Shown: piece by piece, positions 1 through 64,000 of the stretch
How the letters are laid out: each line of letters begins with the position of its first letter
Position numbering within the stretch: the stretch's first letter is position 1
Assembly (NCBI RefSeq): GCF_003315205.1
Contig: NZ_QNRR01000001.1
Location: forward strand, 434,001 to 498,000
Direction: 5' to 3'
Source of the DNA: Roseimicrobium gellanilyticum
GTDB lineage: Bacteria > Verrucomicrobiota > Verrucomicrobiia > Verrucomicrobiales > Verrucomicrobiaceae
DNA length: 64,000 nt
The notes under the pieces: generated by a model
Databases searched by the model: none
What the model was told of the DNA's origin: nothing
Seen by the model: the letters and a program-made list of their open reading frames with translations, nothing else
Made by a program: the position numbers and the translations under genes

Positions 1-852
1 GAGCTTCTCCGCCTGCCACTGCACGGAAATGATGCGCCGTTCGTCGTAGCGATTGGTATAGGAGTCTGGGGGATTGGAGATGCCTGAATCGAGCAATACT
101 TGCTTTGCCACGGGCCGGAGTGAGTCCGGGGTCTGCGTGGTGACGGGAGCTTCCTGAGACCGCACAAAGGTCACCACAGCACCCAGAGCCTCAAGCCGTG
201 GCTTCAGCAGATTGGCCACCTGCAGGACCAGGCTCCCTTCCATCACGGCCTCACCGGGACGCATGCTGAGCCAGCGCTCCTCGACCTGGGCGTAGCCGCC
301 CCCGATGTGGCCCGGGTCCAGGGCGATGTGCAATCCTTTCAACGGTGAATCACCCTTCTGGAGCGGGGGTAACTCCTGCGCGGTGCGCCAGTAGCGGATG
401 GGCTTGCTCCGCAGAGCATCCTCGCGGACGAAGGCAATGGTGATCGGGGGCTGCCCGGGGGACGTCTCCACCATGAGCGAGTCTCCCTCGATGTGCCACG
501 GAGGCAATTGGGCGGAATCATCGAGGTACACGGAGGCCGTGGCCTGCTGAAACTCGGTCCGTGTCATGGTGCCTGCCACCGCCTTCAGTGTGTTCCAGTC
601 CGGCTTGTCGGCCAGGGGACTGAGCAGAGGCTTGTCGGGGACGGTGGGTACGGTGAGCAGGGGTGGGCTGTCTTCCTGCGTCAGGGGGGGCGGGGGAGGT
701 GCGGGTGGGGGGGAGGCAGATGCCGGTGCCGCAGGAGGCACAGCCGGAACTGCAGGCGCTGGAGCCTCCTGCGCGGGCATGGCTCCCCCGCACAGCGCCA
801 CCACTGCGGTGCCGATCGCGGGCTTCAAACATCTCCAGTTCCAGAATGACAT
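1..852 (-). CDS. N-acetylmuramoyl-L-alanine amidase (Amidase_3-like), C-terminus cut by window edge
   Basis: The 284 visible codons start at an ATG at 852 and run off the left edge. An N-terminal hydrophobic stretch (about residues 10-27) is followed by a Pro/Ala-rich linker, so the protein is probably exported. About 170 residues in, the segment GLHIALDPGHIGGGYAQVEE matches the first zinc-binding motif of amidase_3 enzymes (LDPGHGG), and a later Glu in VMEGSLVLQVANLL fits the second ligand. These zinc enzymes cleave the stem peptide from MurNAc in peptidoglycan, which places the product in the periplasm. The start is divergent from the YmdB-like gene. The rest of the catalytic domain lies outside the window, so completeness cannot be judged. 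Confidence 0.78.
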   Translation of the reverse strand, partial: MSFWNWRCLKPAIGTAVVALCGGAMPAQEAPAPAVPAVPPAAPASASPPPAPPPPPLTQEDSPPLLTVPTVPDKPLLSPLADKPDWNTLKAVAGTMTRTEFQQATASVYLDDSAQLPPWHIEGDSLMVETSPGQPPITIAFVREDALRSKPIRYWRTAQELPPLQKGDSPLKGLHIALDPGHIGGGYAQVEERWLSMRPGEAVMEGSLVLQVANLLKPRLEALGAVVTFVRSQEAPVTTQTPDSLRPVAKQVLLDSGISNPPDSYTNRYDERRIISVQWQAEKL

Positions 853-899
853 GACCCTCAGCCTAAACTTGATTCGTGGGCAATTCATCTCCAAATACC

Positions 900-1736
900 A
901 TGCTCATGACTGGAGCCCCTGACGACAACACCATCCGCATCTTGTTCTTGGGGGATGTCATGGGTGATCCCGGGCGTCGCGCCGTGGGAGACTTGCTGCC
1001 GAAGCTCAAGGAGGAGTTCTCCGTGGACTTTGCGATTGTAAACGGGGAAAACATTGCCGGTGGCCGTGGCCTCACGCCAAAGCTCGCCATCGGGCTCATG
1101 CGCGCCGGAGCCGCCGTGGTGACCACCGGTGACCACGTGTGGGACCAGAAGGAGATCATCCCTTGGTTTGAAGAGGAGCCGCGCCTGCTCCGACCCATCA
1201 ACTACCCCGAGGGCACGCCCGGCAGCGGCAGCGTGGTCCTGGACACGAAGAAGGGCAAGGTGGCCGTCATGAACGTGCAAGGCCGCACCTTCATGAAAAT
1301 GCTCCTGGAGAATCCCTTCACTGTCATGCAGGACGCCGTGGAGAAGGTTCGCGAGGAGACCAATGTCATCTTTGTGGACATGCACAGCGAGACCACAAGC
1401 GAGAAAGTGTGCATGGGCTGGTTCCTGGATGGCAAGGTTTCCGCTGTCGTGGGCACGCACACCCACGTACAGACGGCGGATGAACGCATTCTCCCCGAAG
1501 GGACAGCCTTCCTTTGTGATGCTGGCATGTGCGGGCCCATCAATTCCTGCATCGGCATGGAAATCGATTCCGCCGTCTCACGCTTCATCACGCTCATGCC
1601 CAGCCGCAATCATGTGGCCAGGGGACCCGTGAAGGTCTGCGGCGTGCTGGTGGATGTGGATGCCGCCACAGGCAAGGCAACAGCCATCGAGCGCGTCCAG
1701 CGGATGTGGGAGGAGCCGGGGAGCGGCACGAACTGA
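900..1736 (+). CDS. YmdB-family metallophosphoesterase (2',3'-cyclic nucleotide 2'-phosphodiesterase type)
   Basis: This 278-residue cytoplasmic protein spans the whole TIGR00282/YmdB family. Visible motifs in order are GDVMGDPGR near the N-terminus (metal-binding Asp), NGENIAGGRGL, GDHVWDQKEI, DMHSETTSEK and GTHTHVQTADERILP. Family members are di-metal phosphodiesterases acting on 2',3'-cAMP, 3',5'-cAMP or RNA-derived cyclic nucleotides. The usual GNH motif reads GDH here, an Asn-to-Asp change next to a metal-ligand position. I chose the ATG at 900; a GTG at 876 and an ATG at 906 are in the same frame, and no strong ribosome site separates them. The gene is divergent from the amidase and is followed 47 bases later by an unrelated hypothetical gene. 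Confidence 0.88.
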   Translation: MLMTGAPDDNTIRILFLGDVMGDPGRRAVGDLLPKLKEEFSVDFAIVNGENIAGGRGLTPKLAIGLMRAGAAVVTTGDHVWDQKEIIPWFEEEPRLLRPINYPEGTPGSGSVVLDTKKGKVAVMNVQGRTFMKMLLENPFTVMQDAVEKVREETNVIFVDMHSETTSEKVCMGWFLDGKVSAVVGTHTHVQTADERILPEGTAFLCDAGMCGPINSCIGMEIDSAVSRFITLMPSRNHVARGPVKVCGVLVDVDAATGKATAIERVQRMWEEPGSGTN

Positions 1737-1783
1737 GCGGCTGCCGCTTCGGTTTCCATGGTTCCCTTTTGACTGGTGCAGTC

Positions 1784-2815
1784 ATGCTCGTTGAACTTGA
1801 GTATCCTGTTGCGAAGAACGTTCTCCGTTCGCTGAAGGTGATCGTTCATTCCTACGCGGTTGATCACCTGCTGGCGGATGCTCAGGAGGCATATCGTGTG
1901 TACGAATTGATGTCCATCCGGAGGCCGGGAGACATCATCCACTACATCGGCATCGAACCGGTTGAGGTCACCGAGTACACCTTGTCGCGGTGTTTGGAAA
2001 AGAAACCCAAGGAGGAACCGAAGACCGTTGTGTCGCTGGCGACGTTCGATGGCTTCTTCATCGCGGCGTGGGATGACACGGAGCCGGAAGACGGCTGTTG
2101 GCTGCACTTCCGAAAGTCGGCACGGTTTCATGATCACTTGAGAAGCCTCTTTGAACGGGTTCGCGCCGCTCAGGAGGCGCTGCGGAGTGGTTCCGATCCG
2201 CTGATTCGTCACGTGATCCATCTCATGGAGACCTCGTCCCATTCGTGGGACAACTCTCCCGATGCTCCGTGGTGGCGAACGCCCAGCCACTATGACTCCC
2301 GGACCAGGCCGCTGCGGACTCTGGAGTACTATGCGAAACTCACAGAACTGCTCGCCCGTCCGGACATCACCTCCGTGCGGCTCTACATGCACGATGACTA
2401 CCAGACGGAGCGGCTCGTCTGCACTGAACAGCGCGTGAGGGCCAGTGCCACCGGGCAGATTACCTTTGAAGCCCTGCCCATCTGCATGTTCGCCAACAGA
2501 ATTCCAGCCAGCCCAGGATGGGGTGAAAAGATCATGGCCTTCCATGAAGGCACTGGCTATGGAATGCTGGTGATCGTGGAGGATCCCGGGGAAGCTGCCT
2601 ATATCAAGAGAATGGCGGAGGAGCGGGAACGCTGTGAAAAGTACCTGCTGTTTCACGCCGGGGCACCGGACATCACCGGATACCGCCGCACGGATGGACC
2701 AGGCTGGACTTTGCTCGAAGATCTCACGGACCATCGCCATCACCGTGTCTGTGGAGAGCGCATGATCGCGGACTTTGTTCAAACGGAGCTAAAGAAAGCG
2801 GGCCGTCGGCCTTAG
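1784..2815 (+). CDS. Hypothetical protein, 343 residues
   Basis: Not recognised. The open frame extends upstream into the YmdB gene, but the first plausible start is the ATG at 1784 (MLVELEYPVAKNVL), 47 bases after the YmdB stop. The protein has no signal peptide, membrane span or low-complexity tract and is rich in Arg, Glu, His and Trp, consistent with a soluble cytoplasmic protein. Codon use matches its neighbours. It is convergent with the propeller gene, with 9 bases between stops. Nothing visible supports a function. Confidence 0.6.
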   Translation: MLVELEYPVAKNVLRSLKVIVHSYAVDHLLADAQEAYRVYELMSIRRPGDIIHYIGIEPVEVTEYTLSRCLEKKPKEEPKTVVSLATFDGFFIAAWDDTEPEDGCWLHFRKSARFHDHLRSLFERVRAAQEALRSGSDPLIRHVIHLMETSSHSWDNSPDAPWWRTPSHYDSRTRPLRTLEYYAKLTELLARPDITSVRLYMHDDYQTERLVCTEQRVRASATGQITFEALPICMFANRIPASPGWGEKIMAFHEGTGYGMLVIVEDPGEAAYIKRMAEERERCEKYLLFHAGAPDITGYRRTDGPGWTLLEDLTDHRHHRVCGERMIADFVQTELKKAGRRP

Positions 2816-2824
2816 CGAGAGGAG

Positions 2825-4123
2825 CTACTTGGAAACTCTCAGCTCCGCACACACCAGTTCCCTCTCATTCCGCGCGAAGGCACATCCATTCGCAAACGCC
2901 GGTGGTGACCAGCACAACTTCCTCCCCGAAAAAGAATACACGGGCTCCAGCAGTTTTGTCCTGCTGATCTCCTCATAACCTTGTGGTGTGAGTTTCGCGC
3001 GAATCAAATTCCCCTCATCCGTGTAGAGCAGCACGCTGTTTCCATTGGGGAAGAAATGGATCGCGGTGCCGCTCATTTTTGAGGTGAGACCGTCCTTACT
3101 CCAGAGCTTCTTTCCTGTCTGTGCATCCAGGCACACCAGTTCACCCTTGGTGGTGGCGGAGTACACATGTCCTTCGGCGAGCATCGCCGTCGAGGTGTTG
3201 CTCAGTACACGATGGGACACGGCCTTGGTATCCGGCCATAGAAAGGAAACACCTGGCTTGTCTTGCGCCAGCTTCAGCATCAGGCCGCCAATGAGCAGCA
3301 GATCTCCCTGAGACACCGGCGTGGAGACCGTATTGTCCGAGCTGGTGAGCAGGCGCTGTCGCCAGAGCACTGCACCGTTGTGCGGGTCCAGTGCGCTCAC
3401 GGATTGCTGTGTCCACACCACGAGCTGACGCTTTCCCCCGGCTTCCACGAGGATGGGTGAGCTGTTCGCCGAAGCCTCATCCAGCGCGTGCCAGATCTCG
3501 TTGCCTGTGTGCTTGTCCAGGGCCACCACACACGCATCCGGCTTGCCACCGATGACGAGCACCAGTTTTTCGCCATCGATGAGAGGAGAGGCATTCGTGG
3601 AGAATCCTCCCATGCCATAGTCCTTGGCGAGATCCTTGTGCCACAGGACCGCGCCGGTCTTGGCATCCAGGCAATGCAGCGCGCCAATCGCACCGAGCAT
3701 CCATACTTTGCCATCTTCGGCAATCGGAGTGACGGAGGGACCGTTTTCCTGTCCCGCCGTGAAGACCCAGTCGGGATACGGCGCCTCGTACGAATGCGCC
3801 CACAGGACCTTGCCGCTGGCCTCCTCGAAGCACTGCAGGCGCTCCGTGGCTTTTGGTTTCTGCAGCACGACATCTGTGATGTAGACATGCCCATCAGCAA
3901 TCACCGGACTTGACCACGAAGGTCCCACAGGCATGCGCCAGCGCACCTTCACCCCTGCTTCAGGGAAGGCCTCCAGGATGTCCGTTTCCTTCCACACATT
4001 GTCCCGGGCCATGCCGCGCCACTGGGGCCAATCTTCTGCTGAGGCGAACCCAGAGCACAGAAAGGATGCGCCGGTGCACATCAGCAGCGCCGCGATAGTC
4101 CTTCTCATGGCAGAGCGCATCAA
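2825..4123 (-). CDS. Secreted PQQ-binding-like beta-propeller protein
   Basis: The 432-residue protein has a signal peptide (about residues 6-29, ending ASA before EDWPQWRG). The body shows the repeated PQQ/BamB-type blades: GKVLWAHSY, TGAVLWHKDL, TGNEIWHAL, NGAVLWRQRL and TGKKLWSKDG, each with the A-x-D-x-x-T/N-G-x-x-x-W signature. Planctomycete and verrucomicrobial genomes carry many such EDWPQWRG proteins; most have no known substrate, and the PQQ name is structural only. Start could also be the Met codons at residues 2 or 6. The gene lies 36 bases downstream of the alpha/beta hydrolase on the same strand and may be co-transcribed with it. Confidence 0.85.
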   Translation of the reverse strand: MMRSAMRRTIAALLMCTGASFLCSGFASAEDWPQWRGMARDNVWKETDILEAFPEAGVKVRWRMPVGPSWSSPVIADGHVYITDVVLQKPKATERLQCFEEASGKVLWAHSYEAPYPDWVFTAGQENGPSVTPIAEDGKVWMLGAIGALHCLDAKTGAVLWHKDLAKDYGMGGFSTNASPLIDGEKLVLVIGGKPDACVVALDKHTGNEIWHALDEASANSSPILVEAGGKRQLVVWTQQSVSALDPHNGAVLWRQRLLTSSDNTVSTPVSQGDLLLIGGLMLKLAQDKPGVSFLWPDTKAVSHRVLSNTSTAMLAEGHVYSATTKGELVCLDAQTGKKLWSKDGLTSKMSGTAIHFFPNGNSVLLYTDEGNLIRAKLTPQGYEEISRTKLLEPVYSFSGRKLCWSPPAFANGCAFARNERELVCAELRVSK

Positions 4124-4159
4124 TCAGAGCAAAATCGAAGCAGAAGGGCGCCATGGAGG

Positions 4160-5395
4160 TCACCACCTCGCGAGGAATCGCACAGGCGAGCTGATCATGG
4201 CGCCACGTTCATCCGTGATGTTGAAGAACCACATGTCAGAATCCGGGGGCGGGGCGGGTGCGGTTACAATACCGTTCTCGATCGTGGCAGGCACGGTCTC
4301 CCACTCGCGCGTGTGGAACGTGTTGCCGGGTTTCGCATAGGAGAGCGTCGCTGTTTTGAGGACAGTGGAACTGCGCACGGAGGCCTTCACGTTGTCGCCT
4401 GCGGATTCAGGGAGGTCGCAGGATTGCAGCGGCTTTTCGCTGCGCACACCGAGAAGGCTGTCCACAAACAGGCCGATCTCCATCGGTGCCCAGCCGGGTT
4501 GGTGGCCATGGGACATCTTCACCTGGATGCGGATGTTTTTCGGTGTCAGCTTCACTGCATCGTAGCTCTTGATGTAGCTGTTGAGGCGGTAGTGCACATC
4601 GTTGGTGCCGTTCACAAAGAAGATAGGCACACGGCACTGCGGCAGCCATGAACCCGGATCATAGAACTTCACCCACTTCTTGGTGTAATCCGGACTGAGC
4701 TTCTCGAATTCTGGGAGCCATGAGCTGTTTTGATTCAAGAAGCCGCAGCCATACACCGGCACCGCTGCCTTGAATCGATCATCGAGAGACGCCACGATGC
4801 ATGTCGTGTAGCCGCCCCAGGAAATGCCGGTCACCGCCGTGCGGTCGGCATCCACTTCCGGGAAGCTGCGCAGCAGCGAGTGTGCGAGAATGCCATTGGC
4901 CACCGCGTGGTAGTTCCAGTCATCCGTGAAGTCCTCTGTCTTGATGGTGTCGAACTTCGCGACGTGATCCTGTCCGGGCCCACCTTGGGGTATGGGGGTG
5001 CGGTTCTTGTTGTCCGCCTCATCTGGACGCACGCCGGCGAGATCCATGGCGATCGCCGCATAGCCCCGCCTGGCCCACAAGGTTGCCCATTCCTTGAACG
5101 CGGTGCCACCGCCTCCGTGAATCAGCACGATGCCGGGATACTTCGTTCCTGCCTTCGTCGGCGCGCCCGCGAGCGTATCCGGCGTGGCGTAGTAGGCGAA
5201 GATACGGCTGGGTTTTCCTTGAAACAGCTCGCCCGTGTAGAAGAGCGCATGCACGGGACTCTTCTGGTCTGCCCATTCAAAAGAAGGCGCTTTGAAAAGC
5301 TGCTCAAGATTCCATGGAGGCGTAGGTTTGGAATCTGCAAAGGCAGTCCCGGCCATCAGCAACGCGATGGCGGCCATGAGGAGAGAAACGCGCAT
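4160..5395 (-). CDS. Secreted alpha/beta hydrolase (acetyl-xylan esterase / dienelactone-hydrolase-like)
   Basis: The 411-residue protein begins with a signal peptide (residues 1-20, cut after TAFA). The alpha/beta hydrolase landmarks are clear: oxyanion HGGGG at about 93-97, nucleophile elbow GISWGG with Ser192, acid Asp266 in NGTND, and His296/His298 in MSHGHQP. The C-terminal 90 residues form an extra beta-rich domain. Relatives deacetylate plant polysaccharides or cleave other esters; the substrate here is not deducible. It is probably co-transcribed with the propeller gene, 36 bases downstream. The upstream lipoprotein gene is on the same strand, 46 bases away. Confidence 0.82.
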   Translation of the reverse strand: MRVSLLMAAIALLMAGTAFADSKPTPPWNLEQLFKAPSFEWADQKSPVHALFYTGELFQGKPSRIFAYYATPDTLAGAPTKAGTKYPGIVLIHGGGGTAFKEWATLWARRGYAAIAMDLAGVRPDEADNKNRTPIPQGGPGQDHVAKFDTIKTEDFTDDWNYHAVANGILAHSLLRSFPEVDADRTAVTGISWGGYTTCIVASLDDRFKAAVPVYGCGFLNQNSSWLPEFEKLSPDYTKKWVKFYDPGSWLPQCRVPIFFVNGTNDVHYRLNSYIKSYDAVKLTPKNIRIQVKMSHGHQPGWAPMEIGLFVDSLLGVRSEKPLQSCDLPESAGDNVKASVRSSTVLKTATLSYAKPGNTFHTREWETVPATIENGIVTAPAPPPDSDMWFFNITDERGAMISSPVRFLARW

Positions 5396-5441
5396 GTCAT
5401 TGCAAAGGCCGCATGCGCTCGAATCTTGCAGTCTCGCCTGG

Positions 5442-6545
5442 TTATTCGGTGGCAGGCATGCCCAGCTTTTCCCTCCGTCCCTTTTTGGTCAGGGGTTTCA
5501 TGGCTTCCACGGCTTGATGAAATTTCTCCCAATCGCGGCCCTGCTCTTCATACAGACGATGAAAGGCCGGCACGAGGTCGTAGTAGGTCGCCAGGGCGGT
5601 GAGGCGTGCATTGTTGAGCTGCGTGCCAAAGAGCCTGTCATACGAGCTGTCGCATTCACCGCGGCGTTTCATGGCCTCATATTCCGCGCGTGTCTCGTCG
5701 AAGACCGCCGTCTTCCGCAGACGCATGTCTTTCTCAGAGAGATTGTCTTCCTGGGCGTAGAGCGCTTCCAGCTTCGCGCGTGTGCTGCGGAGCAGGGCAA
5801 GAATGCGGCCGAACTCCAGCAGGTCCGCTTCATATTTTTTCAGTCCCTCGGTGTCTCCCTTGGAGCGCAGCCACTGTCGCACACCCTCCTGCCCGCTGGC
5901 CGTGGCGTAGGCTTCATTGAAGTCCGTGTCGCCGCTCACGAAGAAGCGCGCATGCGTCAGCTCATGGAACAGGGTTTCCGCGAGCTGCGATTCCTTGTCA
6001 TTTACAAAAGTATTCAGCACCGGATCGGAAAACCATCCCAGGGTGGAGTACACCCGCACGCCGCCTACCATCACGTCATAACCATCCTCTCGCAGCTCTT
6101 CCGCCTCTTCCTTGGCGGCGCTTTCCGAGAAGAAGCCGCGGTATTTCAGCGAGCCCACCACGGGATACCTCCACGTCTTCGCCTTCAGGGAGAACTCCGG
6201 CGCGGCATACACATTCCACACCGCGAACTTCCGGCCGAGATCCGCATAATTTTTGTACTGCTTGTTCGTCGGCAGTTTCAATTGGTCATGCGCGAAGGTG
6301 CGAAGCTCCTGCACCAGCTCCAGCTGCGAACGCAGTTTGGCGTTGGTCTTTGGATCGGCAAGCACCTTGGGAATGGGCCGGGCACGCCGCAGCATATCCG
6401 CCTGCCCTTGAGCCGCCTGCGAGTAGAAGTGGCTTGAGCTGCAGGAGACCGTGATGGTGATCACCGCCGCCAGAAGCACCAGGCTGAGGGTGAGACACAC
6501 GGCGTGCTGCATGCGATGATTGCGATGGGGCAGGGGACGGCGCAT
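5442..6545 (-). CDS. Predicted lipoprotein aminopeptidase (PF10023/COG4324 type)
   Basis: About 367 residues. A hydrophobic N-terminal segment ends in VSCSSS, a lipobox-like site, so the product is probably a lipid-anchored envelope protein. The segment STLGWFSDPVLNTF followed by HELTHARFF (zinc HExxH motif with the family-typical Thr) and a downstream FNEAYA (third ligand Glu) matches the predicted aminopeptidase family PF10023. Starts at TTG 6557, ATG 6545 and ATG 6512 are all possible, and none has a strong ribosome site; all preserve the lipobox. The gene follows the Nudix gene by about 15 bases, suggesting co-transcription. Confidence 0.8.
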   Translation of the reverse strand: MRRPLPHRNHRMQHAVCLTLSLVLLAAVITITVSCSSSHFYSQAAQGQADMLRRARPIPKVLADPKTNAKLRSQLELVQELRTFAHDQLKLPTNKQYKNYADLGRKFAVWNVYAAPEFSLKAKTWRYPVVGSLKYRGFFSESAAKEEAEELREDGYDVMVGGVRVYSTLGWFSDPVLNTFVNDKESQLAETLFHELTHARFFVSGDTDFNEAYATASGQEGVRQWLRSKGDTEGLKKYEADLLEFGRILALLRSTRAKLEALYAQEDNLSEKDMRLRKTAVFDETRAEYEAMKRRGECDSSYDRLFGTQLNNARLTALATYYDLVPAFHRLYEEQGRDWEKFHQAVEAMKPLTKKGRREKLGMPATE

Positions 6546-6560
6546 TTTCGGACACAATCA

Positions 6561-7136
6561 CTACGCGTCCGGAGCCGCATGTGCACGTCTCTCCCGCAGA
6601 TCCTGCCACTTCCGGGTGATGCGCCGCATGCTCTCCACCAGGGGCAGAGCCTGCATTTCCTCCGGTGTGAACCACCGCAGTTCCACGCTTTCAGGGCTGA
6701 TGATCTCCGTGGCCCCCTCAGGGGCGATGAGCACGAAGTTCACATCATAATGAAAGTGATCCGGTTCATTTCCATGAGCAGGGATGGGATGAACATCGAG
6801 GTCGAAAGGACGTGCGGACGCCAGGATCAATCCTTCGATGCCACACTCTTCCAGAGCTTCACGTTGTGCGACTCGTACAAGGTTCTCATCACCGTCGCAG
6901 TGGCCGCCAAAGTGAAGCCAGCGGTTCAGCTTGCGATGATGATTCAGCAGCGTGCGCGACCCGTCCGCGCTGACGATGAAGGCGCTTGCCGTGAAGTGAC
7001 CGGGAAAACAGCTGCGATGGAAGCATTGCGATTCTGCATCGAGCAGTGCAATCATCTGATCACGAAAGGGTTCTTCAACGGTGCGCCGTGTGAGGTCCAA
7101 GGTTGCAAGCTGGGAACGAAGAGCGTGGCGATCCAT
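6561..7136 (-). CDS. Nudix hydrolase
   Basis: 191 residues from the ATG at 7136; a GTG at 7172 would add 12. The Nudix box is complete: GHCDGDENLVRVAQ followed by REALEECGI fits G-x5-E-x7-REUxEExGU. Such enzymes hydrolyse nucleoside diphosphates linked to another group; the substrate cannot be read from this sequence. The fold is otherwise the plain Nudix domain with a short N-terminal helical extension. Its stop lies immediately upstream of the lipoprotein aminopeptidase start. Confidence 0.87.
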   Translation of the reverse strand: MDRHALRSQLATLDLTRRTVEEPFRDQMIALLDAESQCFHRSCFPGHFTASAFIVSADGSRTLLNHHRKLNRWLHFGGHCDGDENLVRVAQREALEECGIEGLILASARPFDLDVHPIPAHGNEPDHFHYDVNFVLIAPEGATEIISPESVELRWFTPEEMQALPLVESMRRITRKWQDLRERRAHAAPDA

Positions 7137-7652
7137 GGTGTGCGAGAGAGTCCGTTTCTCTTCGCATTTCACCCGGAAGTCAACGCGCGCACTTCTCTTG
7201 CGACACGAAATCTCGCGAATTCGTCACCCAAGTTTTTTTCCGGATTTTGTAACAACCGACTGCAGTTGCTTCTGTAAAGGGATGAAACCTGTTCCTGGGA
7301 AGCAATGAGAAAAATCTTCCAAGCAATCCTGCCTGAATCCGTGGTGCTGTCTGGCAGCCAGACTACGGATATGATCTTTCCCGGTATCTTCTGCTATAGG
7401 AACGGTGCTTTCCTTTCGTGGATGGCGCTGCGGAGGTCTCGTGGGCAGGGTGAAGTTTCCACGCACGCTGGCATCATGTGCGGCATCACTTTTTACAGAA
7501 CTTTGACGGAAATCCGTCACGATGTAGACAAATTGGTGCGGTCTTTGCGTCTAACGCCGAATACCTGCCGCAGTTGACGGCGCGGCGCCTCTCTGCCCCT
7601 GAAGTTTTGCCAAGCATTCGAATACTCCAACCCTCAGAGAATCAACGACACC
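7137..7652. other. Intergenic region, 516 bases, between Nudix and proline-rich protein
   Basis: No convincing gene. A 90-codon frame starting at 7305 lacks family resemblance. The stretch is less GC-rich than its neighbours and contains an inverted repeat at 7504-7519 that overlaps a TTGACG hexamer; this may be part of the promoter for the downstream gene at 7653. Confidence 0.5.
7504..7519 (+). promoter_or_regulatory. Inverted repeat overlapping a possible -35 element
   Basis: TGACGGA-AA-TCCGTCA is a perfect 7+7 inverted repeat. It overlaps TTGACG, a good -35 match, with a weak TAGACA 16 bases further on. It could be an operator for the gene starting at 7653, about 130 bases downstream. 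This rests on pattern only. Confidence 0.25.
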
Positions 7653-8585
7653 ATGCAATCCCTGAAATCACTCTTCATCACAGTCCTTGTGCTGGGTGGC
7701 GCTTTCCTGGCCTACGATTACTTCGTGGCCCCGCCGGAGGAAAAGATGGTCTTCAAGCAGCCGGCAGTGGCGAAGTCAGCCGAATCTGATGCATCTGCCG
7801 CCATGGCTTCCACGGAGTCTGCAAGCGCGCCAGTTCCATCACCGGCGCCCCCTCCTCCAACTCCTGAATCCGTGAACACCGCGCCGCCTCCCATGCCGCA
7901 GCCCCCTGCTCCGGCGCCTGCACCTCCCGTGGCTTCTTCGGACACATTCACGCCACCTGCTCTGCCGAGCGTGGAGCAGGCGACTGCGAACTGGACGCGC
8001 GTTCCCGCGAGTGCCTTTCCCCGGCAGGTGAAGCTGCTGCTTCCGGTGGCGTTCAAGGCCAGCTACGGCGGCACCCAGATGCCAGCAGGGAGCGAAGTCA
8101 CGGCCCTCTCCCTGCAGAATGGGTCGCTGCTCCTCGCGCCTACACCCGCTTCCGCAGCGCGCGCTTCGGTCACGGTGGATTCCACCGATCTCAAGGCATC
8201 ACTCACCACAGCCTACAATGCCTGGCGCGAGCGCCGCATTGAGGAAGCCCGCATCGCCTGGAAAAATCGGGACCGTGCGCCCGTGGTGTTCACAACTCCT
8301 CAGGTCGCAGCCGATGGCAAACCCCAGATCAGCGCGGATGGCACTTTCCCTCTGTTGCTCGCCAGCATGCGTGCCGGCATGGTGACGGAAGTCACTCCGA
8401 ACTCCATTACCCGCTGGGGAAACCCCGAAAAAGGCGATCACAATGGCAAACCCTGCTGGGTCGTTGCCGTGGACTACGATGCGCAGACTGCCTTCGGCAA
8501 ATTCAGCACCACTGCTGTCGCCAAGATCGTGGATGGTCGCGTCGCAGGTTGGTACTACAAGGGCTCCGGCGAGCAGGTGCCGTGA
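7653..8585 (+). CDS. Hypothetical exported protein with proline-rich linker
   Basis: 310 residues, function not recognised. The N-terminus has one hydrophobic segment (about residues 5-24), acting as signal or anchor. Residues 45-108 are a Pro/Ala/Ser linker typical of a flexible spacer in the periplasm. The C-terminal 200 residues look globular, with one stretch (VDSTDLKASLTTAYNAW) predicted helical. The gene is isolated: upstream is a 516-base intergenic region, downstream a convergent helicase gene. Confidence 0.62.
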   Translation: MQSLKSLFITVLVLGGAFLAYDYFVAPPEEKMVFKQPAVAKSAESDASAAMASTESASAPVPSPAPPPPTPESVNTAPPPMPQPPAPAPAPPVASSDTFTPPALPSVEQATANWTRVPASAFPRQVKLLLPVAFKASYGGTQMPAGSEVTALSLQNGSLLLAPTPASAARASVTVDSTDLKASLTTAYNAWRERRIEEARIAWKNRDRAPVVFTTPQVAADGKPQISADGTFPLLLASMRAGMVTEVTPNSITRWGNPEKGDHNGKPCWVVAVDYDAQTAFGKFSTTAVAKIVDGRVAGWYYKGSGEQVP

Positions 8586-8711
8586 TCGATATCGAGCGAA
8601 CCGCTCGTGGACGCTAACCTGCGCTGATGATACAACCGGCTTTTGCGTTTCGGCCTTGCCGGAAGCTTGTGTTCATGAGCGCCTGTTGGCGTTGATTAGC
8701 GGTCCAAAAAC

Positions 8712-10367
8712 CTACCTCCGCTTCTTCGTCTTCCGGCCGAACATAATCGCACGAGCCTTGTCTTCGTTCTCCAGCACGGTCGTGTACTTGTAGGGGAAGT
8801 TGTCCAGCTTCTTGCGCTCGATCTCCTGGCCGATGAGGCGCTCAATGGAGGAGACATAACCGATCTCTTCGGCAGTGAATAGGGTGAAGGCATCGCCTTC
8901 CTTCTTCGCGCGTCCGGTACGGCCGATGCGGTGGACGTAGTCTTCCGAGCGCTCGGGGACCATGTAGTTGATCACGTGGGTCACGCCGCTGATGTCCAGA
9001 CCGCGCGCGGCGACGTCGGTGGCGACGATGACCTCCACCTTGCCTTCGCGGAAATCCTGCAGGGCCTTCTCGCGGTCGCGTTGGGTGATGTCGCCATGCA
9101 TGACGGCGGCCTTGTGTTCACCGTCGCGCTGGATCGAGCCGAAGAGGCGATCTGCATCCATCTTCGTGCGGGTGAAAATCATCACGCTGTGGAAGTCGGT
9201 GCGGCGCAGCAGCTCGAGCAGCAATTCCTCACGCTGATCGCTGGCGACGGGATACAGGTAGTGGCTCACCGTCTCGGAGGGCGAGAAGCGGATGCCAACT
9301 TCCACACTGGCAGGCTCCTTCAGCGCCCAATCCGCAAGCCCCTTGATCTGTGCGGGCATCGTGGCGGAGAAGAACAGTGTCTGGCGGGTGCGCGGTGTGC
9401 GCTCCACAATGCGGCGTACGTCCGGCAGGAAGCCCATGTCCAGCATGCGGTCCACTTCATCGAGGATGAGCACCTCGACCGTGTCGAGATTCACGGTGCC
9501 ATCCTGCATGAAATCCAGCAGGCGCCCCGGAGTGGCCACCACGATGTCGACGCCCTGCTGCAAGCCCTTGCGTTGCTTCTCATACCCCACGCCCCCATGC
9601 ACGAGCAGGGTGCGCAGACCGGTGTGTTTGCCCAGCTTGTCGAAATTGTCCACCACCTGGGCTGCCAGCTCGCGCGTGGGTTCCAGGATGAGGCAGCGCA
9701 GCGCACCGGGAGCCCCCATCTTGCTGAGCGCGGGCATGCCGAATGCTGCCGTCTTGCCGGTGCCGGTCTGCGAGGCTCCGATAAGGTCGCGGCCTTCCAG
9801 CACAATGGGCGCGGCCTTCACCTGAATCTCCGTGGGCTGGGCGTAGCCGAGGTCACGGATACCAGCCAGAATGGCAGGAGAGAAGCCCAGCACTTCAAAT
9901 GCCTCGGGATACGGACCCTCAGGAACAGGAGGGGCCGGGGGCGGCGGCAGGGCCTCGAAGTTCTGGCGGGGTGCATGCTCTTCGCGTTCGCCACGTTCCG
10001 GTTTGCCCGAGCGTCCTCCACGTCCTGACCTTCCATCACGGCCTCCGCGGGCATCCCTTCCACCGCGAGGCCCTCTTTCGCCATCACGGCCTCCACGGGG
10101 GCCGCGGTCACCTTCGCGAGGAGGTCTGGAGCCTTCGCGACGCTCACCCTCAGCGCGAGGATGACGGGAACTCTTCTTGTCATCATGCCCACCGGCGGTC
10201 GGCTTTTTCGCAGGGTGATGCTTTGCACTCGCGTGCAGCTTCTCCGGGTGTTCCTCGTGGCCGTGTTTCTTCTCCTCGGTCTTCTTCTTTTTCGAGCCAA
10301 GCAGGCGTTTGATGCCTGACTTCAGACGGGTGAGCAGGGACGTTTTGGGCTTTTTCGGAGTGGTCAC
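8712..10367 (-). CDS. DEAD-box ATP-dependent RNA helicase, RhlE-like, with long basic N-terminal tail
   Basis: 551 residues. The helicase core starts near residue 155: Q motif around YAQPTEIQ, Walker A ASQTGTGKT (198-206), PTREL (230-234), TPGR (279-282), motif II at 303-306, SAT (334-336), ARGLD (454-458) and HRIGRTGR (479-486). Motif II reads DEVD rather than DEAD, yet the Walker B acidic residues are intact. Residues 1-150 are Lys-rich then Arg/Gly/Asp-rich (repeated RGGRD/RGPRGGRD), an RNA-binding type tail that most RhlE proteins carry at the C-terminus. RhlE-type enzymes remodel rRNA and mRNA. It stands alone, convergent with the gene at 7653. Confidence 0.9.
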   Translation of the reverse strand: MTTPKKPKTSLLTRLKSGIKRLLGSKKKKTEEKKHGHEEHPEKLHASAKHHPAKKPTAGGHDDKKSSRHPRAEGERREGSRPPREGDRGPRGGRDGERGPRGGRDARGGRDGRSGRGGRSGKPERGEREEHAPRQNFEALPPPPAPPVPEGPYPEAFEVLGFSPAILAGIRDLGYAQPTEIQVKAAPIVLEGRDLIGASQTGTGKTAAFGMPALSKMGAPGALRCLILEPTRELAAQVVDNFDKLGKHTGLRTLLVHGGVGYEKQRKGLQQGVDIVVATPGRLLDFMQDGTVNLDTVEVLILDEVDRMLDMGFLPDVRRIVERTPRTRQTLFFSATMPAQIKGLADWALKEPASVEVGIRFSPSETVSHYLYPVASDQREELLLELLRRTDFHSVMIFTRTKMDADRLFGSIQRDGEHKAAVMHGDITQRDREKALQDFREGKVEVIVATDVAARGLDISGVTHVINYMVPERSEDYVHRIGRTGRAKKEGDAFTLFTAEEIGYVSSIERLIGQEIERKKLDNFPYKYTTVLENEDKARAIMFGRKTKKRR

Positions 10368-10504
10368 AGGAAATCAGGGATGCACGAGCGGAGGGCGGGC
10401 GAGCGACGGCAATCTACTGCCATCAGGGAGCTTTCGCCATCAGTGCAACTAGCCTGTGGCCGGAAAAAGGCCGTTCGTCAACCCCGCTTCCCGCATCGGA
10501 GTCG

Positions 10505-11197
10505 TCACCCGGGGATGGTTACCGTCATCATTTCGCTCATGGGACCCGTGAGGCCACGGTGGCTCTCCCAGCGCCCGATGATGTAGACGGTCTTGCCGAG
10601 GTCTGCCTCATTGAACTGGATGACGTAGGGCGTGCGCGTGTCCGTGGCCACGTGGTTCATGCTTTCCAGAATCACCGGCGGGCTGCCGCCAATCTGAATC
10701 CAGAACTGGCAGCCCCGTACTCCGGGTGGCTTGGCCTTGGTGGTCGCGCCGAAGTCACGGAAATGAATGGTGAGTTGACCGGCGCGGGTGGTATCCGCCT
10801 CAAGCTGGGGGCGGGTGGTGGGCTTGGCGTGGCCGTTGCGCCCTTCATTGCGGGCGCCCATGCCCAGGGCTGTGCGCAGCGTCTGGCTCACGTGCGGATT
10901 CTCCTGCCACTCGGCCAGCAGAGGACGGAGGAAAATCTCCTGCTCACGGCGCGCGTTTTCTTTCCAGGATGCGGTGGCCGCTGCTGCTGTTTGTGCTTTG
11001 AGGTGATCCGTGAAAGCGGTCTGCCACGCCAGCCGGGCGTTTTCCAGAGCCACTTTTTTGGTGGGATCCAAATTCAGCTCATGCGCATGGGCGAGCGCAA
11101 CCGAGGTCAGGTTGTCCTGCCACTGATTGTAATGAGCGTCGTTGCCGGGGAACTGAGGAAGCATGGCTGTCTGAGTGGATTTGGAGTGCGCTTCCAT
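10505..11197 (-). CDS. Conserved protein of unknown function, 230 residues
   Basis: The layout resembles a family of uncharacterised proteins I have seen in Bacteroidetes and spirochaetes: an N-terminal helical half opening with FPGNDAHYNQWQDNL, a segment ending LTIHFRDFGATTKAKPPGVRG, and a C-terminal beta half ending with GKTVYIIGRWESHRG, then GPMSEMMTVTIPG. The last 90 residues look like one Ig or fibronectin-type beta sandwich. No signal peptide or membrane span is visible. The gene is single and has a plausible promoter just upstream in an AT-rich stretch. No function is assigned. Confidence 0.65.
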   Translation of the reverse strand: MEAHSKSTQTAMLPQFPGNDAHYNQWQDNLTSVALAHAHELNLDPTKKVALENARLAWQTAFTDHLKAQTAAAATASWKENARREQEIFLRPLLAEWQENPHVSQTLRTALGMGARNEGRNGHAKPTTRPQLEADTTRAGQLTIHFRDFGATTKAKPPGVRGCQFWIQIGGSPPVILESMNHVATDTRTPYVIQFNEADLGKTVYIIGRWESHRGLTGPMSEMMTVTIPG

Positions 11198-11238
11198 CAG
11201 GGAATCGCCTTCAACACAGACACTGTGCCATAAAATCT

Positions 11239-11265
11239 ATAATAATCACGTATCAACCGTGACAA
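11239..11265 (-). promoter_or_regulatory. Candidate sigma-70-type promoter for the gene at 10505-11197
   Basis: On the minus strand TTGTCA (11265-11260) and TATTAT (11244-11239) are separated by 15 bases, in an AT-rich island that contrasts with the rest of the window. The -10 box lies about 40 bases before the ATG. The spacer is two bases short of ideal. Confidence 0.3.
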
Positions 11266-11384
11266 TAAATATAGTTTTATGTTGTAACTATGGGCTCGAA
11301 ATCAGCCCTATTTCCTTCCTTTTCGGAGACCCAACCAAGAGAGTCTCCGCAATTTCTCACAAGTCGTCGCGATTCTGAGAATGC

Positions 11385-11903
11385 CTACCCTTGCGGCACA
11401 TCCACCTCCACGATCGAGCAACTCTTCGCCAGACCGAGCACTTTTTTGGTGGTGGGGAAGACCCTCGCGGAGGCTACCGCGAGCGCCAGTTCCGCCAGTC
11501 CTTCCTCTCCGTGCTGCCGCACCAAAGCCTCCCGCAAAGGAGTCGCTGTGGACTCGTCACCTGTCAGGGCGGCCCTCACCAGCATCACCGTGTCCCGGAC
11601 GTTCGGAGGCAGCTTTTCATCCTTCCGATGCGCCAGAGCCTGCAGGAGCGACGCGGGTATGCCATCCTTGAGTGCCAGGTTCACGGTGACTTGTACACAC
11701 GTGCCGCAGTCATCTACTTGGGTGGCCACGATGCGGGCCGCATGCCAGAGGTCTGGCGGCAGCTTCCGCCGATACCGTGCCAGTGGCATGAATCTCAGGA
11801 ACTTCCAGAAACCGCTCCGCGAATGCTGGGCGATGAACCGGAGGTAGTCCATCGTCACGCCGGTGGCCCGCTCGGCCGCTTGGATGATGATATTCGTGAG
11901 CAT
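11385..11903 (-). CDS. AhpD / carboxymuconolactone-decarboxylase-like protein
   Basis: 172 residues from the ATG at 11903; the frame is open for 35 more codons upstream, but those look non-coding. A helical protein with the CMD-type core LWHAARIVATQVDDCGTC, giving a C66-x-x-C69 pair like the redox Cys pair of AhpD. The His found four residues after the second Cys in AhpD is replaced by Thr here, so peroxidase-partner activity is doubtful. Family members are alkylhydroperoxidase partners or decarboxylases. The gene is divergent from the sulfatase at 12036, with about 130 bases between starts. Confidence 0.68.
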   Translation of the reverse strand: MLTNIIIQAAERATGVTMDYLRFIAQHSRSGFWKFLRFMPLARYRRKLPPDLWHAARIVATQVDDCGTCVQVTVNLALKDGIPASLLQALAHRKDEKLPPNVRDTVMLVRAALTGDESTATPLREALVRQHGEEGLAELALAVASARVFPTTKKVLGLAKSCSIVEVDVPQG

Positions 11904-12035
11904 GGGGGAAACGAAAAAGCGGGGAAGGAGAGACGCCTCTGAATGCACTACGCCCGTCAGGGACGGCGACGCCGGCAAATCCTTTCCACGATGCGTCGGG
12001 CGAAACAATCACCCTTTTCCCGTCGTCTTTCCGCC

Positions 12036-13481
12036 ATGCCTTCCGCACTTCGCTTGGTTTCCCTTCTTCTCGCCACCGCTTTCATGGGGGTGTTGGGGCA
12101 TGCCGGCGGTCTTCACGCTGCACCAGCCGCAGCGAAGCCGAACGTGCTCTTGATGATGTCCGACGATCTCGCGGCCACGCTGGGATGTTATGGGCATCCG
12201 GTGGCGAAGACACCCAACCTCGACGCTCTGGCCAAGCGAGGCGTGCAGTTCGACCAGGCCTATTGCCAGTTCCCCCACTGCAATCCCTCTCGCGCCTCCA
12301 TGATGAGTGGGCTCCGACCCAATACCACCCGTGTCACGGACAATGGGGACAATCTCTACAAAAACATCCCGGGTGTCCTGACGCTGCCGCATCACTTCCG
12401 GCAGCAGGGTTATGCCACGGCGCGGTATGGAAAGATCTTCCACCTCGGCGTCCCGACGGGTGAGGAGAGCATGGACGACCCGCAGGCGTGGGACTTCGGC
12501 CTGCCTTTCCGCGATGAGCGCCCATATCCGCCCACACGGGTGAGTGACGTGAAAGTGAAGGCTGGCAAAAAGCAGGGCTTACCCTGGCAGGAAACCACCG
12601 GACCAGACAGCAACATGGTGGATGGAGAGTTCGCCGAAAAGGCGGTCGGTTGGTTGGAAAAGCGCGACTCCACAAAGCCCTTCTTCCTCGCTGTCGGCTT
12701 CCACCGTCCCCATCTGCCGCTGGTGGCGCCTGCGAAGTACTTTGATCTCTATCCGTTCGATTCCATCACGCTTCCAGAATCGCCCGCGGATGATGAGGCG
12801 GACATTCCTGAGCCCGCGCGCAATGGAGCTGTGCCTGGATACACGCTGACCTCGACGCCGGAGCAGCGCCGTGCCGCCATTCGTGCCTACCTTGCCTGTG
12901 TGAGCTACATGGACGCCCAGGCCGGCGTGGTGCTGGAGGCTCTCAAACGGCTTGGATTGGAGGAAAATACCATCGTCGTTTTCTCCGGCGACCATGGCTG
13001 GCACCTCGGTGAACACGGCCTCTGGCATAAGCGCAGCCTCTTCGAAGAAAGCGCCCGCGTGCCCTTCATCATTGCCGCGCCGGGCACGAAGGGCGTGGGC
13101 AAGCGAAGCACCAGTCTCGTGGAACTGCTCGATGTGTATCCCACCCTCTGCGATCTTGCCGGCCTTCCGGCGCCTGATGTCCTTCAGGGCAAATCTCTCC
13201 GGTCCGTGCTGGAGGACCCGGGTGTATCCATTCATGATGCCGCCTTCACCCAGGCCCGCCGGGGCAAGAACGCCGAGTACTGGGGGCGCACCGTGCGCAC
13301 AAAGCGCTGGCGCTGCACCGAGTGGGATGAGGGGCGCAATGGCATCGAGTTGTACGACCACGATGCGGATCCACACGAGTACAAGAATCTCGCGGAAGAC
13401 CCCCAGCACGCTGCGGTACTGAAGGAACTGAGGGGCCTGCTCGCCGAGAAGCTGCCGCCGATAGAGGTGGCGAAGAAGTAG
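12036..13481 (+). CDS. Secreted sulfatase, iduronate-2-sulfatase type
   Basis: 481 residues starting at the ATG at 12036, which opens a signal peptide (residues 1-29, LLATAFMGVLGHAGGLHA). Metal-binding Asp43-Asp44 in MMSDD and the catalytic Cys82 in CNPSRASMMSG (C-x-P-S-R, converted to formylglycine) are present, as are GDHGWHLGEHGLW and the terminal YDHDADPHEYKNLAEDP typical of this subfamily. Such enzymes hydrolyse sulfate esters on polysaccharides. No formylglycine-generating enzyme is encoded in the window. An in-frame ATG at 11991 would place 15 extra residues before the signal peptide. Confidence 0.9.
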   Translation: MPSALRLVSLLLATAFMGVLGHAGGLHAAPAAAKPNVLLMMSDDLAATLGCYGHPVAKTPNLDALAKRGVQFDQAYCQFPHCNPSRASMMSGLRPNTTRVTDNGDNLYKNIPGVLTLPHHFRQQGYATARYGKIFHLGVPTGEESMDDPQAWDFGLPFRDERPYPPTRVSDVKVKAGKKQGLPWQETTGPDSNMVDGEFAEKAVGWLEKRDSTKPFFLAVGFHRPHLPLVAPAKYFDLYPFDSITLPESPADDEADIPEPARNGAVPGYTLTSTPEQRRAAIRAYLACVSYMDAQAGVVLEALKRLGLEENTIVVFSGDHGWHLGEHGLWHKRSLFEESARVPFIIAAPGTKGVGKRSTSLVELLDVYPTLCDLAGLPAPDVLQGKSLRSVLEDPGVSIHDAAFTQARRGKNAEYWGRTVRTKRWRCTEWDEGRNGIELYDHDADPHEYKNLAEDPQHAAVLKELRGLLAEKLPPIEVAKK

Positions 13482-13510
13482 GACGGCCCTGAGGCGAAGC
13501 CACGGGAAAA

Positions 13511-13538
13511 CGGGGGCAGAAGTGCCCCCGATCCTTGG
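13511..13538 (-). repeat. CAAGGA-head hairpin repeat, copy A (minus orientation)
   Basis: Read on the minus strand: CCAAGGATC then the hairpin GGGGGCA-CTTC-TGCCCCC. It faces copy B, 52 bases away, in opposite orientation. It shares the head CAAGGATCGGGG with copies B and C. Confidence 0.55.
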
Positions 13539-13589
13539 GCAAAGCCTCATTCCACACGATGGGAAACGTTTGCATTTCCAAGGAACATC

Positions 13590-13626
13590 AGCTCCTTCAA
13601 GGATCGGGGACACTCTTGTCCCCTCA
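13590..13626 (+). repeat. CAAGGA-head hairpin repeat, copy B
   Basis: A 37-base element: AGCTCCTTCAAGGATC followed by the hairpin GGGGACA-CTCT-TGTCCCC and TCA. It is identical to copy C at 16053 except for one base, so this is a repeat and not just a terminator stem. Confidence 0.75.
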
Positions 13627-13779
13627 GTACTGGTGGCATCTTCGGCCGCGGCAGAGATCGTGCTTTCAACGTGGCCTCCTCCTCAGCTTGCGTTCTGCCC
13701 ATCATGTGGCATGAAGACACCCCGCCATCACCCGGATGGCGCATCAGGACAAAGCAAACCAACCAACAAGGAGGCTGCC

Positions 13780-14021
13780 ATGACGATGCAACATGCACAC
13801 GAAGACGGCGCCTTTTTTCGAGCGCACTAGCAAGCGCCGGAAAGGCTACCCCAGCGAAACACGCGTCATGAAAGGATGGCGTGTGGTTCACGGAACCAAG
13901 GAACTGGTCGAGAAGCTCGGACGCAACGATCTATGTCCGTGCGGATCCTGCCGGAAATTTCCGCAACTGCTGCCTGCGCTCCGGCCGGCATGACGGTTCC
14001 CTGCGCGATCACTACTTTTAG
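13780..14021 (+). pseudogene. SEC-C motif small protein, broken by two frameshifts
   Basis: A strong ribosome site AAGGAGG (about 13770-13776) precedes an ATG at 13780, but that frame stops after 16 residues. Shifting one base at the T6 run (13813-13818) continues into [11 protein letters not shown], then [20 protein letters not shown], a SEC-C zinc motif. A second one-base shift near 13957-13962 restores [12 protein letters not shown] and a stop at 14021. The intact protein would be about 80 residues. SEC-C motifs bind zinc in SecA and small accessory proteins. The frames need one deletion each, at short homopolymers, so sequencing error remains possible. A Cys stands where SEC-C normally has Gly (CPCGSC). 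Confidence 0.6.
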
Positions 14022-14073
14022 GGAGTGAGGGCAGCTGGGTCCGGAGTGCGGAACCCGAAGACCGGAGTCTGAG

Positions 14074-14114
14074 CCCATCTGCAGTGCTGAGTTTTCAGCA
14101 CTGTGGATGGGTTT
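14074..14114 (+). terminator. Strong intrinsic-type hairpin after the SEC-C pseudogene
   Basis: A 17-pair stem CCCATCTGCAGTGCTGA / TCAGCACTGTGGATGGG, with two G-T wobbles, a 4-base loop and a short TTT tail. It is well placed to end the SEC-C transcript. The T-tract is short. Confidence 0.55.
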
Positions 14115-14304
14115 GTCATTGGTCATTCGGGGTTCGGAAAATCACCGGGCCTCAGGCAGCAGTCCTTCCCTTTCCTTAAACAACTGCTCAGCCATCGCTC
14201 ATCAACCGCTCAACGATCGCAAACTTCCTCAACCTCCGCATTTCGAACTCCCACCTCCGGACTTCCGCTCTTGCTCCCACGCCAATCCCCGCCATCATCG
14301 GCGC

Positions 14305-15921
14305 ATGGCATACGCTGCGGACATCCTCGTTCTCCTGCTTTACTTCGCCGTCATCCTCGGCATCGGCCTCGCCCAGAGCCGGAAGAACAAGAGCGTGGAA
14401 GGCTTCGCTCTCGGCGATCGTGAGATGGCATGGTGGGCGGTGCTGGCGAGCATCCTCGCCGCGGAAATCAGTGCCGCCACCTTCCTGGGAGCGCCGGAGT
14501 CCGGGTACAGCCGGCAGAATTGGAGCTACGCGCAGTTTGCCATCGGCACCATCCTCGCGCGCATCATCGTCAGCTTCCTTTTCATCCCGCTCTTCTACCG
14601 GCACAACGTCATCTCCCTCTACGAGTACCTCGAGACCCGCTTCGGCGTGGTGACGCGGAAGTTCGCCTCCATCACCTTCATGGTCACGCGCGTGCTGGCC
14701 ATGGGCACGCGGCTGTATGTGTCCGCGATCATCATGGTGCTGGCCTACACCATGTGGACGGGTGAGGTCGCCACGGCGGATACGAAATTCTGGCTGTATG
14801 CGGGCGCGGTGGTCGTGGTGACCCTGCTCACGGCTCTCTACACTTCGGTCGGTGGCATTCGCGCAGTGATCTGGACGGACTTCATCCAGGTGGGGGTGCT
14901 CATTGCGTCTCTCGGTTTCACCATTCCCTACCTCATCGGAAAGATTCCCGGCGGCTGGGACTCCATCGGGGCGGTGATCAAATCCCCCGCGTTCTTTGAT
15001 TTCGCCAAGCCAGAGTCACCCGGAGTGTGGGCGTGGATCCGCAATGTGCTGGTCACGGAATACACCCTGTGGGGCGCCATTATTGGCAGTACCTTCGTGA
15101 CGATGAGCACGCACGGCATCGACCAGGATACGGTGCAGCGCATGCTGACCGCGAAGAACCGCCGCCAGAGCGCCTTCGCCACCATCCTGTCCGGCCTCAT
15201 CGACCTGCCGGTGGTCTCTGCCTTCATCTTCATCGGCGTTCTTCTGTTTGCCTACTATCAGGCGTTCCCCAATCCAAACCTGCCTGCGGAAACGCGCGAG
15301 ATCTTCCCCTACTTCATCATGCATGAGATGCCTCCCGGCATGCGCGGCCTCGTGACGGCGGGAATCCTGGCTACAGCCATGGGATCGCTGAGCACGGCAT
15401 TGAATGCGCTCGCCACTTCGCTCTCACGTGACTTCCTTCTGCCGATGTTGCCCGCCGATGCTCCGGAGAGCCGCCGCATTTCGGTCATGCGCTGGAGCAC
15501 CGTGTTCTTTGCGGTGCTCATCATTGGGGTCGGCATCTGGACGGCATGGGTCATGGCGCACAATCCTAAGTTGGAAATCCTTCCCTTGGTGTTGGGCATC
15601 CTCGGCTTCACCTTCGGCTCGCTGCTGGGCATCTTCCTGCTGGCCATCTTTACGAAAACACGAGGAAACGACATGGGCAACGTCATCGCCATGTGGTGCG
15701 GCATCGTGGTGGTGCTCTTCATGAGCAACGTGCTCGGGGTGCAGGAGGCCTTTGGCTTCACGCAGACGAATGCCAAGGGGGAAACCGTGCCATTGCTCCC
15801 CATGTCCTTCCCGTGGCGCATCACACTCGGCACCTTCGTCACGATAGCTGTCGCCATTCTCTTCCGGACTCCTGAGCATAAACAGCGTCAGGCGGCTGAG
15901 GCTCCGGTGAGCATGGTGTAA
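14305..15921 (+). CDS. Sodium:solute symporter (SSS family)
   Basis: 538 residues, from the ATG at 14305 (MAYAADILVLLLYFAVI), the first start that leads directly into a membrane span. About 13 to 14 hydrophobic spans are visible, with the SSS signatures SRKNKSVEGFALGDREM after span 1, SAATFLGAPESGY, and GGIRAVIWTDFIQ around the sixth span. Family members import sugars, amino acids, sialic acid or other organic solutes with sodium. The substrate is not readable from the sequence. The gene is single; the next gene downstream is convergent, and a bidirectional terminator lies between them. Confidence 0.9.
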   Translation: MAYAADILVLLLYFAVILGIGLAQSRKNKSVEGFALGDREMAWWAVLASILAAEISAATFLGAPESGYSRQNWSYAQFAIGTILARIIVSFLFIPLFYRHNVISLYEYLETRFGVVTRKFASITFMVTRVLAMGTRLYVSAIIMVLAYTMWTGEVATADTKFWLYAGAVVVVTLLTALYTSVGGIRAVIWTDFIQVGVLIASLGFTIPYLIGKIPGGWDSIGAVIKSPAFFDFAKPESPGVWAWIRNVLVTEYTLWGAIIGSTFVTMSTHGIDQDTVQRMLTAKNRRQSAFATILSGLIDLPVVSAFIFIGVLLFAYYQAFPNPNLPAETREIFPYFIMHEMPPGMRGLVTAGILATAMGSLSTALNALATSLSRDFLLPMLPADAPESRRISVMRWSTVFFAVLIIGVGIWTAWVMAHNPKLEILPLVLGILGFTFGSLLGIFLLAIFTKTRGNDMGNVIAMWCGIVVVLFMSNVLGVQEAFGFTQTNAKGETVPLLPMSFPWRITLGTFVTIAVAILFRTPEHKQRQAAEAPVSMV

Positions 15922-16052
15922 GAAAGGGACTGGCAAAGGAGTGCGGACTCGCTTGTCTGCTGTATTGCGAATAGCGCTCCTGGACTCCTCTGGTGAGCTC
16001 ACCGGCCCCGTGCCTGGCCCCGGTTTCAGCTCTGCCGGCAGAAGTCAGCGTT

Positions 16053-16089
16053 AGCTCCCTCAAGGATCGGGGACACTCTTGTCCCCTCA
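16053..16089 (+). repeat. CAAGGA-head hairpin repeat, copy C
   Basis: The 37-base element of copy B (13590-13626), with one mismatch (CTCCC versus CTCCT), including the hairpin GGGGACA-CTCT-TGTCCCC. It sits in the intergenic space between convergent genes, the usual location of REP-like elements. Confidence 0.75.
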
Positions 16090-16123
16090 AGGCGGCATTC
16101 CATGTTCGGTGAGCAATTCAAAT

Positions 16124-16154
16124 AAAAAAGGCAGGCCATGCGGCCTGCCTTTTT
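16124..16154. terminator. Bidirectional intrinsic terminator
   Basis: A6 then GGCAGGCC-ATGC-GGCCTGCC then T5: an 8-pair GC stem with A and T tracts on opposite sides, so it can terminate both the symporter (+) and the TPR gene (-). Confidence 0.85.
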
Positions 16155-16182
16155 CAGATGAAATTTCGTCTCTGCCGCTGCC

Positions 16183-17271
16183 TTAAGGCTTCGGGGTTTC
16201 GGGCGCAGCAGGAGCCGGCGCAGGTGCTGCGGGTGCTTCCGTCTTGGCTGGTGCCGCAGGAGGCGCATCCGCCTTCGGTGCTTCTGGGGCTGGGGCTGGG
16301 GCTGGGGTGGCCGGGGCCGGTGCAGGCGTCGTCTCAGCAGGCTTGTCTGCAGCGGGCGGCGCAGCCGGGGTCGGAGTCGGCGCTGGCACTGGCTTGGATT
16401 CCGTGGTGGGAGGCACAGGAGCAGGAGCAGGTGTTGGAGCTGGCGCCTCTGTCTTCGGCATCAAGGGATCCACTGCGGGAGCGGTCGGTGTCAGGGACGG
16501 AGCCGAAAGCGGTGCGGGTGCGCTCGGAGTCGGGGTCAGCAAGCTGGGGGTCGTGGGAGGAGTCAGCGCGCCAGGAAGTCCGGGGATTGGGGCCGGAGGA
16601 GCGGGAGGCGCCGGGGGCGGCTCCACCTCCACGGTGGGCAGGCCGGCGTCGATCATCTGCACGCGTTCATCAATGCGGGCCAGAAGGGGGCTTCCGGGGT
16701 AGTTGCGAGGCAGGTCGTTGAAGTGTTTCTTCGCTTCTTCCAGTTTGCCTTCGGTCCAGAGGAGGTCGCCGATCTGAATCTGCGCAGCAGCAGCCACGTC
16801 CGTTTTGGGGAACTTCTGAACCACTTCGTCCAGCGTCTTGCGACCGGAATCCTTTTCCCCCATGGCCAATTGCTTGGTGCCAAGGGCCAGCATCGCCTGC
16901 GGCAGCAGCGGGTGACCGCTCTCTGTCTTCACAAACTCCTGCAACGCCTTCACGGATGACTCCTTCTTGCCTTCGGCCCAGAGGAAGTCGGCCTTCAGGA
17001 GCTGGGCATTCCCAGCCGCCTGCGTGCCGGGAAACCCTTGGATGACCTTTTCGCTTTCCTCGGCATTCTTCGCGGAGGTGAACCTTTCAGCGGCTTCCAA
17101 CTCGGTCTGATGCCGGAAATGCCGAGCCAGCCCCAAGACCACCACGACGATGACGAGGAGGACAAAGCCGATGGCGAGCTTCTTGAAGTTCTTCTCAAGA
17201 AACTGTTCGACGGGACTTGGTTCACCAGGCTGGGCCTGGGGAGGGACTGCGGGATTCTGGGCGGCCGACAT
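16183..17271 (-). CDS. Membrane-anchored TPR protein (YfgM/BamD-like architecture) with proline-rich tail
   Basis: 362 residues. The N-terminus is cytoplasmic and Pro/Gln-rich, followed by one membrane span at about 33-50 (IGFVLLVIVVVVLGLA), then helical TPR-like repeats to about residue 215. The C-terminal 140 residues are Pro/Ala/Thr/Lys low complexity. The span-plus-TPR layout resembles YfgM, an ancillary subunit of the SecYEG translocon, but similarity is architectural. The tail is not a feature of YfgM. It is immediately downstream of cysK (47 bases) and shares a terminator with the symporter. Confidence 0.7.
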   Translation of the reverse strand: MSAAQNPAVPPQAQPGEPSPVEQFLEKNFKKLAIGFVLLVIVVVVLGLARHFRHQTELEAAERFTSAKNAEESEKVIQGFPGTQAAGNAQLLKADFLWAEGKKESSVKALQEFVKTESGHPLLPQAMLALGTKQLAMGEKDSGRKTLDEVVQKFPKTDVAAAAQIQIGDLLWTEGKLEEAKKHFNDLPRNYPGSPLLARIDERVQMIDAGLPTVEVEPPPAPPAPPAPIPGLPGALTPPTTPSLLTPTPSAPAPLSAPSLTPTAPAVDPLMPKTEAPAPTPAPAPVPPTTESKPVPAPTPTPAAPPAADKPAETTPAPAPATPAPAPAPEAPKADAPPAAPAKTEAPAAPAPAPAAPETPKP

Positions 17272-17318
17272 GCGGATGAGGGAGGAAGCGGGAATGACGA
17301 GGAGGGAACAATGAAAGA

Positions 17319-18302
17319 CTACGCACCGACCTTGGCCCTGGCTTCATCGGCCAGTGCGGTGGACAGATAGCGCTCGCCGGTGGAGCAGGCGATGGTCACG
17401 ATGAGCTTGCCCTTGTTTTCAGGGCGCTTGGCGACTTCGATGGCGGCCACTACGTTCGCGCCGGTGGAGATACCCACGAGGATGCCTTCTTCCTTGGCAA
17501 GACGGCGGGCCATGGCGAAGGCGTCATCATTGGAGACCTTCACGCACTCGGTGATCTGGGCGTTGCCCGCTTCATCCTTGAGGTGGAGGTTCTTCGGCAC
17601 GAAGCCAGCGCCGGTACCCTGAATCTTGTGCGGTCCGGGCTGGAGGGTTTCGCCTGCGAGTGTCTGGTTGATCACCGGGGAGGCTTCGGGCTCAACCGCG
17701 ATGGCTTGGAAGCCGGGGCGGCGGGGCTTGATCACTTCGTAGCAGCCGGTGATGGTGCCACCCGTGCCGACGGCGGCGACGAGGATGTCCACCTTGCCAT
17801 CCGTATCCGCCCAGATTTCTTCAGCGGTGGTCTTCTTGTGGATTTCAGGGTTGGCGGGATTCTCGAACTGCTGGGGAATCCAGGCATTGGGCGTGGCCTT
17901 GAGAATTTCTTCCGCCTTGGCGATTGCGCCCTTCATGCCCTGCGGTCCAGGGGTGAGCACGAGTTCCGCGCCGAGGAGGGCCAGCAGGGTGCGGCGCTCC
18001 AGGCTCATGGTCTCGGGCATGGTCAGGATGAGCTTGTACCCCTTGGCAGCGGCCACGAAGGCGAGGGCAATGCCGGTGTTGCCGCTGGTGGGCTCCACAA
18101 TGACCGTGTCCTTGTTCAGGATGCCGCGCTTCTCAGCGTCTTCGATCATCGCCATGCCGATACGGTCTTTCACCGAGCCCAGCGGGTTGAAGAATTCACA
18201 CTTGAGGGCAATCGTGGCATCGAGTCCGGCGGTGACCTTGTTGAGCTTCACAAGCGGGGTGCGGCCCACGGTTTCAACGATGTTGTTGTAGATATTGCCC
18301 AT
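17319..18302 (-). CDS. cysK: Cysteine synthase A (O-acetylserine sulfhydrylase)
   Basis: 327 residues, the usual length. The PLP-binding Lys is Lys45 in [10 protein letters not shown], the substrate loop is TSGNTG (72-77), and the phosphate-binding GTGGT is present. The enzyme makes cysteine and acetate from O-acetylserine and sulfide, in the cytoplasm. I chose the ATG at 18302 ([20 protein letters not shown]), which matches the family N-terminus; the frame is open for 118 codons upstream but those are not coding. A promoter candidate lies about 60 bases upstream. The TPR gene follows on the same strand. Confidence 0.96.
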
Positions 18303-18362
18303 AAGTGCTGAGTGGTTAGGAGTGGGAAAAGTCGACCAGCCGCCCGGAGCGGCGGAACGCTG

Positions 18363-18390
18363 CCTATAGACGGAGGGACCGCGCTTGCAA
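18363..18390 (-). promoter_or_regulatory. Candidate promoter of cysK
   Basis: On the minus strand TTGCAA (18390-18385), a 16-base spacer and TATAGG (18368-18363). The -10 box lies about 60 bases before the cysK ATG. Both hexamers match four of six consensus positions. Confidence 0.35.
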
Positions 18391-18437
18391 GGCAAAAAGG
18401 ATACAGCCATCCCTAGGAAAATGTGCGATGATGGGTC

Positions 18438-18722
18438 ATGGCCGAACTGTTGCAAGAATCGGAAATCGTGGAGCAACTCAGCGCAGTGGCAGGGTGGAGC
18501 AGGGAGGGGGTGGAGATCGTGCGCCTCTTCAAGTTCTCCAGTTACATGGCCGGGATCGACTTCGTGGTGAAGGTGGCGCACCTCGCGGAAGAGGCCAATC
18601 ATCACCCGGATATGCAGGTCGGCTGGCGCAAGGTGACCGTGCGACTCAGCACCCACAGCAAGGGTGGGCTCACGAAGCTCGACTTCGCGTTGGCCAGACA
18701 GGTGGACGGCCTGGTGGGGTGA
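18438..18722 (+). CDS. Pterin-4a-carbinolamine dehydratase (PCD/DCoH)
   Basis: 94 residues, full length for the family. The active-site motif ANHHPDM with downstream [17 protein letters not shown] matches the pterin carbinolamine dehydratase signature, with the His-His-Pro-Asp cluster intact. The enzyme dehydrates 4a-hydroxy-tetrahydropterin; no aromatic amino acid hydroxylase is in this window, so the partner pathway (or molybdopterin-related role proposed for bacterial PCDs) is open. It is divergent from cysK and convergent with the NlpC/P60 gene. Confidence 0.93.
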
Positions 18723-18787
18723 CTCGGGGCATCTGTTGAGATGTTCCTGATAGTGAGCCCGGAACGTGGCCGTTGGACGGGAGCGCG

Positions 18788-19861
18788 CTACTGCCCCTCC
18801 GCGCTGGCTGTTGTGTTCTTCAGCCCAGGCACTGGCCCATATCCGTAAAAAGCCGCCTTGCCGTCGCGTTTGGGCATCACAAAATCAAAGACGCTCACCC
18901 CGTTGCGACGCTGCCCATCATAGGTGCGACCGTCGCTGGCGCCGAAGACGATCGGCTTGCCGTCCTTCTTGCGCTTCCCGAGATAGAGCATGACGTGGGA
19001 AATCGGCAGTTCACGAGGGCTGCTGGTCTCATAGGTGCCCGTCCAGAAGAGCAGGTCACCGGGCCTCAACGCGGAGAGGGACTTGTCCTTCAGATTGGAT
19101 GTATCTTCCGTGCGATACAGGAGGGTGCGCCGCATGACCCACCGGCAGATCTCGTCACTCTGCCTCGGCACGTCCTTGATGCCGGAGTCTTGCAGTATCC
19201 GGTACATGGTGCCGGAGCAGTCCATGCCGCCCGCCTTTGGATCCGCAGATCCGAACTGGTAACGGAGATTCTGGGTCGTGAGTTCCAGCGAATGGCGGAT
19301 GAGCTGTTGTGTTGCGGCCGGATAAGCCTCGAAGCCTTCGAGCTCCTCCGGCGCGATGCTGGAGACTGCCGCAGGCTTCTTTCCCGCTTTCGTGGGGTCG
19401 CGCTCGTCAGTGCCTTCTTCCTCTTCAAGAGGCTCGCCTGATGCGGTGGAGGTCTTCTTTGCGGACGATGTGGAATCCTTCTTTTCGCTGCCGTCGGTTT
19501 TGCGCGAGGTGCCCGACCCCTTTTCCTCATCTGTCATCGAGGCGTCCGGGCTTTTCTTGGGTTCTTCCTCTTTTGAATTCGTGTTCTCCTTTGTGGCAGC
19601 CTCCTTGCTGGCGACCGTTGTCTTGACTCCTGGGGAGGTTGCTTTCGACTTCGATTTCGAGGTCGTGGAGGAAGTGCTGGTGGTGCTGCCCGATGACGCG
19701 GATTTCTTTTTCGCCGAAGAACTGGTGCCACTCGTGCCCGTGGTAGCACTGGCGCCCGACGTTTTCTTCTTGCTCGATGTTTTTGAACCCGAGTTCTCCT
19801 GTGCCGGGGCCCCAGTGCCCAGGCAAATGAGCAGAGTCATGATGAGATGAACCACGCGCAT
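18788..19861 (-). CDS. Exported NlpC/P60-type peptidase with long Ser/Thr/Lys-rich region
   Basis: 357 residues, starting at the ATG at 19861 ([20 protein letters not shown], a signal peptide). Residues about 22-165 are low-complexity Ser/Thr/Lys/Glu, a likely surface or wall-spanning linker. The C-terminal half carries the NlpC/P60 catalytic Cys in GGMDCSGTM, the His in ISHVMLYLG, and [10 protein letters not shown]. These enzymes cleave gamma-D-Glu to diaminopimelate bonds in peptidoglycan stem peptides. The long linker is unusual. The frame opens 14 codons earlier (19903). The gene is convergent with the PCD gene. Confidence 0.84.
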
Positions 19862-20169
19862 ACTCGAAATCCTTTGCTGCTGAAAAAGGAACGGACGCCA
19901 CACGCGCCGTGGTCGTGCGAAAACGCCTTACGATTTTGTGCGATGCCATCGAATTGTTCTGAATGCACATGACGGACGGTAGAAATGAGTCGTCCGAAGT
20001 TGCTGCTGCCTGAAGGGCAGCAGGAGCCAAGCCCGGGGTTAGGGAGTCTCAGCGACGAACACCTTGGGTGGGAAAGCTAAGGATGCTGGCCGAATGGCGC
20101 ATGCTGCCAGCTCCGCACCGTTGTGCCGCGGACGTTCGATCCTTAAGGAGCTGCCGTGGCCTCTATCGC
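19862..20169. other. Intergenic region upstream of the NlpC/P60 gene and downstream of opgH
   Basis: No gene. It holds a hairpin CTGCTGCC-TGAAG-GGCAGCAG at 20003-20023, without a T-tract, and a degenerate repeat head at 20137-20152. Confidence 0.45.
20137..20152 (-). repeat. Possible degenerate CAAGGA-head repeat
   Basis: On the minus strand AGCTCCTTAAGGATCG matches the first 17 bases of copy B (AGCTCCTTCAAGGATCG) with one base missing. The following hairpin is different, so this may be a decayed or chance copy, just downstream of opgH. Confidence 0.35.
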
Positions 20170-22362
20170 CTAACTCGTCACACCTTTCTGCGCGAGCAGA
20201 TGCGTGAAGGGGTTTGGCGCCACCAAGTTGTACTGGCGGATCGCGAGCTTCCAGAAGGGCGAGAGTGTCTCTTCCGAGGAAGACCACAGCTCATAGTGCA
20301 GATGGATGACCGTATCCGGGTCATACAGCACTGCGGTGAGTTCGCGTTTGCTGAGACTGTTGGGACCCTGGCTGATGAGCTTGTGGCTCAGGTGACGGAA
20401 GTACTCGCGAGAGTGCTCCACCTGACGACGCCGGCGCAGCAGGCTCACATGCAGGCCGTTTACATACGGGTCCAGGCATACTTGCACGAGACCGAAGCGC
20501 TGCTCCAGTTCCGGCTGCAGCGGAGGTCGCGCGTGCACTTCATCCAGGTGCTCATTCAGCGACTGCAGCACGGGTGGCGGATGCAGTTCCTCTGGCGTGA
20601 CGAAAAGCCCCAGACGTTGCAGGGTCTTCGTGCTGGAGGTGGTGATCGCAAACGGGATGGCGAGGATGAGCCCCAGCAGCACCGGGCTGATCCAGAGAAG
20701 GAATTGCGTCGAGATGAAGAACGCCGCGACACCCCAAGCGATGCCCACCAGCGTGACCGAGCCGAAGGTGAGGATGGGTTCTCGCCAGTCAATGCCACCG
20801 CCGAGTTTGCGCCGCTGCGCCACCCACGACACACCCTGACCCAAGATGGTCTTCACCACGAACTGCGAGTGGAAGTACATCATGATGGGTGCCATCAACG
20901 TGAAGATGAAGGTGTCCAGGAAGCTGCTCAGCGCTGCCATCAGGCGCAGACGGATGGGCTTGAAAAGGCGACCGGTGACCAGCTCATCGAGCATGATGAT
21001 GATCTTCGGCATGAAGATGAAGGCCAGCGTCAGCAGCAGGAGCAGTTGCCCCGCAAAGGTCGCCCGCGCCATGTCCATGGGGGAGATCTCATTGCTGGCT
21101 CCCATGATGGTGCCCAGCACGAGGAACAGCAGCCACACCGGCGAGCTCACGTAGCTCATGATGCCGTGGTAGAAATTCAACCGGCTGATGGGATGCCAGC
21201 CACGCGCGAAGAGCAGCCAGAAGTGCTGCATGTTCCCCAGGCACCAGCGGCGATCGCGCTTCAGCGTATCGATGAGCGTGGGTGGGCCCTCCTCATAGCT
21301 GCCATGGTCCGTGGCAAGAAGGCGCACCGCGTAGCCCGCTTTGCGCATGAGCGCCGCTTCCACGAAGTCGTGGCTCATGATGTGGCCGCCAAAGGGCACC
21401 TTCTCCGGAAGCGGGGGCAGAGCGCAGTACTCAATGAAGGGCGCAAGACGGATGATGGCATTGTGCCCCCAGAAGTTCGCCTCACCACACTGCCAGTAGC
21501 TCAAGCCGGAAATGAAAGCCGGACCGTAGAATGCCTGCGCGAACTGCATGATGCGGCCCAGCAAGGTGTCCGCGCCAATCTGCTTCGGGAAAGTCTGGAG
21601 AATGCCGATGCCCGGATTCTTCTCCATGATGCGCACCAGGTTCACCAGCAGCGGACCGCTCATCACGCTGTCCGCATCGAACACAATCATGTAGCGGTAG
21701 CGCTTGCCCCAGCGGCGGCAGAAGTCGGAGACGTTTCCGCTCTTGCGATTGATGGGGGTACGACGCTTGCGGTAGAAGATCTTCCCGAAGGCATTGAGCT
21801 GGCGGCAGAGTTCCAGCCACCCTGCCTCCTCTTCAATCCACTTGTTCGAGTCATCCGAGTCACTCAGGATGAAAAAGTCGTAGTGCTCCAGCTTGCCCGT
21901 CTTCGCGAGGGAGTTGTACACCGAGCGGATGCCCTCGAACACGCGGGTCACGTCCTCGTTGTACACCGGCACGATGATCGCGGTCGTCGCGCCGAGGGGC
22001 GCTTCCATGTCATCGTTCGTGATGGTGCGGAACAGGTCGAGCGGATCCGGCTTGGGCCGGTTCATCATCCAGATGCCGATGAGCGCCGTCCAGAAGCCGA
22101 TGTTGAGCTGGTAGTACAGGGGGATGAAGACCACCAGCAGGCCCCATTCATACCAGGCCATGCCGCCGCTGTTCAGCATCTGGTACATGAGCCAGATGCC
22201 CACGACCGTACCCACGAAGACGAAGGAGAAGAAGGTGGCCCTCCTCAACCGGGAAGTCGCCGGGGATGGCATGCCCGCATGCGACTGGAGCTGCGCGGTG
22301 CGCGAGCCGAGGGCGGTCGTCGGTGAGGGTGACCCGGAGGGGCTGGCTACGGGGGCGCTCAT
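20170..22362 (-). CDS. opgH: Glucans biosynthesis glucosyltransferase H
   Basis: 730 residues. The enzyme makes the beta-glucan backbone of osmoregulated periplasmic glucans from UDP-glucose at the inner membrane. Two N-terminal spans (about 40-85) precede a GT2 domain with the family motifs VPVYNED, LSDSDDS, FDADSVMSG and RRWCLGN (the QxxRW equivalent). Further spans follow to the C-terminus. The last residues (about 600-730) form a cytoplasmic tail. Start ATG at 22362 overlaps the stop of the preceding small gene by ATGA, indicating translational coupling in the order opgG, orf, opgH. Confidence 0.93.
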   Translation of the reverse strand: MSAPVASPSGSPSPTTALGSRTAQLQSHAGMPSPATSRLRRATFFSFVFVGTVVGIWLMYQMLNSGGMAWYEWGLLVVFIPLYYQLNIGFWTALIGIWMMNRPKPDPLDLFRTITNDDMEAPLGATTAIIVPVYNEDVTRVFEGIRSVYNSLAKTGKLEHYDFFILSDSDDSNKWIEEEAGWLELCRQLNAFGKIFYRKRRTPINRKSGNVSDFCRRWGKRYRYMIVFDADSVMSGPLLVNLVRIMEKNPGIGILQTFPKQIGADTLLGRIMQFAQAFYGPAFISGLSYWQCGEANFWGHNAIIRLAPFIEYCALPPLPEKVPFGGHIMSHDFVEAALMRKAGYAVRLLATDHGSYEEGPPTLIDTLKRDRRWCLGNMQHFWLLFARGWHPISRLNFYHGIMSYVSSPVWLLFLVLGTIMGASNEISPMDMARATFAGQLLLLLTLAFIFMPKIIIMLDELVTGRLFKPIRLRLMAALSSFLDTFIFTLMAPIMMYFHSQFVVKTILGQGVSWVAQRRKLGGGIDWREPILTFGSVTLVGIAWGVAAFFISTQFLLWISPVLLGLILAIPFAITTSSTKTLQRLGLFVTPEELHPPPVLQSLNEHLDEVHARPPLQPELEQRFGLVQVCLDPYVNGLHVSLLRRRRQVEHSREYFRHLSHKLISQGPNSLSKRELTAVLYDPDTVIHLHYELWSSSEETLSPFWKLAIRQYNLVAPNPFTHLLAQKGVTS

Positions 22363-23000
22363 TTCGTCAGGTCATACACAAACCACAGCGCACCCACCAC
22401 GAAGGCCAGCAGTGCGGCATAGCGTAGCAGGGCGTACCCGCCACGGTCCGTGGCGTCTTCTTCATCCAGATTTTCAAACAGGCCCAGATCGATCGGGCGG
22501 GGGGTCATCTTGGAGACTTGCAGACGCGGGCCGGAGGTGCGCACGGCGGAGCGCATGGCCTCCGTCATGTCCGGCGGCAGGTTCTCACGGTCGATGAAAA
22601 AGTGCGGCCAGCGGCTGGGGCCATCGCACAGGTGGAATCCCAATCTTCCTGACCCTTCGATCTGGCTGTCGGTAAGTTCCATGCCCTTGTAAATTTCAGA
22701 GAGCCAGCTCTGCATCATCAGCCGGGCCTGCTGAATGGCGTGGGCCGTGGGGCTGCGGGAGGGATTCTTCTCATGCTCCTCCGCCGCGCGGCGCAGCGTC
22801 TCCAGGATGAGCTGGGTACGACGGATGCGGTTGTGGAGCCGATAGCTGCGGAAGTAGTCCGCCAGACGCGCGTACGCTTCGTTCCAGTCTTCCTCGGATC
22901 CCGTCTTGGGCGCGAAATGAATCGTCACCGCATCCATGGGATCCGTGGTGACTGGAGTCTGCGTGAGATTCACTTTTGACGAATGGGAGGACGATACCAT
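22359..23000 (-). CDS. Hypothetical protein between opgG and opgH, C-terminal membrane anchor
   Basis: 213 residues from the ATG at 23000; a GTG at 23090 would overlap opgG by 13 bases. Not recognised. Residues about 40-110 are a helical, Arg-rich soluble domain, including two conserved-looking blocks (YARLADYFRSYRLHNRIR and MMQSWLSEIYKGMEL). A single hydrophobic span at about residues 187-207 (YALLRYAALLAFVVGALWFV) close to the end makes it a tail-anchored protein with the domain in the cytoplasm. Its stop overlaps the opgH start by four bases, so it is co-translated with opgH and probably acts in glucan synthesis. Confidence 0.62.
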   Translation of the reverse strand: MVSSSHSSKVNLTQTPVTTDPMDAVTIHFAPKTGSEEDWNEAYARLADYFRSYRLHNRIRRTQLILETLRRAAEEHEKNPSRSPTAHAIQQARLMMQSWLSEIYKGMELTDSQIEGSGRLGFHLCDGPSRWPHFFIDRENLPPDMTEAMRSAVRTSGPRLQVSKMTPRPIDLGLFENLDEEDATDRGGYALLRYAALLAFVVGALWFVYDLTK

Positions 23001-23077
23001 GCGAATCGAACGGTGGCGTTCAAATTCGCGGCCGGAGCGGATTTCTGATGCAGGAATCGCTCCGGCTCGGTCGCGTA

Positions 23078-24613
23078 TCAGCGCTTCCACTGGTAGGACC
23101 AGCGTTCGGAGATCGGCTTCTTGCCATCCACGAGGTCGCAGGTCATTTCCAGAATCTTCACGTCCGGCTGGATGTCCAGCTTGAAGAAGGCACGGTAGCC
23201 GCCCGTCTCGGGATTGATCATCACGCGCTTGTCGAGCACCTTCGCTGTGCCGGTGATGTGCAGCTCGGTGTCAGGCACCCAGTCTGCAGCCTTGCCGGGG
23301 AGGGGCTTGCCCTTGCTGAAGTCCACCACAAAGAGGTAGTCGTTCGGAATCTCCGACGTGGCCACACCTTCACCCCAGCGGGTGGCGAGCACCTTTGCCA
23401 GGTCGTGGGGCTTCTCCGCCAGCCAGGAGAGATTGTAGGCGAAGCGCAGCGGCTCGGTCGCCGTGGGTTGGGTTTCGGGTTCCCAGAAGGTCACGATGTT
23501 GTCCCAGGTCTCTTCACCCGTGGCCAGTTCGATAAGGTGCAGCTTGCCGCGGCCAAAGCCTTCCACCGGGTCCACCCACACAGACACGCGCTCATGGTAC
23601 CGGGCTTCGAGGTCTTCGAAATGATTGAAGTTACGGTCGCGCTTCTGCAGACCGAATCCCTTGATGCCCTCCAGGCTGTAGACGCTCTGGCGCATCTCCT
23701 TGCCATTGTCCAGGGGGCGCCAGATCATGGTGCCGTTCTCCTGCTCAATCAGCAGACCGTCGGAGTCATGCACCTCGGGGCGGAAGTCCAGCGGCTTCGG
23801 GTGGGTGTTCTCCCCGTACCAGAACATGCTGGAGAAGGGGGCCAGGCCCAGCAGCTTCACCTTCTTGCGCAGGAAGAGCGAGCCGCTCACGCGCATCATG
23901 GTCGTCTCCCCGGGGGTGACTTCGAACTGGTAGGCGCCGCATACACTCGGGCCATTCAGCAGGGCGTAGAACTGGAACACCTTCTCACCGGCCTTCGGCT
24001 GCACGAACCAGAAGTGGGTGAAATCTGGGAACTCCTCAGGCTCGCCACCCACAGTATTGATGGCCACGCCACGGGCGGAGAGGCCCCAGCCCAGCTTCGT
24101 GGTCACCGCTCGGAAGTAGCTGGCACCCATGAAGACCATGAACTCAAAGCGCTTGTTCAGCAGCGTGTCCGGTGCCAGCAGACGGAAGCCAGCATAGCCG
24201 TCCGGGTACTTGGCGCCCTCAGGCACCTTCAGGTTGCCGTAGTCGAAGAGGTCCTTGCTGAAAGGGATGGCGGCAGGCTGGCCCGCCTTGATGTCAAAGA
24301 ACTCGACCGTCTTCTTCGCCGTCCAGCCGGGGTGGAAGAACTCGATACGGTAGGAGTGCTCCACGTCATTGTAGAGGGCCTTGTCCGCCTTGAACCGGAT
24401 CTGGCGATGCCCGTCGTATTTCAGGGTGTCGAAAAAAGGATCCAGCGGGTGCTTGGGCGGATCGTAGGGTTTCTGCGCCAGAGAAGCTGCATAAGCCTCC
24501 AGGTCCAGAAAGGTGCGGATAGGCGGAGGAGCAGCGGAGGCGTCCTGTGCCTGCGTTGACGACATTGCGCACGTCAGCGCAATCAGACCGGACAGAACGG
24601 GGCGAAATAGCAT
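23078..24613 (-). CDS. opgG: Periplasmic glucans biosynthesis protein G
   Basis: 511 residues. A signal peptide ends near TQAQDA (residues 1-22). The body matches MdoG/OpgG: FFHPGWTAKKTVEFFDI, GASYFRAVTTKLGWGLSARG, EFPDFTHFWFVQP, and GFGLQKRDRNFNHFEDLEARYH. OpgG is required for branching or release of the glucan made by OpgH; recent structural work treats the OpgG/OpgD group as beta-1,2-glucanases. It begins the opgG-orf-opgH operon. The promoter region lies in 24614-24923, where the bases right before the ATG contain GACAG-N7-CTGTC. Confidence 0.93.
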   Translation of the reverse strand: MLFRPVLSGLIALTCAMSSTQAQDASAAPPPIRTFLDLEAYAASLAQKPYDPPKHPLDPFFDTLKYDGHRQIRFKADKALYNDVEHSYRIEFFHPGWTAKKTVEFFDIKAGQPAAIPFSKDLFDYGNLKVPEGAKYPDGYAGFRLLAPDTLLNKRFEFMVFMGASYFRAVTTKLGWGLSARGVAINTVGGEPEEFPDFTHFWFVQPKAGEKVFQFYALLNGPSVCGAYQFEVTPGETTMMRVSGSLFLRKKVKLLGLAPFSSMFWYGENTHPKPLDFRPEVHDSDGLLIEQENGTMIWRPLDNGKEMRQSVYSLEGIKGFGLQKRDRNFNHFEDLEARYHERVSVWVDPVEGFGRGKLHLIELATGEETWDNIVTFWEPETQPTATEPLRFAYNLSWLAEKPHDLAKVLATRWGEGVATSEIPNDYLFVVDFSKGKPLPGKAADWVPDTELHITGTAKVLDKRVMINPETGGYRAFFKLDIQPDVKILEMTCDLVDGKKPISERWSYQWKR

Positions 24614-24923
24614 AAGATCGTTGAAAGACAGCGAAAGACTGTCGCTAGCATGCCGTGGGAATGCACCACGTCAAGAGAGCGAGGGGGACAATAAGATGCC
24701 CCCTTCCCCGGAGCCTTCAATCGCCGGATCGATGGCCCTGCCCGTGGGTAAGGAACCGCAGGACATTCCCGCGCCTCGGCCACATCGGAAAAAGGCTATT
24801 CTGGCAACGGGAGCGGCAAGCTCTGACGGCGGTAGTCGCGGGGGGCTCCGGAGGGGATGTTCCAGGCATCGACTGGGACGAGGTGATCTTGAGGGCTGGA
24901 ACGCAACCTGCCGTTCCAATCAG
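24614..24923. other. Intergenic region between opgG and a small membrane protein gene
   Basis: About 310 bases. No convincing gene; a 93-codon frame from 24696 lacks any family resemblance or ribosome site. A short inverted repeat GACAG-N7-CTGTC sits within 45 bases of the opgG start on the minus strand and may be an operator. Confidence 0.4.
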
Positions 24924-25211
24924 TCAATCAAGCAGCCACACAAAGAGAAGGTTCCAGCAGAGAGCGCCGGCGATTAGCCCGCCTGCGGCCCAAAGCACAA
25001 GAATTTGCCCGCCGCCGGAATAGTCTACGAACCAGGATAGCGGAGCAATGATGAACATGGCGCCAGCCGCCGTGATGCAAAACCTCAAGAATTCATGCCA
25101 TTGAGGATGGGTGGTACGGATGCGCCGCATTTGCGCCCACGCAGGAATGCTGATGAAAGCAAACAGGCCGACAAGAAAGAATGCTCCACTGCCGGCAATC
25201 GCTTCGTTCAT
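24924..25211 (-). CDS. Small inner-membrane protein, three predicted spans
   Basis: 95 residues from the ATG at 25211, preceded on its strand by GAGGAG at a fair distance; a TTG at 25217 is the upstream alternative. Spans at about 8-26, 46-64 and 70-92. Not recognised. Trp and Phe are frequent at the interfaces, and there are no charged residues in the spans. Isolated from both flanking genes by intergenic stretches. Confidence 0.55.
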   Translation of the reverse strand: MNEAIAGSGAFFLVGLFAFISIPAWAQMRRIRTTHPQWHEFLRFCITAAGAMFIIAPLSWFVDYSGGGQILVLWAAGGLIAGALCWNLLFVWLLD

Positions 25212-25407
25212 ACACAACCGCTCCTCACTTCAGTTCAGTAAGCACGCCCACGAGTTTTGTCATTCCATCGCGGATGAAAGAATTATGACACGTGCACTTC
25301 GCACAGTGTGTGACAGCTTTATCCGTCGCTGCGTTCATATCTATTTGAGATTGCCGGCTTATATCGTGATAAGGTGTTCCCCACCTTGGCGGCTTCGTAG
25401 AAAGGCC

Positions 25408-25435
25408 TTGTGTTTTGGTCTTTCAAGTTTATACA
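25408..25435 (+). promoter_or_regulatory. Candidate promoter of the RRM protein gene
   Basis: TTGTGT (25408-25413), 16-base spacer, TATACA (25430-25435). Transcription would start near 25442, inside the inverted repeat at 25438-25463. Confidence 0.4.
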
Positions 25436-25437
25436 TT

Positions 25438-25463
25438 GAATTGTTAGTTCACCTGTACAATTC
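25438..25463 (+). promoter_or_regulatory. Inverted repeat at the predicted transcription start
   Basis: GAATTGT, 12 bases, ACAATTC: a perfect 7+7 inverted repeat located directly after the candidate -10 box. It could be an operator, or a hairpin at the 5' end of the mRNA. Confidence 0.4.
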
Positions 25464-25564
25464 AAGACATGGTAGTCGCTTGGCAGATATTGATCTGGCG
25501 GCGGCTTGAAACTCGGAGATCGAGAACAGTCGAAGAAAGCAGATTGTTCTCTCAATCCAAGATC

Positions 25565-25867
25565 ATGAACACCAAAATATACATCGGGAATCTTTCCTTC
25601 GACACTTCGGAGACGGATCTTCGGGCCACTTGCGAACAACACGGTTTGGTTACCGATATTCATTTCCCAATGGATCGCAGTACAGGCCGCCCTCGTGGCT
25701 TTGCCTTTGTAACGATGGAAAGCGCTGAAGGCATGAAGAAGGCTATCTCCGCGATGAACGGCAAACCGCTGAACGGCCGCCTGCTGAATGTCAATGAGGC
25801 GATGCCTCGTGAAGAACGCCCCGCATTTTCTGGCGGAGCAGGTGGCAGAAGGCAAAGCCGCTACTAA
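25565..25867 (+). CDS. Small RNA-binding protein, single RRM
   Basis: 100 residues from the ATG at 25565. One RRM fold with RNP2 KIYIGNLSF at residues 4-12 and RNP1 RGFAFVTM at about 42-49, followed by a Gly/Arg-rich tail (GGAGGRRQSRY). Such short RRM proteins (like Rbp of cyanobacteria) bind single-stranded RNA and are often cold-induced. The frame opens upstream at 25469, but those codons lie in the leader. An intrinsic terminator follows, so it is monocistronic. Confidence 0.93.
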   Translation: MNTKIYIGNLSFDTSETDLRATCEQHGLVTDIHFPMDRSTGRPRGFAFVTMESAEGMKKAISAMNGKPLNGRLLNVNEAMPREERPAFSGGAGGRRQSRY

Positions 25868-25917
25868 ATATCGACTGCAACGGCCGGCCCTTGCCAGCTG
25901 GTTGCCTGTCATCCATC

Positions 25918-25948
25918 GGCGGAGTCTCTTGCGGGATTCCGCCTTTTT
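25918..25948 (+). terminator. Intrinsic terminator of the RRM gene
   Basis: GGCGGA, 14-base loop, TCCGCC and T5. It lies 50 bases after the RRM stop. Confidence 0.75.
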
Positions 25949-25978
25949 ATTTCACTGAAGAAGCAAGGGCTTGGCTGA

Positions 25979-25996
25979 GTTCAGGTGCACCTGAAC
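25979..25996. promoter_or_regulatory. Perfect 18-base palindrome
   Basis: GTTCAGGTGCACCTGAAC is an uninterrupted 18-base palindrome between the RRM terminator and the BlaI operators. Its perfect dyad symmetry fits a dimeric regulator site. The regulator is unknown, and the sequence differs from the BlaI sites. Confidence 0.4.
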
Positions 25997-26026
25997 CGTG
26001 CACTTGAGGGGGCGAATGTTGCATCC

Positions 26027-26063
26027 TTACATTTGTAGTGGACAGATCTCTACGAATGTAGTG
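26027..26063 (+). promoter_or_regulatory. Twin BlaI/MecI-type operator
   Basis: Two half-identical sites, TTACATTTGTAGTG (26027-26040) and CTACGAATGTAGTG (26050-26063), both matching TAC-N3-TGTAGTG, the BlaI/MecI class TACA/TGTA dyad. Spacing is 23 bases centre to centre, about two helical turns. The gene for the BlaI-type repressor begins at 26078, so autoregulation is expected. Confidence 0.7.
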
Positions 26064-26077
26064 ATCTCGCGGGAAAT

Positions 26078-26455
26078 ATGTCCCTGCCTGCTATTTCCGA
26101 ATCCGAATGGGCCGTCATGGAGGCCCTGTGGGAGTCCGCTCCGCAGACCGCCTCCGAGCTGACCAAGGCTCTGCGCCCGAAGATGAACTGGGCGGAGAAT
26201 ACGGTGCGCACCCTGCTGACACGCCTCATGGAAAAAGGGGCGCTCCATACCAACGAGAATAGTGCCGGAACCCGCACCTACCTGCCGGCGGTGAAACGCG
26301 AGGCCTGTGTGCGGGCGGAGGGGGAGTCCTTCATGCAGCGTGTCTTTGGTGGGGCTGCGAAGCCGTTGCTCGTCCACTTCGCCCAGAACAGCAAGCTCAC
26401 TGCCGAAGAAGTGCGCGAGCTGAAGAAGATTCTCGATCAATCGCTCAAGTCCTGA
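26078..26455 (+). CDS. BlaI/MecI/CopY-family transcriptional repressor
   Basis: 125 residues, full length. N-terminal winged helix (ISESEWAVMEALWESAP, helix 3 near NTVRTLLTRLMEKGAL) and a C-terminal helical dimerisation segment (LTAEEVRELKKILDQ). Family repressors bind TACA/TGTA operators and are cleaved when a BlaR1-type membrane peptidase is activated. Twin operators precede it, and the M56 peptidase gene begins 12 bases after its stop, giving the classic repressor-peptidase operon. Confidence 0.92.
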   Translation: MSLPAISESEWAVMEALWESAPQTASELTKALRPKMNWAENTVRTLLTRLMEKGALHTNENSAGTRTYLPAVKREACVRAEGESFMQRVFGGAAKPLLVHFAQNSKLTAEEVRELKKILDQSLKS

Positions 26456-26467
26456 CTCGACCCTGCC

Positions 26468-28285
26468 ATGAACACCCTCATGCCGCTCTTTGATTGGATG
26501 CTCACCGCGAGTGCACGCGCCTCGGTGCTTGCGGTGGTGGTGCTCATCGTCCAGGCGCTGCTGCGGCACCGTGTGCCGGCACGGTGGCTTTCTGCTCTCT
26601 GGCTGCCGGTGCTCGTCGTGCTGCTCATGCCGGTGTTTCCGGAAAGTTCGTGGAGTATGAGTTCCATCACGCGTCTTGGCCCGGTGAAGAAGATGGAGGT
26701 TCCTGTGATGAAGCAGACCACTGTAGCTCTCCCTATGCCGCCCATCGCTTCGGGAGAAGCCGCCAGGTCGGCGCCCATGCCGTGGAGGCAAATCCTGGCG
26801 GTGGTGTGGCTCACTGGTGTGGTGAGCACAGTACTCATCGGCCTGGGCTCTTATGGACACACGCTGCGACGGTACAAGCGCAGTCGTCAGCCATTGAGCG
26901 AGGGTTTGCAGCGCGAGATTGCGGGGATGGTTCGAGAAGTGGGGCTGCGTCGTGTTCCGCGTGTCTGGATGTCCGCGGCGGTGCCCAGCCCTGCGGTCAC
27001 TGGTTTGCTGCGTCCCGTGCTGCTGCTTCCAGCACAGTTCGAGCAGACGCTCACGGTGCACGAGGCTCGTCTGGTCTTGAAACACGAACTCATGCACATA
27101 AAGCGTGGCGATCTGCTGGTGAATGCGCTGCTCTGTCTCCTGCTTTCGATGCATTGGTTCAACCCGCTGCTGTGGTTCGCGTTCCTCAAGGCGCGCTTTG
27201 ATCGCGAAGCTGCTTGTGACGCGCAAGTGCTCGGTGGTGAAGGCCAGGTCGAGCGGGTGGCCTACGGGCACACCTTGCTGAAGGTGGAGACCTCCTTCAG
27301 CCATCACGGACTCAGTCTCGGTTTTGTCGGCATCTTCCAGCGCGGCGCTGCCCTGCGCTCCCGCATTCGTTTCATTGCAGCCAGGCCCAATCAGCATCCT
27401 CTTATGAAAGCCACTCTCAGCCTCGGCATCGTGCTTTTGAGTTTCCTTGGCATCACCCAGGCCGCGACTCCGGCACCGGATCCGAAAGCTCTCCAGATCT
27501 ACATCACTTCCAAGTTTGTGGAAATCACCGAACAAAAGGCAGGGGCTTCCGCGAGCGCCCTGCCGTTTGGTCTGCTGGAGGAGAAGGGAACGCCCGGCCT
27601 TATCGGCACTCTTACCGATCCTCAATTCCAAGTGCTGATTCGGGGACTCAGCAAGCGGAAAGGCGTGGATCTCATGGCCGCTCCCTCAGTGCTCACAAGA
27701 TCCGGACAGCCAGCCAGGATTGAAGTGGTGCGTGAGTTCGTTTACCCAGACAACAAGAGCAGACAGGTGACCGAAAACGTGGGTGTCTTTCTCGAACTGA
27801 CCCCGAAGGTGACTAGGGAGGAGCAGATCACCCTGGCTCTCGCTCCGAAGGTGGTGGAGTTCGAGGGATTTGCCCCTGCCGAAGGTGCAAGCCCGGATTC
27901 CGTCTCCGTGAGGAAGGTTCTGCACCCGGATGGCACCAGCACACTGTCTGCGAGCGATGCCGTACGCGGAGAGGTTGAAGAGTCCACCTATGACGCCAAG
28001 GGGGCGCTGATCTCCATGACCAGGGTCCCCTACAAGAAGCCTGTCTTCAGCAAGCGTGAAGCCAAGGCTGATGTGGTGCTGAGCGATGGACAAACCGTGG
28101 TCATGGAATTGCAGCCGAGAACTGACAAGCAACTCGTGGAAGAAACTGACGCGGCAGGACGGACGATCAAGTCGGAGACTATCTCCTTTCAGAGACGGTG
28201 TTTCGTCTTTGTCACTGCAAACCTGATCGACCCTTTGGGTGATCCGCCTGCTCCGAAACCCGCTGGCGGTACCGAGAAGCGGTGA
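26468..28285 (+). CDS. BlaR1-like M56 membrane peptidase fused to a secretin-like domain
   Basis: 605 residues. Membrane spans lie at about 16-33, 40-56, 107-128 and 213-240. The M56 peptidase signature HELMH is at 206-210, with the third-ligand motif FDREAACD at 244-251. A further hydrophobic segment follows at about 313-332 (LSLGIVLLSFLGITQAA). Canonical BlaR1 then has a penicillin-binding sensor; here residues about 345-590 instead resemble secretin (GspD) domains: TLTDPQFQVLIRGLSKRKGV, DLMAAPSVLTRSGQPA, GVFLELTPKVTR, and DVVLSDGQTVVMELQP. The Ser-x-x-Lys sensor motifs of beta-lactam sensors are absent. It presumably cleaves or signals to the BlaI-type repressor. Confidence 0.82.
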   Translation: MNTLMPLFDWMLTASARASVLAVVVLIVQALLRHRVPARWLSALWLPVLVVLLMPVFPESSWSMSSITRLGPVKKMEVPVMKQTTVALPMPPIASGEAARSAPMPWRQILAVVWLTGVVSTVLIGLGSYGHTLRRYKRSRQPLSEGLQREIAGMVREVGLRRVPRVWMSAAVPSPAVTGLLRPVLLLPAQFEQTLTVHEARLVLKHELMHIKRGDLLVNALLCLLLSMHWFNPLLWFAFLKARFDREAACDAQVLGGEGQVERVAYGHTLLKVETSFSHHGLSLGFVGIFQRGAALRSRIRFIAARPNQHPLMKATLSLGIVLLSFLGITQAATPAPDPKALQIYITSKFVEITEQKAGASASALPFGLLEEKGTPGLIGTLTDPQFQVLIRGLSKRKGVDLMAAPSVLTRSGQPARIEVVREFVYPDNKSRQVTENVGVFLELTPKVTREEQITLALAPKVVEFEGFAPAEGASPDSVSVRKVLHPDGTSTLSASDAVRGEVEESTYDAKGALISMTRVPYKKPVFSKREAKADVVLSDGQTVVMELQPRTDKQLVEETDAAGRTIKSETISFQRRCFVFVTANLIDPLGDPPAPKPAGGTEKR

Positions 28286-28344
28286 TACCAGACGAGTTGA
28301 AAACAGGTCGATAACGCGCCAAACATACCCAGGGTGTTGCGGCA

Positions 28345-28375
28345 GGCCCAAGGAACGGGAACGCCTCGTTCCCGT
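28345..28375 (+). repeat. 31-base inverted repeat, left arm
   Basis: GGCCCAAGGA followed by a self-complementary hairpin ACGGGAACG-CCT-CGTTCCCGT. The arm reappears as a perfect reverse complement at 28468-28498. Head CCAAGGA resembles the other hairpin family (13511, 13590, 16053). Confidence 0.75.
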
Positions 28376-28467
28376 CAGCGGTCACTACGACTGGTGATGT
28401 GGCATAAGGAGTGCCCTGTGTTCCGAAAGAGTGCTCTGGCGGATACACGCCACAAGCCCTTTCACCC

Positions 28468-28498
28468 ACGGGAACGAGGCGTTCCCGTTCCTTGGGCC
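28468..28498 (-). repeat. 31-base inverted repeat, right arm
   Basis: Perfect reverse complement of 28345-28375, with 92 bases between the arms. Heads point outward. The pair resembles a REPIN or small MITE; no flanking target duplication could be recognised. Confidence 0.75.
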
Positions 28499-28591
28499 TT
28501 TGCCATGTCCGTGTTCCATGGATGACCTTGTGGTATGAACCACTCTAGGCGGTCCCACGTCTTTCATAGGCGCTAGCGGAGGGCATGGTGC

Positions 28592-29470
28592 TCACTTCTT
28601 TGCCGCCTTCTGCTTCTCCCACTCCTTCAAGAAAGCCTGCTCACGGTCTTCCACATACCGCTTGTAGCCTTCCTTATCGATGAACGGATTTGTCGCCGCA
28701 CCTTCGAGATTCTTCACCTTGGCTTCCATGTCGTAGTAACTGCCGTGCGCACCGAGGAAAAGGTCTACGGGCAGGGACTTCAGCACGCGGAAGGTCTTCT
28801 CATAGTCGGTGGCGATGCCGGGATAGTCCTTGTTGTTCACGAGGACGTAGCCGGGATTCACATTCGGGCTGCCGATGATCACCGCGTCCAGCTTCTTGCC
28901 ATTCTCCTCCACCTGCAGGGTCCAAGTGGTGCAGCCGGGGGTGTGGCCCGGAGTTAGGTGTGCTACCAGCGTCGCCCCGCCCAGCTTCACTTCATCACCA
29001 TCCTTCAGCACACGGTCTACCTTGGCCGTGGGAAAGCCCAGGTAGGCGGGCTTCAGACGGGATTTTTTTGGAGCGTTGCCGGATTCCACCACAGCCACGT
29101 CCTGCTCCATCACCATGTACTTCGCTCCCGTGGCCTTGATGATGCTCGCGCTGCCCGCGCAGTGGTCCCAGTGCGCGTGGCTGATGAGCAGGATCTTCAC
29201 GTCGCTGAACTTGAAGCCCAGCTGCTCCACGTTCTTTTGAATCAGCGGCAGGGAGTCCTCAAGGTTGCTGTTGATAAGGACGTGTCCCTCCGGCGTGGTG
29301 ACGAGGTAGGTGGCAAGTCCCTTCGAGCCCACGTAGTAGAGATTGCCCGCGACCTTGTGCGGAGGGAAGGGTTCGGACCATTCCGCCGTGTTCTGCGCGT
29401 TTGCGGTGCTGGTGATCGTGGTGCTCAAACACAGGGCGAGCATGCCGGAGAGGAAGAGGGAGCGAGTCAT
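28592..29470 (-). CDS. Subclass B3-like metallo-beta-lactamase-fold hydrolase
   Basis: 292 residues from the ATG at 29470 (MTRSLFLSGMLALCLS, a signal peptide). The zinc motif HAHWDH (H98, H100, D102, H103), His176 in TPGHTPG, and the late GAHGSYYD match the B3 subclass. B3 enzymes hydrolyse beta-lactams, but many family members cleave lactones or other esters, so resistance is not proven. The signal peptide fits periplasmic export. The frame continues upstream through a 7-base tandem repeat, but the Met at 29470 is the sensible start. It is convergent with the BlaI/M56 operon and downstream of the dapL terminator. Confidence 0.8.
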   Translation of the reverse strand: MTRSLFLSGMLALCLSTTITSTANAQNTAEWSEPFPPHKVAGNLYYVGSKGLATYLVTTPEGHVLINSNLEDSLPLIQKNVEQLGFKFSDVKILLISHAHWDHCAGSASIIKATGAKYMVMEQDVAVVESGNAPKKSRLKPAYLGFPTAKVDRVLKDGDEVKLGGATLVAHLTPGHTPGCTTWTLQVEENGKKLDAVIIGSPNVNPGYVLVNNKDYPGIATDYEKTFRVLKSLPVDLFLGAHGSYYDMEAKVKNLEGAATNPFIDKEGYKRYVEDREQAFLKEWEKQKAAKK

Positions 29471-29483
29471 GCGGAGTGCGGAG

Positions 29484-29520
29484 TGACGAATGACGAATGA
29501 CGAATGACGAATGACGAATG
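29484..29520. repeat. 7-base tandem repeat, five units
   Basis: Five units of TGACGAA plus a partial TG, placed 14 bases upstream of the metallo-hydrolase start codon, between it and the dapL terminator. Confidence 0.8.
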
Positions 29521-29525
29521 CAGGC

Positions 29526-29564
29526 AAAAAAATTCGGGGAATGGGACCGTGCCCATTCCCCGAA
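29526..29564 (-). terminator. Intrinsic terminator of dapL
   Basis: On the minus strand TTCGGGGAATGGG pairs with CCCATTCCCCGAA (13-base stem, six-base loop), then T7. It lies just after dapL. Confidence 0.88.
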
Positions 29565-29596
29565 TGTTGAAACGATTTTCGATCTACTGAAAAGGC

Positions 29597-30832
29597 TTAC
29601 TTCAGCGCGGCGATGCGGCGGCAGACTTCCTCCACATTGGCGCGGCTGTTGAAGGCGCTGATGCGGAACCAGCCTTCACCGGCGCTGCCGAAGCCACTGC
29701 CGGGGGTGATGACCACGTTGGCTTCGTTCAGCATCTTGTCGAACATCTGCCAGCTCGAGAGACCGCTCGGGCAGCCGACCCACACGTAGGGGGCGTTCAC
29801 GCCACCGTAGACGGGGAGACCAGCCTTCTTGCAGGCTTCCACGAGTAGGGCGGCATTGCCCATGTAGTGCTCGATGAGTTCCTTCACTTGGGCCTTGCCT
29901 TCGTCCGTGTAGAGGGCTTCAGCACCACGCTGCACGATGTAGCTCGCGCCGTTGAACTTGGTGCTGTGGCGGCGGCTCCAGAGGGGATGCAGCGGGTGCT
30001 TGCTGCCGTCCTTCTTGCGGCCCATGAGGGTCTTCGGAATCACCACGAAGGCGCAACGCACGCCGGTAAATCCACCGTTCTTGGAGAAGCTGCGGAACTC
30101 GATGGCACACTCGCGCGCGCCTTCGATTTCATAGATGCTGCGGGGCAGCTCGGGGTCGCGGATGAAGGCCTCGTACGCGGCGTCGTAGAGCAGCGTGGTG
30201 TCATTCGCCAGGCAGTACTTCACCCAGGCTTCGAGCTGCGCGCGCGTGGCCACAGCGCCTGTGGGATTGTTCGGGTAACAGAGGTAGACGAGGTCCACCT
30301 TCTCCTTCGGGATGTCCGCCACGAAGTTGTTCTCCGGGGTGCACTTCAGGTAAACGAGACCGCCGTAGGCGCCGTTCTCATCCGCGTCGCCGGTGTTGCC
30401 GTTCATCACGTTGGTGTCCACGTACACGGGGTACACCGGGTCGGTGATGGCGATCTTGTTCCCGCTGCCGAAGATGTCGAGGATGTTGCCCGTGTCGCAC
30501 TTGCTGCCGTCGGACACGAAGATTTCGTCCGCCTCGATGTTCAGGCCGCGGGCCTGGAAGTCGTTCTTGGCGATCGCCTGGCGCAGGAAATCGTAACCCT
30601 GCTCCGGGCCGTAGCCATGGAAGCTCTCGCGCTTGCCCATCTCATCCACCGCTTCGTGCATGGCGTAGCGCACCGCCTCGGGGAGGGCCTCCGTCACGTC
30701 GCCGATGCCGCAGCGAATCAGGCGCTTCGCTGCATCCGGATTGGCTTCGGTGAAGGCCTTCACGCGCCGGGCGATTTCTGGGAAGAGATAGCCGGCTTTG
30801 AGCTTGAGGTAGTTTTCGTTGATGAGTGCCAT
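29597..30832 (-). CDS. dapL: LL-diaminopimelate aminotransferase
   Basis: 411 residues, full length. The enzyme converts tetrahydrodipicolinate to LL-diaminopimelate in one step, using glutamate as amino donor, for lysine and peptidoglycan. Signatures include [14 protein letters not shown], the [12 protein letters not shown] segment, [22 protein letters not shown] and the PLP Lys in [12 protein letters not shown]. DapL replaces the DapC/D/E route in plants, Chlamydiae and Verrucomicrobiota, which supports the proposed phylum. Start ATG at 30832 follows from the family N-terminus. A strong terminator ends the gene. Confidence 0.95.
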
Positions 30833-31026
30833 GGTAAAAGGGGAGCTGAGGAGCCGGTCATCATGCCGGAAAGGGGCGCAATTGCAACTCCGCGTGCGGC
30901 GAGGCCAGTTCGGCCGCGAAAACCCGGCCTGAGAGATTTTCCTTCAGTTTTTGCAACCAGTCGCCGGGAGCGGTGTTCCCGCTGTGGGATTTCTTTCGAA
31001 ATCAAGGAAATGCATTGCGAAGCATT

Positions 31027-31371
31027 ATGAAAACATTTATCATGCCTCCAATCACGTCGGCCATGCACGTCACGATTCGGCGCTACAAGATCCATCCGGG
31101 TGCCACGCAGCAACTGGTGGATTCCATCAACGAGCACTTTGTGCCGCTGATCCGGGAGGCTCCGCGCTTTGTAGCCTACTACGCGGTCGACGAGGGTGAC
31201 GGGGATGTGACGGCCATCAGCATCTTCGAGGATGAAGCCAGCGCCACCGCTTCCAACCAACTGGCTTCCCAGTTTGTGATGAAGCACCTCTCCGCGCTGA
31301 TTCCCTTCCCGCCGAAAATCATCTCCGGCGATGTGGTTGCCACGGCGATGTCGGGTGAAGTGGCGGCGTAA
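31027..31371 (+). CDS. Small dimeric alpha-beta-barrel protein (ABM/quinol monooxygenase-like)
   Basis: 114 residues from the ATG at 31027; ATG codons at 31042 and 31063 are also possible. The pattern HVTIRRYKIHPGATQQLVDS, FVAYYAVDEGDG and VTAISIFEDEASA is that of antibiotic-biosynthesis-monooxygenase-fold proteins, whose dimers act as monooxygenases, haem oxygenases or stress proteins. No catalytic residue can be singled out. It is convergent with the CHASE2 cyclase gene, with 19 bases between stops. Confidence 0.62.
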   Translation: MKTFIMPPITSAMHVTIRRYKIHPGATQQLVDSINEHFVPLIREAPRFVAYYAVDEGDGDVTAISIFEDEASATASNQLASQFVMKHLSALIPFPPKIISGDVVATAMSGEVAA

Positions 31372-31390
31372 AAGGAGCCACCTTGCAGAG

Positions 31391-33577
31391 CTACTTTTTC
31401 GTGGCCGTGTAAACCCCGCTCCAATCCCGGGGCGGATTGGCTGCGAGGGTGTCGCAACGGTGGATGTATTCGTAGGTGAGTTGATCTCCGAGTCCCGCCG
31501 CCTCTGCTTGCAAGAACAGCTCCTTGGCCTCAAGGAATTTTTCTTCGCGATAACGTTTCACGCCGGCCTCGAATTGGTCCAAGCCAGGTGGTCGTTGTCC
31601 ATTCGCTAGCCCGATGACGGCAAATACCTCCACCGGCTTGAGCTTTCCAGAGGCTCGAACCAAGTCAGTCGTTCGACATACGAAGTCATCGCCCAGGTGG
31701 TGGCGGACGGCGTCACTCACGAGAAGATCCACACCGTATTGCTTGGTCAGGCCCTCCAGGCGCGAAGCCGTGTTCACGCTGTCCCCGATCACGGTGATGT
31801 CCATCTTCTCGTAGGGCGACTCCGCGCCGATGTTTCCCACGACGACCGGCCCCTGGTGAATGCCAATGCCGAATTTCAATTCCTGGATGTCGCGCTTCAC
31901 CCAGTCTGCATTGAGCTCTGTCAGAGCCTTGCGCATCTCCAGTGCGGACATGACTGCGCGTCGCGCATCCTCGCGATCGCCGTCCACGTTCTGCTGACCG
32001 CGCATGCTGCCCCAGAGCGCCATGACCGCGTCTCCGATGAATTTGTCCACCAGGCCTTTTTGCTTGAAGACTCGCTCCACCATCTTGCTCAGGTACTCGT
32101 TGAGCTGTCCCACGATCTCCGTGGGAGACATGTTCTCAGACATGCTGGTGAAACCGCGGACGTCGGAGAATAGAACCGTCACGGTGCGCTCGGTGCCCCC
32201 AAGGGCGTTGTACAGGCTTGTTCTGTCACGCGTCATCTCTTTCGCCATTTCAGGCGACGTGTAACGGGCGAGAAGGCGCACTGCTCGTTGTTGCGCGCGG
32301 CGCTGCATCAAATAGTTGCCGGTGATGCCGGCGACACCGCAGAGGTCGAGAGCAACCACGAAAGGCACGGGGCTTGCTTCAATGCTGTGGATGTCGAACA
32401 TGTAAAACGTCCCCGCATAGGCTCCGACTGTCAGCAGTACGAGGACAGCCAGTGTGGCGAGGGGGTGACGTACGAAGGTGACCAACGTCCATGCGAGCAC
32501 TGCACCAAGCACGAGACTGGCCCAGGTCCACCAGGGAGGCGCGTCGTGCACGAAGGAATTGGCCAGGAGAGCTGTCAGTGCGTGTGCGTGGACCCGTACT
32601 CCCTCCACACGTCCCAAGGTGGTCTCCTGGAAGTCCTGCAAGTCCGACGCCGTGGCGCCGACCATGACGATCTTTTCCTTGAAGGCAGCGCCATTGCCGA
32701 AGTTGTTTTTCCAGAGTTCATCCACAAAGATCTGGTGGATCGACAAAGGCGGATAGGAATCCAGATCACAGTATCGAATGCGCTCAAGGGCGCCGGCCTT
32801 CGCCGCCGCTTCCGGATCGATTTTCCTTCCGAGCACCATGGCGACGGAGGGACGGGCCACCTCCGTGGGATCCAATTGCCCTGTGACGATGCCCTGCTGA
32901 ATCAGCTGATTCACGGAAACCCAGTAGTTCGCGCTTCTTACCACCCCATCCAGGTTGGCCTCACCAAAGAAATTGAGGATGCCGAACATGTCGCTCGTCG
33001 CAAACTCCTCCCCGACGGCGGTAGGGCTGGGTACCATGAGCGGCACGTTTTCCGTGTTCTGGACGATGCGCTTGTTGCCAACGGCCGCCTCAATTTCCCA
33101 TTTTCCGCCCACAACCACTTTGCCCTTGTGTCTCTCAAGCGCTTCCCGGAGGAGGCGGTCGTCCTCGTCATCGTGCGCCGGAGCCTTGAAAGTAAGGTCC
33201 AGAAAGACGTATTTTGCTCCGGCCTCAAAGAGGCGGTCCAGCACCGGTGCCCAGACGCGGCGGCGCCATTGCCACTGCTTCTTCATCTCCTTCAGGGCAG
33301 GGGAGGCATCGATTTCCTCGGGCCACAGGGTGTCGAGCTTCTGGCTTGCATCGTCGATCCCGAGGATGACAATGTCATCTCGCGCGGGCGTTTTGCGCGA
33401 ACTGTCGTGGTACTCGTCGAGCACAGAGCGGTCGCGCCGCTCCATCAGGTCGCGCGTATTGTCCCATCCGTAGACGATCGCGAGCACCCCAAACGCGCCC
33501 AGAATCATCATCGCCAGCACCCGCTGGTGTACAGCGGATTCGGTACTCAGCAGATTCTTGAGGCTGTTGTTTGTCAC
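31391..33577 (-). CDS. CHASE2-domain adenylate cyclase (class III)
   Basis: 728 residues. One span at about 20-37, an extracytoplasmic CHASE2 sensor (about 45-340, with LDLTFKAPAHDDEDD and KIVMVGATASDLQDF), three spans at about 350-421, then a class III cyclase domain (463-655). Metal-binding Asp472 (FSDVRGF) and Asp516, Arg606 (NTASRL), Lys512 and Asp593 fit an ATP-specific cyclase. A short helical tail follows. CHASE2 is an extracellular sensory domain whose ligands are largely unknown. Divergent from the outer-membrane barrel gene and FecR gene, with about 210 bases between. Confidence 0.9.
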   Translation of the reverse strand: MTNNSLKNLLSTESAVHQRVLAMMILGAFGVLAIVYGWDNTRDLMERRDRSVLDEYHDSSRKTPARDDIVILGIDDASQKLDTLWPEEIDASPALKEMKKQWQWRRRVWAPVLDRLFEAGAKYVFLDLTFKAPAHDDEDDRLLREALERHKGKVVVGGKWEIEAAVGNKRIVQNTENVPLMVPSPTAVGEEFATSDMFGILNFFGEANLDGVVRSANYWVSVNQLIQQGIVTGQLDPTEVARPSVAMVLGRKIDPEAAAKAGALERIRYCDLDSYPPLSIHQIFVDELWKNNFGNGAAFKEKIVMVGATASDLQDFQETTLGRVEGVRVHAHALTALLANSFVHDAPPWWTWASLVLGAVLAWTLVTFVRHPLATLAVLVLLTVGAYAGTFYMFDIHSIEASPVPFVVALDLCGVAGITGNYLMQRRAQQRAVRLLARYTSPEMAKEMTRDRTSLYNALGGTERTVTVLFSDVRGFTSMSENMSPTEIVGQLNEYLSKMVERVFKQKGLVDKFIGDAVMALWGSMRGQQNVDGDREDARRAVMSALEMRKALTELNADWVKRDIQELKFGIGIHQGPVVVGNIGAESPYEKMDITVIGDSVNTASRLEGLTKQYGVDLLVSDAVRHHLGDDFVCRTTDLVRASGKLKPVEVFAVIGLANGQRPPGLDQFEAGVKRYREEKFLEAKELFLQAEAAGLGDQLTYEYIHRCDTLAANPPRDWSGVYTATKK

Positions 33578-33790
33578 GGGACTGTGGATTGCTGCTGAAG
33601 GTTAAACGATGAAACTCCGTGCGTGACAAGCTCGGGATTCGGTCAGCCTGGTGTGAAATGCGCTCCGGCCTCCACGGGTTTGTCCCACCAGGTACCGAGA
33701 TTTGAATCAGTCAATCACTGGACTTTCCCCTAAAAAATCCTTATCCTCTGTTTCTTAGAGCTAGTCTGTCTCCCTGAGATTTCCCGCCTC

Positions 33791-34765
33791 ATGACTGCCT
33801 TGTCCCGTCACCTCCGGATTGCTTCTGCTCTCGTTTTGCTTGGCGTTGCTGTGCCTTTGTCCGCGCAAACCCAACTGGACCCGGCCCGTGCGGCCGCAGC
33901 CACTCCTACAGATGCCGCCACCCAGGCACTGATTCGCGCTCAAGAAGAAGCGACGAGTGCCGGCCTTGATTCCGAGAATGCCTACGCCCCGGCCTCTCCA
34001 GGGGACTCCGATCTGGGTGATCAGTTGATTCTCAAGCGTCTGGAAAAAGTCCAACCCTTCACCGCGTGGTTGGACAGCAGCGTCTTCTGGACGGATAACG
34101 CGGCCAACGTCAGCAATGGCGAAATTGACGATTGGTTCTACGTCGGAGGGGTGAATATCTCCTGGCAACAGCGGCTCAAGGGCCGTTTCTACGGAGACGC
34201 TTACATCGGGCAGCACTGGTACCGCTATGATGAACTGGACGCGCTCGACTACGAAAATGGTGAAGCAAGTCTGGGGCTCATTGTGCTCGCTCCGGAGCTG
34301 GCCAACTCCGTTTTCTTCCTGAACTACTACTATCAGCGCATCACCCAGGGGCTGGATGATTCGCCCATCTACGATACGCACAACATCCGGTTTGGTGCCC
34401 AGAAGACCTTCCTCATCGACCGCCTTAACAGCGTGAACCTGAGCCTGATGAGCTCCTTCTCCGTGGACGCCGAGCCCGATGTGTTGCGCCGCCACGAGCA
34501 GTCCCTCCACGTCGGGTACAACTTCAAAATCACCCGTGAACTGCTGCTCTCGCTCACGTACCGCCTGATTTATTACGACTACTTCAACCTGGAAGACCGT
34601 GAAGACTGGTACCAAAATTTCGGCGCCTATGTCACGTGGAGGCCCAAAAAGTACCTCGAACTTAGTGCCGGTTACAATTTTACTCTGAACAAGAGCAACA
34701 TCGATGCTTTCGAATACGAGGCCCAGCTTGCGGGCCCGTCCGTCGTGCTGAAGTACCAGTTCTAA
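33791..34765 (+). CDS. Outer-membrane beta-barrel protein
   Basis: 324 residues. A signal peptide (about 1-26, VPLSAQT) precedes an N-terminal Ala-rich region. From residue about 75 to the end the pattern is alternating aromatic/polar strands (FYGDAYIGQHWYRYDEL, VFFLNYYYQRI, LLLSLTYRLIYYDY, YVTWRPKKYLELSAGY) ending in VVLKYQF, the C-terminal Phe signature of beta-barrels assembled by BamA. It is probably a 10 to 14-strand barrel. The FecR gene follows 64 bases later, suggesting co-transcription. Function is not recognised; the neighbours suggest export or surface signalling. Confidence 0.8.
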   Translation: MTALSRHLRIASALVLLGVAVPLSAQTQLDPARAAAATPTDAATQALIRAQEEATSAGLDSENAYAPASPGDSDLGDQLILKRLEKVQPFTAWLDSSVFWTDNAANVSNGEIDDWFYVGGVNISWQQRLKGRFYGDAYIGQHWYRYDELDALDYENGEASLGLIVLAPELANSVFFLNYYYQRITQGLDDSPIYDTHNIRFGAQKTFLIDRLNSVNLSLMSSFSVDAEPDVLRRHEQSLHVGYNFKITRELLLSLTYRLIYYDYFNLEDREDWYQNFGAYVTWRPKKYLELSAGYNFTLNKSNIDAFEYEAQLAGPSVVLKYQF

Positions 34766-34829
34766 CGATAGTTCGTTCTGCTCCGTTTTTCTTTTTTTCC
34801 CGTCCCCCAGTTCAAATCCTGATACTGCC

Positions 34830-37007
34830 ATGAAAGTGAAGCCTCTCCTCCTTGCGCTGCTCGCTGCCAGCGTGATGCCAGGCGTGACGGCGAATTCGTT
34901 CGCCGCCGGCTACAGCAAGGCCGAATTCACCCGCCTGCACAATCAAGTGAACGTGCTCAAGGGTGAAGAAGCACCCAAGCCCGCTGCCGTGGGCCAGGAG
35001 ATCACGAATGTCACGTCCGTGGCCACCGGGGCGGACTCGCGCGCGGAACTGCGTTTTCCGGACAAGTCACTGACCCGCATTGGGGCAAACTCCCGTTTCA
35101 CCTTGAAGGGGGATGGCCGTACGCTGGATCTGGAAGGTGGCGTGATGATGCTTCAGGTGCCCAAGAAAATGGGCGGGGCCAAGGTGCGCACGGCGGCCGT
35201 GACTGCTGCGGTAACCGGAACGACCGTGCTCTTCGAGTATCTCCCGGGTGGCTACGTGAAGCTCATCTGCGTGGAGGGTTCGGTGGACCTCTCCATGAAC
35301 AAGAACCCCAGCCAGTTCGTGACGGTCGGGGCAGGGCAGATGATCATCATGAAGGCGGATGGCAATACCATCCCGCAGCCGGTGGACGTTGATCTCTCCA
35401 CGCTGCTGAAGTCCTCAAAGCTCATCAGTGCTGATGACCTGGGCCCGAATGCCCGGCAGATCCAGCAGGCGATGCAGCAGCAGCAGGAGGAGATTCAGGG
35501 CGGCGACCTCGTGGTGACGAACATGGTCATCGAGGGCCGTGGTACCCTGGTCTCGCTCAACAACAACACTGCGCTCAACGTCTTCAAGGAAGTCACCGTC
35601 ACGGACAACAACCCGCCGCCTCCGCCGAACAATCCCGGTGGCGGAAACAATGACAACCCGAATCCCGGTCCCGACGGGCCCAGCTTCCCCGGCATTGCTC
35701 CTTTGATCGCCGGCACGACAGTACTGAACCAGAACTCCACGGTTTTCACCAACCCCCATGTGGAGGCTTACAATGTGCAGCAGGGTGGTGTAGTCACCTC
35801 CGAGGGTATTGTTTACAACGGGATCGCGAATGGCCTGTTCCAGTACTTCACCTTCGGCGACTCGAATGTCATCAGCCCGACGTTGCAGCCGCTTCTCAAT
35901 GCTCCTGCTGACGCCTGGGGCTATCCCAACAGCGGGGACTGGGCGCTCTTCAAGTTTGAGAAGCTCATCATCAACGGCACTCCCTACTTCGAGTACCCCT
36001 ATTCCATTGCCTACTCCGAAGGCCCCGTGCCGATTCACGACGTGATTCTGGCCTCGCAGAACGGCATTCTCCTCGGCGAAGCGGGGCTGTTCCCCGGTGA
36101 GGTCCCTGAAGAAGCGGGTGGCGTTGTGGGCCCCCAAGGTGTTGAAGATACCCTGCTGAATCTGGCGGATGACACCCTGGTCGACAATTTCGTCCTCTAC
36201 ACCCAGAACGGGAACCTCGACATCCGGACCACCAAGGGCAACGCGATCTACGGGTACAACCAGAACGTGACTCTGGTCGCAGCGAGCGCGCAGAGTGACG
36301 TGAACATCAACGGCGATGTCATCCTGGAATCCGGTGGCGACTCCTACGAGGGCACTCTCACGGCCAATCTCAATGTCATCGCGGGTCGCGACGTGAATGT
36401 CACCAAGAAGGTGGTGGCAGATGCGGTGAACATCGAATCAGGCCGTGATGTGAACGTCAATGGCGGCAAGATCGTGGCTGACAAGCGCAACCTCACGGTG
36501 ACCGCGAAGCGCCATATCAACGTGAGCAACAGCGCTGAACTCAAGGCGTTGACCTTCTATGAGACCACTGCCTTGGTGAAGCTGGTGGCGCAGCAGGGTG
36601 ATATCAACATTTCCAACAGCGTGGTGGAAGGACGGAACATTGAACTGGAGGCGTTGGCGGGGAACATCCATCTCCTCAACACCCAGACTTCGGGTGATGT
36701 CTTCAAGGCCACGACCTATGGAGGCAACGGTTGGATCAATGTCGGTGGAACCACCATCAATGCCGGAACTCTCATTCAGCTCTTTGCGCAAGGCGCCAAT
36801 GGCGGCGTGAGGTTTACCGAGAACTCACACCTGAACTCACCCAATGTGAGGATAGCCGGCAAGACAGTGGAAATCTTGAATGACAAGACGGTGACCATCG
36901 ATTCGAGCTCCTTCAAGGTCTTCTCTGACAATCACAAGTACAACACCACGGGCCAGGGGAACTTCTCCCAATCTCCGCAGCAGAATGCGTTCGGTCCGCC
37001 GAACTGA
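34830..37007 (+). CDS. Exported FecR-domain protein with filamentous-hemagglutinin-like repeats
   Basis: 725 residues. Signal peptide 1-26 (ends NSFAAG). Residues about 50-180 match the FecR domain (VTSVATGADSRAELRFPDKS, LTRIGANSRFTLKGD, VTAAVTGTTVLFEY, VEGSVDLSM). A Pro/Asn-rich hinge follows at about 258-280. The C-terminal 350 residues show beta-helix-like repeats with DVNIN, DVNVT, DVNVNGG and HINVSN blocks, like filamentous hemagglutinins. FecR proteins in Gram-negatives usually regulate ECF sigma factors; no sigma gene is nearby and this one lacks the cytoplasmic anchor. It lies right after the barrel gene and opposite a CHASE2 cyclase. Confidence 0.85.
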   Translation: MKVKPLLLALLAASVMPGVTANSFAAGYSKAEFTRLHNQVNVLKGEEAPKPAAVGQEITNVTSVATGADSRAELRFPDKSLTRIGANSRFTLKGDGRTLDLEGGVMMLQVPKKMGGAKVRTAAVTAAVTGTTVLFEYLPGGYVKLICVEGSVDLSMNKNPSQFVTVGAGQMIIMKADGNTIPQPVDVDLSTLLKSSKLISADDLGPNARQIQQAMQQQQEEIQGGDLVVTNMVIEGRGTLVSLNNNTALNVFKEVTVTDNNPPPPPNNPGGGNNDNPNPGPDGPSFPGIAPLIAGTTVLNQNSTVFTNPHVEAYNVQQGGVVTSEGIVYNGIANGLFQYFTFGDSNVISPTLQPLLNAPADAWGYPNSGDWALFKFEKLIINGTPYFEYPYSIAYSEGPVPIHDVILASQNGILLGEAGLFPGEVPEEAGGVVGPQGVEDTLLNLADDTLVDNFVLYTQNGNLDIRTTKGNAIYGYNQNVTLVAASAQSDVNINGDVILESGGDSYEGTLTANLNVIAGRDVNVTKKVVADAVNIESGRDVNVNGGKIVADKRNLTVTAKRHINVSNSAELKALTFYETTALVKLVAQQGDINISNSVVEGRNIELEALAGNIHLLNTQTSGDVFKATTYGGNGWINVGGTTINAGTLIQLFAQGANGGVRFTENSHLNSPNVRIAGKTVEILNDKTVTIDSSSFKVFSDNHKYNTTGQGNFSQSPQQNAFGPPN

Positions 37008-37057
37008 GTTCGGAACAGCGGGAAAGGGAGCTCAGATTCTGTTTCGCGTCTGACCAT

Positions 37058-37086
37058 GACCATCAGGCGGAAGATGCCTGATGGTC
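37058..37086. terminator. Convergent hairpin between FecR and sulfatase genes
   Basis: GACCATCAGGC and GCCTGATGGTC form an 11-pair perfect stem with a seven-base loop. It lies between two convergent stops; T-tracts are missing on both sides, so termination efficiency is uncertain. Confidence 0.55.
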
Positions 37087-37102
37087 TGTGAGACATGGCG
37101 CG

Positions 37103-38512
37103 CTATTCCGCCGCCGCCTTCTTTTTCTTGCCTTTGCCTTTCTGCTTGTCTTCACCTTTTCCTGCCGCGGGCTCCTTGTTTGAAGTGGGAAGCCACTTGG
37201 CGAGCTCGGCTTTCTTGTCTGCAAAGTTGGAGTCACCCGCGAGGTTCTTGTACTCCAGCGGATCCTTGGTCTCGTCATAGAGTTCCTCATCACCGTTCGC
37301 GTAGCGGATGTAGCGCCAGCCTTCACTGCGCACCGCGTGGTTGTTGTACATGTGGGTGGTGAGTGCTGGCGTGTCCCAGGCGGACTTCGGATCGGCCAGC
37401 AGGGATTTGATGCTCTTGCCTTCCACGTGCGCCGGCTTGGGAATGCCTGCCAGGTCGCACAGGGTGGGGTAGATGGACATGCAGTCCACGGTGCGTTCGC
37501 AGAGGCTGTCCGGCTTGGTGAGTCCGGGTACGACCCAGAGCATCGGAGCTCGTGTGGACTCCTCCCACAGGGCAAATTTTCTCCAGTGTTCCTTTTCTCC
37601 CAAGTGCCAGCCGTGGTCCCCCCAGAAGACAATGATGGTGTTGTCCTTGATGGGTGATTTGTCATACGCCTCCATGAGACGGCCGATGTTCATGTCCGTG
37701 TAGCTGATCGCGGCGAGGTAGCCTTGCACCGCTTCCTTCCAGCGTCCGCTCTTCAGCATGGCGGCGTGGTCACCTTCCGGCCTCGCCATCTTCACACCGG
37801 CGGGAGGGACGTCTGCGAGATCGCCTTCGAGATGAGGAGGCAGCTCGATCTTGTCGAGCGGGTGCATGTCGTAGTACTTCTGCGGAACATTCCAGGGCAT
37901 GTGCGGCTTGTGCAGGCCGCAGGCGATGAAGATGGGTCTGTCATGCTTCTTGCCAAGCTGCTCGATGGCGTAGTCCGTAATGCCCCAGTCGGAGAGGTCG
38001 GAGTCCGCGCAGTCCAGGGGCGCGAACTTGATGCCACCCACGCCGTCGCTACCCTTGGGCTTGGGTTCTTTGCCTTTCTCCTTGGGGTAGTCTTCCCACT
38101 CACTGGTCCGGTCGAAGCCCCCGTGGTAGATTTTCCCCGCGCCGCCGGTAAAGTAGCCCGCATTCCTGAAGGTGGTGATGAGAGTCTTCTCCTCCGGGAT
38201 GACAGTCCTCCAGTCTTCGTTGTTGCTGTACACGCCCGTGGTGCTGGGGCGCATGCCGGACATGAGCGCCGCGCGTGAAGGATTGCAGACGGGTGCTGCG
38301 CAGTAGCTGCGGGTGAAGCGAACCCCACGCGCTGCGAGCTTGTCGATGTTCGGTGTGATGGTCTGCTTGTTGCGTCCCAGATAGCCCACCCAGTGGTTCA
38401 GGTCATCGATGGCAATGAAGAGGACGTTGGGCTTCGATGGCGCGGCATCAGCAGCGGCAGCGGGGAGAATGCCGCTCGCCAGGAGCGCCAGGGTGGCAAG
38501 GATGCGTTTCAT
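37103..38512 (-). CDS. Secreted sulfatase, iduronate-2-sulfatase type
   Basis: 469 residues. Signal peptide 1-23 (LATLALLASGILPAAAADA). Metal Asp36-Asp37 (IAIDD), catalytic Cys76 in CNPSRAALMSG, GDHGWHLGEKEHW, and a Lys-rich C-terminus (KGEDKQKGKGKKKKAAAE). It is the second sulfatase in the window; both share the layout of secreted polysaccharide sulfatases. Convergent with the FecR gene, and 40 bases downstream of the PEP-CTERM protein on the same strand, so co-expression with that surface protein is possible. No formylglycine-generating enzyme is in the window. Confidence 0.9.
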   Translation of the reverse strand: MKRILATLALLASGILPAAAADAAPSKPNVLFIAIDDLNHWVGYLGRNKQTITPNIDKLAARGVRFTRSYCAAPVCNPSRAALMSGMRPSTTGVYSNNEDWRTVIPEEKTLITTFRNAGYFTGGAGKIYHGGFDRTSEWEDYPKEKGKEPKPKGSDGVGGIKFAPLDCADSDLSDWGITDYAIEQLGKKHDRPIFIACGLHKPHMPWNVPQKYYDMHPLDKIELPPHLEGDLADVPPAGVKMARPEGDHAAMLKSGRWKEAVQGYLAAISYTDMNIGRLMEAYDKSPIKDNTIIVFWGDHGWHLGEKEHWRKFALWEESTRAPMLWVVPGLTKPDSLCERTVDCMSIYPTLCDLAGIPKPAHVEGKSIKSLLADPKSAWDTPALTTHMYNNHAVRSEGWRYIRYANGDEELYDETKDPLEYKNLAGDSNFADKKAELAKWLPTSNKEPAAGKGEDKQKGKGKKKKAAAE

Positions 38513-38553
38513 CCCGTGCCAGACGAAGTGCAGGCATGGGATGTTGCATCGAT

Positions 38554-41500
38554 TTACCGCAAGCGACGGCGGTGCAGCAACAGCATCGCAAGGCCACCGG
38601 CAAAGAGCAGACCGCTGGCAGGTTCTGGCACGGCTGCCACGCGGAGGATGCCATCCGAGAGAAATGTTCCGGTATCCCAGCGGAGACTGGTGTCGGTGAA
38701 GCTGGGAAGCAGTAGCTGGCTCAGCAGAGTAGCTTCATTGGTGTACGTACTGCCCCATGTGACGCTGGCCCAGTCCATAAGGTCGAAGGCATCTCCCTGC
38801 ACGCCCTCGTAACCCAACCATTGCACGATGATCTGAGTGGAGTTCCCCGCGCTGAATTGACCCAGTACGTCCAGCTGATCGTAGGTCGAACTGCCGGAAA
38901 TCTGGAAATACGCGGTGGCGTTGTCCGTGAGCGACAGATTGTTGGTGAAGGTGAGCGTGCCCGCCAGAGCGCCGGCGGTGGCGGAGTCCGTCGCCAGTGT
39001 GGAGGCTCCGGGCTTGAGGAGCGAGTTTTGTCCAAGGGTCATGTTGCCCTGCACTGAGCCCGTGCCACTCAGGATTTTTGAAGTGAGTGCAGGAGTCGAG
39101 CTGAGCGCGCTGACATCAAATTGAGCCCCCGTCTGGATCTCGATCCACGGACTGGTCAGGGATGCTGTGCCTTGCAGCGCCAGGGTGCCTGCGCTGACGG
39201 TGGTTTTGCCAGTGTAAGCCGCCTGACTGGTGATGATGAGCCGGCCGGTTCCTGTCTTGTTGAGGCCGCCTGCGCCAGCAATGCCTCCCGTGATGGTGAG
39301 GTCCGGTGTGGGCAGGGTGGCTCCATTATCGCGCACCTCAATCTCTGCCTGCCCAGGGCCCTCCAAAGTGATGTCCCCCGCATAGATGGCGCCCGCGTTG
39401 TCCAGGTTGGTCTGGCCACGATTGCGCAGGCGACTACCTTCCTTGAGGACAAGGTCGTCGTTGTACGTGTTATCGCTCGTCAGGAAATTGCCACCGCCGG
39501 TACCGTTGTGGTCGAGGCTGAAGGTGGCGCCACTGCGCACGATGACGCCGCCCTGGGCGGAGCCCAGTGAACTGGCACGGCGCACCAGGAATTCGCCACT
39601 GAGCACATCGATCAGGCCATGGAAGGTGGAGGCGTTGTTTCCTGAGAGCCAGGCATTGCCGGCGATGAAGAGGGTGCTGTCTGCCGCGCCTACTACGTTG
39701 CCATTGATGCGCCATGCGGTGTTCCCGGAGAGGGTGCCGCCATTTGCCGTGACAGTGATGCCGCGGTTGGTGGAGGCCCCTCCTGTGTGTTCCCACGTGC
39801 CGCCATCGAGAACGATGTTGGACGGAGAATTCGGGGCGTCTCCCAGTTCGTCAAAGGTCGGTGTGATGAGCTTGCCCTGCTTGATGGTGATGACGCCGTT
39901 GTAGGTATTGGCCGCGCCTCCGGAGAGCGTGAGATTGCCCAGGCCAAGTTTGGTGAGTCCGCCATCCGTGGCGGGACCTGTGGGATCGTGCCTGAGCGGA
40001 GCACCGAGGGTGGCATTGAAGCCATTCGTGTCGAAGATGGCGCCACCGCCTGAGACGTACACAAAGTCCACGTCACTGCCGATGAAGGTTCCTGTGCCGG
40101 CTGCAGGGGTGGCGTTGATGACCACCTTGCCTCCGTCGAAGCGAAGTGTCGCGGTGCCGGGCGCTCCCGTCGCCTTGCCTATCTTGCGCGTGTAAAGGGT
40201 TCCGCCACTTTCCAGGTTGATGACGCCGGTGCCCTGAAACTGGACACCGAAAGGCGCCCCGGCATGGGTGGTGAAGGAGCCGTTGTTTTTCACCGTGAAA
40301 GTCGCCGTGCCGGTGGATCCCCCAAGGAAAAGATCGCCGCCGCCGGACGCGCCAGTCCGAGTAGTGCCGGTGCCACCATCGAAGATTACCGTGCCGCTGC
40401 CTCCGGGGCCGTCCTGAGTATCAGTGAAGCTCCCGATAAACATGTCCCTGGACGATGTGAACTGGCCACCCGCTTTCACGATCACGGTGGCATCATGATT
40501 GACGATCACATTGCCGCCTCCTTCCGAGCGTACCATGCCGTTGAGGTCAATGGTAAGCGTGCCTCCGCCGTAGATGTGCATCGGGCTGGTGGCTCCGGTG
40601 CGGTAGATGCGCAGACCCGTGGCCGCGTCGCCGCCCACAGTGACATTCACCTCAGGCGCCACGTAGATGCTGCGGAAGGGAGTGGCGTTGCTGATCTGAA
40701 TGGTGCGCACCGGCACGCCATCGCCACCGGGTGCTACGTCTCCCCTGAGGATGTAGCCGTCCGCGTTGTCGTAAAACTCCAGGGAACGCGCGATGACGTT
40801 TCCAGTGACTGTGACCGTGCCGGGTCCCGTGGTGTCATAGGCATGGCCGAAGATGGCCGTCTGATGGTCTGACCAGTTGGCCGTGACCGGGGTGGGTGTG
40901 GGACTGGTCACCCAGGCATTGGTGCTGCTCCACGTACCATTGCCCCCAGTGCCGCTCGCTCCACCCCAAAGCAGACCGCTGGTCATCGCGAGGCTGTCAA
41001 AGCGGACGGTACGGGTGGACCCTGCCGCTGCGGGCATGTCCTCGATTAAAAAGCCGAGCCCCGCGATGGTATCCGTCGGCTCGTCAAACAAGTCGGCGAA
41101 AGTGCGGGTGATGCTGGTATCGACCGAAAGATCCGTCGAACTAACCGGGTTCCAGGTGGCGGTCAGAAAATCCAGGAAGTACTGGCTGCCGTTCAGGAAT
41201 GGGGATGAGGTAGCGACGTACCAGGCCCCATCCACTTCGATCGCGAACCGGCGTGCGGCATCTGGAGCGGCACTTTGATTCGAGTACCAGCTGACGTACA
41301 GGGATTGGTATGCCACATCAGGGTTGATGGAGAGCGTGCCTGTGGTGTTGAGCAGGTAGTCGCTCGGCACGGATGCACCCGTGTGCTGGACATAGATGTA
41401 GCCGCCCCCGACGCCGAACTGGTTTCCGGGATTCCAGCCGGCATCATGAGGGGCGCTGTTGTGCGTGGCACCCACCAGGGTAGTGCCGTCCCAGCGGACG

Positions 41501-41631
41501 CCTTCCCAGCGGGCGGTTCCCGTGTAGGGATTGGTGGCAAAGGGGTCCTGATACAAGGTGGAGCCTTGTGTCTGCGATGGGAACGGGAGCGCCAGGACGG
41601 TGGAGAGAACAAGAGGAATGAAGAACTTCAC
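38554..41631 (-). CDS. PEP-CTERM protein with autotransporter-associated beta-strand repeats
   Basis: 1,025 residues, probably from the GTG at 41631, which begins a signal peptide (VKFFIPLVLSTVLALPFPSQ); the frame is open 43 codons further up without a better start. Central repeats (GGGTLTID, TGRLIITSQAAYTGKTTVSAGTLALQG, GLTKLGLGNLTLSGG, and similar) match the autotransporter-associated beta-strand family, with the Asn/Gly-rich beta-helix look. The C-terminus is a PEP-CTERM signal: VPEPASGLLFAGGLAMLLLHRRRLR, where VPEPAS is followed by a hydrophobic span and Arg cluster. Such proteins are processed by exosortase; none is encoded in this window. Confidence 0.85.
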   Translation of the reverse strand: MKFFIPLVLSTVLALPFPSQTQGSTLYQDPFATNPYTGTARWEGVRWDGTTLVGATHNSAPHDAGWNPGNQFGVGGGYIYVQHTGASVPSDYLLNTTGTLSINPDVAYQSLYVSWYSNQSAAPDAARRFAIEVDGAWYVATSSPFLNGSQYFLDFLTATWNPVSSTDLSVDTSITRTFADLFDEPTDTIAGLGFLIEDMPAAAGSTRTVRFDSLAMTSGLLWGGASGTGGNGTWSSTNAWVTSPTPTPVTANWSDHQTAIFGHAYDTTGPGTVTVTGNVIARSLEFYDNADGYILRGDVAPGGDGVPVRTIQISNATPFRSIYVAPEVNVTVGGDAATGLRIYRTGATSPMHIYGGGTLTIDLNGMVRSEGGGNVIVNHDATVIVKAGGQFTSSRDMFIGSFTDTQDGPGGSGTVIFDGGTGTTRTGASGGGDLFLGGSTGTATFTVKNNGSFTTHAGAPFGVQFQGTGVINLESGGTLYTRKIGKATGAPGTATLRFDGGKVVINATPAAGTGTFIGSDVDFVYVSGGGAIFDTNGFNATLGAPLRHDPTGPATDGGLTKLGLGNLTLSGGAANTYNGVITIKQGKLITPTFDELGDAPNSPSNIVLDGGTWEHTGGASTNRGITVTANGGTLSGNTAWRINGNVVGAADSTLFIAGNAWLSGNNASTFHGLIDVLSGEFLVRRASSLGSAQGGVIVRSGATFSLDHNGTGGGNFLTSDNTYNDDLVLKEGSRLRNRGQTNLDNAGAIYAGDITLEGPGQAEIEVRDNGATLPTPDLTITGGIAGAGGLNKTGTGRLIITSQAAYTGKTTVSAGTLALQGTASLTSPWIEIQTGAQFDVSALSSTPALTSKILSGTGSVQGNMTLGQNSLLKPGASTLATDSATAGALAGTLTFTNNLSLTDNATAYFQISGSSTYDQLDVLGQFSAGNSTQIIVQWLGYEGVQGDAFDLMDWASVTWGSTYTNEATLLSQLLLPSFTDTSLRWDTGTFLSDGILRVAAVPEPASGLLFAGGLAMLLLHRRRLR

Positions 41632-41762
41632 GTGTGTCTGGGCGGCGGCTGAGGAATGGAGGAAATGCGGCGACAGTGGGGAATCGCTCACTTCGCGATC
41701 TTCCGATGGCCGTCCAAAGAGCTGGTCCCGGTGGAAACCGAAATAGCGCGAAGGCAACAAAA

Positions 41763-41809
41763 GGCGGAACTCGATCCTTTTTGGACAGAGAACTGCAGTT
41801 TTATCCGCC
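41763..41809 (-). terminator. Possible terminator after proA
   Basis: On the minus strand GGCGGA (41809-41804) can pair with TCCGCC (41768-41763), then TTTT. The loop is 35 bases, so the structure is weak, though its position downstream of proA fits. Confidence 0.3.
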
Positions 41810-41841
41810 TCTAAGCAGGACCACTAGATCCCTCAGCCGGG

Positions 41842-43107
41842 TTACACCCGCACCTGGCCTGTGCCGATCACCAGATACTTGTAGCTGCACAGCTCCGCGA
41901 GGCCCATCGGCCCGCGTGCATGGAGCTTGTCCGTGCTGATGCCGATCTCGGCGCCGAACCCGAATTCACCGCCATCGTTGAAGCGCGTGCTGGCGTTCCA
42001 GAGCACCACGGCGCTATCCACCTCGTGCATGAACTGTTTGGCCACAGACTCGGTTTCCGTCACGATGGTGTCAGTGTGGCGGGAGCCGTGCGCGTTGATG
42101 TGGGCAATGGCCTCGTCCACGCCTTTCACCGTCTTCGCGGAAAGGATCAGGTCGAGGTATTCCGTGTTCCAGTCTTCCTCAGTGGCCTCTTTGGATCCGG
42201 GCCAGAATTTCTGCAGAGTGGCGTCTGCGCGCACTTCCACGCCATGGGGGCGAATGAGGTCCGCCAGGGTGGCTGCGAAGCCTTCGGCAATGGATTCATG
42301 CACCAGCACGGTTTCCACCGCGTTGCAGGCGCTGGGCTTCTGGACCTTGCCATTGATGATGAGGTCGGCCGCCATCTCAAAGCTGGCATCCTTGTGCACG
42401 TACACGTGGCACACGCCGTCGTAGTGTTTGATGACCGGCATGCGGGCCTCTTTGACCACGCGCTCGATGAGACCTTTTCCTCCCCGGGGGATGATGAGGT
42501 CGAGGTACTGGTCCATCTGGGCCAGGTGCGTCACACTCTCGCGGTTGGTGAAGGGGATGAGCTGGATGCTGTCCGCAGGCAGGCCAGCGCGCTCGCCACC
42601 CTTTTGCAAGGCTTCAGCGAGGGCGGTGTTGGAGTGGATGGCCTCCGAACCGCCACGCAGGATGGTGGCGTTGCCCGTCTTGAAGCACAGCACTGCCGCG
42701 TCGCTCGTTACATTGGGCCGGGATTCGTAGATGATGCCGATGACCCCGATGGGCACACGTTCTTTGCGGAACTTCAGGCCGTTGGGACGGGTCCATTCTC
42801 CCAATACTTCGCCCACGGGATCGGGCAGGTCTGCGACCTGCTCGATGGCTACTGCAATGGCTTCCAAGGACTTGGGGCTGAGCTCCAGTCGCTGGACCAT
42901 CGGCTTGGAAAGGCCCTTTTCCTCAGCCGCTGCGATGTCCTTGGCATTGGCCTCCAGGATGGTCTTTTCCCGGCGGCGTACCTCCGCCGCCATGGCGCGA
43001 AGGACGTCATTTTTCTGCTCCGAGGTCAGCTTCACCAGCTCACGCGAGGCAGCCCGCGCGCGGGCACCCATGTCGAGGATGCGGTTTTGGATTTCCTGGG
43101 AGGTCAT
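41842..43107 (-). CDS. proA: Glutamate-5-semialdehyde dehydrogenase
   Basis: 421 residues starting at the ATG at 43107 (MTSQEIQNRILDMGARAR), the family N-terminus. Signatures: RVPIGVIGIIYESRPNVTSD, LKTGNA-type KTGNATILRGGSEA, the catalytic Cys region KPSACNAVETVLVHE, and LHARGPMGLAELCSYKYL. The enzyme reduces glutamyl-5-phosphate to glutamate semialdehyde, the second step of proline synthesis. proB lies 81 bases upstream on the same strand, an operon in the order proB, proA. Confidence 0.96.
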   Translation of the reverse strand: MTSQEIQNRILDMGARARAASRELVKLTSEQKNDVLRAMAAEVRRREKTILEANAKDIAAAEEKGLSKPMVQRLELSPKSLEAIAVAIEQVADLPDPVGEVLGEWTRPNGLKFRKERVPIGVIGIIYESRPNVTSDAAVLCFKTGNATILRGGSEAIHSNTALAEALQKGGERAGLPADSIQLIPFTNRESVTHLAQMDQYLDLIIPRGGKGLIERVVKEARMPVIKHYDGVCHVYVHKDASFEMAADLIINGKVQKPSACNAVETVLVHESIAEGFAATLADLIRPHGVEVRADATLQKFWPGSKEATEEDWNTEYLDLILSAKTVKGVDEAIAHINAHGSRHTDTIVTETESVAKQFMHEVDSAVVLWNASTRFNDGGEFGFGAEIGISTDKLHARGPMGLAELCSYKYLVIGTGQVRV

Positions 43108-43188
43108 GAAGATCGGACGGGGAAGAGAAATGGGGAGGGGCAGGGAGGGATACGTGCGTGCCCGCACGTGCAGATGGAGGTGGAGGCG

Positions 43189-43962
43189 TCAGGCCGGGAC
43201 AGGGAAGCGGGTCCCCACGCCGCTGCCATCTACCAGATCGGCGAGCTGTTCAGGGTGGCGACCGCTGGCGATGATGCAGGGGATGCCGCCTTGCACCGCG
43301 TCTTGTACCGCGCGCAGCTTGGAGGTCATGCCGCCCACGGAGAGGGAGCCCTTGACCTCCTCAGCCAGATGCAGTGCGTCTTCTACATTCTTCACCTCGG
43401 GCACGATGTCCACCGAGCCGCTGTCCTTGAGGTTCATGAGCCCTGGCACACTGGTCAGGAGGATGAGCAGGTCCGCCTTCCAGAGGAGGGCCACGCGGGC
43501 GGAAAGCTTGTCGTTGTCTCCGAAACGCAGTTCTTCGACTGCCACGGAGTCATTCTCATTGATGATTGGAATCACATTGTGGCACTCCAGAAGGCGCAGG
43601 AGGGTGGCTTTCACCTTTTCCGCACGATCCTGACTTTCGAGATCGGCATGGGTGAGGAGGAGTTGTCCCACGTTCAATCCGTGACCACGCAGGAAACTTT
43701 GGTATGTGTGCATGAGCGTGGTTTGACCTACGGCTGCGCAGGCTTGCAGGGTCACCATGTCCTGGGGCCGTTCCTTGAAGCCCATCGCCTTCAGTCCAGA
43801 GGCCACGGCGCCGCTGCTTACCACCACGACTTCGTGCTTGCGACGCTTCAACTCCGCGATGGCCTGCACCAGCTTGCAGAGCTGCTCTTCATCCGTCTCG
43901 GCGCGATCCGTGCGCGTAAGGATGCCACTGCCGAACTTCAGGATGATTTTTTTGCTGCTCAT
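43189..43962 (-). CDS. proB: Glutamate 5-kinase, short form without PUA domain
   Basis: 257 residues. The amino-acid kinase domain is complete: KFGSGILT, VSSGAVASG, LLTHADLE, NENDSVAV and LTSVPGLMN, then GGMTSKLRAV. It phosphorylates glutamate with ATP, the first committed step of proline synthesis. E. coli ProB is about 367 residues with a C-terminal PUA domain; here the protein ends at the kinase domain, a known short form. Operon with proA. Confidence 0.95.
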   Translation of the reverse strand: MSSKKIILKFGSGILTRTDRAETDEEQLCKLVQAIAELKRRKHEVVVVSSGAVASGLKAMGFKERPQDMVTLQACAAVGQTTLMHTYQSFLRGHGLNVGQLLLTHADLESQDRAEKVKATLLRLLECHNVIPIINENDSVAVEELRFGDNDKLSARVALLWKADLLILLTSVPGLMNLKDSGSVDIVPEVKNVEDALHLAEEVKGSLSVGGMTSKLRAVQDAVQGGIPCIIASGRHPEQLADLVDGSGVGTRFPVPA

Positions 43963-44234
43963 GGATTTGGGGAAAGGGGCAGCAGCATGACAAGGGTGGG
44001 GGTATTTGCAAGCTTTCGACGATCCCTCTCTAAGGTTCTGGCGGCTTCTTCGTTGTGCCTCGTTTACCCGAACTCCGTCCTAAATTCGTATGTAATTCCA
44101 CAGTCATTTTTTGCTGGCCAAACCAATGCTCGCTGGTTAAAAAACCGCCCCTTGCCCGAAAAATTGCCTTGCTGATCCAATACCCGTCCCGTCAGAATGA
44201 CACCCTACGCCCTTGTCTTCTGACAGAGTGCTCT

Positions 44235-47200
44235 ATGAGAACATTTTTCCTCCTTGCCTTCAGTTTTTGTCTCGCCTCTTCCCTGATGGGTCAGGCGACG
44301 CCACCCAAGCCGCCGGCCACTCCTGCGGCTCCGGCTGCGCCCGCTCCCGCGGGCAGCACTGCGCTGAATCCTGAGCAGGAAATGCAGCAGATGTTTGACG
44401 ACATCCAGGCCACCTTTACCAAGGGCCAGTATGACGTCACGCTGCAGAAGATCGGCGGCTTCCACACGAAGACCAACAACAAGGACTTCCCCCAAATCAT
44501 CTTCCTGGAGGGGGCGTGCCATTTCAACCTCAAGCAATACGACAAAGCTGCGACGTTCTTCGAGAAGTTCGTCACGACCTACAAGGACGATCCGGAGCAG
44601 GCGGGGCCGATCAACGACGCCCTGATGGCGCTTGGCGAATCTTACCTGAACGCGGGCATGGCGGACAAGGGCATTGAGGCTCTCAAGAAGGCGGCGGCCG
44701 TGGATGAGCTGCGTGACCGCGCGGGCCTGATGATCGCCAACCACCACAAGAAGGCCGGTCAGGTGGATGAGGCGCTGCAGATCCTTGAAGTCGTGTTGAA
44801 AGACCAGGAGGGGGCACCCACGCAGGAGCAGCAACAGGCGATTCTCCTGGCTTCGGACATCTACGTGGGCAAGGGCCAGACGGACAAGGCCTCCGCCCTC
44901 ATGGAACGCCTTCGCGCCGGCACCAGTGGTGCTGAGAGCATCGTGGAACTGAACATCCTCGCACAGAAGGTGGGCGACGCCATGCTGGAGTCGAGCAACT
45001 TTGGTGCAGCGCTGCGTGCCTACCAGAGCATGCGCCGCCACTCGGAACTCGTGCGCCTGCAGAAGGAACGTGTGGCCACCATTGAGCGGTGGATCGTCAC
45101 CCTGAACACTCCCGGCGGACGCGTCCAGTTCATGGGCAAGCTGCTCTCGAAGGAAGAAGCGGACGGCCTGCTCGCCCAGAACAAGAAGGTGCTCGAAGAG
45201 ATCGAGGCAGTGAAGGACTACGATGCGAACATCTACTACCGCCTCGGCCAGTGCTTCTATGAGATGCAGCGCATGCACGAGTCCATCCTTTCCTTCAAGG
45301 AGGTCTACGAGAACTTCAGGGAATTCCCGGGTCGTGATGGCGCTCTCTTTGGCATGATTGCAGCCAACCAGCGTTTGGAACGCGCGGGCCGCGCCTACAA
45401 GCTGTGCGAACAGTACATGAAGGAGTTTCCGGAAGGGAAGTTCATCACAGACGTGACGCAGATGTTTGGCTCGCTGGCGTATGAGAGCGGCAATCTGGAC
45501 GAGGCAGAGTCCTCCCTGCAGCGTGTGGTCGCTTCCACGAAGGACGCCGACCAGAAGGTCTCCCTCATGTTCCTCCTGGGCGTGGTGCAGTTTGAATCGC
45601 AGAAGTTCGACGCCTGCCGTGGCACCTTCCAGCAGCTGGTGACTGAGCACAAGACCGCGGTGCAGCGTCCTGCCGCCCAGTACTACATCGCCCTGTCCTA
45701 CTTCTTCCAGAACGATTCCGTGAAGACCCGCCGTGCACTGCGCGACTACATCACGGAGAATCCGAAGGGTGAGTACATCGTGGACGCGCGCTACCGTCTC
45801 GCATTCATCGAAGTGCAGGGACGTGCCAACGTGGCTGAAGCCCAGACCGACCTTGAAAAACTGACTCAGGACTATCCGAACGACACCAACATCGGCCAGG
45901 TGTGGTCCCTGCTGGGAGACATCTACTCCCAGAAGCAGCCTACGGAAGATGAGGTCAAGAAGGGTGTCGACTACGTGGCCAAGACGCTAGAGGCCTACCG
46001 CAACGCGGTGGACAAGGCCAAGTCCCCGGACGTGATTAATTACGCCATCGAAAACGCCACCAACCTCATGGTGGAAAAGGGCCTGTACAAGGAACTGGCC
46101 GACATGTGGTCCAAATACTATTCCGTCTGGCAGGGCAAGCCGGAAGCCCTCAAGGCCATCTACTGGATCACCCGCGCGAAGGAACGTGATGCCAAGGAAC
46201 TGATGAGCCAGGGCAAAACGGATGAAGCGAAGGCCGCTGAGCAGGATGCCCGCAAACTGGTGGCGAAAGAATTGGCTCCGCACCTTGGCAATCCCGGAAA
46301 TGAACAGGTGGAAGTGCTGCTTCAGCAGCTCACCACGATGATGGTGCCCAAGCGCCGTTCCCGTGCCCAGGCCGCCGCTGCTGCTGCCGCGGCCGCTGCT
46401 GCGGCAACTCCAGCCCCTGCTCCTGCTGCCTCTCCGGATGGAGCGGCACCGACCCCGCCTGCCGATGGCGCGGCGACACCTGCGCCAGCCGCGGCTCCGA
46501 CGCCTCCGCCAGCTCCTCCCACTCCTGAAATCACCTTTGAGCAGGTCGAGGAAGAGTTTAAGCAACTGGTCACTCCGGAAAGTGGCAATGTGAACGGCAC
46601 CGCTGCCGCGCGCATCCTCTACGGCCGGGCGCTGATCGCCCGTGGTTTCCGCGACGTGACGAAGTTCGAAAATCTCATCAATCTGATTCCCGACGCCGCC
46701 AAGGCGGAGGAACTGAGCCCTCTGCTTCTCGCCACCCTTGGTGACTTGATGTTCAAGAAGGGCGACTACGACAAGGCTGGCCAGTTCTATGAGCAGATTC
46801 GCCTCAAGTATCCGAACAGCGAGTTCGGCGACCGTGCACCTGCCGGCCTCGGTGAGATTGCCTTCCAGAAGAAGGACTACGAGACCGCGATGACCCTGTT
46901 TACCGAAGCGGTTGAGAAGTATGCCTTCAGCCCTGACAGCATCTTGAACGGTACTCTTGGACGCGCCAAGACCTTCCTTGCCCAAGGAAAGTATGACGAG
47001 GCGCTCAAGCTCTACGAAACCGTGATGAACACTCGCGAATGGCGTTCCGCCATGCCGGAGGCTCTGTTCGGCGTGGGGCAGTGCTATGAAGGCAAGGCGG
47101 AGCCGAAAAAGGCCGTGGACTTCTACCGGAAGATCATCATCGCGAACCGCAAGAACAAGCCCATCCTGGCCAAGGCTTACATTCAGGCGGCCAAGTGCTA

Positions 47201-47324
47201 CGTCCAACTCAAGGACAGCGAGAACGCCCGCAAGGTGCTTGAGGAAATGCTCCGCCAGAAGGACATTACGGACCTGCCCGAATTCGAGCAGGGGAGAGCG
47301 CTCATCAACACCGTTGGCCAATAG
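44235..47324 (+). CDS. Large exported TPR-repeat protein (first gene of the ExbBD operon)
   Basis: 1,029 residues from the ATG at 44235, which starts a signal peptide (MRTFFLLAFSFCLASSLMGQA). The body is a superhelix of TPR-like helix pairs (for instance FLEGACHFNLKQYDKAATFFEKF, DANIYYRLGQCFYEMQRMHESI, ALFGVGQCYEGKAEPKKAVDFY), interrupted at about 706-770 by an Ala/Pro-rich linker. It is probably periplasmic. Pieces resemble YbgF/CpoB-type TPR scaffolds that accompany Tol-Pal, which fits the ExbB/ExbD genes that follow. The next gene starts 30 bases on. No catalytic motif is seen. Confidence 0.8.
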   Translation: MRTFFLLAFSFCLASSLMGQATPPKPPATPAAPAAPAPAGSTALNPEQEMQQMFDDIQATFTKGQYDVTLQKIGGFHTKTNNKDFPQIIFLEGACHFNLKQYDKAATFFEKFVTTYKDDPEQAGPINDALMALGESYLNAGMADKGIEALKKAAAVDELRDRAGLMIANHHKKAGQVDEALQILEVVLKDQEGAPTQEQQQAILLASDIYVGKGQTDKASALMERLRAGTSGAESIVELNILAQKVGDAMLESSNFGAALRAYQSMRRHSELVRLQKERVATIERWIVTLNTPGGRVQFMGKLLSKEEADGLLAQNKKVLEEIEAVKDYDANIYYRLGQCFYEMQRMHESILSFKEVYENFREFPGRDGALFGMIAANQRLERAGRAYKLCEQYMKEFPEGKFITDVTQMFGSLAYESGNLDEAESSLQRVVASTKDADQKVSLMFLLGVVQFESQKFDACRGTFQQLVTEHKTAVQRPAAQYYIALSYFFQNDSVKTRRALRDYITENPKGEYIVDARYRLAFIEVQGRANVAEAQTDLEKLTQDYPNDTNIGQVWSLLGDIYSQKQPTEDEVKKGVDYVAKTLEAYRNAVDKAKSPDVINYAIENATNLMVEKGLYKELADMWSKYYSVWQGKPEALKAIYWITRAKERDAKELMSQGKTDEAKAAEQDARKLVAKELAPHLGNPGNEQVEVLLQQLTTMMVPKRRSRAQAAAAAAAAAAAATPAPAPAASPDGAAPTPPADGAATPAPAAAPTPPPAPPTPEITFEQVEEEFKQLVTPESGNVNGTAAARILYGRALIARGFRDVTKFENLINLIPDAAKAEELSPLLLATLGDLMFKKGDYDKAGQFYEQIRLKYPNSEFGDRAPAGLGEIAFQKKDYETAMTLFTEAVEKYAFSPDSILNGTLGRAKTFLAQGKYDEALKLYETVMNTREWRSAMPEALFGVGQCYEGKAEPKKAVDFYRKIIIANRKNKPILAKAYIQAAKCYVQLKDSENARKVLEEMLRQKDITDLPEFEQGRALINTVGQ

Positions 47325-47354
47325 TCAGTCCATATTCTGAGCAGGTTCCGCTTC

Positions 47355-48269
47355 ATGAAAGCCGCACTCATTTTTTCATTCCTTTGCCTCTGCGCCACCG
47401 GGCTGCATGCCCAGGCGCTGGTGCTCAAGGATGGCTCCCGCATTCCGGGTGGCCAGTTCACCATCGAAAACGGGAAGATCCAGCAGACCAAGACGCTCTC
47501 CAATGGCCAGAAGGCCCAGGTGATGGTCGCCGTGGAGAGCATCGATCGCCTGGAATGGCCGGAGGTGAACCAGATACTGGAAGCCCAGACGTTGATGTCC
47601 GAAGGCAAGGCGAAGGAAGCCGTCGACATCCTTCAGAAGGCCAAGGACTACTTCAAGCCCTTCAAGAGCGTCAAGGGCAGCCCGTACAACGATGTGTCCT
47701 TTGCCCTCGTGGAAGTGATGGACCAGGCAGGTGACTTTGATTCCCTGCTTCGTGTGCTTCCTGAAGTGGAGGCCATGAAGTGGGACGGGACCAAGGCGTT
47801 CAAGCTGCAGATCGTGAAGCTGAACATGGATCGCCGTACCTCCTCGGATGTGGATACGATTCTGGCCCGGGCCCAGCAATTGCTGCGTGACTCTGACGAT
47901 TCGTCGATTGCCGCGCGTCTTTGGATCACCATTGCCGAGATTCACACCCGCAAGGAACGTTGGGAGGAGGCCTTCGAAGCCTACCTGCACGTGCCTGTCT
48001 TCTACGGCAGCCAGGGCGCTCTGGTGCCTCAGGCAGAACTCTCCGCCGCCCGTACCCTGGTGAAGATGGAACTTTTCAAGGACGCCGTGGGCTTCTACCA
48101 GAGGATTCAGGAACAGTACGCCGGGTCGGAAATCGCGGAGACCGCGAAGAAAGAGATGATGCCCATCAACGGCCTGCCGAACAAGGCGGACAAGGTCCCC
48201 GGTTCGAAGGCCAAGGACAAAGGCAAAGAAGAATCACCAAAGACCGCCGCAAACCCAGATTCAAAGTAA
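47355..48269 (+). CDS. Exported helical-repeat protein, operon member
   Basis: 304 residues. Signal peptide 1-19 (FSFLCLCATGLHAQ), then a beta-rich stretch (VLKDGSRIPGGQFTIENGKI) that resembles the small SLA1/SH3-like fold seen after many verrucomicrobial signal peptides, then TPR-like helices to about residue 270 and a Lys-rich tail. Not recognised beyond that. It lies between the TPR gene and exbB with only 9 bases to the latter, so all are one transcription unit. A scaffold role in the periplasm is an inference. Confidence 0.72.
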   Translation: MKAALIFSFLCLCATGLHAQALVLKDGSRIPGGQFTIENGKIQQTKTLSNGQKAQVMVAVESIDRLEWPEVNQILEAQTLMSEGKAKEAVDILQKAKDYFKPFKSVKGSPYNDVSFALVEVMDQAGDFDSLLRVLPEVEAMKWDGTKAFKLQIVKLNMDRRTSSDVDTILARAQQLLRDSDDSSIAARLWITIAEIHTRKERWEEAFEAYLHVPVFYGSQGALVPQAELSAARTLVKMELFKDAVGFYQRIQEQYAGSEIAETAKKEMMPINGLPNKADKVPGSKAKDKGKEESPKTAANPDSK

Positions 48270-48278
48270 CCAGACACC

Positions 48279-49139
48279 ATGCACATCACATCCCCGAATC
48301 GTACCCGTTCCCGAACCACCCTCTGGCTTGGACGCCTGCTCATCTGCGGCACGTTGCTCTGCGGGTCCGTCAACGCCTTTGCGGAGGAGGCGCCTGCCGG
48401 AGGTGAAGGTGCGGCGAAGGTGGTCCACCACAAGAAGTCGATGCTGGACAAGTTCAAGGAAGGTGGCTGGGTGATGTACCCCATCCTTGGCTTCTCGGTG
48501 CTGACCATCTGGCTTTCCGTGGACCTCTGGATTCGCACGGGCAAGAAGAAGCTGGCCCCGGATGCGCATGTGAACGGCGCGAAGGACCTCTTCCGCATGG
48601 GCGACTACGTCGGCGCCTACCAGCACTGCAAGAACAATCCCTCCGCCTTCAGCGACTCCACCCGTGTGGCTCTCAGCTTCATCGGGGACGGCCAGCAGGC
48701 GACGGAAGACGCCATGATCGGTGAACTGAACAAGTTCAACGCGGCCACGACCACCCGAATCAACTACCTCTCGGTTATCGGGGTGTGCACTCCGATGGTG
48801 GGTCTCCTCGGAACGGTGACGGGTATGGTGACCGCGTTCGAACACCTTGGCACCGCCGGCGTGGGCGACCCCTCCGGTCTGTCCGCGGCCATCGGTGAAG
48901 TGCTCATCGCCACGGCGTCCGGTCTGGCCATCGCCATTCCGGCGTTCATGATGTTCTACGTGCTGCGCAACCGCCTGCAGGGATCCATCCACTATGCCCA
49001 GGACATTGTGGTCTCCCTGTTCCGCAAGATGCCCTACGAAGATCTCAAGGATTGCCACGTGGGCGAGGAAGAATTCTTCGCCGCCCGCCCGAACTGGGTG
49101 GCGGACGATGCTGGTGCAGCCCATGCGGTGCCTGCCTGA
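48279..49139 (+). CDS. exbB: ExbB/TolQ/MotA-family proton channel subunit
   Basis: 286 residues. A signal-like N-terminus (about 15-36) is followed by the ExbB core: first span at about 63-82 (WVMYPILGFSVLTIWLSVDLW), then a cytoplasmic loop with RVALSFIGDGQQATEDA, second and third spans at about 165-190 and 207-232, including IGVCTPMVGLLGTVTGMVTAFEHL and EVLIATASGLAIAIPAFMMF. ExbB pentamers with ExbD dimers use proton flow to drive TonB. The signal-like N-terminal segment is an added feature of some environmental ExbB proteins. Two exbD genes follow. Confidence 0.93.
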   Translation: MHITSPNRTRSRTTLWLGRLLICGTLLCGSVNAFAEEAPAGGEGAAKVVHHKKSMLDKFKEGGWVMYPILGFSVLTIWLSVDLWIRTGKKKLAPDAHVNGAKDLFRMGDYVGAYQHCKNNPSAFSDSTRVALSFIGDGQQATEDAMIGELNKFNAATTTRINYLSVIGVCTPMVGLLGTVTGMVTAFEHLGTAGVGDPSGLSAAIGEVLIATASGLAIAIPAFMMFYVLRNRLQGSIHYAQDIVVSLFRKMPYEDLKDCHVGEEEFFAARPNWVADDAGAAHAVPA

Positions 49140-49153
49140 TCGAGAAAATGAAC

Positions 49154-49175
49154 GGAGCCTGCGCCAGCAGGCTCC
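49154..49175 (+). promoter_or_regulatory. Intercistronic hairpin between exbB and exbD
   Basis: GGAGCCTGC-GCCA-GCAGGCTCC: a perfect 9-pair stem with a four-base loop, directly after the exbB stop. No T-tract follows. It may protect the upstream mRNA or attenuate read-through, changing the ExbB to ExbD ratio. Confidence 0.5.
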
Positions 49176-49221
49176 AATTTCTTCAACGAGTCTCATTCAA
49201 CCTTTTACTTTTTTCTGACTT

Positions 49222-49656
49222 ATGGGCGGCGGCGGCGGCAGTATGGAGAGCGGCGAACCGGAGTTTCAAATTGCTCCGATGATCGACTGCTTGCTTGTGT
49301 TGCTCATTTTCTTCATGAGCATCACCACGGCTTCGGTGTTGCAGATTGACAAGGACATCGTCCTTCCGGTCGCGCCCGATGCGAAGAAGCCTGAAAAGGC
49401 CAAGGTCCAGGAAGGCGCCATCAACGTGAAGTGGGATGCGAAGGCCCAGAAAGGCGTATTCAGCTTTGAAGGCGTCACCTATGATGACACCGCCGTGCTC
49501 GTGGAGCGCCTGAAGGAACGCCTTGAGACGATCAAGGGCTACCGCCTGATCATCCGCGGTGACAGTCGTCTCCCCGCCGTCGAGATCCAGAAGACCATGA
49601 ATATCCTGGCGAATGCCGGATACTCGGATCTCTCGTTTTCCGCCCTGAATCAGTAG
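49222..49656 (+). CDS. exbD: ExbD/TolR-family protein (first of two)
   Basis: 144 residues, full length for ExbD. The N-terminus is a short Gly-rich cytoplasmic tail; the single span has the conserved Asp at QIAPMIDCLLVLLIFFMS, where protons pass. The C-terminal domain is the periplasmic ExbD fold. Second exbD begins 26 bases later, and the hairpin at 49154-49175 separates this gene from exbB. Confidence 0.93.
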   Translation: MGGGGGSMESGEPEFQIAPMIDCLLVLLIFFMSITTASVLQIDKDIVLPVAPDAKKPEKAKVQEGAINVKWDAKAQKGVFSFEGVTYDDTAVLVERLKERLETIKGYRLIIRGDSRLPAVEIQKTMNILANAGYSDLSFSALNQ

Positions 49657-49682
49657 CAATTCCTCTTTCTCTTCTTTTCCCT

Positions 49683-50165
49683 ATGAGCAGTCACGGACAC
49701 AAGGGCCGCAGACAGATCGAAACCGAAAGCCCGAATGCGGGCTTTCAGATCGCCCCGATGATCGACGTCGTGTTCGTGATCATGCTTTTCTTCATGGTCA
49801 TGGCGAACAGCGTGAAGGTGGAGTACGAGCTGAAGACTGCGCTCCCCGGCATCGCCCAGACCACCAATGAAGAAGTGGTCATGCCGGATGAAATCACCAT
49901 TGAGGTCTCTGAAGACGATCTGGTGACCATGAACGAGGAGGTCTATGACGCCGATCTTCCTCCGGACCAGGCGAAGAAGCTTCCCACGCTGACCGACAGC
50001 CTCACCCGCCTGAAGAAGGATGCGGATGACCGCGGCAGCAAGGTGCTCGTCACCTTGGTGACCGAGGAACAGGCCAAATATGGCCGCATCATTGATGTGA
50101 TGAACGCCCTCGCCAAGGCCAAGATTTCCAACGTGACCTTCACCGTCGGCTCCGAAGAATTTTAA
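49683..50165 (+). CDS. exbD: ExbD/TolR-family protein (second of two)
   Basis: 160 residues. Span and Asp motif QIAPMIDVVFVIMLFFMV. The periplasmic domain is longer than in the first copy, with an acidic insert (EVSEDDLVTMNEEVYDADLP). Two ExbD proteins in one operon suggest a heterodimer, as described for systems that use ExbD1 and ExbD2 in Xanthomonas. The next gene begins 63 bases downstream. Confidence 0.92.
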   Translation: MSSHGHKGRRQIETESPNAGFQIAPMIDVVFVIMLFFMVMANSVKVEYELKTALPGIAQTTNEEVVMPDEITIEVSEDDLVTMNEEVYDADLPPDQAKKLPTLTDSLTRLKKDADDRGSKVLVTLVTEEQAKYGRIIDVMNALAKAKISNVTFTVGSEEF

Positions 50166-50228
50166 TGGTTTGTTCAAAGATTCCGGCCCCTTGGCCGTCA
50201 TGCCTTTAACAACCTGCCCGCTCCGCTC

Positions 50229-51989
50229 ATGAGTGACCAGCAACCTCCCAGTGGCAATCCGGTGCCACCGAACCCAGGCGTGACGCCTGTGCAGATCCAA
50301 TCCCTTACGCCAGGAGGCAGCAGCTCCTCTGCGGTGCCGATTCCGGCTGCCCCGGTGATTCCGCCGCCCACCGTCTCCTCCGCGGTACAACTGGAGACCG
50401 CTGCCTATGAAGAAGGCGCCACCGCCTATCCGGAGCATCACACCGACTTTCACGCGCCGCACTACGCTCCAGCTCCGAAGAAGAACATCTTCGTGCAGTA
50501 CTGGAACAAGGTGGGGGGCGGTTCCTTCCTCATCAGCTTGTTGATTCACGCCGGCCTTTTGATTGGCGCGTTCTTCATCGTGAAGGAGTACAGCACCGAG
50601 AAGAAGGTGGATTTCCTCCCCGGTGGTGGCAGCAAGGAGGGCCAGCAGGCCAGCCAGCAGCTCGCCCAGAAGGTGCAGAACAAGAAGCGCAGCTCGCTGA
50701 ACAAGTCCACCCCGATGCGGAAGGTGGTCTCCATGAATGCCACGAGCGCCATCCAGCTTCCCGAGGTGCCCATGGAATCGATCGACATGCCCGAAATGAG
50801 CAGCCTCATGGGCGGCTCCATGGGCAGCGGTGGTTTTGGAACGGGTGGTGCGGGTGGTGGATTCGGCAAGGGCACCGGCATCGGTGGCAACACCGGCTTC
50901 GTGAGCCTGCCTCCTTCCATGAGAAGCCGCTGCAGCAGCGCGGAACGTCTCCAGAAACTCAAGGAAAGCGGCGGTACCGCTGAGTGCGAGCGCGCGGTGA
51001 GCAACGCTCTGGAGTATCTCAAGAGCAAGCAGAAGCCTGATGGCAGCTGGGGCACCAACTCCAAGGGCGCCATGACCGGTTTCGCCCTGTTGTGCTTCCT
51101 CGGTCGCTGCGAGACACCCGAGTCCATCTACTACGGCGACAACGTGATGAAGGGGATTCTCTTCCTCATCGAGATGCAGAAGAAGAATCCGTACAAGATG
51201 TTCAGCCAGGCGACCTCTGGGAACGGCCCGGTGTATGAGCACGGCATTGCGACCTACGCGTTGGGTGAGATGTACACGCTCGCTCGTATGGGCAGCAAAT
51301 CCCTCCCCGGCATGCGTGAAGCCTTTGAGCAGGGCGTGCAGGTCATCATCGACAACCAACAGCCCAGCGGAAGCTGGGTGTACGACACGGAGAAGGGCTT
51401 CTATGCCAACCCTGGTCGTGAAGACCTTTCCGTCACGGGATGGCAGTACCAAGCGCTCAAGGCGGCCAGACTGACCAGCCTGAAGATCAACGGCCTCAAC
51501 TCTTCCATCGACAAGACAGTCAAATATCTCGAAGGTAAGCAGACCAAGGATGGCGGCATCGGCAATTCCAACCGCGAAGGTGGCTACAATCAGTGGAATT
51601 TGACCGGTGCTGGCGCGCTGGGTCTCCAGACGCTCGCCCATGGTGGCAAGAAGACGGAAATCAAGAAGGCCATCACCTTCGCCCATGAGCTCTTCAAGAA
51701 GGAGCCGCCGGAGTTTGCCACGGGTGACATGTACGGCTGGTACTACTACCACCAGGCCTTCTTCCAGTTCGGTGGAGAAGAGTGGAAGTACTGGAACGAA
51801 CTTGTCCTGCCCCAACTCTTGAAGGCCCAGCAGCCCGATGGCAGCTGGAAGCCCAATGGCGCCGCGCACAATCCCTCCGCTGGTGGTGACAACGTCTATG
51901 CAACCGCTCTCTGCACACTGATGCTGGAAGTGTACTACCGCTACCTGAAGGTGGGCGACCGCGAACAGAAGTCGATGTTCGACCGGTAA
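50229..51989 (+). CDS. TonB-like anchored protein with alpha/alpha-toroid (prenyltransferase-repeat) domain
   Basis: 586 residues. Cytoplasmic Pro/Ser-rich N-terminus (1-90), one membrane span at about 100-118 with the SLLIH motif (S103-x3-H107), equivalent to the essential Ser-x3-His of TonB. A linker (residues about 122-228) is charged, then Gly-rich. Residues 250-570 form a prenyltransferase/squalene-oxidase-repeat toroid, with DGSWG, GSWVYDTEKG, KDGGIG and QQPDGSW motifs spaced 60 to 90 residues apart. C235 and C253 flank its start. Catalytic Asp motifs of squalene-hopene cyclases (DxDD) are not seen. It sits right after exbB-exbD-exbD, so it is the presumed energised partner. Confidence 0.8.
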   Translation: MSDQQPPSGNPVPPNPGVTPVQIQSLTPGGSSSSAVPIPAAPVIPPPTVSSAVQLETAAYEEGATAYPEHHTDFHAPHYAPAPKKNIFVQYWNKVGGGSFLISLLIHAGLLIGAFFIVKEYSTEKKVDFLPGGGSKEGQQASQQLAQKVQNKKRSSLNKSTPMRKVVSMNATSAIQLPEVPMESIDMPEMSSLMGGSMGSGGFGTGGAGGGFGKGTGIGGNTGFVSLPPSMRSRCSSAERLQKLKESGGTAECERAVSNALEYLKSKQKPDGSWGTNSKGAMTGFALLCFLGRCETPESIYYGDNVMKGILFLIEMQKKNPYKMFSQATSGNGPVYEHGIATYALGEMYTLARMGSKSLPGMREAFEQGVQVIIDNQQPSGSWVYDTEKGFYANPGREDLSVTGWQYQALKAARLTSLKINGLNSSIDKTVKYLEGKQTKDGGIGNSNREGGYNQWNLTGAGALGLQTLAHGGKKTEIKKAITFAHELFKKEPPEFATGDMYGWYYYHQAFFQFGGEEWKYWNELVLPQLLKAQQPDGSWKPNGAAHNPSAGGDNVYATALCTLMLEVYYRYLKVGDREQKSMFDR

Positions 51990-52024
51990 GCTCCGGCAGA
52001 AGGTAAACAGCCATAGCGATTTTG

Positions 52025-52056
52025 TGAAGGGCCTCCTCGGAGGTCCTTCATTGTTT
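52025..52056 (+). terminator. Intrinsic terminator after the first toroid gene
   Basis: TGAAGGGCCTCC-TC-GGAGGTCCTTCA, a 12-pair stem with one G-T, followed by TTGTTT. It closes the TPR to toroid operon before the second copy. Confidence 0.75.
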
Positions 52057-52239
52057 GGGCAACTGAGCGGAGCTCATGCACCGGCGGCGGCGTACTCCTG
52101 CGTGCGGCACTATGGTGTATCACACTGGGATGGATGTTGCGCGCAGCCCAATCGTTACGCGGAGCAGGCGCTTTTCTTGGAAGTTCAGACAGGTGTCTCT
52201 CCATTCTCGTCATGCGGGCGAACTCAACACGCGTCCGCA

Positions 52240-52384
52240 ATGAACGAATCACCCTCTCCGCAACGCCACGAGCCCCGGCCATCTGGAGAAGTGGCCGGGG
52301 CTGTCCAGATACAGTCTCTCACCGGGTGGGGGCAATCCGCCCGACCAAGCGACTCCTCAAATAGCCGCGCCTTCCGGGAGGGTG
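52240..52384 (+). pseudogene. Out-of-frame N-terminal remnant of the second toroid protein
   Basis: The frame from ATG 52240 carries the family N-terminus (SGEVAGAVQIQSLT), and a third frame near 52440-52458 reads HYVPFP, matching HYAPAP of the first copy. The intact copy then resumes in yet another frame at about 52480. Two indels therefore separate the original start from the body, so the present ORF must begin at an internal codon, if translated. Confidence 0.6.
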
Positions 52385-53995
52385 ATGGAGACGGCATGTC
52401 TGCGGCCAGCAGTACTCGAGCGTGGGGTCGCCTCGTCTTGCGCACTACGTTCCATTTCCGTATCCAGTGGTGTGAAGAGGAGCTTCCTCGCGGCTTATTG
52501 GGAGAAGGTGGGTGGTGGTTCGTTCATCGTAAGCCTGGTGATTCATGCTGGGCTTTTGATCATGGCATTCTTTGTTGTGAAGGAGTACCAGCAGGAACCC
52601 ACGGTGGACTTCCTACCTGGATTCCAAGCGGCCGGGCAGAAGCGGACCAGTGACAATCTCACGGCGAAGATTCACGACTCGCGAGTCAGAAACATGCAGA
52701 AGAATCTCAAACCCGTGCGGGTTGCCGTTCCCACTCCTGCGCCTGGCCAGCTCCTGCTGCCGGAGATGCCCACGGACGTGATCGAGGTGCCCGAGCCGAG
52801 CTTGAGCACCTTTGGCGATGCCAAGGGCATTCCCGGGGAGCTGGGAAAGGTTGGGACGAAAGCTGGTGGCGCGGGAAGAGGTACGGGGCCGGGGAATGCT
52901 CCGGGAGTGGTGCAGCTTCCCGTTTCCATGAGGGGTCGGTGCAGCAGTGCGGAGCGTCTGCGGAAGCTCACGGCGGGCGGTGGCACCGCCGAGTGTGAGC
53001 GCGCCGTGAGCAGTGCGCTGGAGCACCTGAAGAGCAAGCAGAAGTCTGATGGCGGCTGGGGTACAAACAACCGTGGGGCGATGACGGGCTTTGCCTTGCT
53101 GTGCTTCCTTGATCGCTGCGAGACGCCCGAGTCCATCTACTACGGGGACAATGTGATGAAGGGCATCCTCTTCCTCATGGAGATGCAGCAGAAGAATCCG
53201 TACAAGATGTTCAGCCAGGCCACCTCGGGCAATGGCCAGGTGTATGAGCATGGCATCGCGACGTATGCGCTCGGTGAGATGTACACGCTGGCGCGCATGG
53301 GCAGCAAGTCGCTGCCGGGCATGCGCGAGTCCTTTGAGCAAGGCGTGCAGGTCATCATTGATAACCAGCAGGCGGGTGGCGGCTGGGTGTATGACAGCGA
53401 GAAGGGCTTCTACTCACCGAGCCGCGAAGACCTCTCTGTGACCGGCTGGCAATATCAGGCGCTGAAGGCGGCAAAGCTTACGGGACTGAAGATTCGTGGT
53501 CTCGAAGGCGCGATTGATAAGACGGTGAAGTACCTTGAGAGCAAGCAGACGAAGGATGGCGGTATCGGCACGACGAATCGTGAAGGCAGCTACAACCAGT
53601 GGAATCTCACGGGTGCCGGAACACTGGGATTGCAGACACTGGCACACGGTGGAAAGAAGACGGAAATCAAGAAGGCCATCGCGTTTGCCCATGACCTCTT
53701 CAAGAAGGAGCCGCCAGAGTTTGCCACGGGCGACATGTATGGCTGGTACTACTACCACCAGGCCTTCTTCCAGCATGGTGGTGAAGAGTGGAAGTACTGG
53801 AACGAGCTCGTGCTACCGCAGTTGCTAAAAGCGCAGCAGCCGGATGGAAGCTGGAAGCCCAATGGTGGTGCCCATAATCCCGCAGCGGGCGGGGACAATG
53901 TGTACTCCACGGCGCTGTGCACACTGATGCTGGAGGTGTACTACCGGTACCTGAAGGTGGGGGACAGGGAGCGGGGGTCGTTGTTTGATCGGTAG
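52385..53995 (+). CDS. Second TonB-like anchored toroid protein (paralogue, N-terminus altered)
   Basis: 536 residues from the ATG at 52385 (GTG at 52382 possible). The first 35 residues are out-of-frame relic sequence. Then AAYWEKVGGGSF leads into the span IVSLVIHAGLLIMAFFVVKEY, with the same S-x3-H motif (SLVIH). A linker differs from the first copy, and the C-terminal 360 residues match the toroid nearly residue for residue (CETPESIYYGDNVMKGILFL, EHGIATYALGEMYTLARMGS, GDMYGWYYYHQAFFQ). It is separated from the first copy by a terminator. The original start region at 52240 is frameshifted, so this copy may be poorly expressed. Confidence 0.72.
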   Translation: METACLRPAVLERGVASSCALRSISVSSGVKRSFLAAYWEKVGGGSFIVSLVIHAGLLIMAFFVVKEYQQEPTVDFLPGFQAAGQKRTSDNLTAKIHDSRVRNMQKNLKPVRVAVPTPAPGQLLLPEMPTDVIEVPEPSLSTFGDAKGIPGELGKVGTKAGGAGRGTGPGNAPGVVQLPVSMRGRCSSAERLRKLTAGGGTAECERAVSSALEHLKSKQKSDGGWGTNNRGAMTGFALLCFLDRCETPESIYYGDNVMKGILFLMEMQQKNPYKMFSQATSGNGQVYEHGIATYALGEMYTLARMGSKSLPGMRESFEQGVQVIIDNQQAGGGWVYDSEKGFYSPSREDLSVTGWQYQALKAAKLTGLKIRGLEGAIDKTVKYLESKQTKDGGIGTTNREGSYNQWNLTGAGTLGLQTLAHGGKKTEIKKAIAFAHDLFKKEPPEFATGDMYGWYYYHQAFFQHGGEEWKYWNELVLPQLLKAQQPDGSWKPNGGAHNPAAGGDNVYSTALCTLMLEVYYRYLKVGDRERGSLFDR

Positions 53996-54063
53996 CGGGA
54001 AACTTGTGCGCAGTGAGAGGGACGGGTTGGGAGCGTTGGGCGAGGCAGACTGCATCGGATTCA

Positions 54064-54088
54064 ACGCAGAGACACGGAGACGCAGAGG
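54064..54088 (+). repeat. GCAGAGAC-type short tandem-like repeat
   Basis: ACGCAGAGACACGGAGACGCAGAGG is built of imperfect 6 to 8-base units. Similar GCAGAGACGCAGAG strings are common in intergenic DNA of environmental bacteria, in my recollection. Confidence 0.45.
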
Positions 54089-54181
54089 AACTTCGAAGAC
54101 TGAAACTGAGGTCGTGGGGCACAACGAGGGATTGTGGTCTCTTTGCCACCGCGATTGGAGATGCAGAGCCGCAACTCAACG

Positions 54182-54204
54182 TAGCTCGCGAGTCCCTTCG
54201 CGAG
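54182..54204 (+). repeat. REP-like element, left arm
   Basis: GTAG is at 54182 (CGTAG), then CTCGCGAGTCCCTTCGCGAG, a self-complementary hairpin. The arm has its reverse complement at 54239-54262 with two mismatches, 34 bases away. Confidence 0.6.
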
Positions 54205-54238
54205 GTTCTATTGTACTGGAGGTTGCGACCCGACTGAT

Positions 54239-54262
54239 CTCGCGAAGGGACTCGCGATTTAC
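54239..54262 (-). repeat. REP-like element, right arm
   Basis: CTCGCGAAGGGACTCGCGA followed by TTTACG. It is the inverted partner of 54182-54204; 19 bases match exactly. GTAG is replaced by GTAA on this side. Confidence 0.6.
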
Positions 54263-54277
54263 GTTTGGCGGGCGCAA

Positions 54278-55189
54278 TCACGCTCCCGTCAATCCCCGTC
54301 GCATCTCTTCCAGTGGCACAGGCTCACCGAACCAATGCCCGAAGGAGATGGCGCCCTGATGCAGGAGAAGCACGAGGCCGTCGCAGGTTTTGGCGCCGGC
54401 GTTCCTTGCGGCTTCAATCAACGGCGTGGTGCCATTGGCGCGATACACCATATCATAGACCAGGTGTGAGGGACGGATGAGGCTGGTATCGAAGAGCGGT
54501 TCATCGCCGGGCTTCATGCCGCGGGGTGTGGCATTGACGATGAGGTCAGTGCGTGCCAGAGCGTCGGCGAGGGACGCATCGTCCCACTTCACGGCCTCGA
54601 TGGTGGTCGCAGGGGAGATGGCGGTGCACTCCTCGATGAGGGGCTGTAGCTTCTCCACGGTGCGATTCACCAGGAGCAGGGAGGGGCATTTCTCCAGCGC
54701 GCTTTGCACGGCCACGGCGCGTCCAGCGCCACCACCGGCACCGATGATGAGCACGCGGAGGTCACGCACTTCACGACCAAAGGCCTCGGCCACGGAGCGC
54801 AGAAATCCGGGGCCGTCCGTGTTGTAGCCGGTGAACTTGCTGTCTTCAATGTGAACCGTGTTCACGGCACCCAGTTGGCGTGCGAGGGAGGACACTTCAT
54901 GCATGGCCTCCAGCGCCTCGAACTTGTGCGGAATGGTGCAGTTCACGCCCACGAAGCCATGCTTCGAAAACAAGCCAAGCGCCTCCTCGACATTCCCCGG
55001 AGGGACTTGCACCCGGATGTACTGCGCCTCGATGCCGCGTGCCGTGAGCGCCGGATTGTGCATCTGCGGCGAGCGCGAGTGGGCAATCGGGTCACCGATG
55101 ACGGCGACCCGGGCTCGCGGCGACAGAGTGGGAGCGATGTCCTCCCACCGACGCAGATCGTCGAGCGTGTAGTGGTTTTTGCCTTCCAT
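54278..55189 (-). CDS. aroE: Shikimate dehydrogenase
   Basis: 303 residues. Substrate residues are present: SRSPQMHN, the catalytic Lys in NCTIPHKFEALEAM, and the Asp in YNTDGPGF. The NADP site has GAGGGAGRA, and the C-terminus shows GLVLLLHQGAISFGHWFG, the AroE signature. The enzyme reduces 3-dehydroshikimate to shikimate in aromatic amino acid synthesis. The start is the ATG at 55189, placed 24 bases beyond gltX, which precedes it on the same strand. Confidence 0.95.
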   Translation of the reverse strand: MEGKNHYTLDDLRRWEDIAPTLSPRARVAVIGDPIAHSRSPQMHNPALTARGIEAQYIRVQVPPGNVEEALGLFSKHGFVGVNCTIPHKFEALEAMHEVSSLARQLGAVNTVHIEDSKFTGYNTDGPGFLRSVAEAFGREVRDLRVLIIGAGGGAGRAVAVQSALEKCPSLLLVNRTVEKLQPLIEECTAISPATTIEAVKWDDASLADALARTDLIVNATPRGMKPGDEPLFDTSLIRPSHLVYDMVYRANGTTPLIEAARNAGAKTCDGLVLLLHQGAISFGHWFGEPVPLEEMRRGLTGA

Positions 55190-55212
55190 GGCGATTTGAT
55201 GTCTCCACCAGA

Positions 55213-56529
55213 CTAGGCAGCGAGCAATCCCTGGACGCGTTCAAGACGACCGAGCACGCGCTCCTTGCCGAGCACGAGCATCATGGCCTTCACATCGGGT
55301 CCACGAGTCTGGCCGCTCAGGGAGAAGCGCAGCAGGGGCATGAAGGCACCGGCCTTCACCTTGAGCTCGGCAGCGAGGGTATTGATGGTGGCGGTGATGC
55401 CTGCCTCGCTCCAGTCGGCGGTGGCTTGGAGCGCGGGGCGCAGGGCGGTGAGGAGTGCGGGGTGCTGTGCATTGCCCTTGAGCTTCGTCATGGCTTCGTC
55501 TTCGAAGGGGAAGTCCTCGCGGAAGAAGAAGTGCACCCAGCCGGAGAACTCCGTGGCGACGCTGACTTTTTCCTTCACGGTCTCCAGCGCACGCGCGGCG
55601 AAGTCTTCATCCGTGACCTGAATGCCATCCTGCTCCAGCCATGGCTTTGCATAAGCCACCAGCGCCGCGCCGGTGAGGTCGCGCAGGTGCTGTTGATTCA
55701 GCCAGGTGCACTTCACCATGTCGAAGCGCGCATTGCTGTGGTGAATCTCGCTCACGTCAAAGAGGTCCACCGCTTCCTGTGCGGTGAATTTTTCGCGGTC
55801 GAGCTTCGGCGTCCAGCCGAGCAAGCAGAGATAGTTGAAGACCGCCCCGGGGAGGAAGCCTGCCTTCTGGTAGCTCTCGATGCTCGCGCCCTCGTCGCGC
55901 TTGCTCATCTTCGAGCCACCCGGATTCAGGATGAGCGGGATGTGGCCAAACTTCGGCGGTTCGGCATCAAGTGCGCGGTAGAGGTCGATGTGTTTCCAGG
56001 TGTTCGGCAGGTGGTCCTCGCCGCGGATCACGTGGGTCATCTTCATCTCAATGTCGTCCACGACATTCACGAAGTGGAAGATGTAGCCACCATCGGGGCG
56101 GCGGATGGTCATGTCCGGTTCATCCGTCGCGGCGAACTGGACGTCACCACACACGAGGTCGGGCACGAGAATGGGCACGCGGCTGAACTTGAAACGCACC
56201 GCGCCATTTTCCTCCGTGTAGACACGGCCGGCGGCTTCGAGCTTGGCCAGGTAGGCATCGTAGATGGGCTTGCGCTGGCTCTGGAAGTAGGGGCCGGTAT
56301 CGCCGCCTTTTTCCGGGCCTTCATCCCAGTCCAAGCCGAGCCACTTCAGACCGTCGTAGATGGCCTGGCGGGCGGGTTCGGTGTTGCGGGCCTCGTCCGT
56401 GTCCTCAATGCGCAGGATGAAGGCGCCGCCGGACTTGCGGGCCAGGAGCCAGTTGAAGAGGGCAGTACGGGCGCCACCGACGTGGAGGTAGCCGGTGGGG
56501 GAGGGAGCGAAGCGAACACGGATGGACAT
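55213..56529 (-). CDS. gltX: Glutamate--tRNA ligase
   Basis: 438 residues, starting at the ATG at 56529 (MSIRVRFAPSPTGYLHVGGA); the frame is open 14 codons further up. The HIGH-type motif is PTGYLHVGG, and the KMSKS-type motif is KMSKR (in GGSKMSKRDEGAS). The C-terminal anticodon-binding domain is short, making this a small GluRS. It charges tRNA-Glu, and in organisms without GlnRS may be non-discriminating. aroE follows downstream in the same orientation. Confidence 0.96.
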   Translation of the reverse strand: MSIRVRFAPSPTGYLHVGGARTALFNWLLARKSGGAFILRIEDTDEARNTEPARQAIYDGLKWLGLDWDEGPEKGGDTGPYFQSQRKPIYDAYLAKLEAAGRVYTEENGAVRFKFSRVPILVPDLVCGDVQFAATDEPDMTIRRPDGGYIFHFVNVVDDIEMKMTHVIRGEDHLPNTWKHIDLYRALDAEPPKFGHIPLILNPGGSKMSKRDEGASIESYQKAGFLPGAVFNYLCLLGWTPKLDREKFTAQEAVDLFDVSEIHHSNARFDMVKCTWLNQQHLRDLTGAALVAYAKPWLEQDGIQVTDEDFAARALETVKEKVSVATEFSGWVHFFFREDFPFEDEAMTKLKGNAQHPALLTALRPALQATADWSEAGITATINTLAAELKVKAGAFMPLLRFSLSGQTRGPDVKAMMLVLGKERVLGRLERVQGLLAA

Positions 56530-56685
56530 TCCCGGCATGTAACGAAGGAACGCCCCGGCCTCAAGCCCCAAGCGTCCCCGGAGAGAATTTGAACTACTTT
56601 CCCCCGGTGCACACCAAGTGCAGGGTCCCCGGCGTTAACCCCTAAAGTGCTTGGAACTTAAGACTTCCCCCGTATCCTCCCGCGC

Positions 56686-58452
56686 ATGAAGAAGCTGAAA
56701 AAGAAGGCGCTCATTGTCTTTCTCACCCTGGCGGCGCTGCTCCTCGGGGCTGGCACGGGTGGCTACTTCTGGGTCGCCGGGAAGCTGGAGAAGGAATCCC
56801 TCATCGCCCAGATGGAGGAGGCGTGGGACTGCCGCGTGCAATTGGAGAGGACGGAGGTGAACCTGCTCAGCTCCCCCGCCTCGGTGAAACTGATTGGCCT
56901 GAAGATGGTGCCCAAGGATGACGAGGCGGAAAAGCCGCTCGCCCAGCGCGCGCTTATCAAGGATGAGGAAGTGCTGGTCGGCGCCAGGGAAGCGGTGCTC
57001 TCCATGGAGCTCATGGACCTCCTGAAGGGCACGCTGAAGGTGGAGAAGCTGCACCTGGAGGGCGCGCTGGTGCGCATGCTCATCGATGAATACGGCGACA
57101 GCAGCCTGGATGAGCTCTTCGACGACCCTTACGAAAAGGACGACGACCACTACGAGTACGTCGAAGTACCCCAGGCGACTGCTGCTCCTGCACCCAACGC
57201 TCCGTCTCCGGCGGTGAATCCGGCACGTGCGCCAGCACCGGCTCCTCCTGTACCTGCTCCCGCGCCTGCGCCTGAGAACACGGCCCCGCCGGCACTCGTC
57301 CCACCTACGCCCACTCCTGCTCCCACGCCCACGCCCACGCCCACGCCGCAGCCGAATCCCGACCCGGTGGCCACGCCTGTACCCCCCGTGGGTGCTGAGC
57401 CTGCTCCTGCCACTCGGGTGCCTGCGCCGGTCCCCGTTGCGCCTTCACCTGTAGCCACTCCTCTTCCAGCAGCGACTCATACCATCGTGGTGACGAATCC
57501 GGATGGGACGAAGGTGACTCTGGTCCGGAAGAAGAAGGCCAAGAAGAAGAAAAAGAAGCGCGATAAGAAGGAGATGTACGCCAATGAGCTGAAGCTCAAT
57601 CTCGACATCAAAGAGGTGTCCATCAGCAACGGCCTTTTTGAGAACATCGACATGGAGAAGGGGACCTACCTCACCTTCAGCAATCTGAATGTGGCCATCA
57701 AGAACATCGACATCGTGCCCACGGCGCTGGCCACGCACAACCGGTGTGACCTTGAGATGAAGTCCGGCATCAAGTTCGTGAAGACCGAGAAAAAACAGGA
57801 GGTGACGGTCGCGGACTTCGCCTTTGAAGGCACCGGCAAAGTGGCCCCTTTCGATGCGACCAGCGGCCTGTGGAGTCCGGACCTCAAGCTCGAAATCCTG
57901 CTGAAGAAGGGCGGCCTGCTGGGTGGTCTTCCTTTGGGCAAACAATTGGGTAAGAAAGATGCGAAACGCGTGGCCGAGTACGGCATCAACCTTGATGAAG
58001 TCGCGATTGGCGGTGTGCTGACAGAGGACACGAAGACCGGCATCCACGTGGTGCGCGGCAGCAAGATCATGCTGGAGGGCGACACCCGCTTCGCCTTTCC
58101 TCAGTATGAGATCACCATGCTGGACAACAGCTGGTTCAACGCTCCCGAGGACGCCATCAATGCGCGTGCGAAGCTGGTGGTGAGTCCTGAGCTGACCCAG
58201 AAAATCATCGAGGACGCGAAGAAGGTCCTCGCGAAGGAACTCGGCGCCCATGAGGCGGTGAATGTGGTGGTCGAGCTCATTGGCATCGCGCTAATGGATG
58301 AGCAGAAGCGCCTCGCGGTCCCTTTCCGTGCCAAGGGCTCCATGTCCAAACCGGATGTGAGCCTGGATACAGCGCTCTCCGACGTGAAGGACAAGCTCAA
58401 GGACGCCGGGAAGAGTTTCCTCAAGAGCCTGCTGGAGGACGCGACGAAGTAG
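56686..58452 (+). CDS. AsmA-like envelope protein with proline-rich and poly-lysine linkers
   Basis: 588 residues. One span at about 8-28 near the N-terminus, then an AsmA-like beta-rich domain (AWDCRVQLERTEVNLLSSPA, GTLKVEKLHLEGALVRM). Residues about 160-270 are a Pro/Ala/Thr linker, and about 280-302 a Lys-rich block (RKKKAKKKKKKRDKK). The C-terminal 280 residues again show AsmA/YhdP-like strands (ELKLNLDIKEVSISNGLFEN) and end in an amphipathic helix. AsmA proteins are thought to move lipids or control barrel assembly. The two-part design is odd. Divergent from gltX. Confidence 0.68.
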   Translation: MKKLKKKALIVFLTLAALLLGAGTGGYFWVAGKLEKESLIAQMEEAWDCRVQLERTEVNLLSSPASVKLIGLKMVPKDDEAEKPLAQRALIKDEEVLVGAREAVLSMELMDLLKGTLKVEKLHLEGALVRMLIDEYGDSSLDELFDDPYEKDDDHYEYVEVPQATAAPAPNAPSPAVNPARAPAPAPPVPAPAPAPENTAPPALVPPTPTPAPTPTPTPTPQPNPDPVATPVPPVGAEPAPATRVPAPVPVAPSPVATPLPAATHTIVVTNPDGTKVTLVRKKKAKKKKKKRDKKEMYANELKLNLDIKEVSISNGLFENIDMEKGTYLTFSNLNVAIKNIDIVPTALATHNRCDLEMKSGIKFVKTEKKQEVTVADFAFEGTGKVAPFDATSGLWSPDLKLEILLKKGGLLGGLPLGKQLGKKDAKRVAEYGINLDEVAIGGVLTEDTKTGIHVVRGSKIMLEGDTRFAFPQYEITMLDNSWFNAPEDAINARAKLVVSPELTQKIIEDAKKVLAKELGAHEAVNVVVELIGIALMDEQKRLAVPFRAKGSMSKPDVSLDTALSDVKDKLKDAGKSFLKSLLEDATK

Positions 58453-58516
58453 GAACTCCAGCTTTAGCCTGGCGTTGAGGGGCCGTGCCTTGTGATCCAT
58501 GTTTTGCCTGGTGATT

Positions 58517-58571
58517 GCGGGGCAAAGGTTGTTCATTGGATGGTGCTTCGAGGGGCAGGGGGTGTTCATTG
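58517..58571 (+). repeat. Imperfect direct repeat upstream of the TonB-dependent receptor
   Basis: Two 22-base copies at 58517-58538 and 58550-58571 share GGGGCA and TGTTCATTG; 18 of 22 positions match. They lie in the leader of the receptor gene. No riboswitch fold was recognised. Confidence 0.35.
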
Positions 58572-58723
58572 CCTAGTGAAGAGGAACCTCGGTCAGTCGC
58601 AGGTCGTGCCGTTTGGCATTGCGAAGACTGAATGGCCCAATGATGCACGGGGCGCATTCAAACTCCCCACCACGACTCCTGCCCTTCAGGAGATCGAGTG
58701 CATGCGCCGTCAACCGCACTCCC

Positions 58724-60973
58724 ATGAATATCACATCCTCTCACACCACCAACGAGGGGCGATTCACACGCTTCGGACTGGCCGCTTTGGTCAGCCTGAC
58801 CTGTGGAGGTCTTGCCCTGGCACAATCACCATCTTCAACTCCCGCGACTCCGCCTCCGGATGCGGCCATCACCCTGCCACCGGTCACGGTCACAGCAGAG
58901 ACACCCTTGCGTACCAGCGAGGATTTGCTGAACCTGCCGCAGTCCATCACCGTGATCGAGCACGAGGACCTCATCCGTCGCCAGCCTCGCACACCCATCG
59001 AGGCGCTTCAGGAGGAGCCCGGCATCTGGGCGGTCAGTGTGGCCGCTCAGGGGTCGCCAATCATTCGCGGGCAGCTTGGCAATCGCAATCTCTATCTTTG
59101 GGATGGCGTGCGTATCAACAATGCTGCCGGGTTCGGTGGTCCAAGTCCGTTCTTCAATCAGTTTCCGATTGGTGCACTGGACCGTGTGGAGGTCATCCGT
59201 GGTTCGGGTTCCGTGCAGTACGGAAGTGACGCCATCGGAGGTGTCTTGAATCTCATTCCCCGTCGGGCGTCGTTCTCCGACACGGTAAATGTGGGTGGTG
59301 AATTGTACGGTCGCTACGGCTCGAACGATGATGAGTTCACCGAGACGCTCGATGTGCATGCCACGGGGCCCACGCTTGCTTTTTCGGCAGGCATCACGCG
59401 ACAGGATGTCGATGACTACAAAGGTCCCGGTGAAGGCACGCTGAGTCCGACGGGATACGAGGCGACCGGAGGCTATGCCAATCTGGCATTTCGTCCGGCG
59501 GAGGGGCACACCTTCAGACTCTCGTGGATTCACAACCGGCGCGACGATGTGGAAACGTATGTGCAGTCCAAGCTGAATGCGAACGGCGTGCCGCGTATCT
59601 TCACCCCGGATGAGACGCGAGGGATTGTGAAGTTCGACTACACGGCGGAGAATCTTGGCTCCTGGAGCGATGAGTTGAGAGTCTACGGCTACTACCATTA
59701 CTACGACCAGCTCTCTGAACGCCGCCGGCAGAACGATACCAACTTCAGCAATACCAAGACGACGACCGACCAGGAGGTCCTCGGCGTGGGTGTTCAGAAT
59801 GCCGTCTCGTTCGAGAAGCACTCCGTCCGTCTCATCTACGGCGTGGACTACCGCTATGAGATGCTGGATTCCTCCATCAGCCAGTCCATCTACGACTATG
59901 CCTCTGGAAACACCAGCGTGGTGGAGCCCTATGGCAATGTTCCCGATGGCACGTATGATGTGTTCGACGCGTTCGCCACGTTTGAGTTTCGCCCCACGGA
60001 GAGACTGCTCCTTACGGTTGGTGCTCGCTTTGAAAACTCCCACATCAATTCAGACCCGTCGCAGAGTGATGTGATCCCAGATGCGGGTTATGACATCAAC
60101 GACCTCTCGATTGATGAGAGCTGGCAATCCGTCACGTGGAATGCCGGAGCCATTTACAATGTCACGGAGAACTGGGATCTCGTAGCCAATATCGGCAGCG
60201 GATTCCGTGCGCCGGGGTATTGGGACCTGCTGAGCGCGGGTACACCCACCTTCTCCAGCCGTATTGCCTACCTGCCGAGCCCGAATCTGGACCCGGAGAA
60301 GTCCATCACGTATGAGTTCGGTCCGCGCTACCATTCATCGCGCACGAACTTCTCGCTCGTCGGCTTCTACACACGGCTGGATGACCTTATCGGCTCCCAG
60401 ACGGAGGGGACGGTGACACTTCCAGGACAGGGCACCTTTGCTGCCACTCATGAAGCAAACATCGGCGAGGGATATGTGACCGGCGCTGAACTCGCGCTGG
60501 CTTATGAACTGGCGGACAACTGGACCTTCTTTGGCAATGCCACCTACACCTACGGGAAGGACACTGCGAGTGGATATCCCCCGCGGTTCATTCCTCCCTT
60601 CTTCGGCACGGTGGGATTGCGCTATGAGCACCCCTCGGGTCGCTGGTGGGTCGAGGTGGTGGAGGTCTTCTCCGACCGCCTGCGCAGACACGCGCCGGAT
60701 GATGAGCAGGATGCAGGCTTCTCCAAGGATCCGGCTTACGGTTCACCCAATGACACCAACAATCCGCCGCTGCGCGATGACTTCTCCCTTCCCGGATGGG
60801 CCATCACCAATGTGCGTGGTGGGGTGAATGTGTGGCGCGAAGGGGACCGGGCTCTGGACCTGACGCTTGCCTTCAACAACATCTTCGACACGCGTTATCG
60901 CGAAGCCTACGCCCAGCGTCAGAAGGTGGCTCCTGGCTTCGGCATCGTGGTCGGTGCGCGTTTGACCTTCTGA
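58724..60973 (+). CDS. TonB-dependent outer-membrane receptor, haem/metal-tetrapyrrole type candidate
   Basis: 749 residues from the ATG at 58724, which gives a signal peptide (FGLAALVSLTCGGLALAQS). TonB box region LPPVTVTAETP, then the plug (LPQSITVIEHEDL, IIRGQLGNRNLYLWDGVRI, RVEVIRGSGSVQYGSDAIGG). The barrel has FRAPGYWDLL at about 494-503 and SPNLDPEKS at about 519-527, the FRAP and NPNL-type boxes shared by many haem receptors, and ends with VVGARLTF, the C-terminal Phe. Metal and cobalamin receptors can also carry FRAP-like boxes. Downstream by 7 bases is an exported CobN-like gene, so the pair is an operon. Confidence 0.88.
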   Translation: MNITSSHTTNEGRFTRFGLAALVSLTCGGLALAQSPSSTPATPPPDAAITLPPVTVTAETPLRTSEDLLNLPQSITVIEHEDLIRRQPRTPIEALQEEPGIWAVSVAAQGSPIIRGQLGNRNLYLWDGVRINNAAGFGGPSPFFNQFPIGALDRVEVIRGSGSVQYGSDAIGGVLNLIPRRASFSDTVNVGGELYGRYGSNDDEFTETLDVHATGPTLAFSAGITRQDVDDYKGPGEGTLSPTGYEATGGYANLAFRPAEGHTFRLSWIHNRRDDVETYVQSKLNANGVPRIFTPDETRGIVKFDYTAENLGSWSDELRVYGYYHYYDQLSERRRQNDTNFSNTKTTTDQEVLGVGVQNAVSFEKHSVRLIYGVDYRYEMLDSSISQSIYDYASGNTSVVEPYGNVPDGTYDVFDAFATFEFRPTERLLLTVGARFENSHINSDPSQSDVIPDAGYDINDLSIDESWQSVTWNAGAIYNVTENWDLVANIGSGFRAPGYWDLLSAGTPTFSSRIAYLPSPNLDPEKSITYEFGPRYHSSRTNFSLVGFYTRLDDLIGSQTEGTVTLPGQGTFAATHEANIGEGYVTGAELALAYELADNWTFFGNATYTYGKDTASGYPPRFIPPFFGTVGLRYEHPSGRWWVEVVEVFSDRLRRHAPDDEQDAGFSKDPAYGSPNDTNNPPLRDDFSLPGWAITNVRGGVNVWREGDRALDLTLAFNNIFDTRYREAYAQRQKVAPGFGIVVGARLTF

Positions 60974-60979
60974 TTCGCG

Positions 60980-63900
60980 ATGCTGCCTGGCGTCACCAAG
61001 TCGATAAAGGCCATTGCGGCCACCACAGCGTGCTTGCTGTGGTGGTCCGCTATCGTGATGGGTCAGGCTGTTCCGTCCTCCACGAAGCTGGCATTCGTGG
61101 GGGTGTGGGAGCGTTCCATGCCGCTGCTGGACCAGGCGTGCCGTGAGCATGGTGTGTCTGCAGGATTCTATTCTGCCGGTGAGTTCGCGAAGTTGGACGG
61201 CAAGGAAGTCTCGGCATTTCCAGTTGTGCTGGTGCTTAACATTGATGCCGCGAGCACCTCGGCACTTACCGCAAAGCTGAAGGAGGCCCATGAGGTCAAT
61301 GCTGCGCAGAAGGTGCTCTCGCTCGACACGCGTGACAGCCAGGTGGACCTCGAGAAGCAAGGCTTGCTGGTTCAAGACCCAGCGCTGCGCAGCTACTGGC
61401 GGGGGAATGGGCCCACGAATGTGACCCGCATGATTGGCTATTGCGGGAAGGCATATCTCGGATTGGAACGCGAAGTGCTGCCTCCCATCATCATTCCGGA
61501 GTTCGGCTACTATGCGCCGGAGCACGAGGATGCTTTCACGGACATTGAGCGGTACCGTGAGTTTCGAAAATCAACACAACATTGGAAGGATGATGCACCG
61601 GTGGCGGTGCTGGTGATCCAGCAGTCTTTTTGGATTACGCGAGACCTGAAGGTGGTGAATGCGCAGATGGAGGCCCTGGAGCGGCATGGGCTGAATCCTG
61701 TGGTGATCTTTGGTGACAGCGCGGACAAGGTGAATGGCCTCATTCGTGCAGCGAAACCGGCGGTACTGATCGAGGACCGTCATGGCTCGAACTGGAACAA
61801 CGGTGAGTTTCTCAAGGAGCTGGATATCCCCTATTTGCGGCCGGTATCCATGCTGGGCTCCACGGTGGAGGAGTGGCAGAAGAATCCGCGCGGCCTGTCT
61901 TACCAGGACGTGGGCCTGTTCATGTCTCTGCAGGAGTACTGGGGCACCGTCGAGCCGATGGTCGTGGGTGGATTGCAGGCGAGCATCCAGGGATTCCGTC
62001 TGCATGAACCCATCCCCGACCGGGTGGAAGCCTTTGCGGCACGCGCGGCGAATCTGGTGGCCCTCCGCACGAAGAAGAACCCGGAGAAGAAGATTGCCAT
62101 CATCTACTACAACAAGGGGCTCGGGCAGGATGACCTGATGCGAGGAAGTCCCACGGGGGCATTTCTAGATGGTCCGGAGAGTCTGGTGCGTTTCCTGCCG
62201 CGCTTGCAGAAGGCGGGCTATGCGATGGAAAACCTTCCCGCCACAGCCGCGGAACTGATTGAGACTTTGAAGAAGAAGGGGCGGAACATCGGGCCGTGGG
62301 CTCAGGGGGATTTGGAAAAGCTCGCGGATGAAGGGGAGCCTTCTTTGATTCCTCTCAGGGCGTATCAGAAATGGTTTGATGCCCGTCTCAGTGAGGAGGC
62401 TCGTAAGGCAGTGGTCGACAAGTATGGTCCACCACCTGGACGACTGATGGTGGTAAAGCGCAACGGTGAACCGCATCTGGTGATTCCGCGCATCCAGATG
62501 GGGAATGTCATCCTGACGCCGCAGCCCGAACGCGGACACAAGCAGGACGACAAGCTGCTGCACTCACGTGATGTGCCGCCACCACACAGCTATCTGGCCT
62601 TCTACTGGTGGCTTGAGGAGGAATTCGGGGCGGATGCCATCCTGCACTGGGGCACGCATGGATCCCTGGAACTTCTGCCAGGAAAGGAGAATGGCCTCTC
62701 CAAGGATTGCTGGAGTGATGTGTGCGTCAGCAGGATGCCGGTCGTCAATCTGTGGATCACGGACAACCTTGCTGAAGCTACCGTTTCGCGTCGCCGCTCC
62801 TATGCCACGCTGGTGGATCACCGGGTGCCGCCAGCACTCACGGCAGGTCTCTCCGAGGAGTTCAAGACGCTGCATGATGACATCCACAAGTTCAACACGC
62901 TTGAGCCGGGATTGCTGAGGGAGGAATTCCGCAAGGGCATCAGTGAGCAAATTGTGAAGGAAAGCCTGGAACTCGTGGCGCGGGCTCCAGAGGGTAAGAA
63001 GCCCTTCCCGGATGAGGTCATCGCACGTGTCGACGATCATCTGCATCATCTTTATGATTCACAGACGCCTACGCGTCTGCACATTCTAGGGCAGCCGCCG
63101 ACGGAGCAGGAGCGACTTCCGTATCTCACTTCGATTTTGGGATTACGGTATCTCAAGCACTTGAGTGAAGCTGCGCCCTTCATCAGGAACATGGAGCATG
63201 ACAAGCAGATGCAGCGGGATGCTGCCGCACGTCTGTTGGGAGATGCATTGGAGGGGAAAGTGGAGACCGCCATGCCGCGTACGCCGGAGATTGAGAAGGA
63301 TGTGACCTTTGCCCGTGACGTGCAGGAGCGGCTCATGAATGCCGATTCGGAGATCACCGGGCTCATTCATGCGCTGGACGGTGGCTACACGCTACCGGGA
63401 CCGGGGCCGGATCCGATTCGGAATTCAGGTTCATTGCCTACGGGCAGGAATCTGTATTCACTGAATCCCGAAGAGATCCCCAATCGGGCCGCGTGGGAAG
63501 TGGGATGCAGGTTGGTGAATGATCTGTTGCGCGATCGCAAGCCAAAGAAAATTGGCATGGACCTCACCGGCATGGAGACCATGTGCGACTACGGAGTCAT
63601 GGAGGCGCAGATTCTTTTTCTGCTTGGTGTTCGTCCCGTGTGGGACCACAACAATTTGGTGAATGACGTCGAACTCATTCCGATGGATGAGCTGAAGCGT
63701 CCGCGTGTGGATGTGTTTATTGCGGTGGGAGGCGACTACAAGGAGACCTTCGGTTCCAGGATGGTGCTGCTGGATAAAGCGGTGCGACTGGCCGCAGCGG
63801 CGAAGGAAGAGCACAATCCCGTGCGTGATGCGGTGGCAGAAATGGAGACCCGATTGCATCGTCGTGGGTTCTCCAGCGTCCGGGCATCGCAGTTCTCACT

Positions 63901-64000
63901 GGCGCGCATCTTCGGCACGAAGCCGGGGAACATGACCGGCACGCACATCCTCTACCTTGTGCCACGCTCTGGTGTCTGGGAAAATCAAGATGAGATCACC
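60980..64000 (+). CDS. Exported CobN-like chelatase, C-terminus cut by window edge
   Basis: 1,007 residues visible from the ATG at 60980, open at the right edge; CobN proteins are typically 1,200 to 1,400 residues. Signal peptide 1-28 (TTACLLWWSAIVMGQA). CobN/BchH signatures: HWGTHGSLELLPGKENGLS at about 556-574, the TLPGPGPDPIRNSGSLPTGR segment at about 805-824, and GMDLTGMETMCDYGV. In Bacteroides the CobN homologue HmuS sits next to the haem receptor HmuR and has been reported to release iron from haem; that is the best analogy. Cytoplasmic CobN chelates cobalt into corrin instead. No CobS/CobT genes are seen. Confidence 0.85.
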   Translation, partial: MLPGVTKSIKAIAATTACLLWWSAIVMGQAVPSSTKLAFVGVWERSMPLLDQACREHGVSAGFYSAGEFAKLDGKEVSAFPVVLVLNIDAASTSALTAKLKEAHEVNAAQKVLSLDTRDSQVDLEKQGLLVQDPALRSYWRGNGPTNVTRMIGYCGKAYLGLEREVLPPIIIPEFGYYAPEHEDAFTDIERYREFRKSTQHWKDDAPVAVLVIQQSFWITRDLKVVNAQMEALERHGLNPVVIFGDSADKVNGLIRAAKPAVLIEDRHGSNWNNGEFLKELDIPYLRPVSMLGSTVEEWQKNPRGLSYQDVGLFMSLQEYWGTVEPMVVGGLQASIQGFRLHEPIPDRVEAFAARAANLVALRTKKNPEKKIAIIYYNKGLGQDDLMRGSPTGAFLDGPESLVRFLPRLQKAGYAMENLPATAAELIETLKKKGRNIGPWAQGDLEKLADEGEPSLIPLRAYQKWFDARLSEEARKAVVDKYGPPPGRLMVVKRNGEPHLVIPRIQMGNVILTPQPERGHKQDDKLLHSRDVPPPHSYLAFYWWLEEEFGADAILHWGTHGSLELLPGKENGLSKDCWSDVCVSRMPVVNLWITDNLAEATVSRRRSYATLVDHRVPPALTAGLSEEFKTLHDDIHKFNTLEPGLLREEFRKGISEQIVKESLELVARAPEGKKPFPDEVIARVDDHLHHLYDSQTPTRLHILGQPPTEQERLPYLTSILGLRYLKHLSEAAPFIRNMEHDKQMQRDAAARLLGDALEGKVETAMPRTPEIEKDVTFARDVQERLMNADSEITGLIHALDGGYTLPGPGPDPIRNSGSLPTGRNLYSLNPEEIPNRAAWEVGCRLVNDLLRDRKPKKIGMDLTGMETMCDYGVMEAQILFLLGVRPVWDHNNLVNDVELIPMDELKRPRVDVFIAVGGDYKETFGSRMVLLDKAVRLAAAAKEEHNPVRDAVAEMETRLHRRGFSSVRASQFSLARIFGTKPGNMTGTHILYLVPRSGVWENQDEIT

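Follow-up and report, generated by a model that had tools for sequence, protein, structure and literature searches.

A BlaR1-like M56 protease with a secretin-type sensor domain beside a BlaI-type repressor gene in Roseimicrobium gellanilyticum

The blaI-M56 locus and its fusion gene

The window (the whole stretch of DNA analysed, 64,000 nt of Roseimicrobium gellanilyticum) carries a fusion gene at 26468-28285 on the forward strand, a single ORF with an ATG start that encodes 605 aa. Residues 12-303 (26501-27376) form an M56 zinc protease domain with TM1-TM3; its HELMH motif is encoded at 27083-27097, and E247, D251 and R299 lie in the same domain. TM4 (residues 312-330 by hydropathy) and, right behind it, a T-Q-A motif similar to a site for signal peptidase I are found at 27401-27463. 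A secretin-type sensor domain comes next (residues 341-593, 27488-28246), as seen with PF00263, alignments and structure. Within it is an extra segment (residues 472-538, 27881-28081) which, in alignment A2, is common only to the window protein and its same-genus orthologue.

Upstream on the same strand is a gene for a 125 aa winged-helix repressor of BlaI type (26078-26455), preceded by a double operator. A terminator-like hairpin at 25918-25943 (forward strand, found by a consensus scan alone) lies between this unit and the gene of an RNA-binding protein (25469-25867). The genes that follow the fusion gene on its strand show no conservation across genera; several loci of genus g9 have a small downstream ORF in common, which we take to be ribonuclease-III-like. 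Antisense ORFs over the fusion gene (e.g., 26027-27631, reverse strand, 534 aa) run across a conserved reading frame, and we regard them as shadow ORFs.

The encoded M56 sensor protease has a secretin domain at the sensor position and no PBP-type sensor. Peptidase_M56 (PF05569) matches residues 12-303 (E 3.9e-58; 197.4 bits, cut-off 31), and the HEXXH motif is present with the distal Glu of the zinc site. Secretin (PF00263) matches in two stretches, the better of which covers residues 395-475 (E 1.2e-12; 48.2 bits, cut-off 27.5). Pfam finds no transpeptidase or beta-lactamase match in the fusion protein. The NCBIfam model blaR1_generic scores 139.3 bits, below its cut-off of 400, and its match stops at residue 311; NF042912, the Amuc_1098 family secretin, matches partially (E 2.3e-31; 108.6 bits), below the equivalog cut-off of 750. 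A PDB profile search with a profile of 23 homologues (alignment A1) as query returned S. aureus BlaR1 (5.2e-15) and the secretins GspD (ExeD/GspD), RcpA and PilQ (from 2.1e-14).

An AlphaFold model built on A1 has a mean pLDDT of 77.4 and a pTM of 0.55. Most sensor strands reach a pLDDT of 80-90, and values below 50 occur only at residues 59-101, 281-290, 332-336, 358-364, 472-480 and 592-605. Its best Foldseek matches are secretins and BlaR1, with low whole-chain TM-scores because the query has two domains. Residues 7-297 align with BlaR1 (8ext; VIA-align 2) at Z 21.2 and 3.5 Å over 247 residues. The original prediction was to fall if residues 345-590 lacked a structural match to secretins; the match was found, residues 341-594 aligning with GspD (5zdh; VIA-align 2) at Z 12.9 with an rmsd of 3.2 Å over 141 residues. 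It had also read HELMH and FDREAACD as M56 motifs, which are located at 206-210 and around E247/D251, and had a secretin-type domain replacing the PBP sensor, on which Pfam, the PDB profile search and the AlphaFold model agree. It had proposed an alignment to GspD N and secretin domains; the C-domain is there, and the N domain is absent from the window protein.

The fusion is not an assembly accident, since the congener G061 has a full-length orthologue (72% identical) and the same fusion occurs in other genera. With the fusion protein as query (P0001), matches at or below 1e-25 were found in 54 of 286 genomes of the class, and at or below 1e-22 in 25 of 387 genomes of the phylum; plain secretins and M56 proteins whose sensors differ are among the proteins counted, and few candidates were scored per genome. 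M56-secretin fusions were confirmed outside the family but within the class at L133, L134 and L148-L152, and outside the class in the same phylum at L160. A scan of named genomes gave one clostridial M56 locus, without a sensor match.

Protease core, repressor and operators

H206, E207, H210, E247, D251 and R299 are invariant in all 23 aligned sequences. Residue equivalences to S. aureus BlaR1 were taken from the PDB profile alignment, in which H206, E207, H210 and E247 align with the BlaR1 zinc site, and D251 and R299 with the D246-R294' pair. PMC9834060 describes an interchain salt bridge between Asp246 and Arg294' in the active site of S. aureus BlaR1, autocleavage at Ser283-Phe284 and cleavage of BlaI at Asn101-Phe102. 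At a constant offset of five, the equivalent of the autocleavage position is Gly288-Ile289 (Gly in 22/23, Ile in 20/23).

The repressor belongs to the BlaI/MecI family (PF03965, E 1.6e-31; 109.5 bits, cut-off 22.6). Aligned to S. aureus BlaI (1sd4), its His100-Phe101 occupies the place of Asn101-Phe102, with Phe101, at the BlaR1 cleavage position, encoded at 26378-26380 (forward strand). His100-Phe101 is kept in 21/21 orthologous BlaIs, and among five paralogous BlaIs of the genome that were compared, only that of cluster C10 (64% identical) has the cleavage-site Phe. A BlaI-type repressor gene adjoining the fusion gene, as was predicted, is borne out well beyond this genome: blaI stands directly upstream of the M56 gene in 20/20 orthologous loci from other genomes of the family, which were picked from the better-scoring matches, not randomly. 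The fusion protein and the BlaI-type repressor very probably form a pair. As the zinc ligands, the BlaR1-type D-R pair and the cleavage-site Phe are all kept, the core is probably live, and the invariant residues make an active protease that cuts BlaI likely.

Operator 1 (CCTTACATTTGTAGTG, 26025-26040, forward strand) is the first half of the double BlaI operator; it has a PWM score of 19.6 and a perfect TACAnnTGTA core at 26028-26037. Operator 2 (CTCTACGAATGTAGTG, 26048-26063, forward strand) follows exactly 23 bp downstream. The double operator (CACTACAwwTGTAGTG-like, 23 bp register) lies ahead of blaI in 21/21 loci (the window and 20 others), matching 17 or 18 of the 18 specified bases. Other blaI genes of the genome differ in this respect: that of C10 has the same operator type, and the palindromes or cores in front of those of C8, C2 (two) and C1 are visibly different.

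A search of 68 genomes with the double pattern, with no more than one mismatch allowed on the better strand, gave 31 sites in 29 genomes, all 31 of them 96-437 bp upstream of an M56 match. Rows with two or three mismatches were about equal in number to those of a reversed control pattern. The two-mismatch site of G009 is at a blaI-M56 locus and that of G033 at a broken M56 locus, and the two-mismatch row of G048 overlaps that genome's own operator pair. One M56 gene under a double operator (G019:C5; L156:1052-2836, reverse strand) is without an adjacent blaI; as it has none of its own, BlaI probably acts there in trans. A wider regulon was rejected after further scans, which used the single extended site with up to two mismatches (68 genomes; matches listed end at G016) and ACTACnnnTGTAGT with one mismatch allowed (three genomes). 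Among the matches listed, some weak repeated single-site hits (CACTACAAATGGCGTG and similar) resemble conserved coding sequence.

Within the Roseimicrobium genome, TACAnnTGTA has eight perfect sites, against 68 for the reversed control, and a BlaI-type site seems to be avoided. Four of the eight are at blaI-M56 operons (this locus, C8 and a pair at C10); the other four fall within ORFs, and one of these is 26 bases away from a start codon. A PWM scan, which covered 324 kb of 7.9 Mb, detected no operator at the genome's own secretin operon; degenerate or differently spaced sites escape such scans.

Predicted operators stand at the locus's own promoter; beyond it, good matches were found only in front of M56 genes. 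With 31 of 31 good matches directly upstream of M56 genes, the regulon that can be detected hardly extends beyond the operon, and on these patterns the chance that output is limited to M56 genes is about even. The original prediction envisaged a relay to an outside regulon; the BlaI site scans place targets at M56/blaI operons alone, and judged by its sites the pair looks like a closed loop instead. Counting against a closed loop, orthologous BlaIs are extremely conserved (71-93% identity), more so than would be expected for a repressor with a single target.

In the C10 unit (L045:7004-12760) a single BlaI gene precedes two M56-secretin fusions in tandem, which include an N-domain-like stretch. 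Its BlaI is 64% identical to the window BlaI and its operators, of the same type, have a 24-bp spacing, so that cross-regulation between the two units is possible.

A complete subclass B3 metallo-beta-lactamase gene (28592-29527, reverse strand) is convergent with the fusion gene and adjoins dapL, the LL-diaminopimelate aminotransferase gene. Its product scores 321 bits against NF033105 (cut-off 240) and is FEZ-1-like (E 2.8e-86, 293 bits). This gene, overlooked in the original prediction, is the obvious argument for a beta-lactam role, in which M56/BlaI would control the B3 gene and the secretin domain would read drug-caused envelope damage. The linkage is kept in G061 but is missing from 19/19 orthologous loci of other genera, and the two genes converge with no common promoter. 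No operator was found at the B3 gene or dapL by PWM, the best score there being 3.4 against 19 for true sites. The sensor fold is that of a secretin, not of a PBP, and the genome has a separate M56-PBP_dimer-transpeptidase fusion with its own BlaI and a different operator. We consider such a beta-lactam unit improbable. Very probably the fusion protein is not a beta-lactam sensor: residues 341-594 match secretins, and the PBP/class D-like extracellular sensor of BlaR1 is absent. The modelled secretin fold at the sensor position gives good support to the claim that the cue is not a beta-lactam.

The M56-PBP fusion (L053:5466-8357, reverse strand; C2, ~710,500-713,400) joins an M56 protease to PBP dimerisation and transpeptidase domains, a PBP-type sensor unlike the class-D-like sensor of BlaR1. 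The operator of its blaI is a ACGAAnnnnTTCGT pair; the core occurs at nine places in the genome, two of them at this blaI, a total about as high as for the control. If the genome has a beta-lactam sensor, this fusion is its natural candidate, and a better one than the window fusion.

Origin of the sensor domain

In the genome's own pilus-type secretin (L050 8351-10864, reverse strand), additional N-terminal regions, an STN-type module among them, accompany the C-domain and the gate motif, VPILGDIPILGRLF. Over residues 375-593 the fused domain is 39% identical to this secretin. In the fusion protein, the chain enters the first strand of the secretin C-domain directly after TM4, and the features of a functional secretin channel, the N domains and an LGDIP-type gate motif, are lacking. 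The secretin fold and sequence would suit a working outer-membrane pore fused to a protease, but TM4 anchors the protein in the inner membrane, and N domains, which would bridge the periplasm, are missing. Searched as a regular expression, the gate motif is present in 8/9 stand-alone secretins and in none of the 23 M56 ORFs that have a secretin match, of which two are incomplete, and the probability of a working pore is close to nil.

In a tree of 30 domains, 21 fused and nine stand-alone domains part by one branch (support 77/94), which fits one or several captures alike. The tree has four long branches and four gappy rows; L016 and L026 (broken or short) and repeats of the same locus were excluded. 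A recent duplication from the genome's own secretin was rejected, as the domain groups with M56-fused domains (100/96, five rows).

Thirteen members of the orthologous group (the window, L010-L012, L015, L017, L019, L021, L023, L030, L033, L035 and L038) were run through Pfam. Secretin scored above the cut-off in nine and just under it in L023. STN was above the cut-off in L017 and L021 and weak in L030, while L038 had neither. The lack of a Pfam Secretin match in some orthologues (e.g., L021, L030, L038) counts against the main reading, the self-regulated unit described below. Profiles built here detect an STN-like module, paired, in many further orthologues including L038; orthologues carry STN/N0-type domains in place of, or besides, the secretin C-domain. 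This domain content implies that the sensors come mainly from two pilus-secretin modules, the C-domain and STN, with protease, repressor and operator held constant.

Two related loci differ in arrangement. At L049:9035-10036 (forward strand; C1 of this genome), a gene for a 333-aa protein with an STN-like stretch, in which Pfam finds no match, has a BlaI gene on one side and an M56-secretin-STN gene on the other. In the orthologue G018:C6 (L064, ~10190-10230) a frameshift breaks the sensor; the protease and blaI are still open.

Secretin domains multimerise, and the sensor half could be a passive scaffold, its secretin or STN domains serving dimer or ring formation while the membrane part reads lipid or membrane stress. 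Orthologues swap the secretin C-domain for STN repeats with blaI, operators and protease unchanged, and between congeners the sensor changes faster (62% identity) than the protease (78%), as a scaffold would allow. The nameable replacements in the orthologous group are nevertheless all secretin parts, a common source for which a simple scaffold has no need, and the sensor is under purifying selection (dN/dS ~0.25, two congeners). On balance a scaffold is rather doubtful.

Behind TM4, T330 is found in 20/23 and A332 in 22/23 aligned rows. A small-x-A motif follows TM4 in 45/52 M56 proteins with different sensors, against 14/52 after TM2, which has the same orientation; the motif also arises in 51% of TM4 flanks with shuffled residues, so that the count, in which orthologues are not independent, is weak on its own, a lead and not a result. 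TM4 (MKATLSLGIVLLSFLGITQA/ATP) resembles a Sec signal peptide, and the Pfam M56 match stops at residue 303, ahead of it. TM4 could be an internal signal peptide, with signal peptidase I freeing the secretin-like half and the link between sensor and protease temporary or regulated. The shuffled control and the shared ancestry of the rows weigh against such a precursor, as does the lack of a Shine-Dalgarno-like sequence before Met313, which leaves a separate internal start unsupported. We regard a precursor of this kind as quite unlikely. A separate translation start at Met313 was rejected outright, there being no Shine-Dalgarno-like sequence and the Met not being conserved. Perhaps the sensors were captured as whole secreted precursors, and the signal peptide turned into TM4.

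A possible envelope circuit and its relation to known systems

The PilQ of Akkermansia (Amuc_1098) is reported to be by far the most prominent outer-membrane protein (PMC4960237), which makes PilQ assembly a plausible thing to monitor. Secretin or pilus assembly as the cue is a tentative proposal. No physical link of the locus to a pilus or secretin gene was found, its neighbours being osmoregulated glucan genes, dapL and the beta-lactamase gene. The fusion protein possibly watches envelope assembly, as originally suggested.

In the proposed mechanism, the M56 protein would be anchored in the inner membrane, its zinc protease on the cytoplasmic side and its secretin-derived domain in the periplasm, and BlaI, bound to two operators 23 bp apart before blaI, would hold the gene pair low. 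The cue would most likely be a partner of the real PilQ/Amuc_1098-type secretin (an unassembled subunit, a pilotin or a pilus alignment protein). On meeting the periplasmic domain it would activate the protease, BlaI would be cut before Phe101 and the operators freed, the main output being more sensor-protease. We infer a periplasmic sensor switched by a secretin partner, with mainly sensor-protease as output. Taken whole, a two-gene, self-regulated signalling unit of this kind is a serious possibility at somewhat less than even chances. The evidence suggests a small self-contained circuit that watches the cell envelope, not antibiotics.

An unlikely version is decoy surveillance, in which the protease's secretin piece would compete for the real secretin's partners and so report an unassembled or jammed secretin. 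The circuit would be closed, and the decoy-protease, as the only regulated product, might also leave the membrane, freed at the signal-peptidase-like site behind TM4, and serve as a chaperone or plug.

These results indicate that the BlaR1/BlaI core can take sensors made from pilus-channel parts, and across the 68 genomes scanned the only targets detected are M56 genes. If the envelope circuit is real, it offers a testable case of secretin-assembly monitoring from the inner membrane, and also a warning that a BlaI-BlaR1 annotation, even beside a beta-lactamase gene, need not imply beta-lactam sensing. A search of titles and abstract starts of open-licence PMC papers found no M56/BlaR1-secretin fusion.

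BlaR1/BlaI is the textbook penicillin-sensing pair. The window pair shares with BlaR1/BlaI and MecR1/MecI of S. aureus an M56 gluzincin in which the same residues are invariant, four TM helices with the sensor after TM4, and an adjacent winged-helix repressor with a cleavage-site Phe. The staphylococcal BlaR1/BlaI system has palindromic TACAnnTGTA-type operators, as does the window locus. It differs from the staphylococcal systems in that its sensor is secretin-type, not class-D/PBP-type, its operon has no dedicated resistance gene, and detectable operators are found at M56 genes only. N0/STN-type domains of outer-membrane machines also act as signalling modules in transducers of the FecA/FpvA kind, via an anti-sigma factor; here the protease itself carries the domain. 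The M56 proteins with class D active sites from environmental bacteria (PMC9045261) likewise join M56 to another domain, and their sensors are beta-lactamase-like, of a different type from that of the window protein. With the Amuc_1098-family (PilQ) secretins the window protein has in common the secretin C-domain, and its orthologues also the STN-type domain, but it is anchored in the inner membrane and is without their TPR, N domains and LGDIP gate motif.

Follow-up and report, generated by a model that had tools for sequence, protein, structure and literature searches.

The cassette at 44,235-53,995 on the + strand of the window, the 64,000-nucleotide stretch of Roseimicrobium gellanilyticum DNA analysed here, probably encodes a proton-driven envelope force-transduction system with TonB-like toroid transducers (probability about 0.7, judged from sequence). 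Motors of this kind pull on the outer membrane in nutrient uptake. To our knowledge, no arms other than TonB and TolA had for many years been recognised on motors of the ExbBD/TolQR type. The toroid cassette is probably a known kind of force transducer with a new tip, and probably one of several tips that share one motor. A TonB-like role had been proposed in an earlier note on this DNA; the conservation of the mid-span His, the occurrence of the anchor on three unrelated domains, the common slot behind the second ExbD and the matching hub on ExbB spoke for it, and the incomplete adjacency of toroid and motor and the partial SHLS motif against it.

By analogy, we infer docking, force generation, transmission through the linker, sharing of the motor and non-catalytic binding by the toroid proteins, in the following form. 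ExbB and the two ExbDs would make up an inner-membrane motor driven by protons, and the toroid span would dock on its ExbB side, with Ser103 and His107 against Ser73, Trp78 and the TM3 proline of ExbB. Proton flow would move the docked span, and a mostly disordered linker of ~110 residues would cross the periplasm, carrying force or movement to the toroid, which would sit at the distal end of the linker and, with no catalytic role, take hold of something periplasmic or on the outer membrane. The common anchor would carry three or more exchangeable tips, among them toroid, vWA and PA14-like domains, and the four anchored proteins of this genome (G000) would share one motor, with the TPR proteins as parts of the core machine.

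Seven ORFs were assigned to the cassette by the ORF list and family searches: two TPR proteins, ExbB, a pair of dissimilar ExbDs and a tandem pair of toroid proteins (Table 1). They agree with the gene list of the earlier note (TPR, helical-repeat, ExbB, ExbD, ExbD and toroid protein), in which the SLLIH motif was also placed correctly at residues 103-107; the single toroid gene listed there was confirmed, and a second tandem copy (52382-53995) had been overlooked. The first TPR protein begins with MRTFFLLAFSFCLASSLMGQA and is conserved in the cassettes of the family. The second matched the NCBIfam Mul1B family NF052542 weakly (E 2e-4, 20.6 bits), below the cut-off of 75, and its orthologue in G006 matched the same model with E 4e-6. 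A search of PHROGs gave no match. The locus is flanked upstream by proline-pathway genes and downstream by a gene for shikimate dehydrogenase and one resembling glutamyl-tRNA synthetase; as read from their ORF translations, these flanking genes give no pointer to the function of the cassette.

Table 1. Features of the toroid cassette, in window positions.
Feature	Position	Strand	Description
TPR1	44235..47324	+	~1030-aa periplasmic TPR protein, signal peptide; Pfam TPR; cassette core
TPR2	47355..48269	+	304-aa periplasmic helical-repeat protein, signal peptide
ExbB/TolQ-type motor subunit	48279..49139	+	PF01618, E 2e-22; long N-terminal extension
ExbD1	49222..49656	+	PF02472; alignment to ExbD 6tyi; proton-binding Asp in PMID present
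ExbD2	49683..50165	+	PF02472; alignment to TolR; divergent second ExbD, Asp in PMID present
Toroid transducer 1	50229..51989	+	586 aa: cytosolic tail, one span, Gly-rich linker, alpha/alpha toroid
Transmembrane span of transducer 1	50517..50588	+	Residues 97-120; AF2 helix
S103-x3-H107 motif (SLLIH), transducer 1	50535..50549	+	Toroid and anchor alignments
Periplasmic linker of transducer 1 (DFLPGGG..., Gly-rich)	50589..50924	+	Common to vWA and PA14 paralogues; mostly disordered in AF2
Alpha/alpha toroid domain	50928..51941	+	Residues 234-571; QW-like repeats, no DxDD
Toroid transducer 2	52382..53995	+	Start uncertain; 537 aa counted from GTG
S51-x3-H55 motif (SLVIH), transducer 2	52532..52546	+	Numbering from GTG start

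The AF2 model of transducer 1, built on a 40-sequence alignment, gave an all-helical toroid with pLDDT mostly >80 across residues ~240-572, a helix for the span and a linker that is largely disordered. Foldseek matched the toroid to squalene-hopene cyclase, AprG, MstE and GH76, and both results agree with the alpha/alpha toroid fold first noted from the sequence. Profile comparison of the toroid with the vWA tips gave a probability of 6.7%. The toroid shares its fold and QW-like repeats with the C-terminal toroid of squalene-hopene cyclase (PF13243), but is single, membrane-anchored, expected in the periplasm and devoid of DxDD.

Conservation of gene order was scored across Verrucomicrobiota with phmmer, using the window proteins as queries against six-frame ORFs; many of the loci lie on short MAG contigs. 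The family (f1) was represented by 25 genomes, its named members including the Verrucomicrobiaceae Prosthecobacter and Brevifollis. The cassette ExbB was found in 24 of these 25 genomes, the exception being G019 (85% complete). Of the 21 decidable genomes, 14 have the toroid gene immediately after ExbD2 (13, plus G005, in which the toroid is cut by the contig end), related genomes in these counts not being independent samples; in G017, G021 and G024 the contigs end too soon, and these genomes were left out of the 21. The other seven (G003, G009, G010, G011, G013, G016, G022) have other genes behind ExbD2 and the toroid elsewhere in the genome. In a scan of named genomes, diverged toroids (~36-43% identity) were found directly behind ExbB-ExbD-ExbD at eight more loci, with the TPR gene upstream in L237, L240, L242, L245, L246 and L248 and downstream in L243 and L258. 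The named genomes with toroid loci include that of a cultured relative, Brevifollis gellanilyticus NBRC 108608. Chance co-location was rejected, because the same order is seen again in family members and at these eight more distant loci. The gene order, which the earlier note had marked for checking beyond this genome, thus recurs within and beyond the family, but the adjacency of toroid and motor is not universal.

Within the span, conservation was highest at His107 (kept in 37 of 40 aligned toroids), and Ser103 was kept in 32 of 40 and replaced by Ala in 7; the positions around both vary among hydrophobic residues. Among the 62 complete spans of a broader set, 55 had the His (37 with S-x3-H and 18 with A-x3-H). 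The seven spans lacking it were L203, truncated at the His, and six of the Luteolibacter/Akkermansiaceae type, and none of the seven was scored adjacent to ExbB. Ser and His were invariant across 18 anchors drawn from three C-terminal classes (toroid, vWA, PA14). The SHLS motif further places a Leu at His+7 and a second Ser at His+11 (PMC12905483); in transducer 1 these positions are A114 and V118.

Cryo-EM of the E. coli complex has shown TonB Ser16 and His20 in contact with Ser34 and Trp38 of ExbB TM1, tied to Pro190 of TM3 (PMC12215075, PMC12905483). The window ExbB carries the corresponding hub residues S73, W78 and the TM3 Pro, with Ser and Trp spaced by 5 and not 4 (S-x4-W, versus S-x3-W in the TonB partner). 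Across 61 ExbBs, the Ser was present in 56, the Trp in 36, within the clade of the window ExbB, and the Pro in nearly all. The MotA_ExbB and ExbD domains, the pore Thr of ExbB (alignment to solved TolQ) and the proton-binding Asp of the ExbDs, all features of ExbBD/TolQR motors, are present in the window proteins. Genomes of motor-adjacent, His-bearing toroids hold a close ExbB (E 1e-75 or better). Several genomes with A-x3-H toroids are in between, their ExbBs (E 1e-26 to 1e-31) not being close motors, and in G178-G182, which hold other His-less toroids, the best ExbB reached only E ~1e-20 to 1e-23, with no close motor. The paired positions, His on the arm and Ser, Trp and Pro on ExbB, are open to direct mutational test.

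Proteins with other C-terminal domains had the linker and the residues on either side of the span in common with the toroid proteins. Phylum-wide, an anchored protein was found in 31 of 145 genomes. The genome of the window has exactly four: the two toroids, a vWA-like protein (L031; hhalign 84% to confirmed vWA tips, E 8e-6) and a PA14-like protein (L032; hhalign 100% to tips of which 3 of 5 match PA14). Phylum-wide, the slot directly behind ExbD2 holds mostly vWA proteins (L117, L168, L172-L178, L180-L182, L184) and sometimes PA14 (L123, L168, L169), L168 having vWA and PA14 in tandem; the toroid occupies it mainly in Verrucomicrobiales, in the family and at the eight loci listed above. In the ExbB tree, the motors of the family group in a single clade, which nests with motors of the PA14 and vWA tips. 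The three tips therefore look interchangeable. Since only one of the ten MotA_ExbB genes of this genome is close to the cassette ExbB, a single motor probably serves all four anchored proteins. An ordinary Ton system exists beside the toroid cassette, as indicated by two TonB_C proteins encoded elsewhere in the genome. The TPR proteins were kept with vWA and PA14 tips too and were rejected as toroid-specific partners, which weakens an earlier guess that they are what the toroid binds; as their presence does not depend on the kind of tip, they look like core machine not tied to one tip. Three tips apparently on one motor in one genome would make the anchor a general adapter, and open to test the question of what such motors pull on in this phylum.

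The nearest described system is that of Williams-Jones et al. 2025, in which anchored vWA proteins with SHLS spans are encoded behind TPR-tolQ-tolR-tolR in PVC bacteria (PMC12204202); their docking on the motor was modelled and their drive by the motor proposed. That system and the cassette share a TPR protein, a TolQ-like and two different TolR-like proteins, an anchored span, a disordered linker and a globular tip, and the order TPR, tolQ, two tolR and anchored transducer is found in the window and, with the vWA tip, in L117, L168, L177 and L180. In contrast to the vWA system, the tip in the window is an alpha/alpha toroid by AF2 and Foldseek, in two tandem copies, and relatives have a PA14-like tip. 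The claim that the system was undescribed has consequently to be narrowed: a 2025 paper already describes this operon type with a vWA tip, and its main text contains none of the words toroid, prenyltransferase or squalene. In the literature on ExbD with squalene, prenyltransferase or toroid, in which subscription papers are thinly covered, no toroid transducer was described. Judged by the literature covered, new elements are the toroid and PA14-like tips, the anchor common to the three tips and the two-sided loss in putative Akkermansia described below. With TonB-ExbB-ExbD and TolA-TolQ-TolR the cassette shares motor subunits with pore Thr and Asp, an S-x3-H span and the ExbB hub. Unlike those systems, it has no TonB or TolA C-terminal domain, keeps half of the SHLS motif and, at the level of the operon, has two different ExbDs and two TPR proteins. 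Membership of the toroid proteins in TonB was rejected, since a Pfam search gave no match to PF03544 (TonB_C).

In Verrucomicrobiota the uptake of large glycans matters and is little understood, and PA14 binds carbohydrate in other proteins. In a more specific version of the force-transduction reading, not exclusive of it, the cassette would be a glycan-import machine akin to MUL1, with the tips as adaptors that grip polymers and pull glycans, or the carriers of glycans, into the periplasm; this is a tentative and rather doubtful proposal. The MUL1 loci L106-L110 have the order ExbB-ExbD-ExbD-Mul1A-Mul1B, include a TPR protein of ~1100 aa and so resemble the cassette, whose TPR2 and its G006 orthologue point weakly to Mul1B; the closest folds of the toroid include the sugar-binding AprG and GH76. 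According to two papers that cite the original MUL study (Davey 2023), mul genes are required for accumulation of mucin in internal compartments (PMC12418764, PMC13174399). The genome group with these loci (g12) was taken to be Akkermansia, because only its genomes match the Mul1B model above the cut-off. Its five MUL1 ExbBs have lost Ser, Trp and Pro (5 of 5) and are exactly the five without the Ser among the 61, no anchored protein was found by the A2 profile in the 15 genomes searched, and the toroids examined, encoded elsewhere in the genome, lack the His. Both sides of the docking interface are thus absent together, in one clade and possibly by shared ancestry. MUL1 differs from the window cassette, in which the TPR genes precede the motor, in gene order, in having no anchored transducer at the locus and in the lost hub, and its ExbB sits on a long branch that is weakly placed; the neighbours in the window are proline and shikimate genes, with no glycan genes. 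Identity of the cassette with MUL1 was rejected, as gene order, the Mul1B score of TPR2 and the ExbB hub all fail. Glycan handling by the toroid cassette may be considered only a lead, since MUL1, the relative with a phenotype, fails these tests of membership. It is likewise possible, though doubtful, that in Verrucomicrobiota one proton-driven ExbBD motor with interchangeable periplasmic hands on a common anchor moves large polymers or envelope parts without TonB boxes, and that the Akkermansia lineage lost both halves of the interface and re-used the motor for mucin import.

The span may instead be only a tether, the toroid being a membrane-anchored periplasmic binding protein or enzyme and the motor serving another transducer. 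Anchored toroids without the His (among them L252, L253, L256, L257 and L260), secreted toroids with a signal peptide and no anchor (L033, L100) and the many toroids that do not adjoin a motor would fit such an arrangement, but it leaves unexplained why the mid-span His is kept in nearly all others while its neighbours vary freely, why the same anchor is found on three unrelated tips, all of which use the one slot behind ExbD2, and why ExbB has a matching hub; it is therefore considered unlikely. Under the preferred reading, in which the motor drives the toroid, the existence of toroids without the His and without any anchor means that the domain seems to work also without the motor, and that its binding role seems separable from it.

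That the toroid is an active terpene or triterpene cyclase brought to the membrane is highly improbable despite the squalene-hopene cyclase fold and the QW-like repeats, given that DxDD, whose absence had been noted from the sequence, occurs in the toroid domain of none of the 40 members (one DxDD sits in a linker), that a periplasmic placement is expected and that the anchor is common to non-enzyme tips, and cyclase identity was rejected for lack of the motif.

Transducer 2 was 74% identical to transducer 1 over 507 residues, and its cytosolic N-terminus showed a frame disruption relative to the congener G001.

Besides the window-type cassette, a second toroid-ExbBD association is present at locus L102 of a same-family genome, where the gene neighbouring a separate ExbB-ExbD-TPR cluster encodes a toroid embedded in an apparent PD40-type beta-propeller, with a span lacking His. 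At three diverged toroid loci, the toroid gene was followed directly by a second, diverged ExbB-ExbD pair. A SAM domain (E down to 2e-18) was found in the cytosolic tail of anchored vWA and PA14 transducers at two loci, which suggests cytosolic clustering of these proteins.

Coordinates of motor-associated features in other genomes
Feature	Locus	Position	Source
Separate ExbB-ExbD-TPR cluster	L102 (G005:C35)	555-9000	
Second ExbB-ExbD pair behind toroid gene	L237	10712-11983	
Second ExbB-ExbD pair behind toroid gene	L240	10283-11850	
Second ExbB-ExbD pair behind toroid gene	L242	10596-11857	
Anchored vWA/PA14 transducers with SAM domain	L123	3683-5317	Pfam
Anchored vWA/PA14 transducers with SAM domain	L168	9229-12238	Pfam

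In the mucin locus MUL1 of putative Akkermansia (genus g12; L106-L110), ExbB lacked the Ser/Trp/Pro hub for TonB-type spans, and its motor therefore probably drives a partner other than an SHLS transducer.

The cassette ExbB of the window has a long N-terminal extension and starts with residues that look like a signal peptide (48279-48450), resembling the long ExbBs reported for Serratia HasB (PMC9008036). The second toroid gene was 2 bases short in its cytosolic N-terminal stretch (52240-52382) when compared with its counterpart in the congener (G001), and the ATG at 52240, likely its original start region, differed in frame from the span and toroid; the gap is either a genuine change or a sequencing error. 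Another distant ExbB/MotA-like gene (386-aa frame) was located about 1.3 kb beyond the window end (G000:C1:499272).
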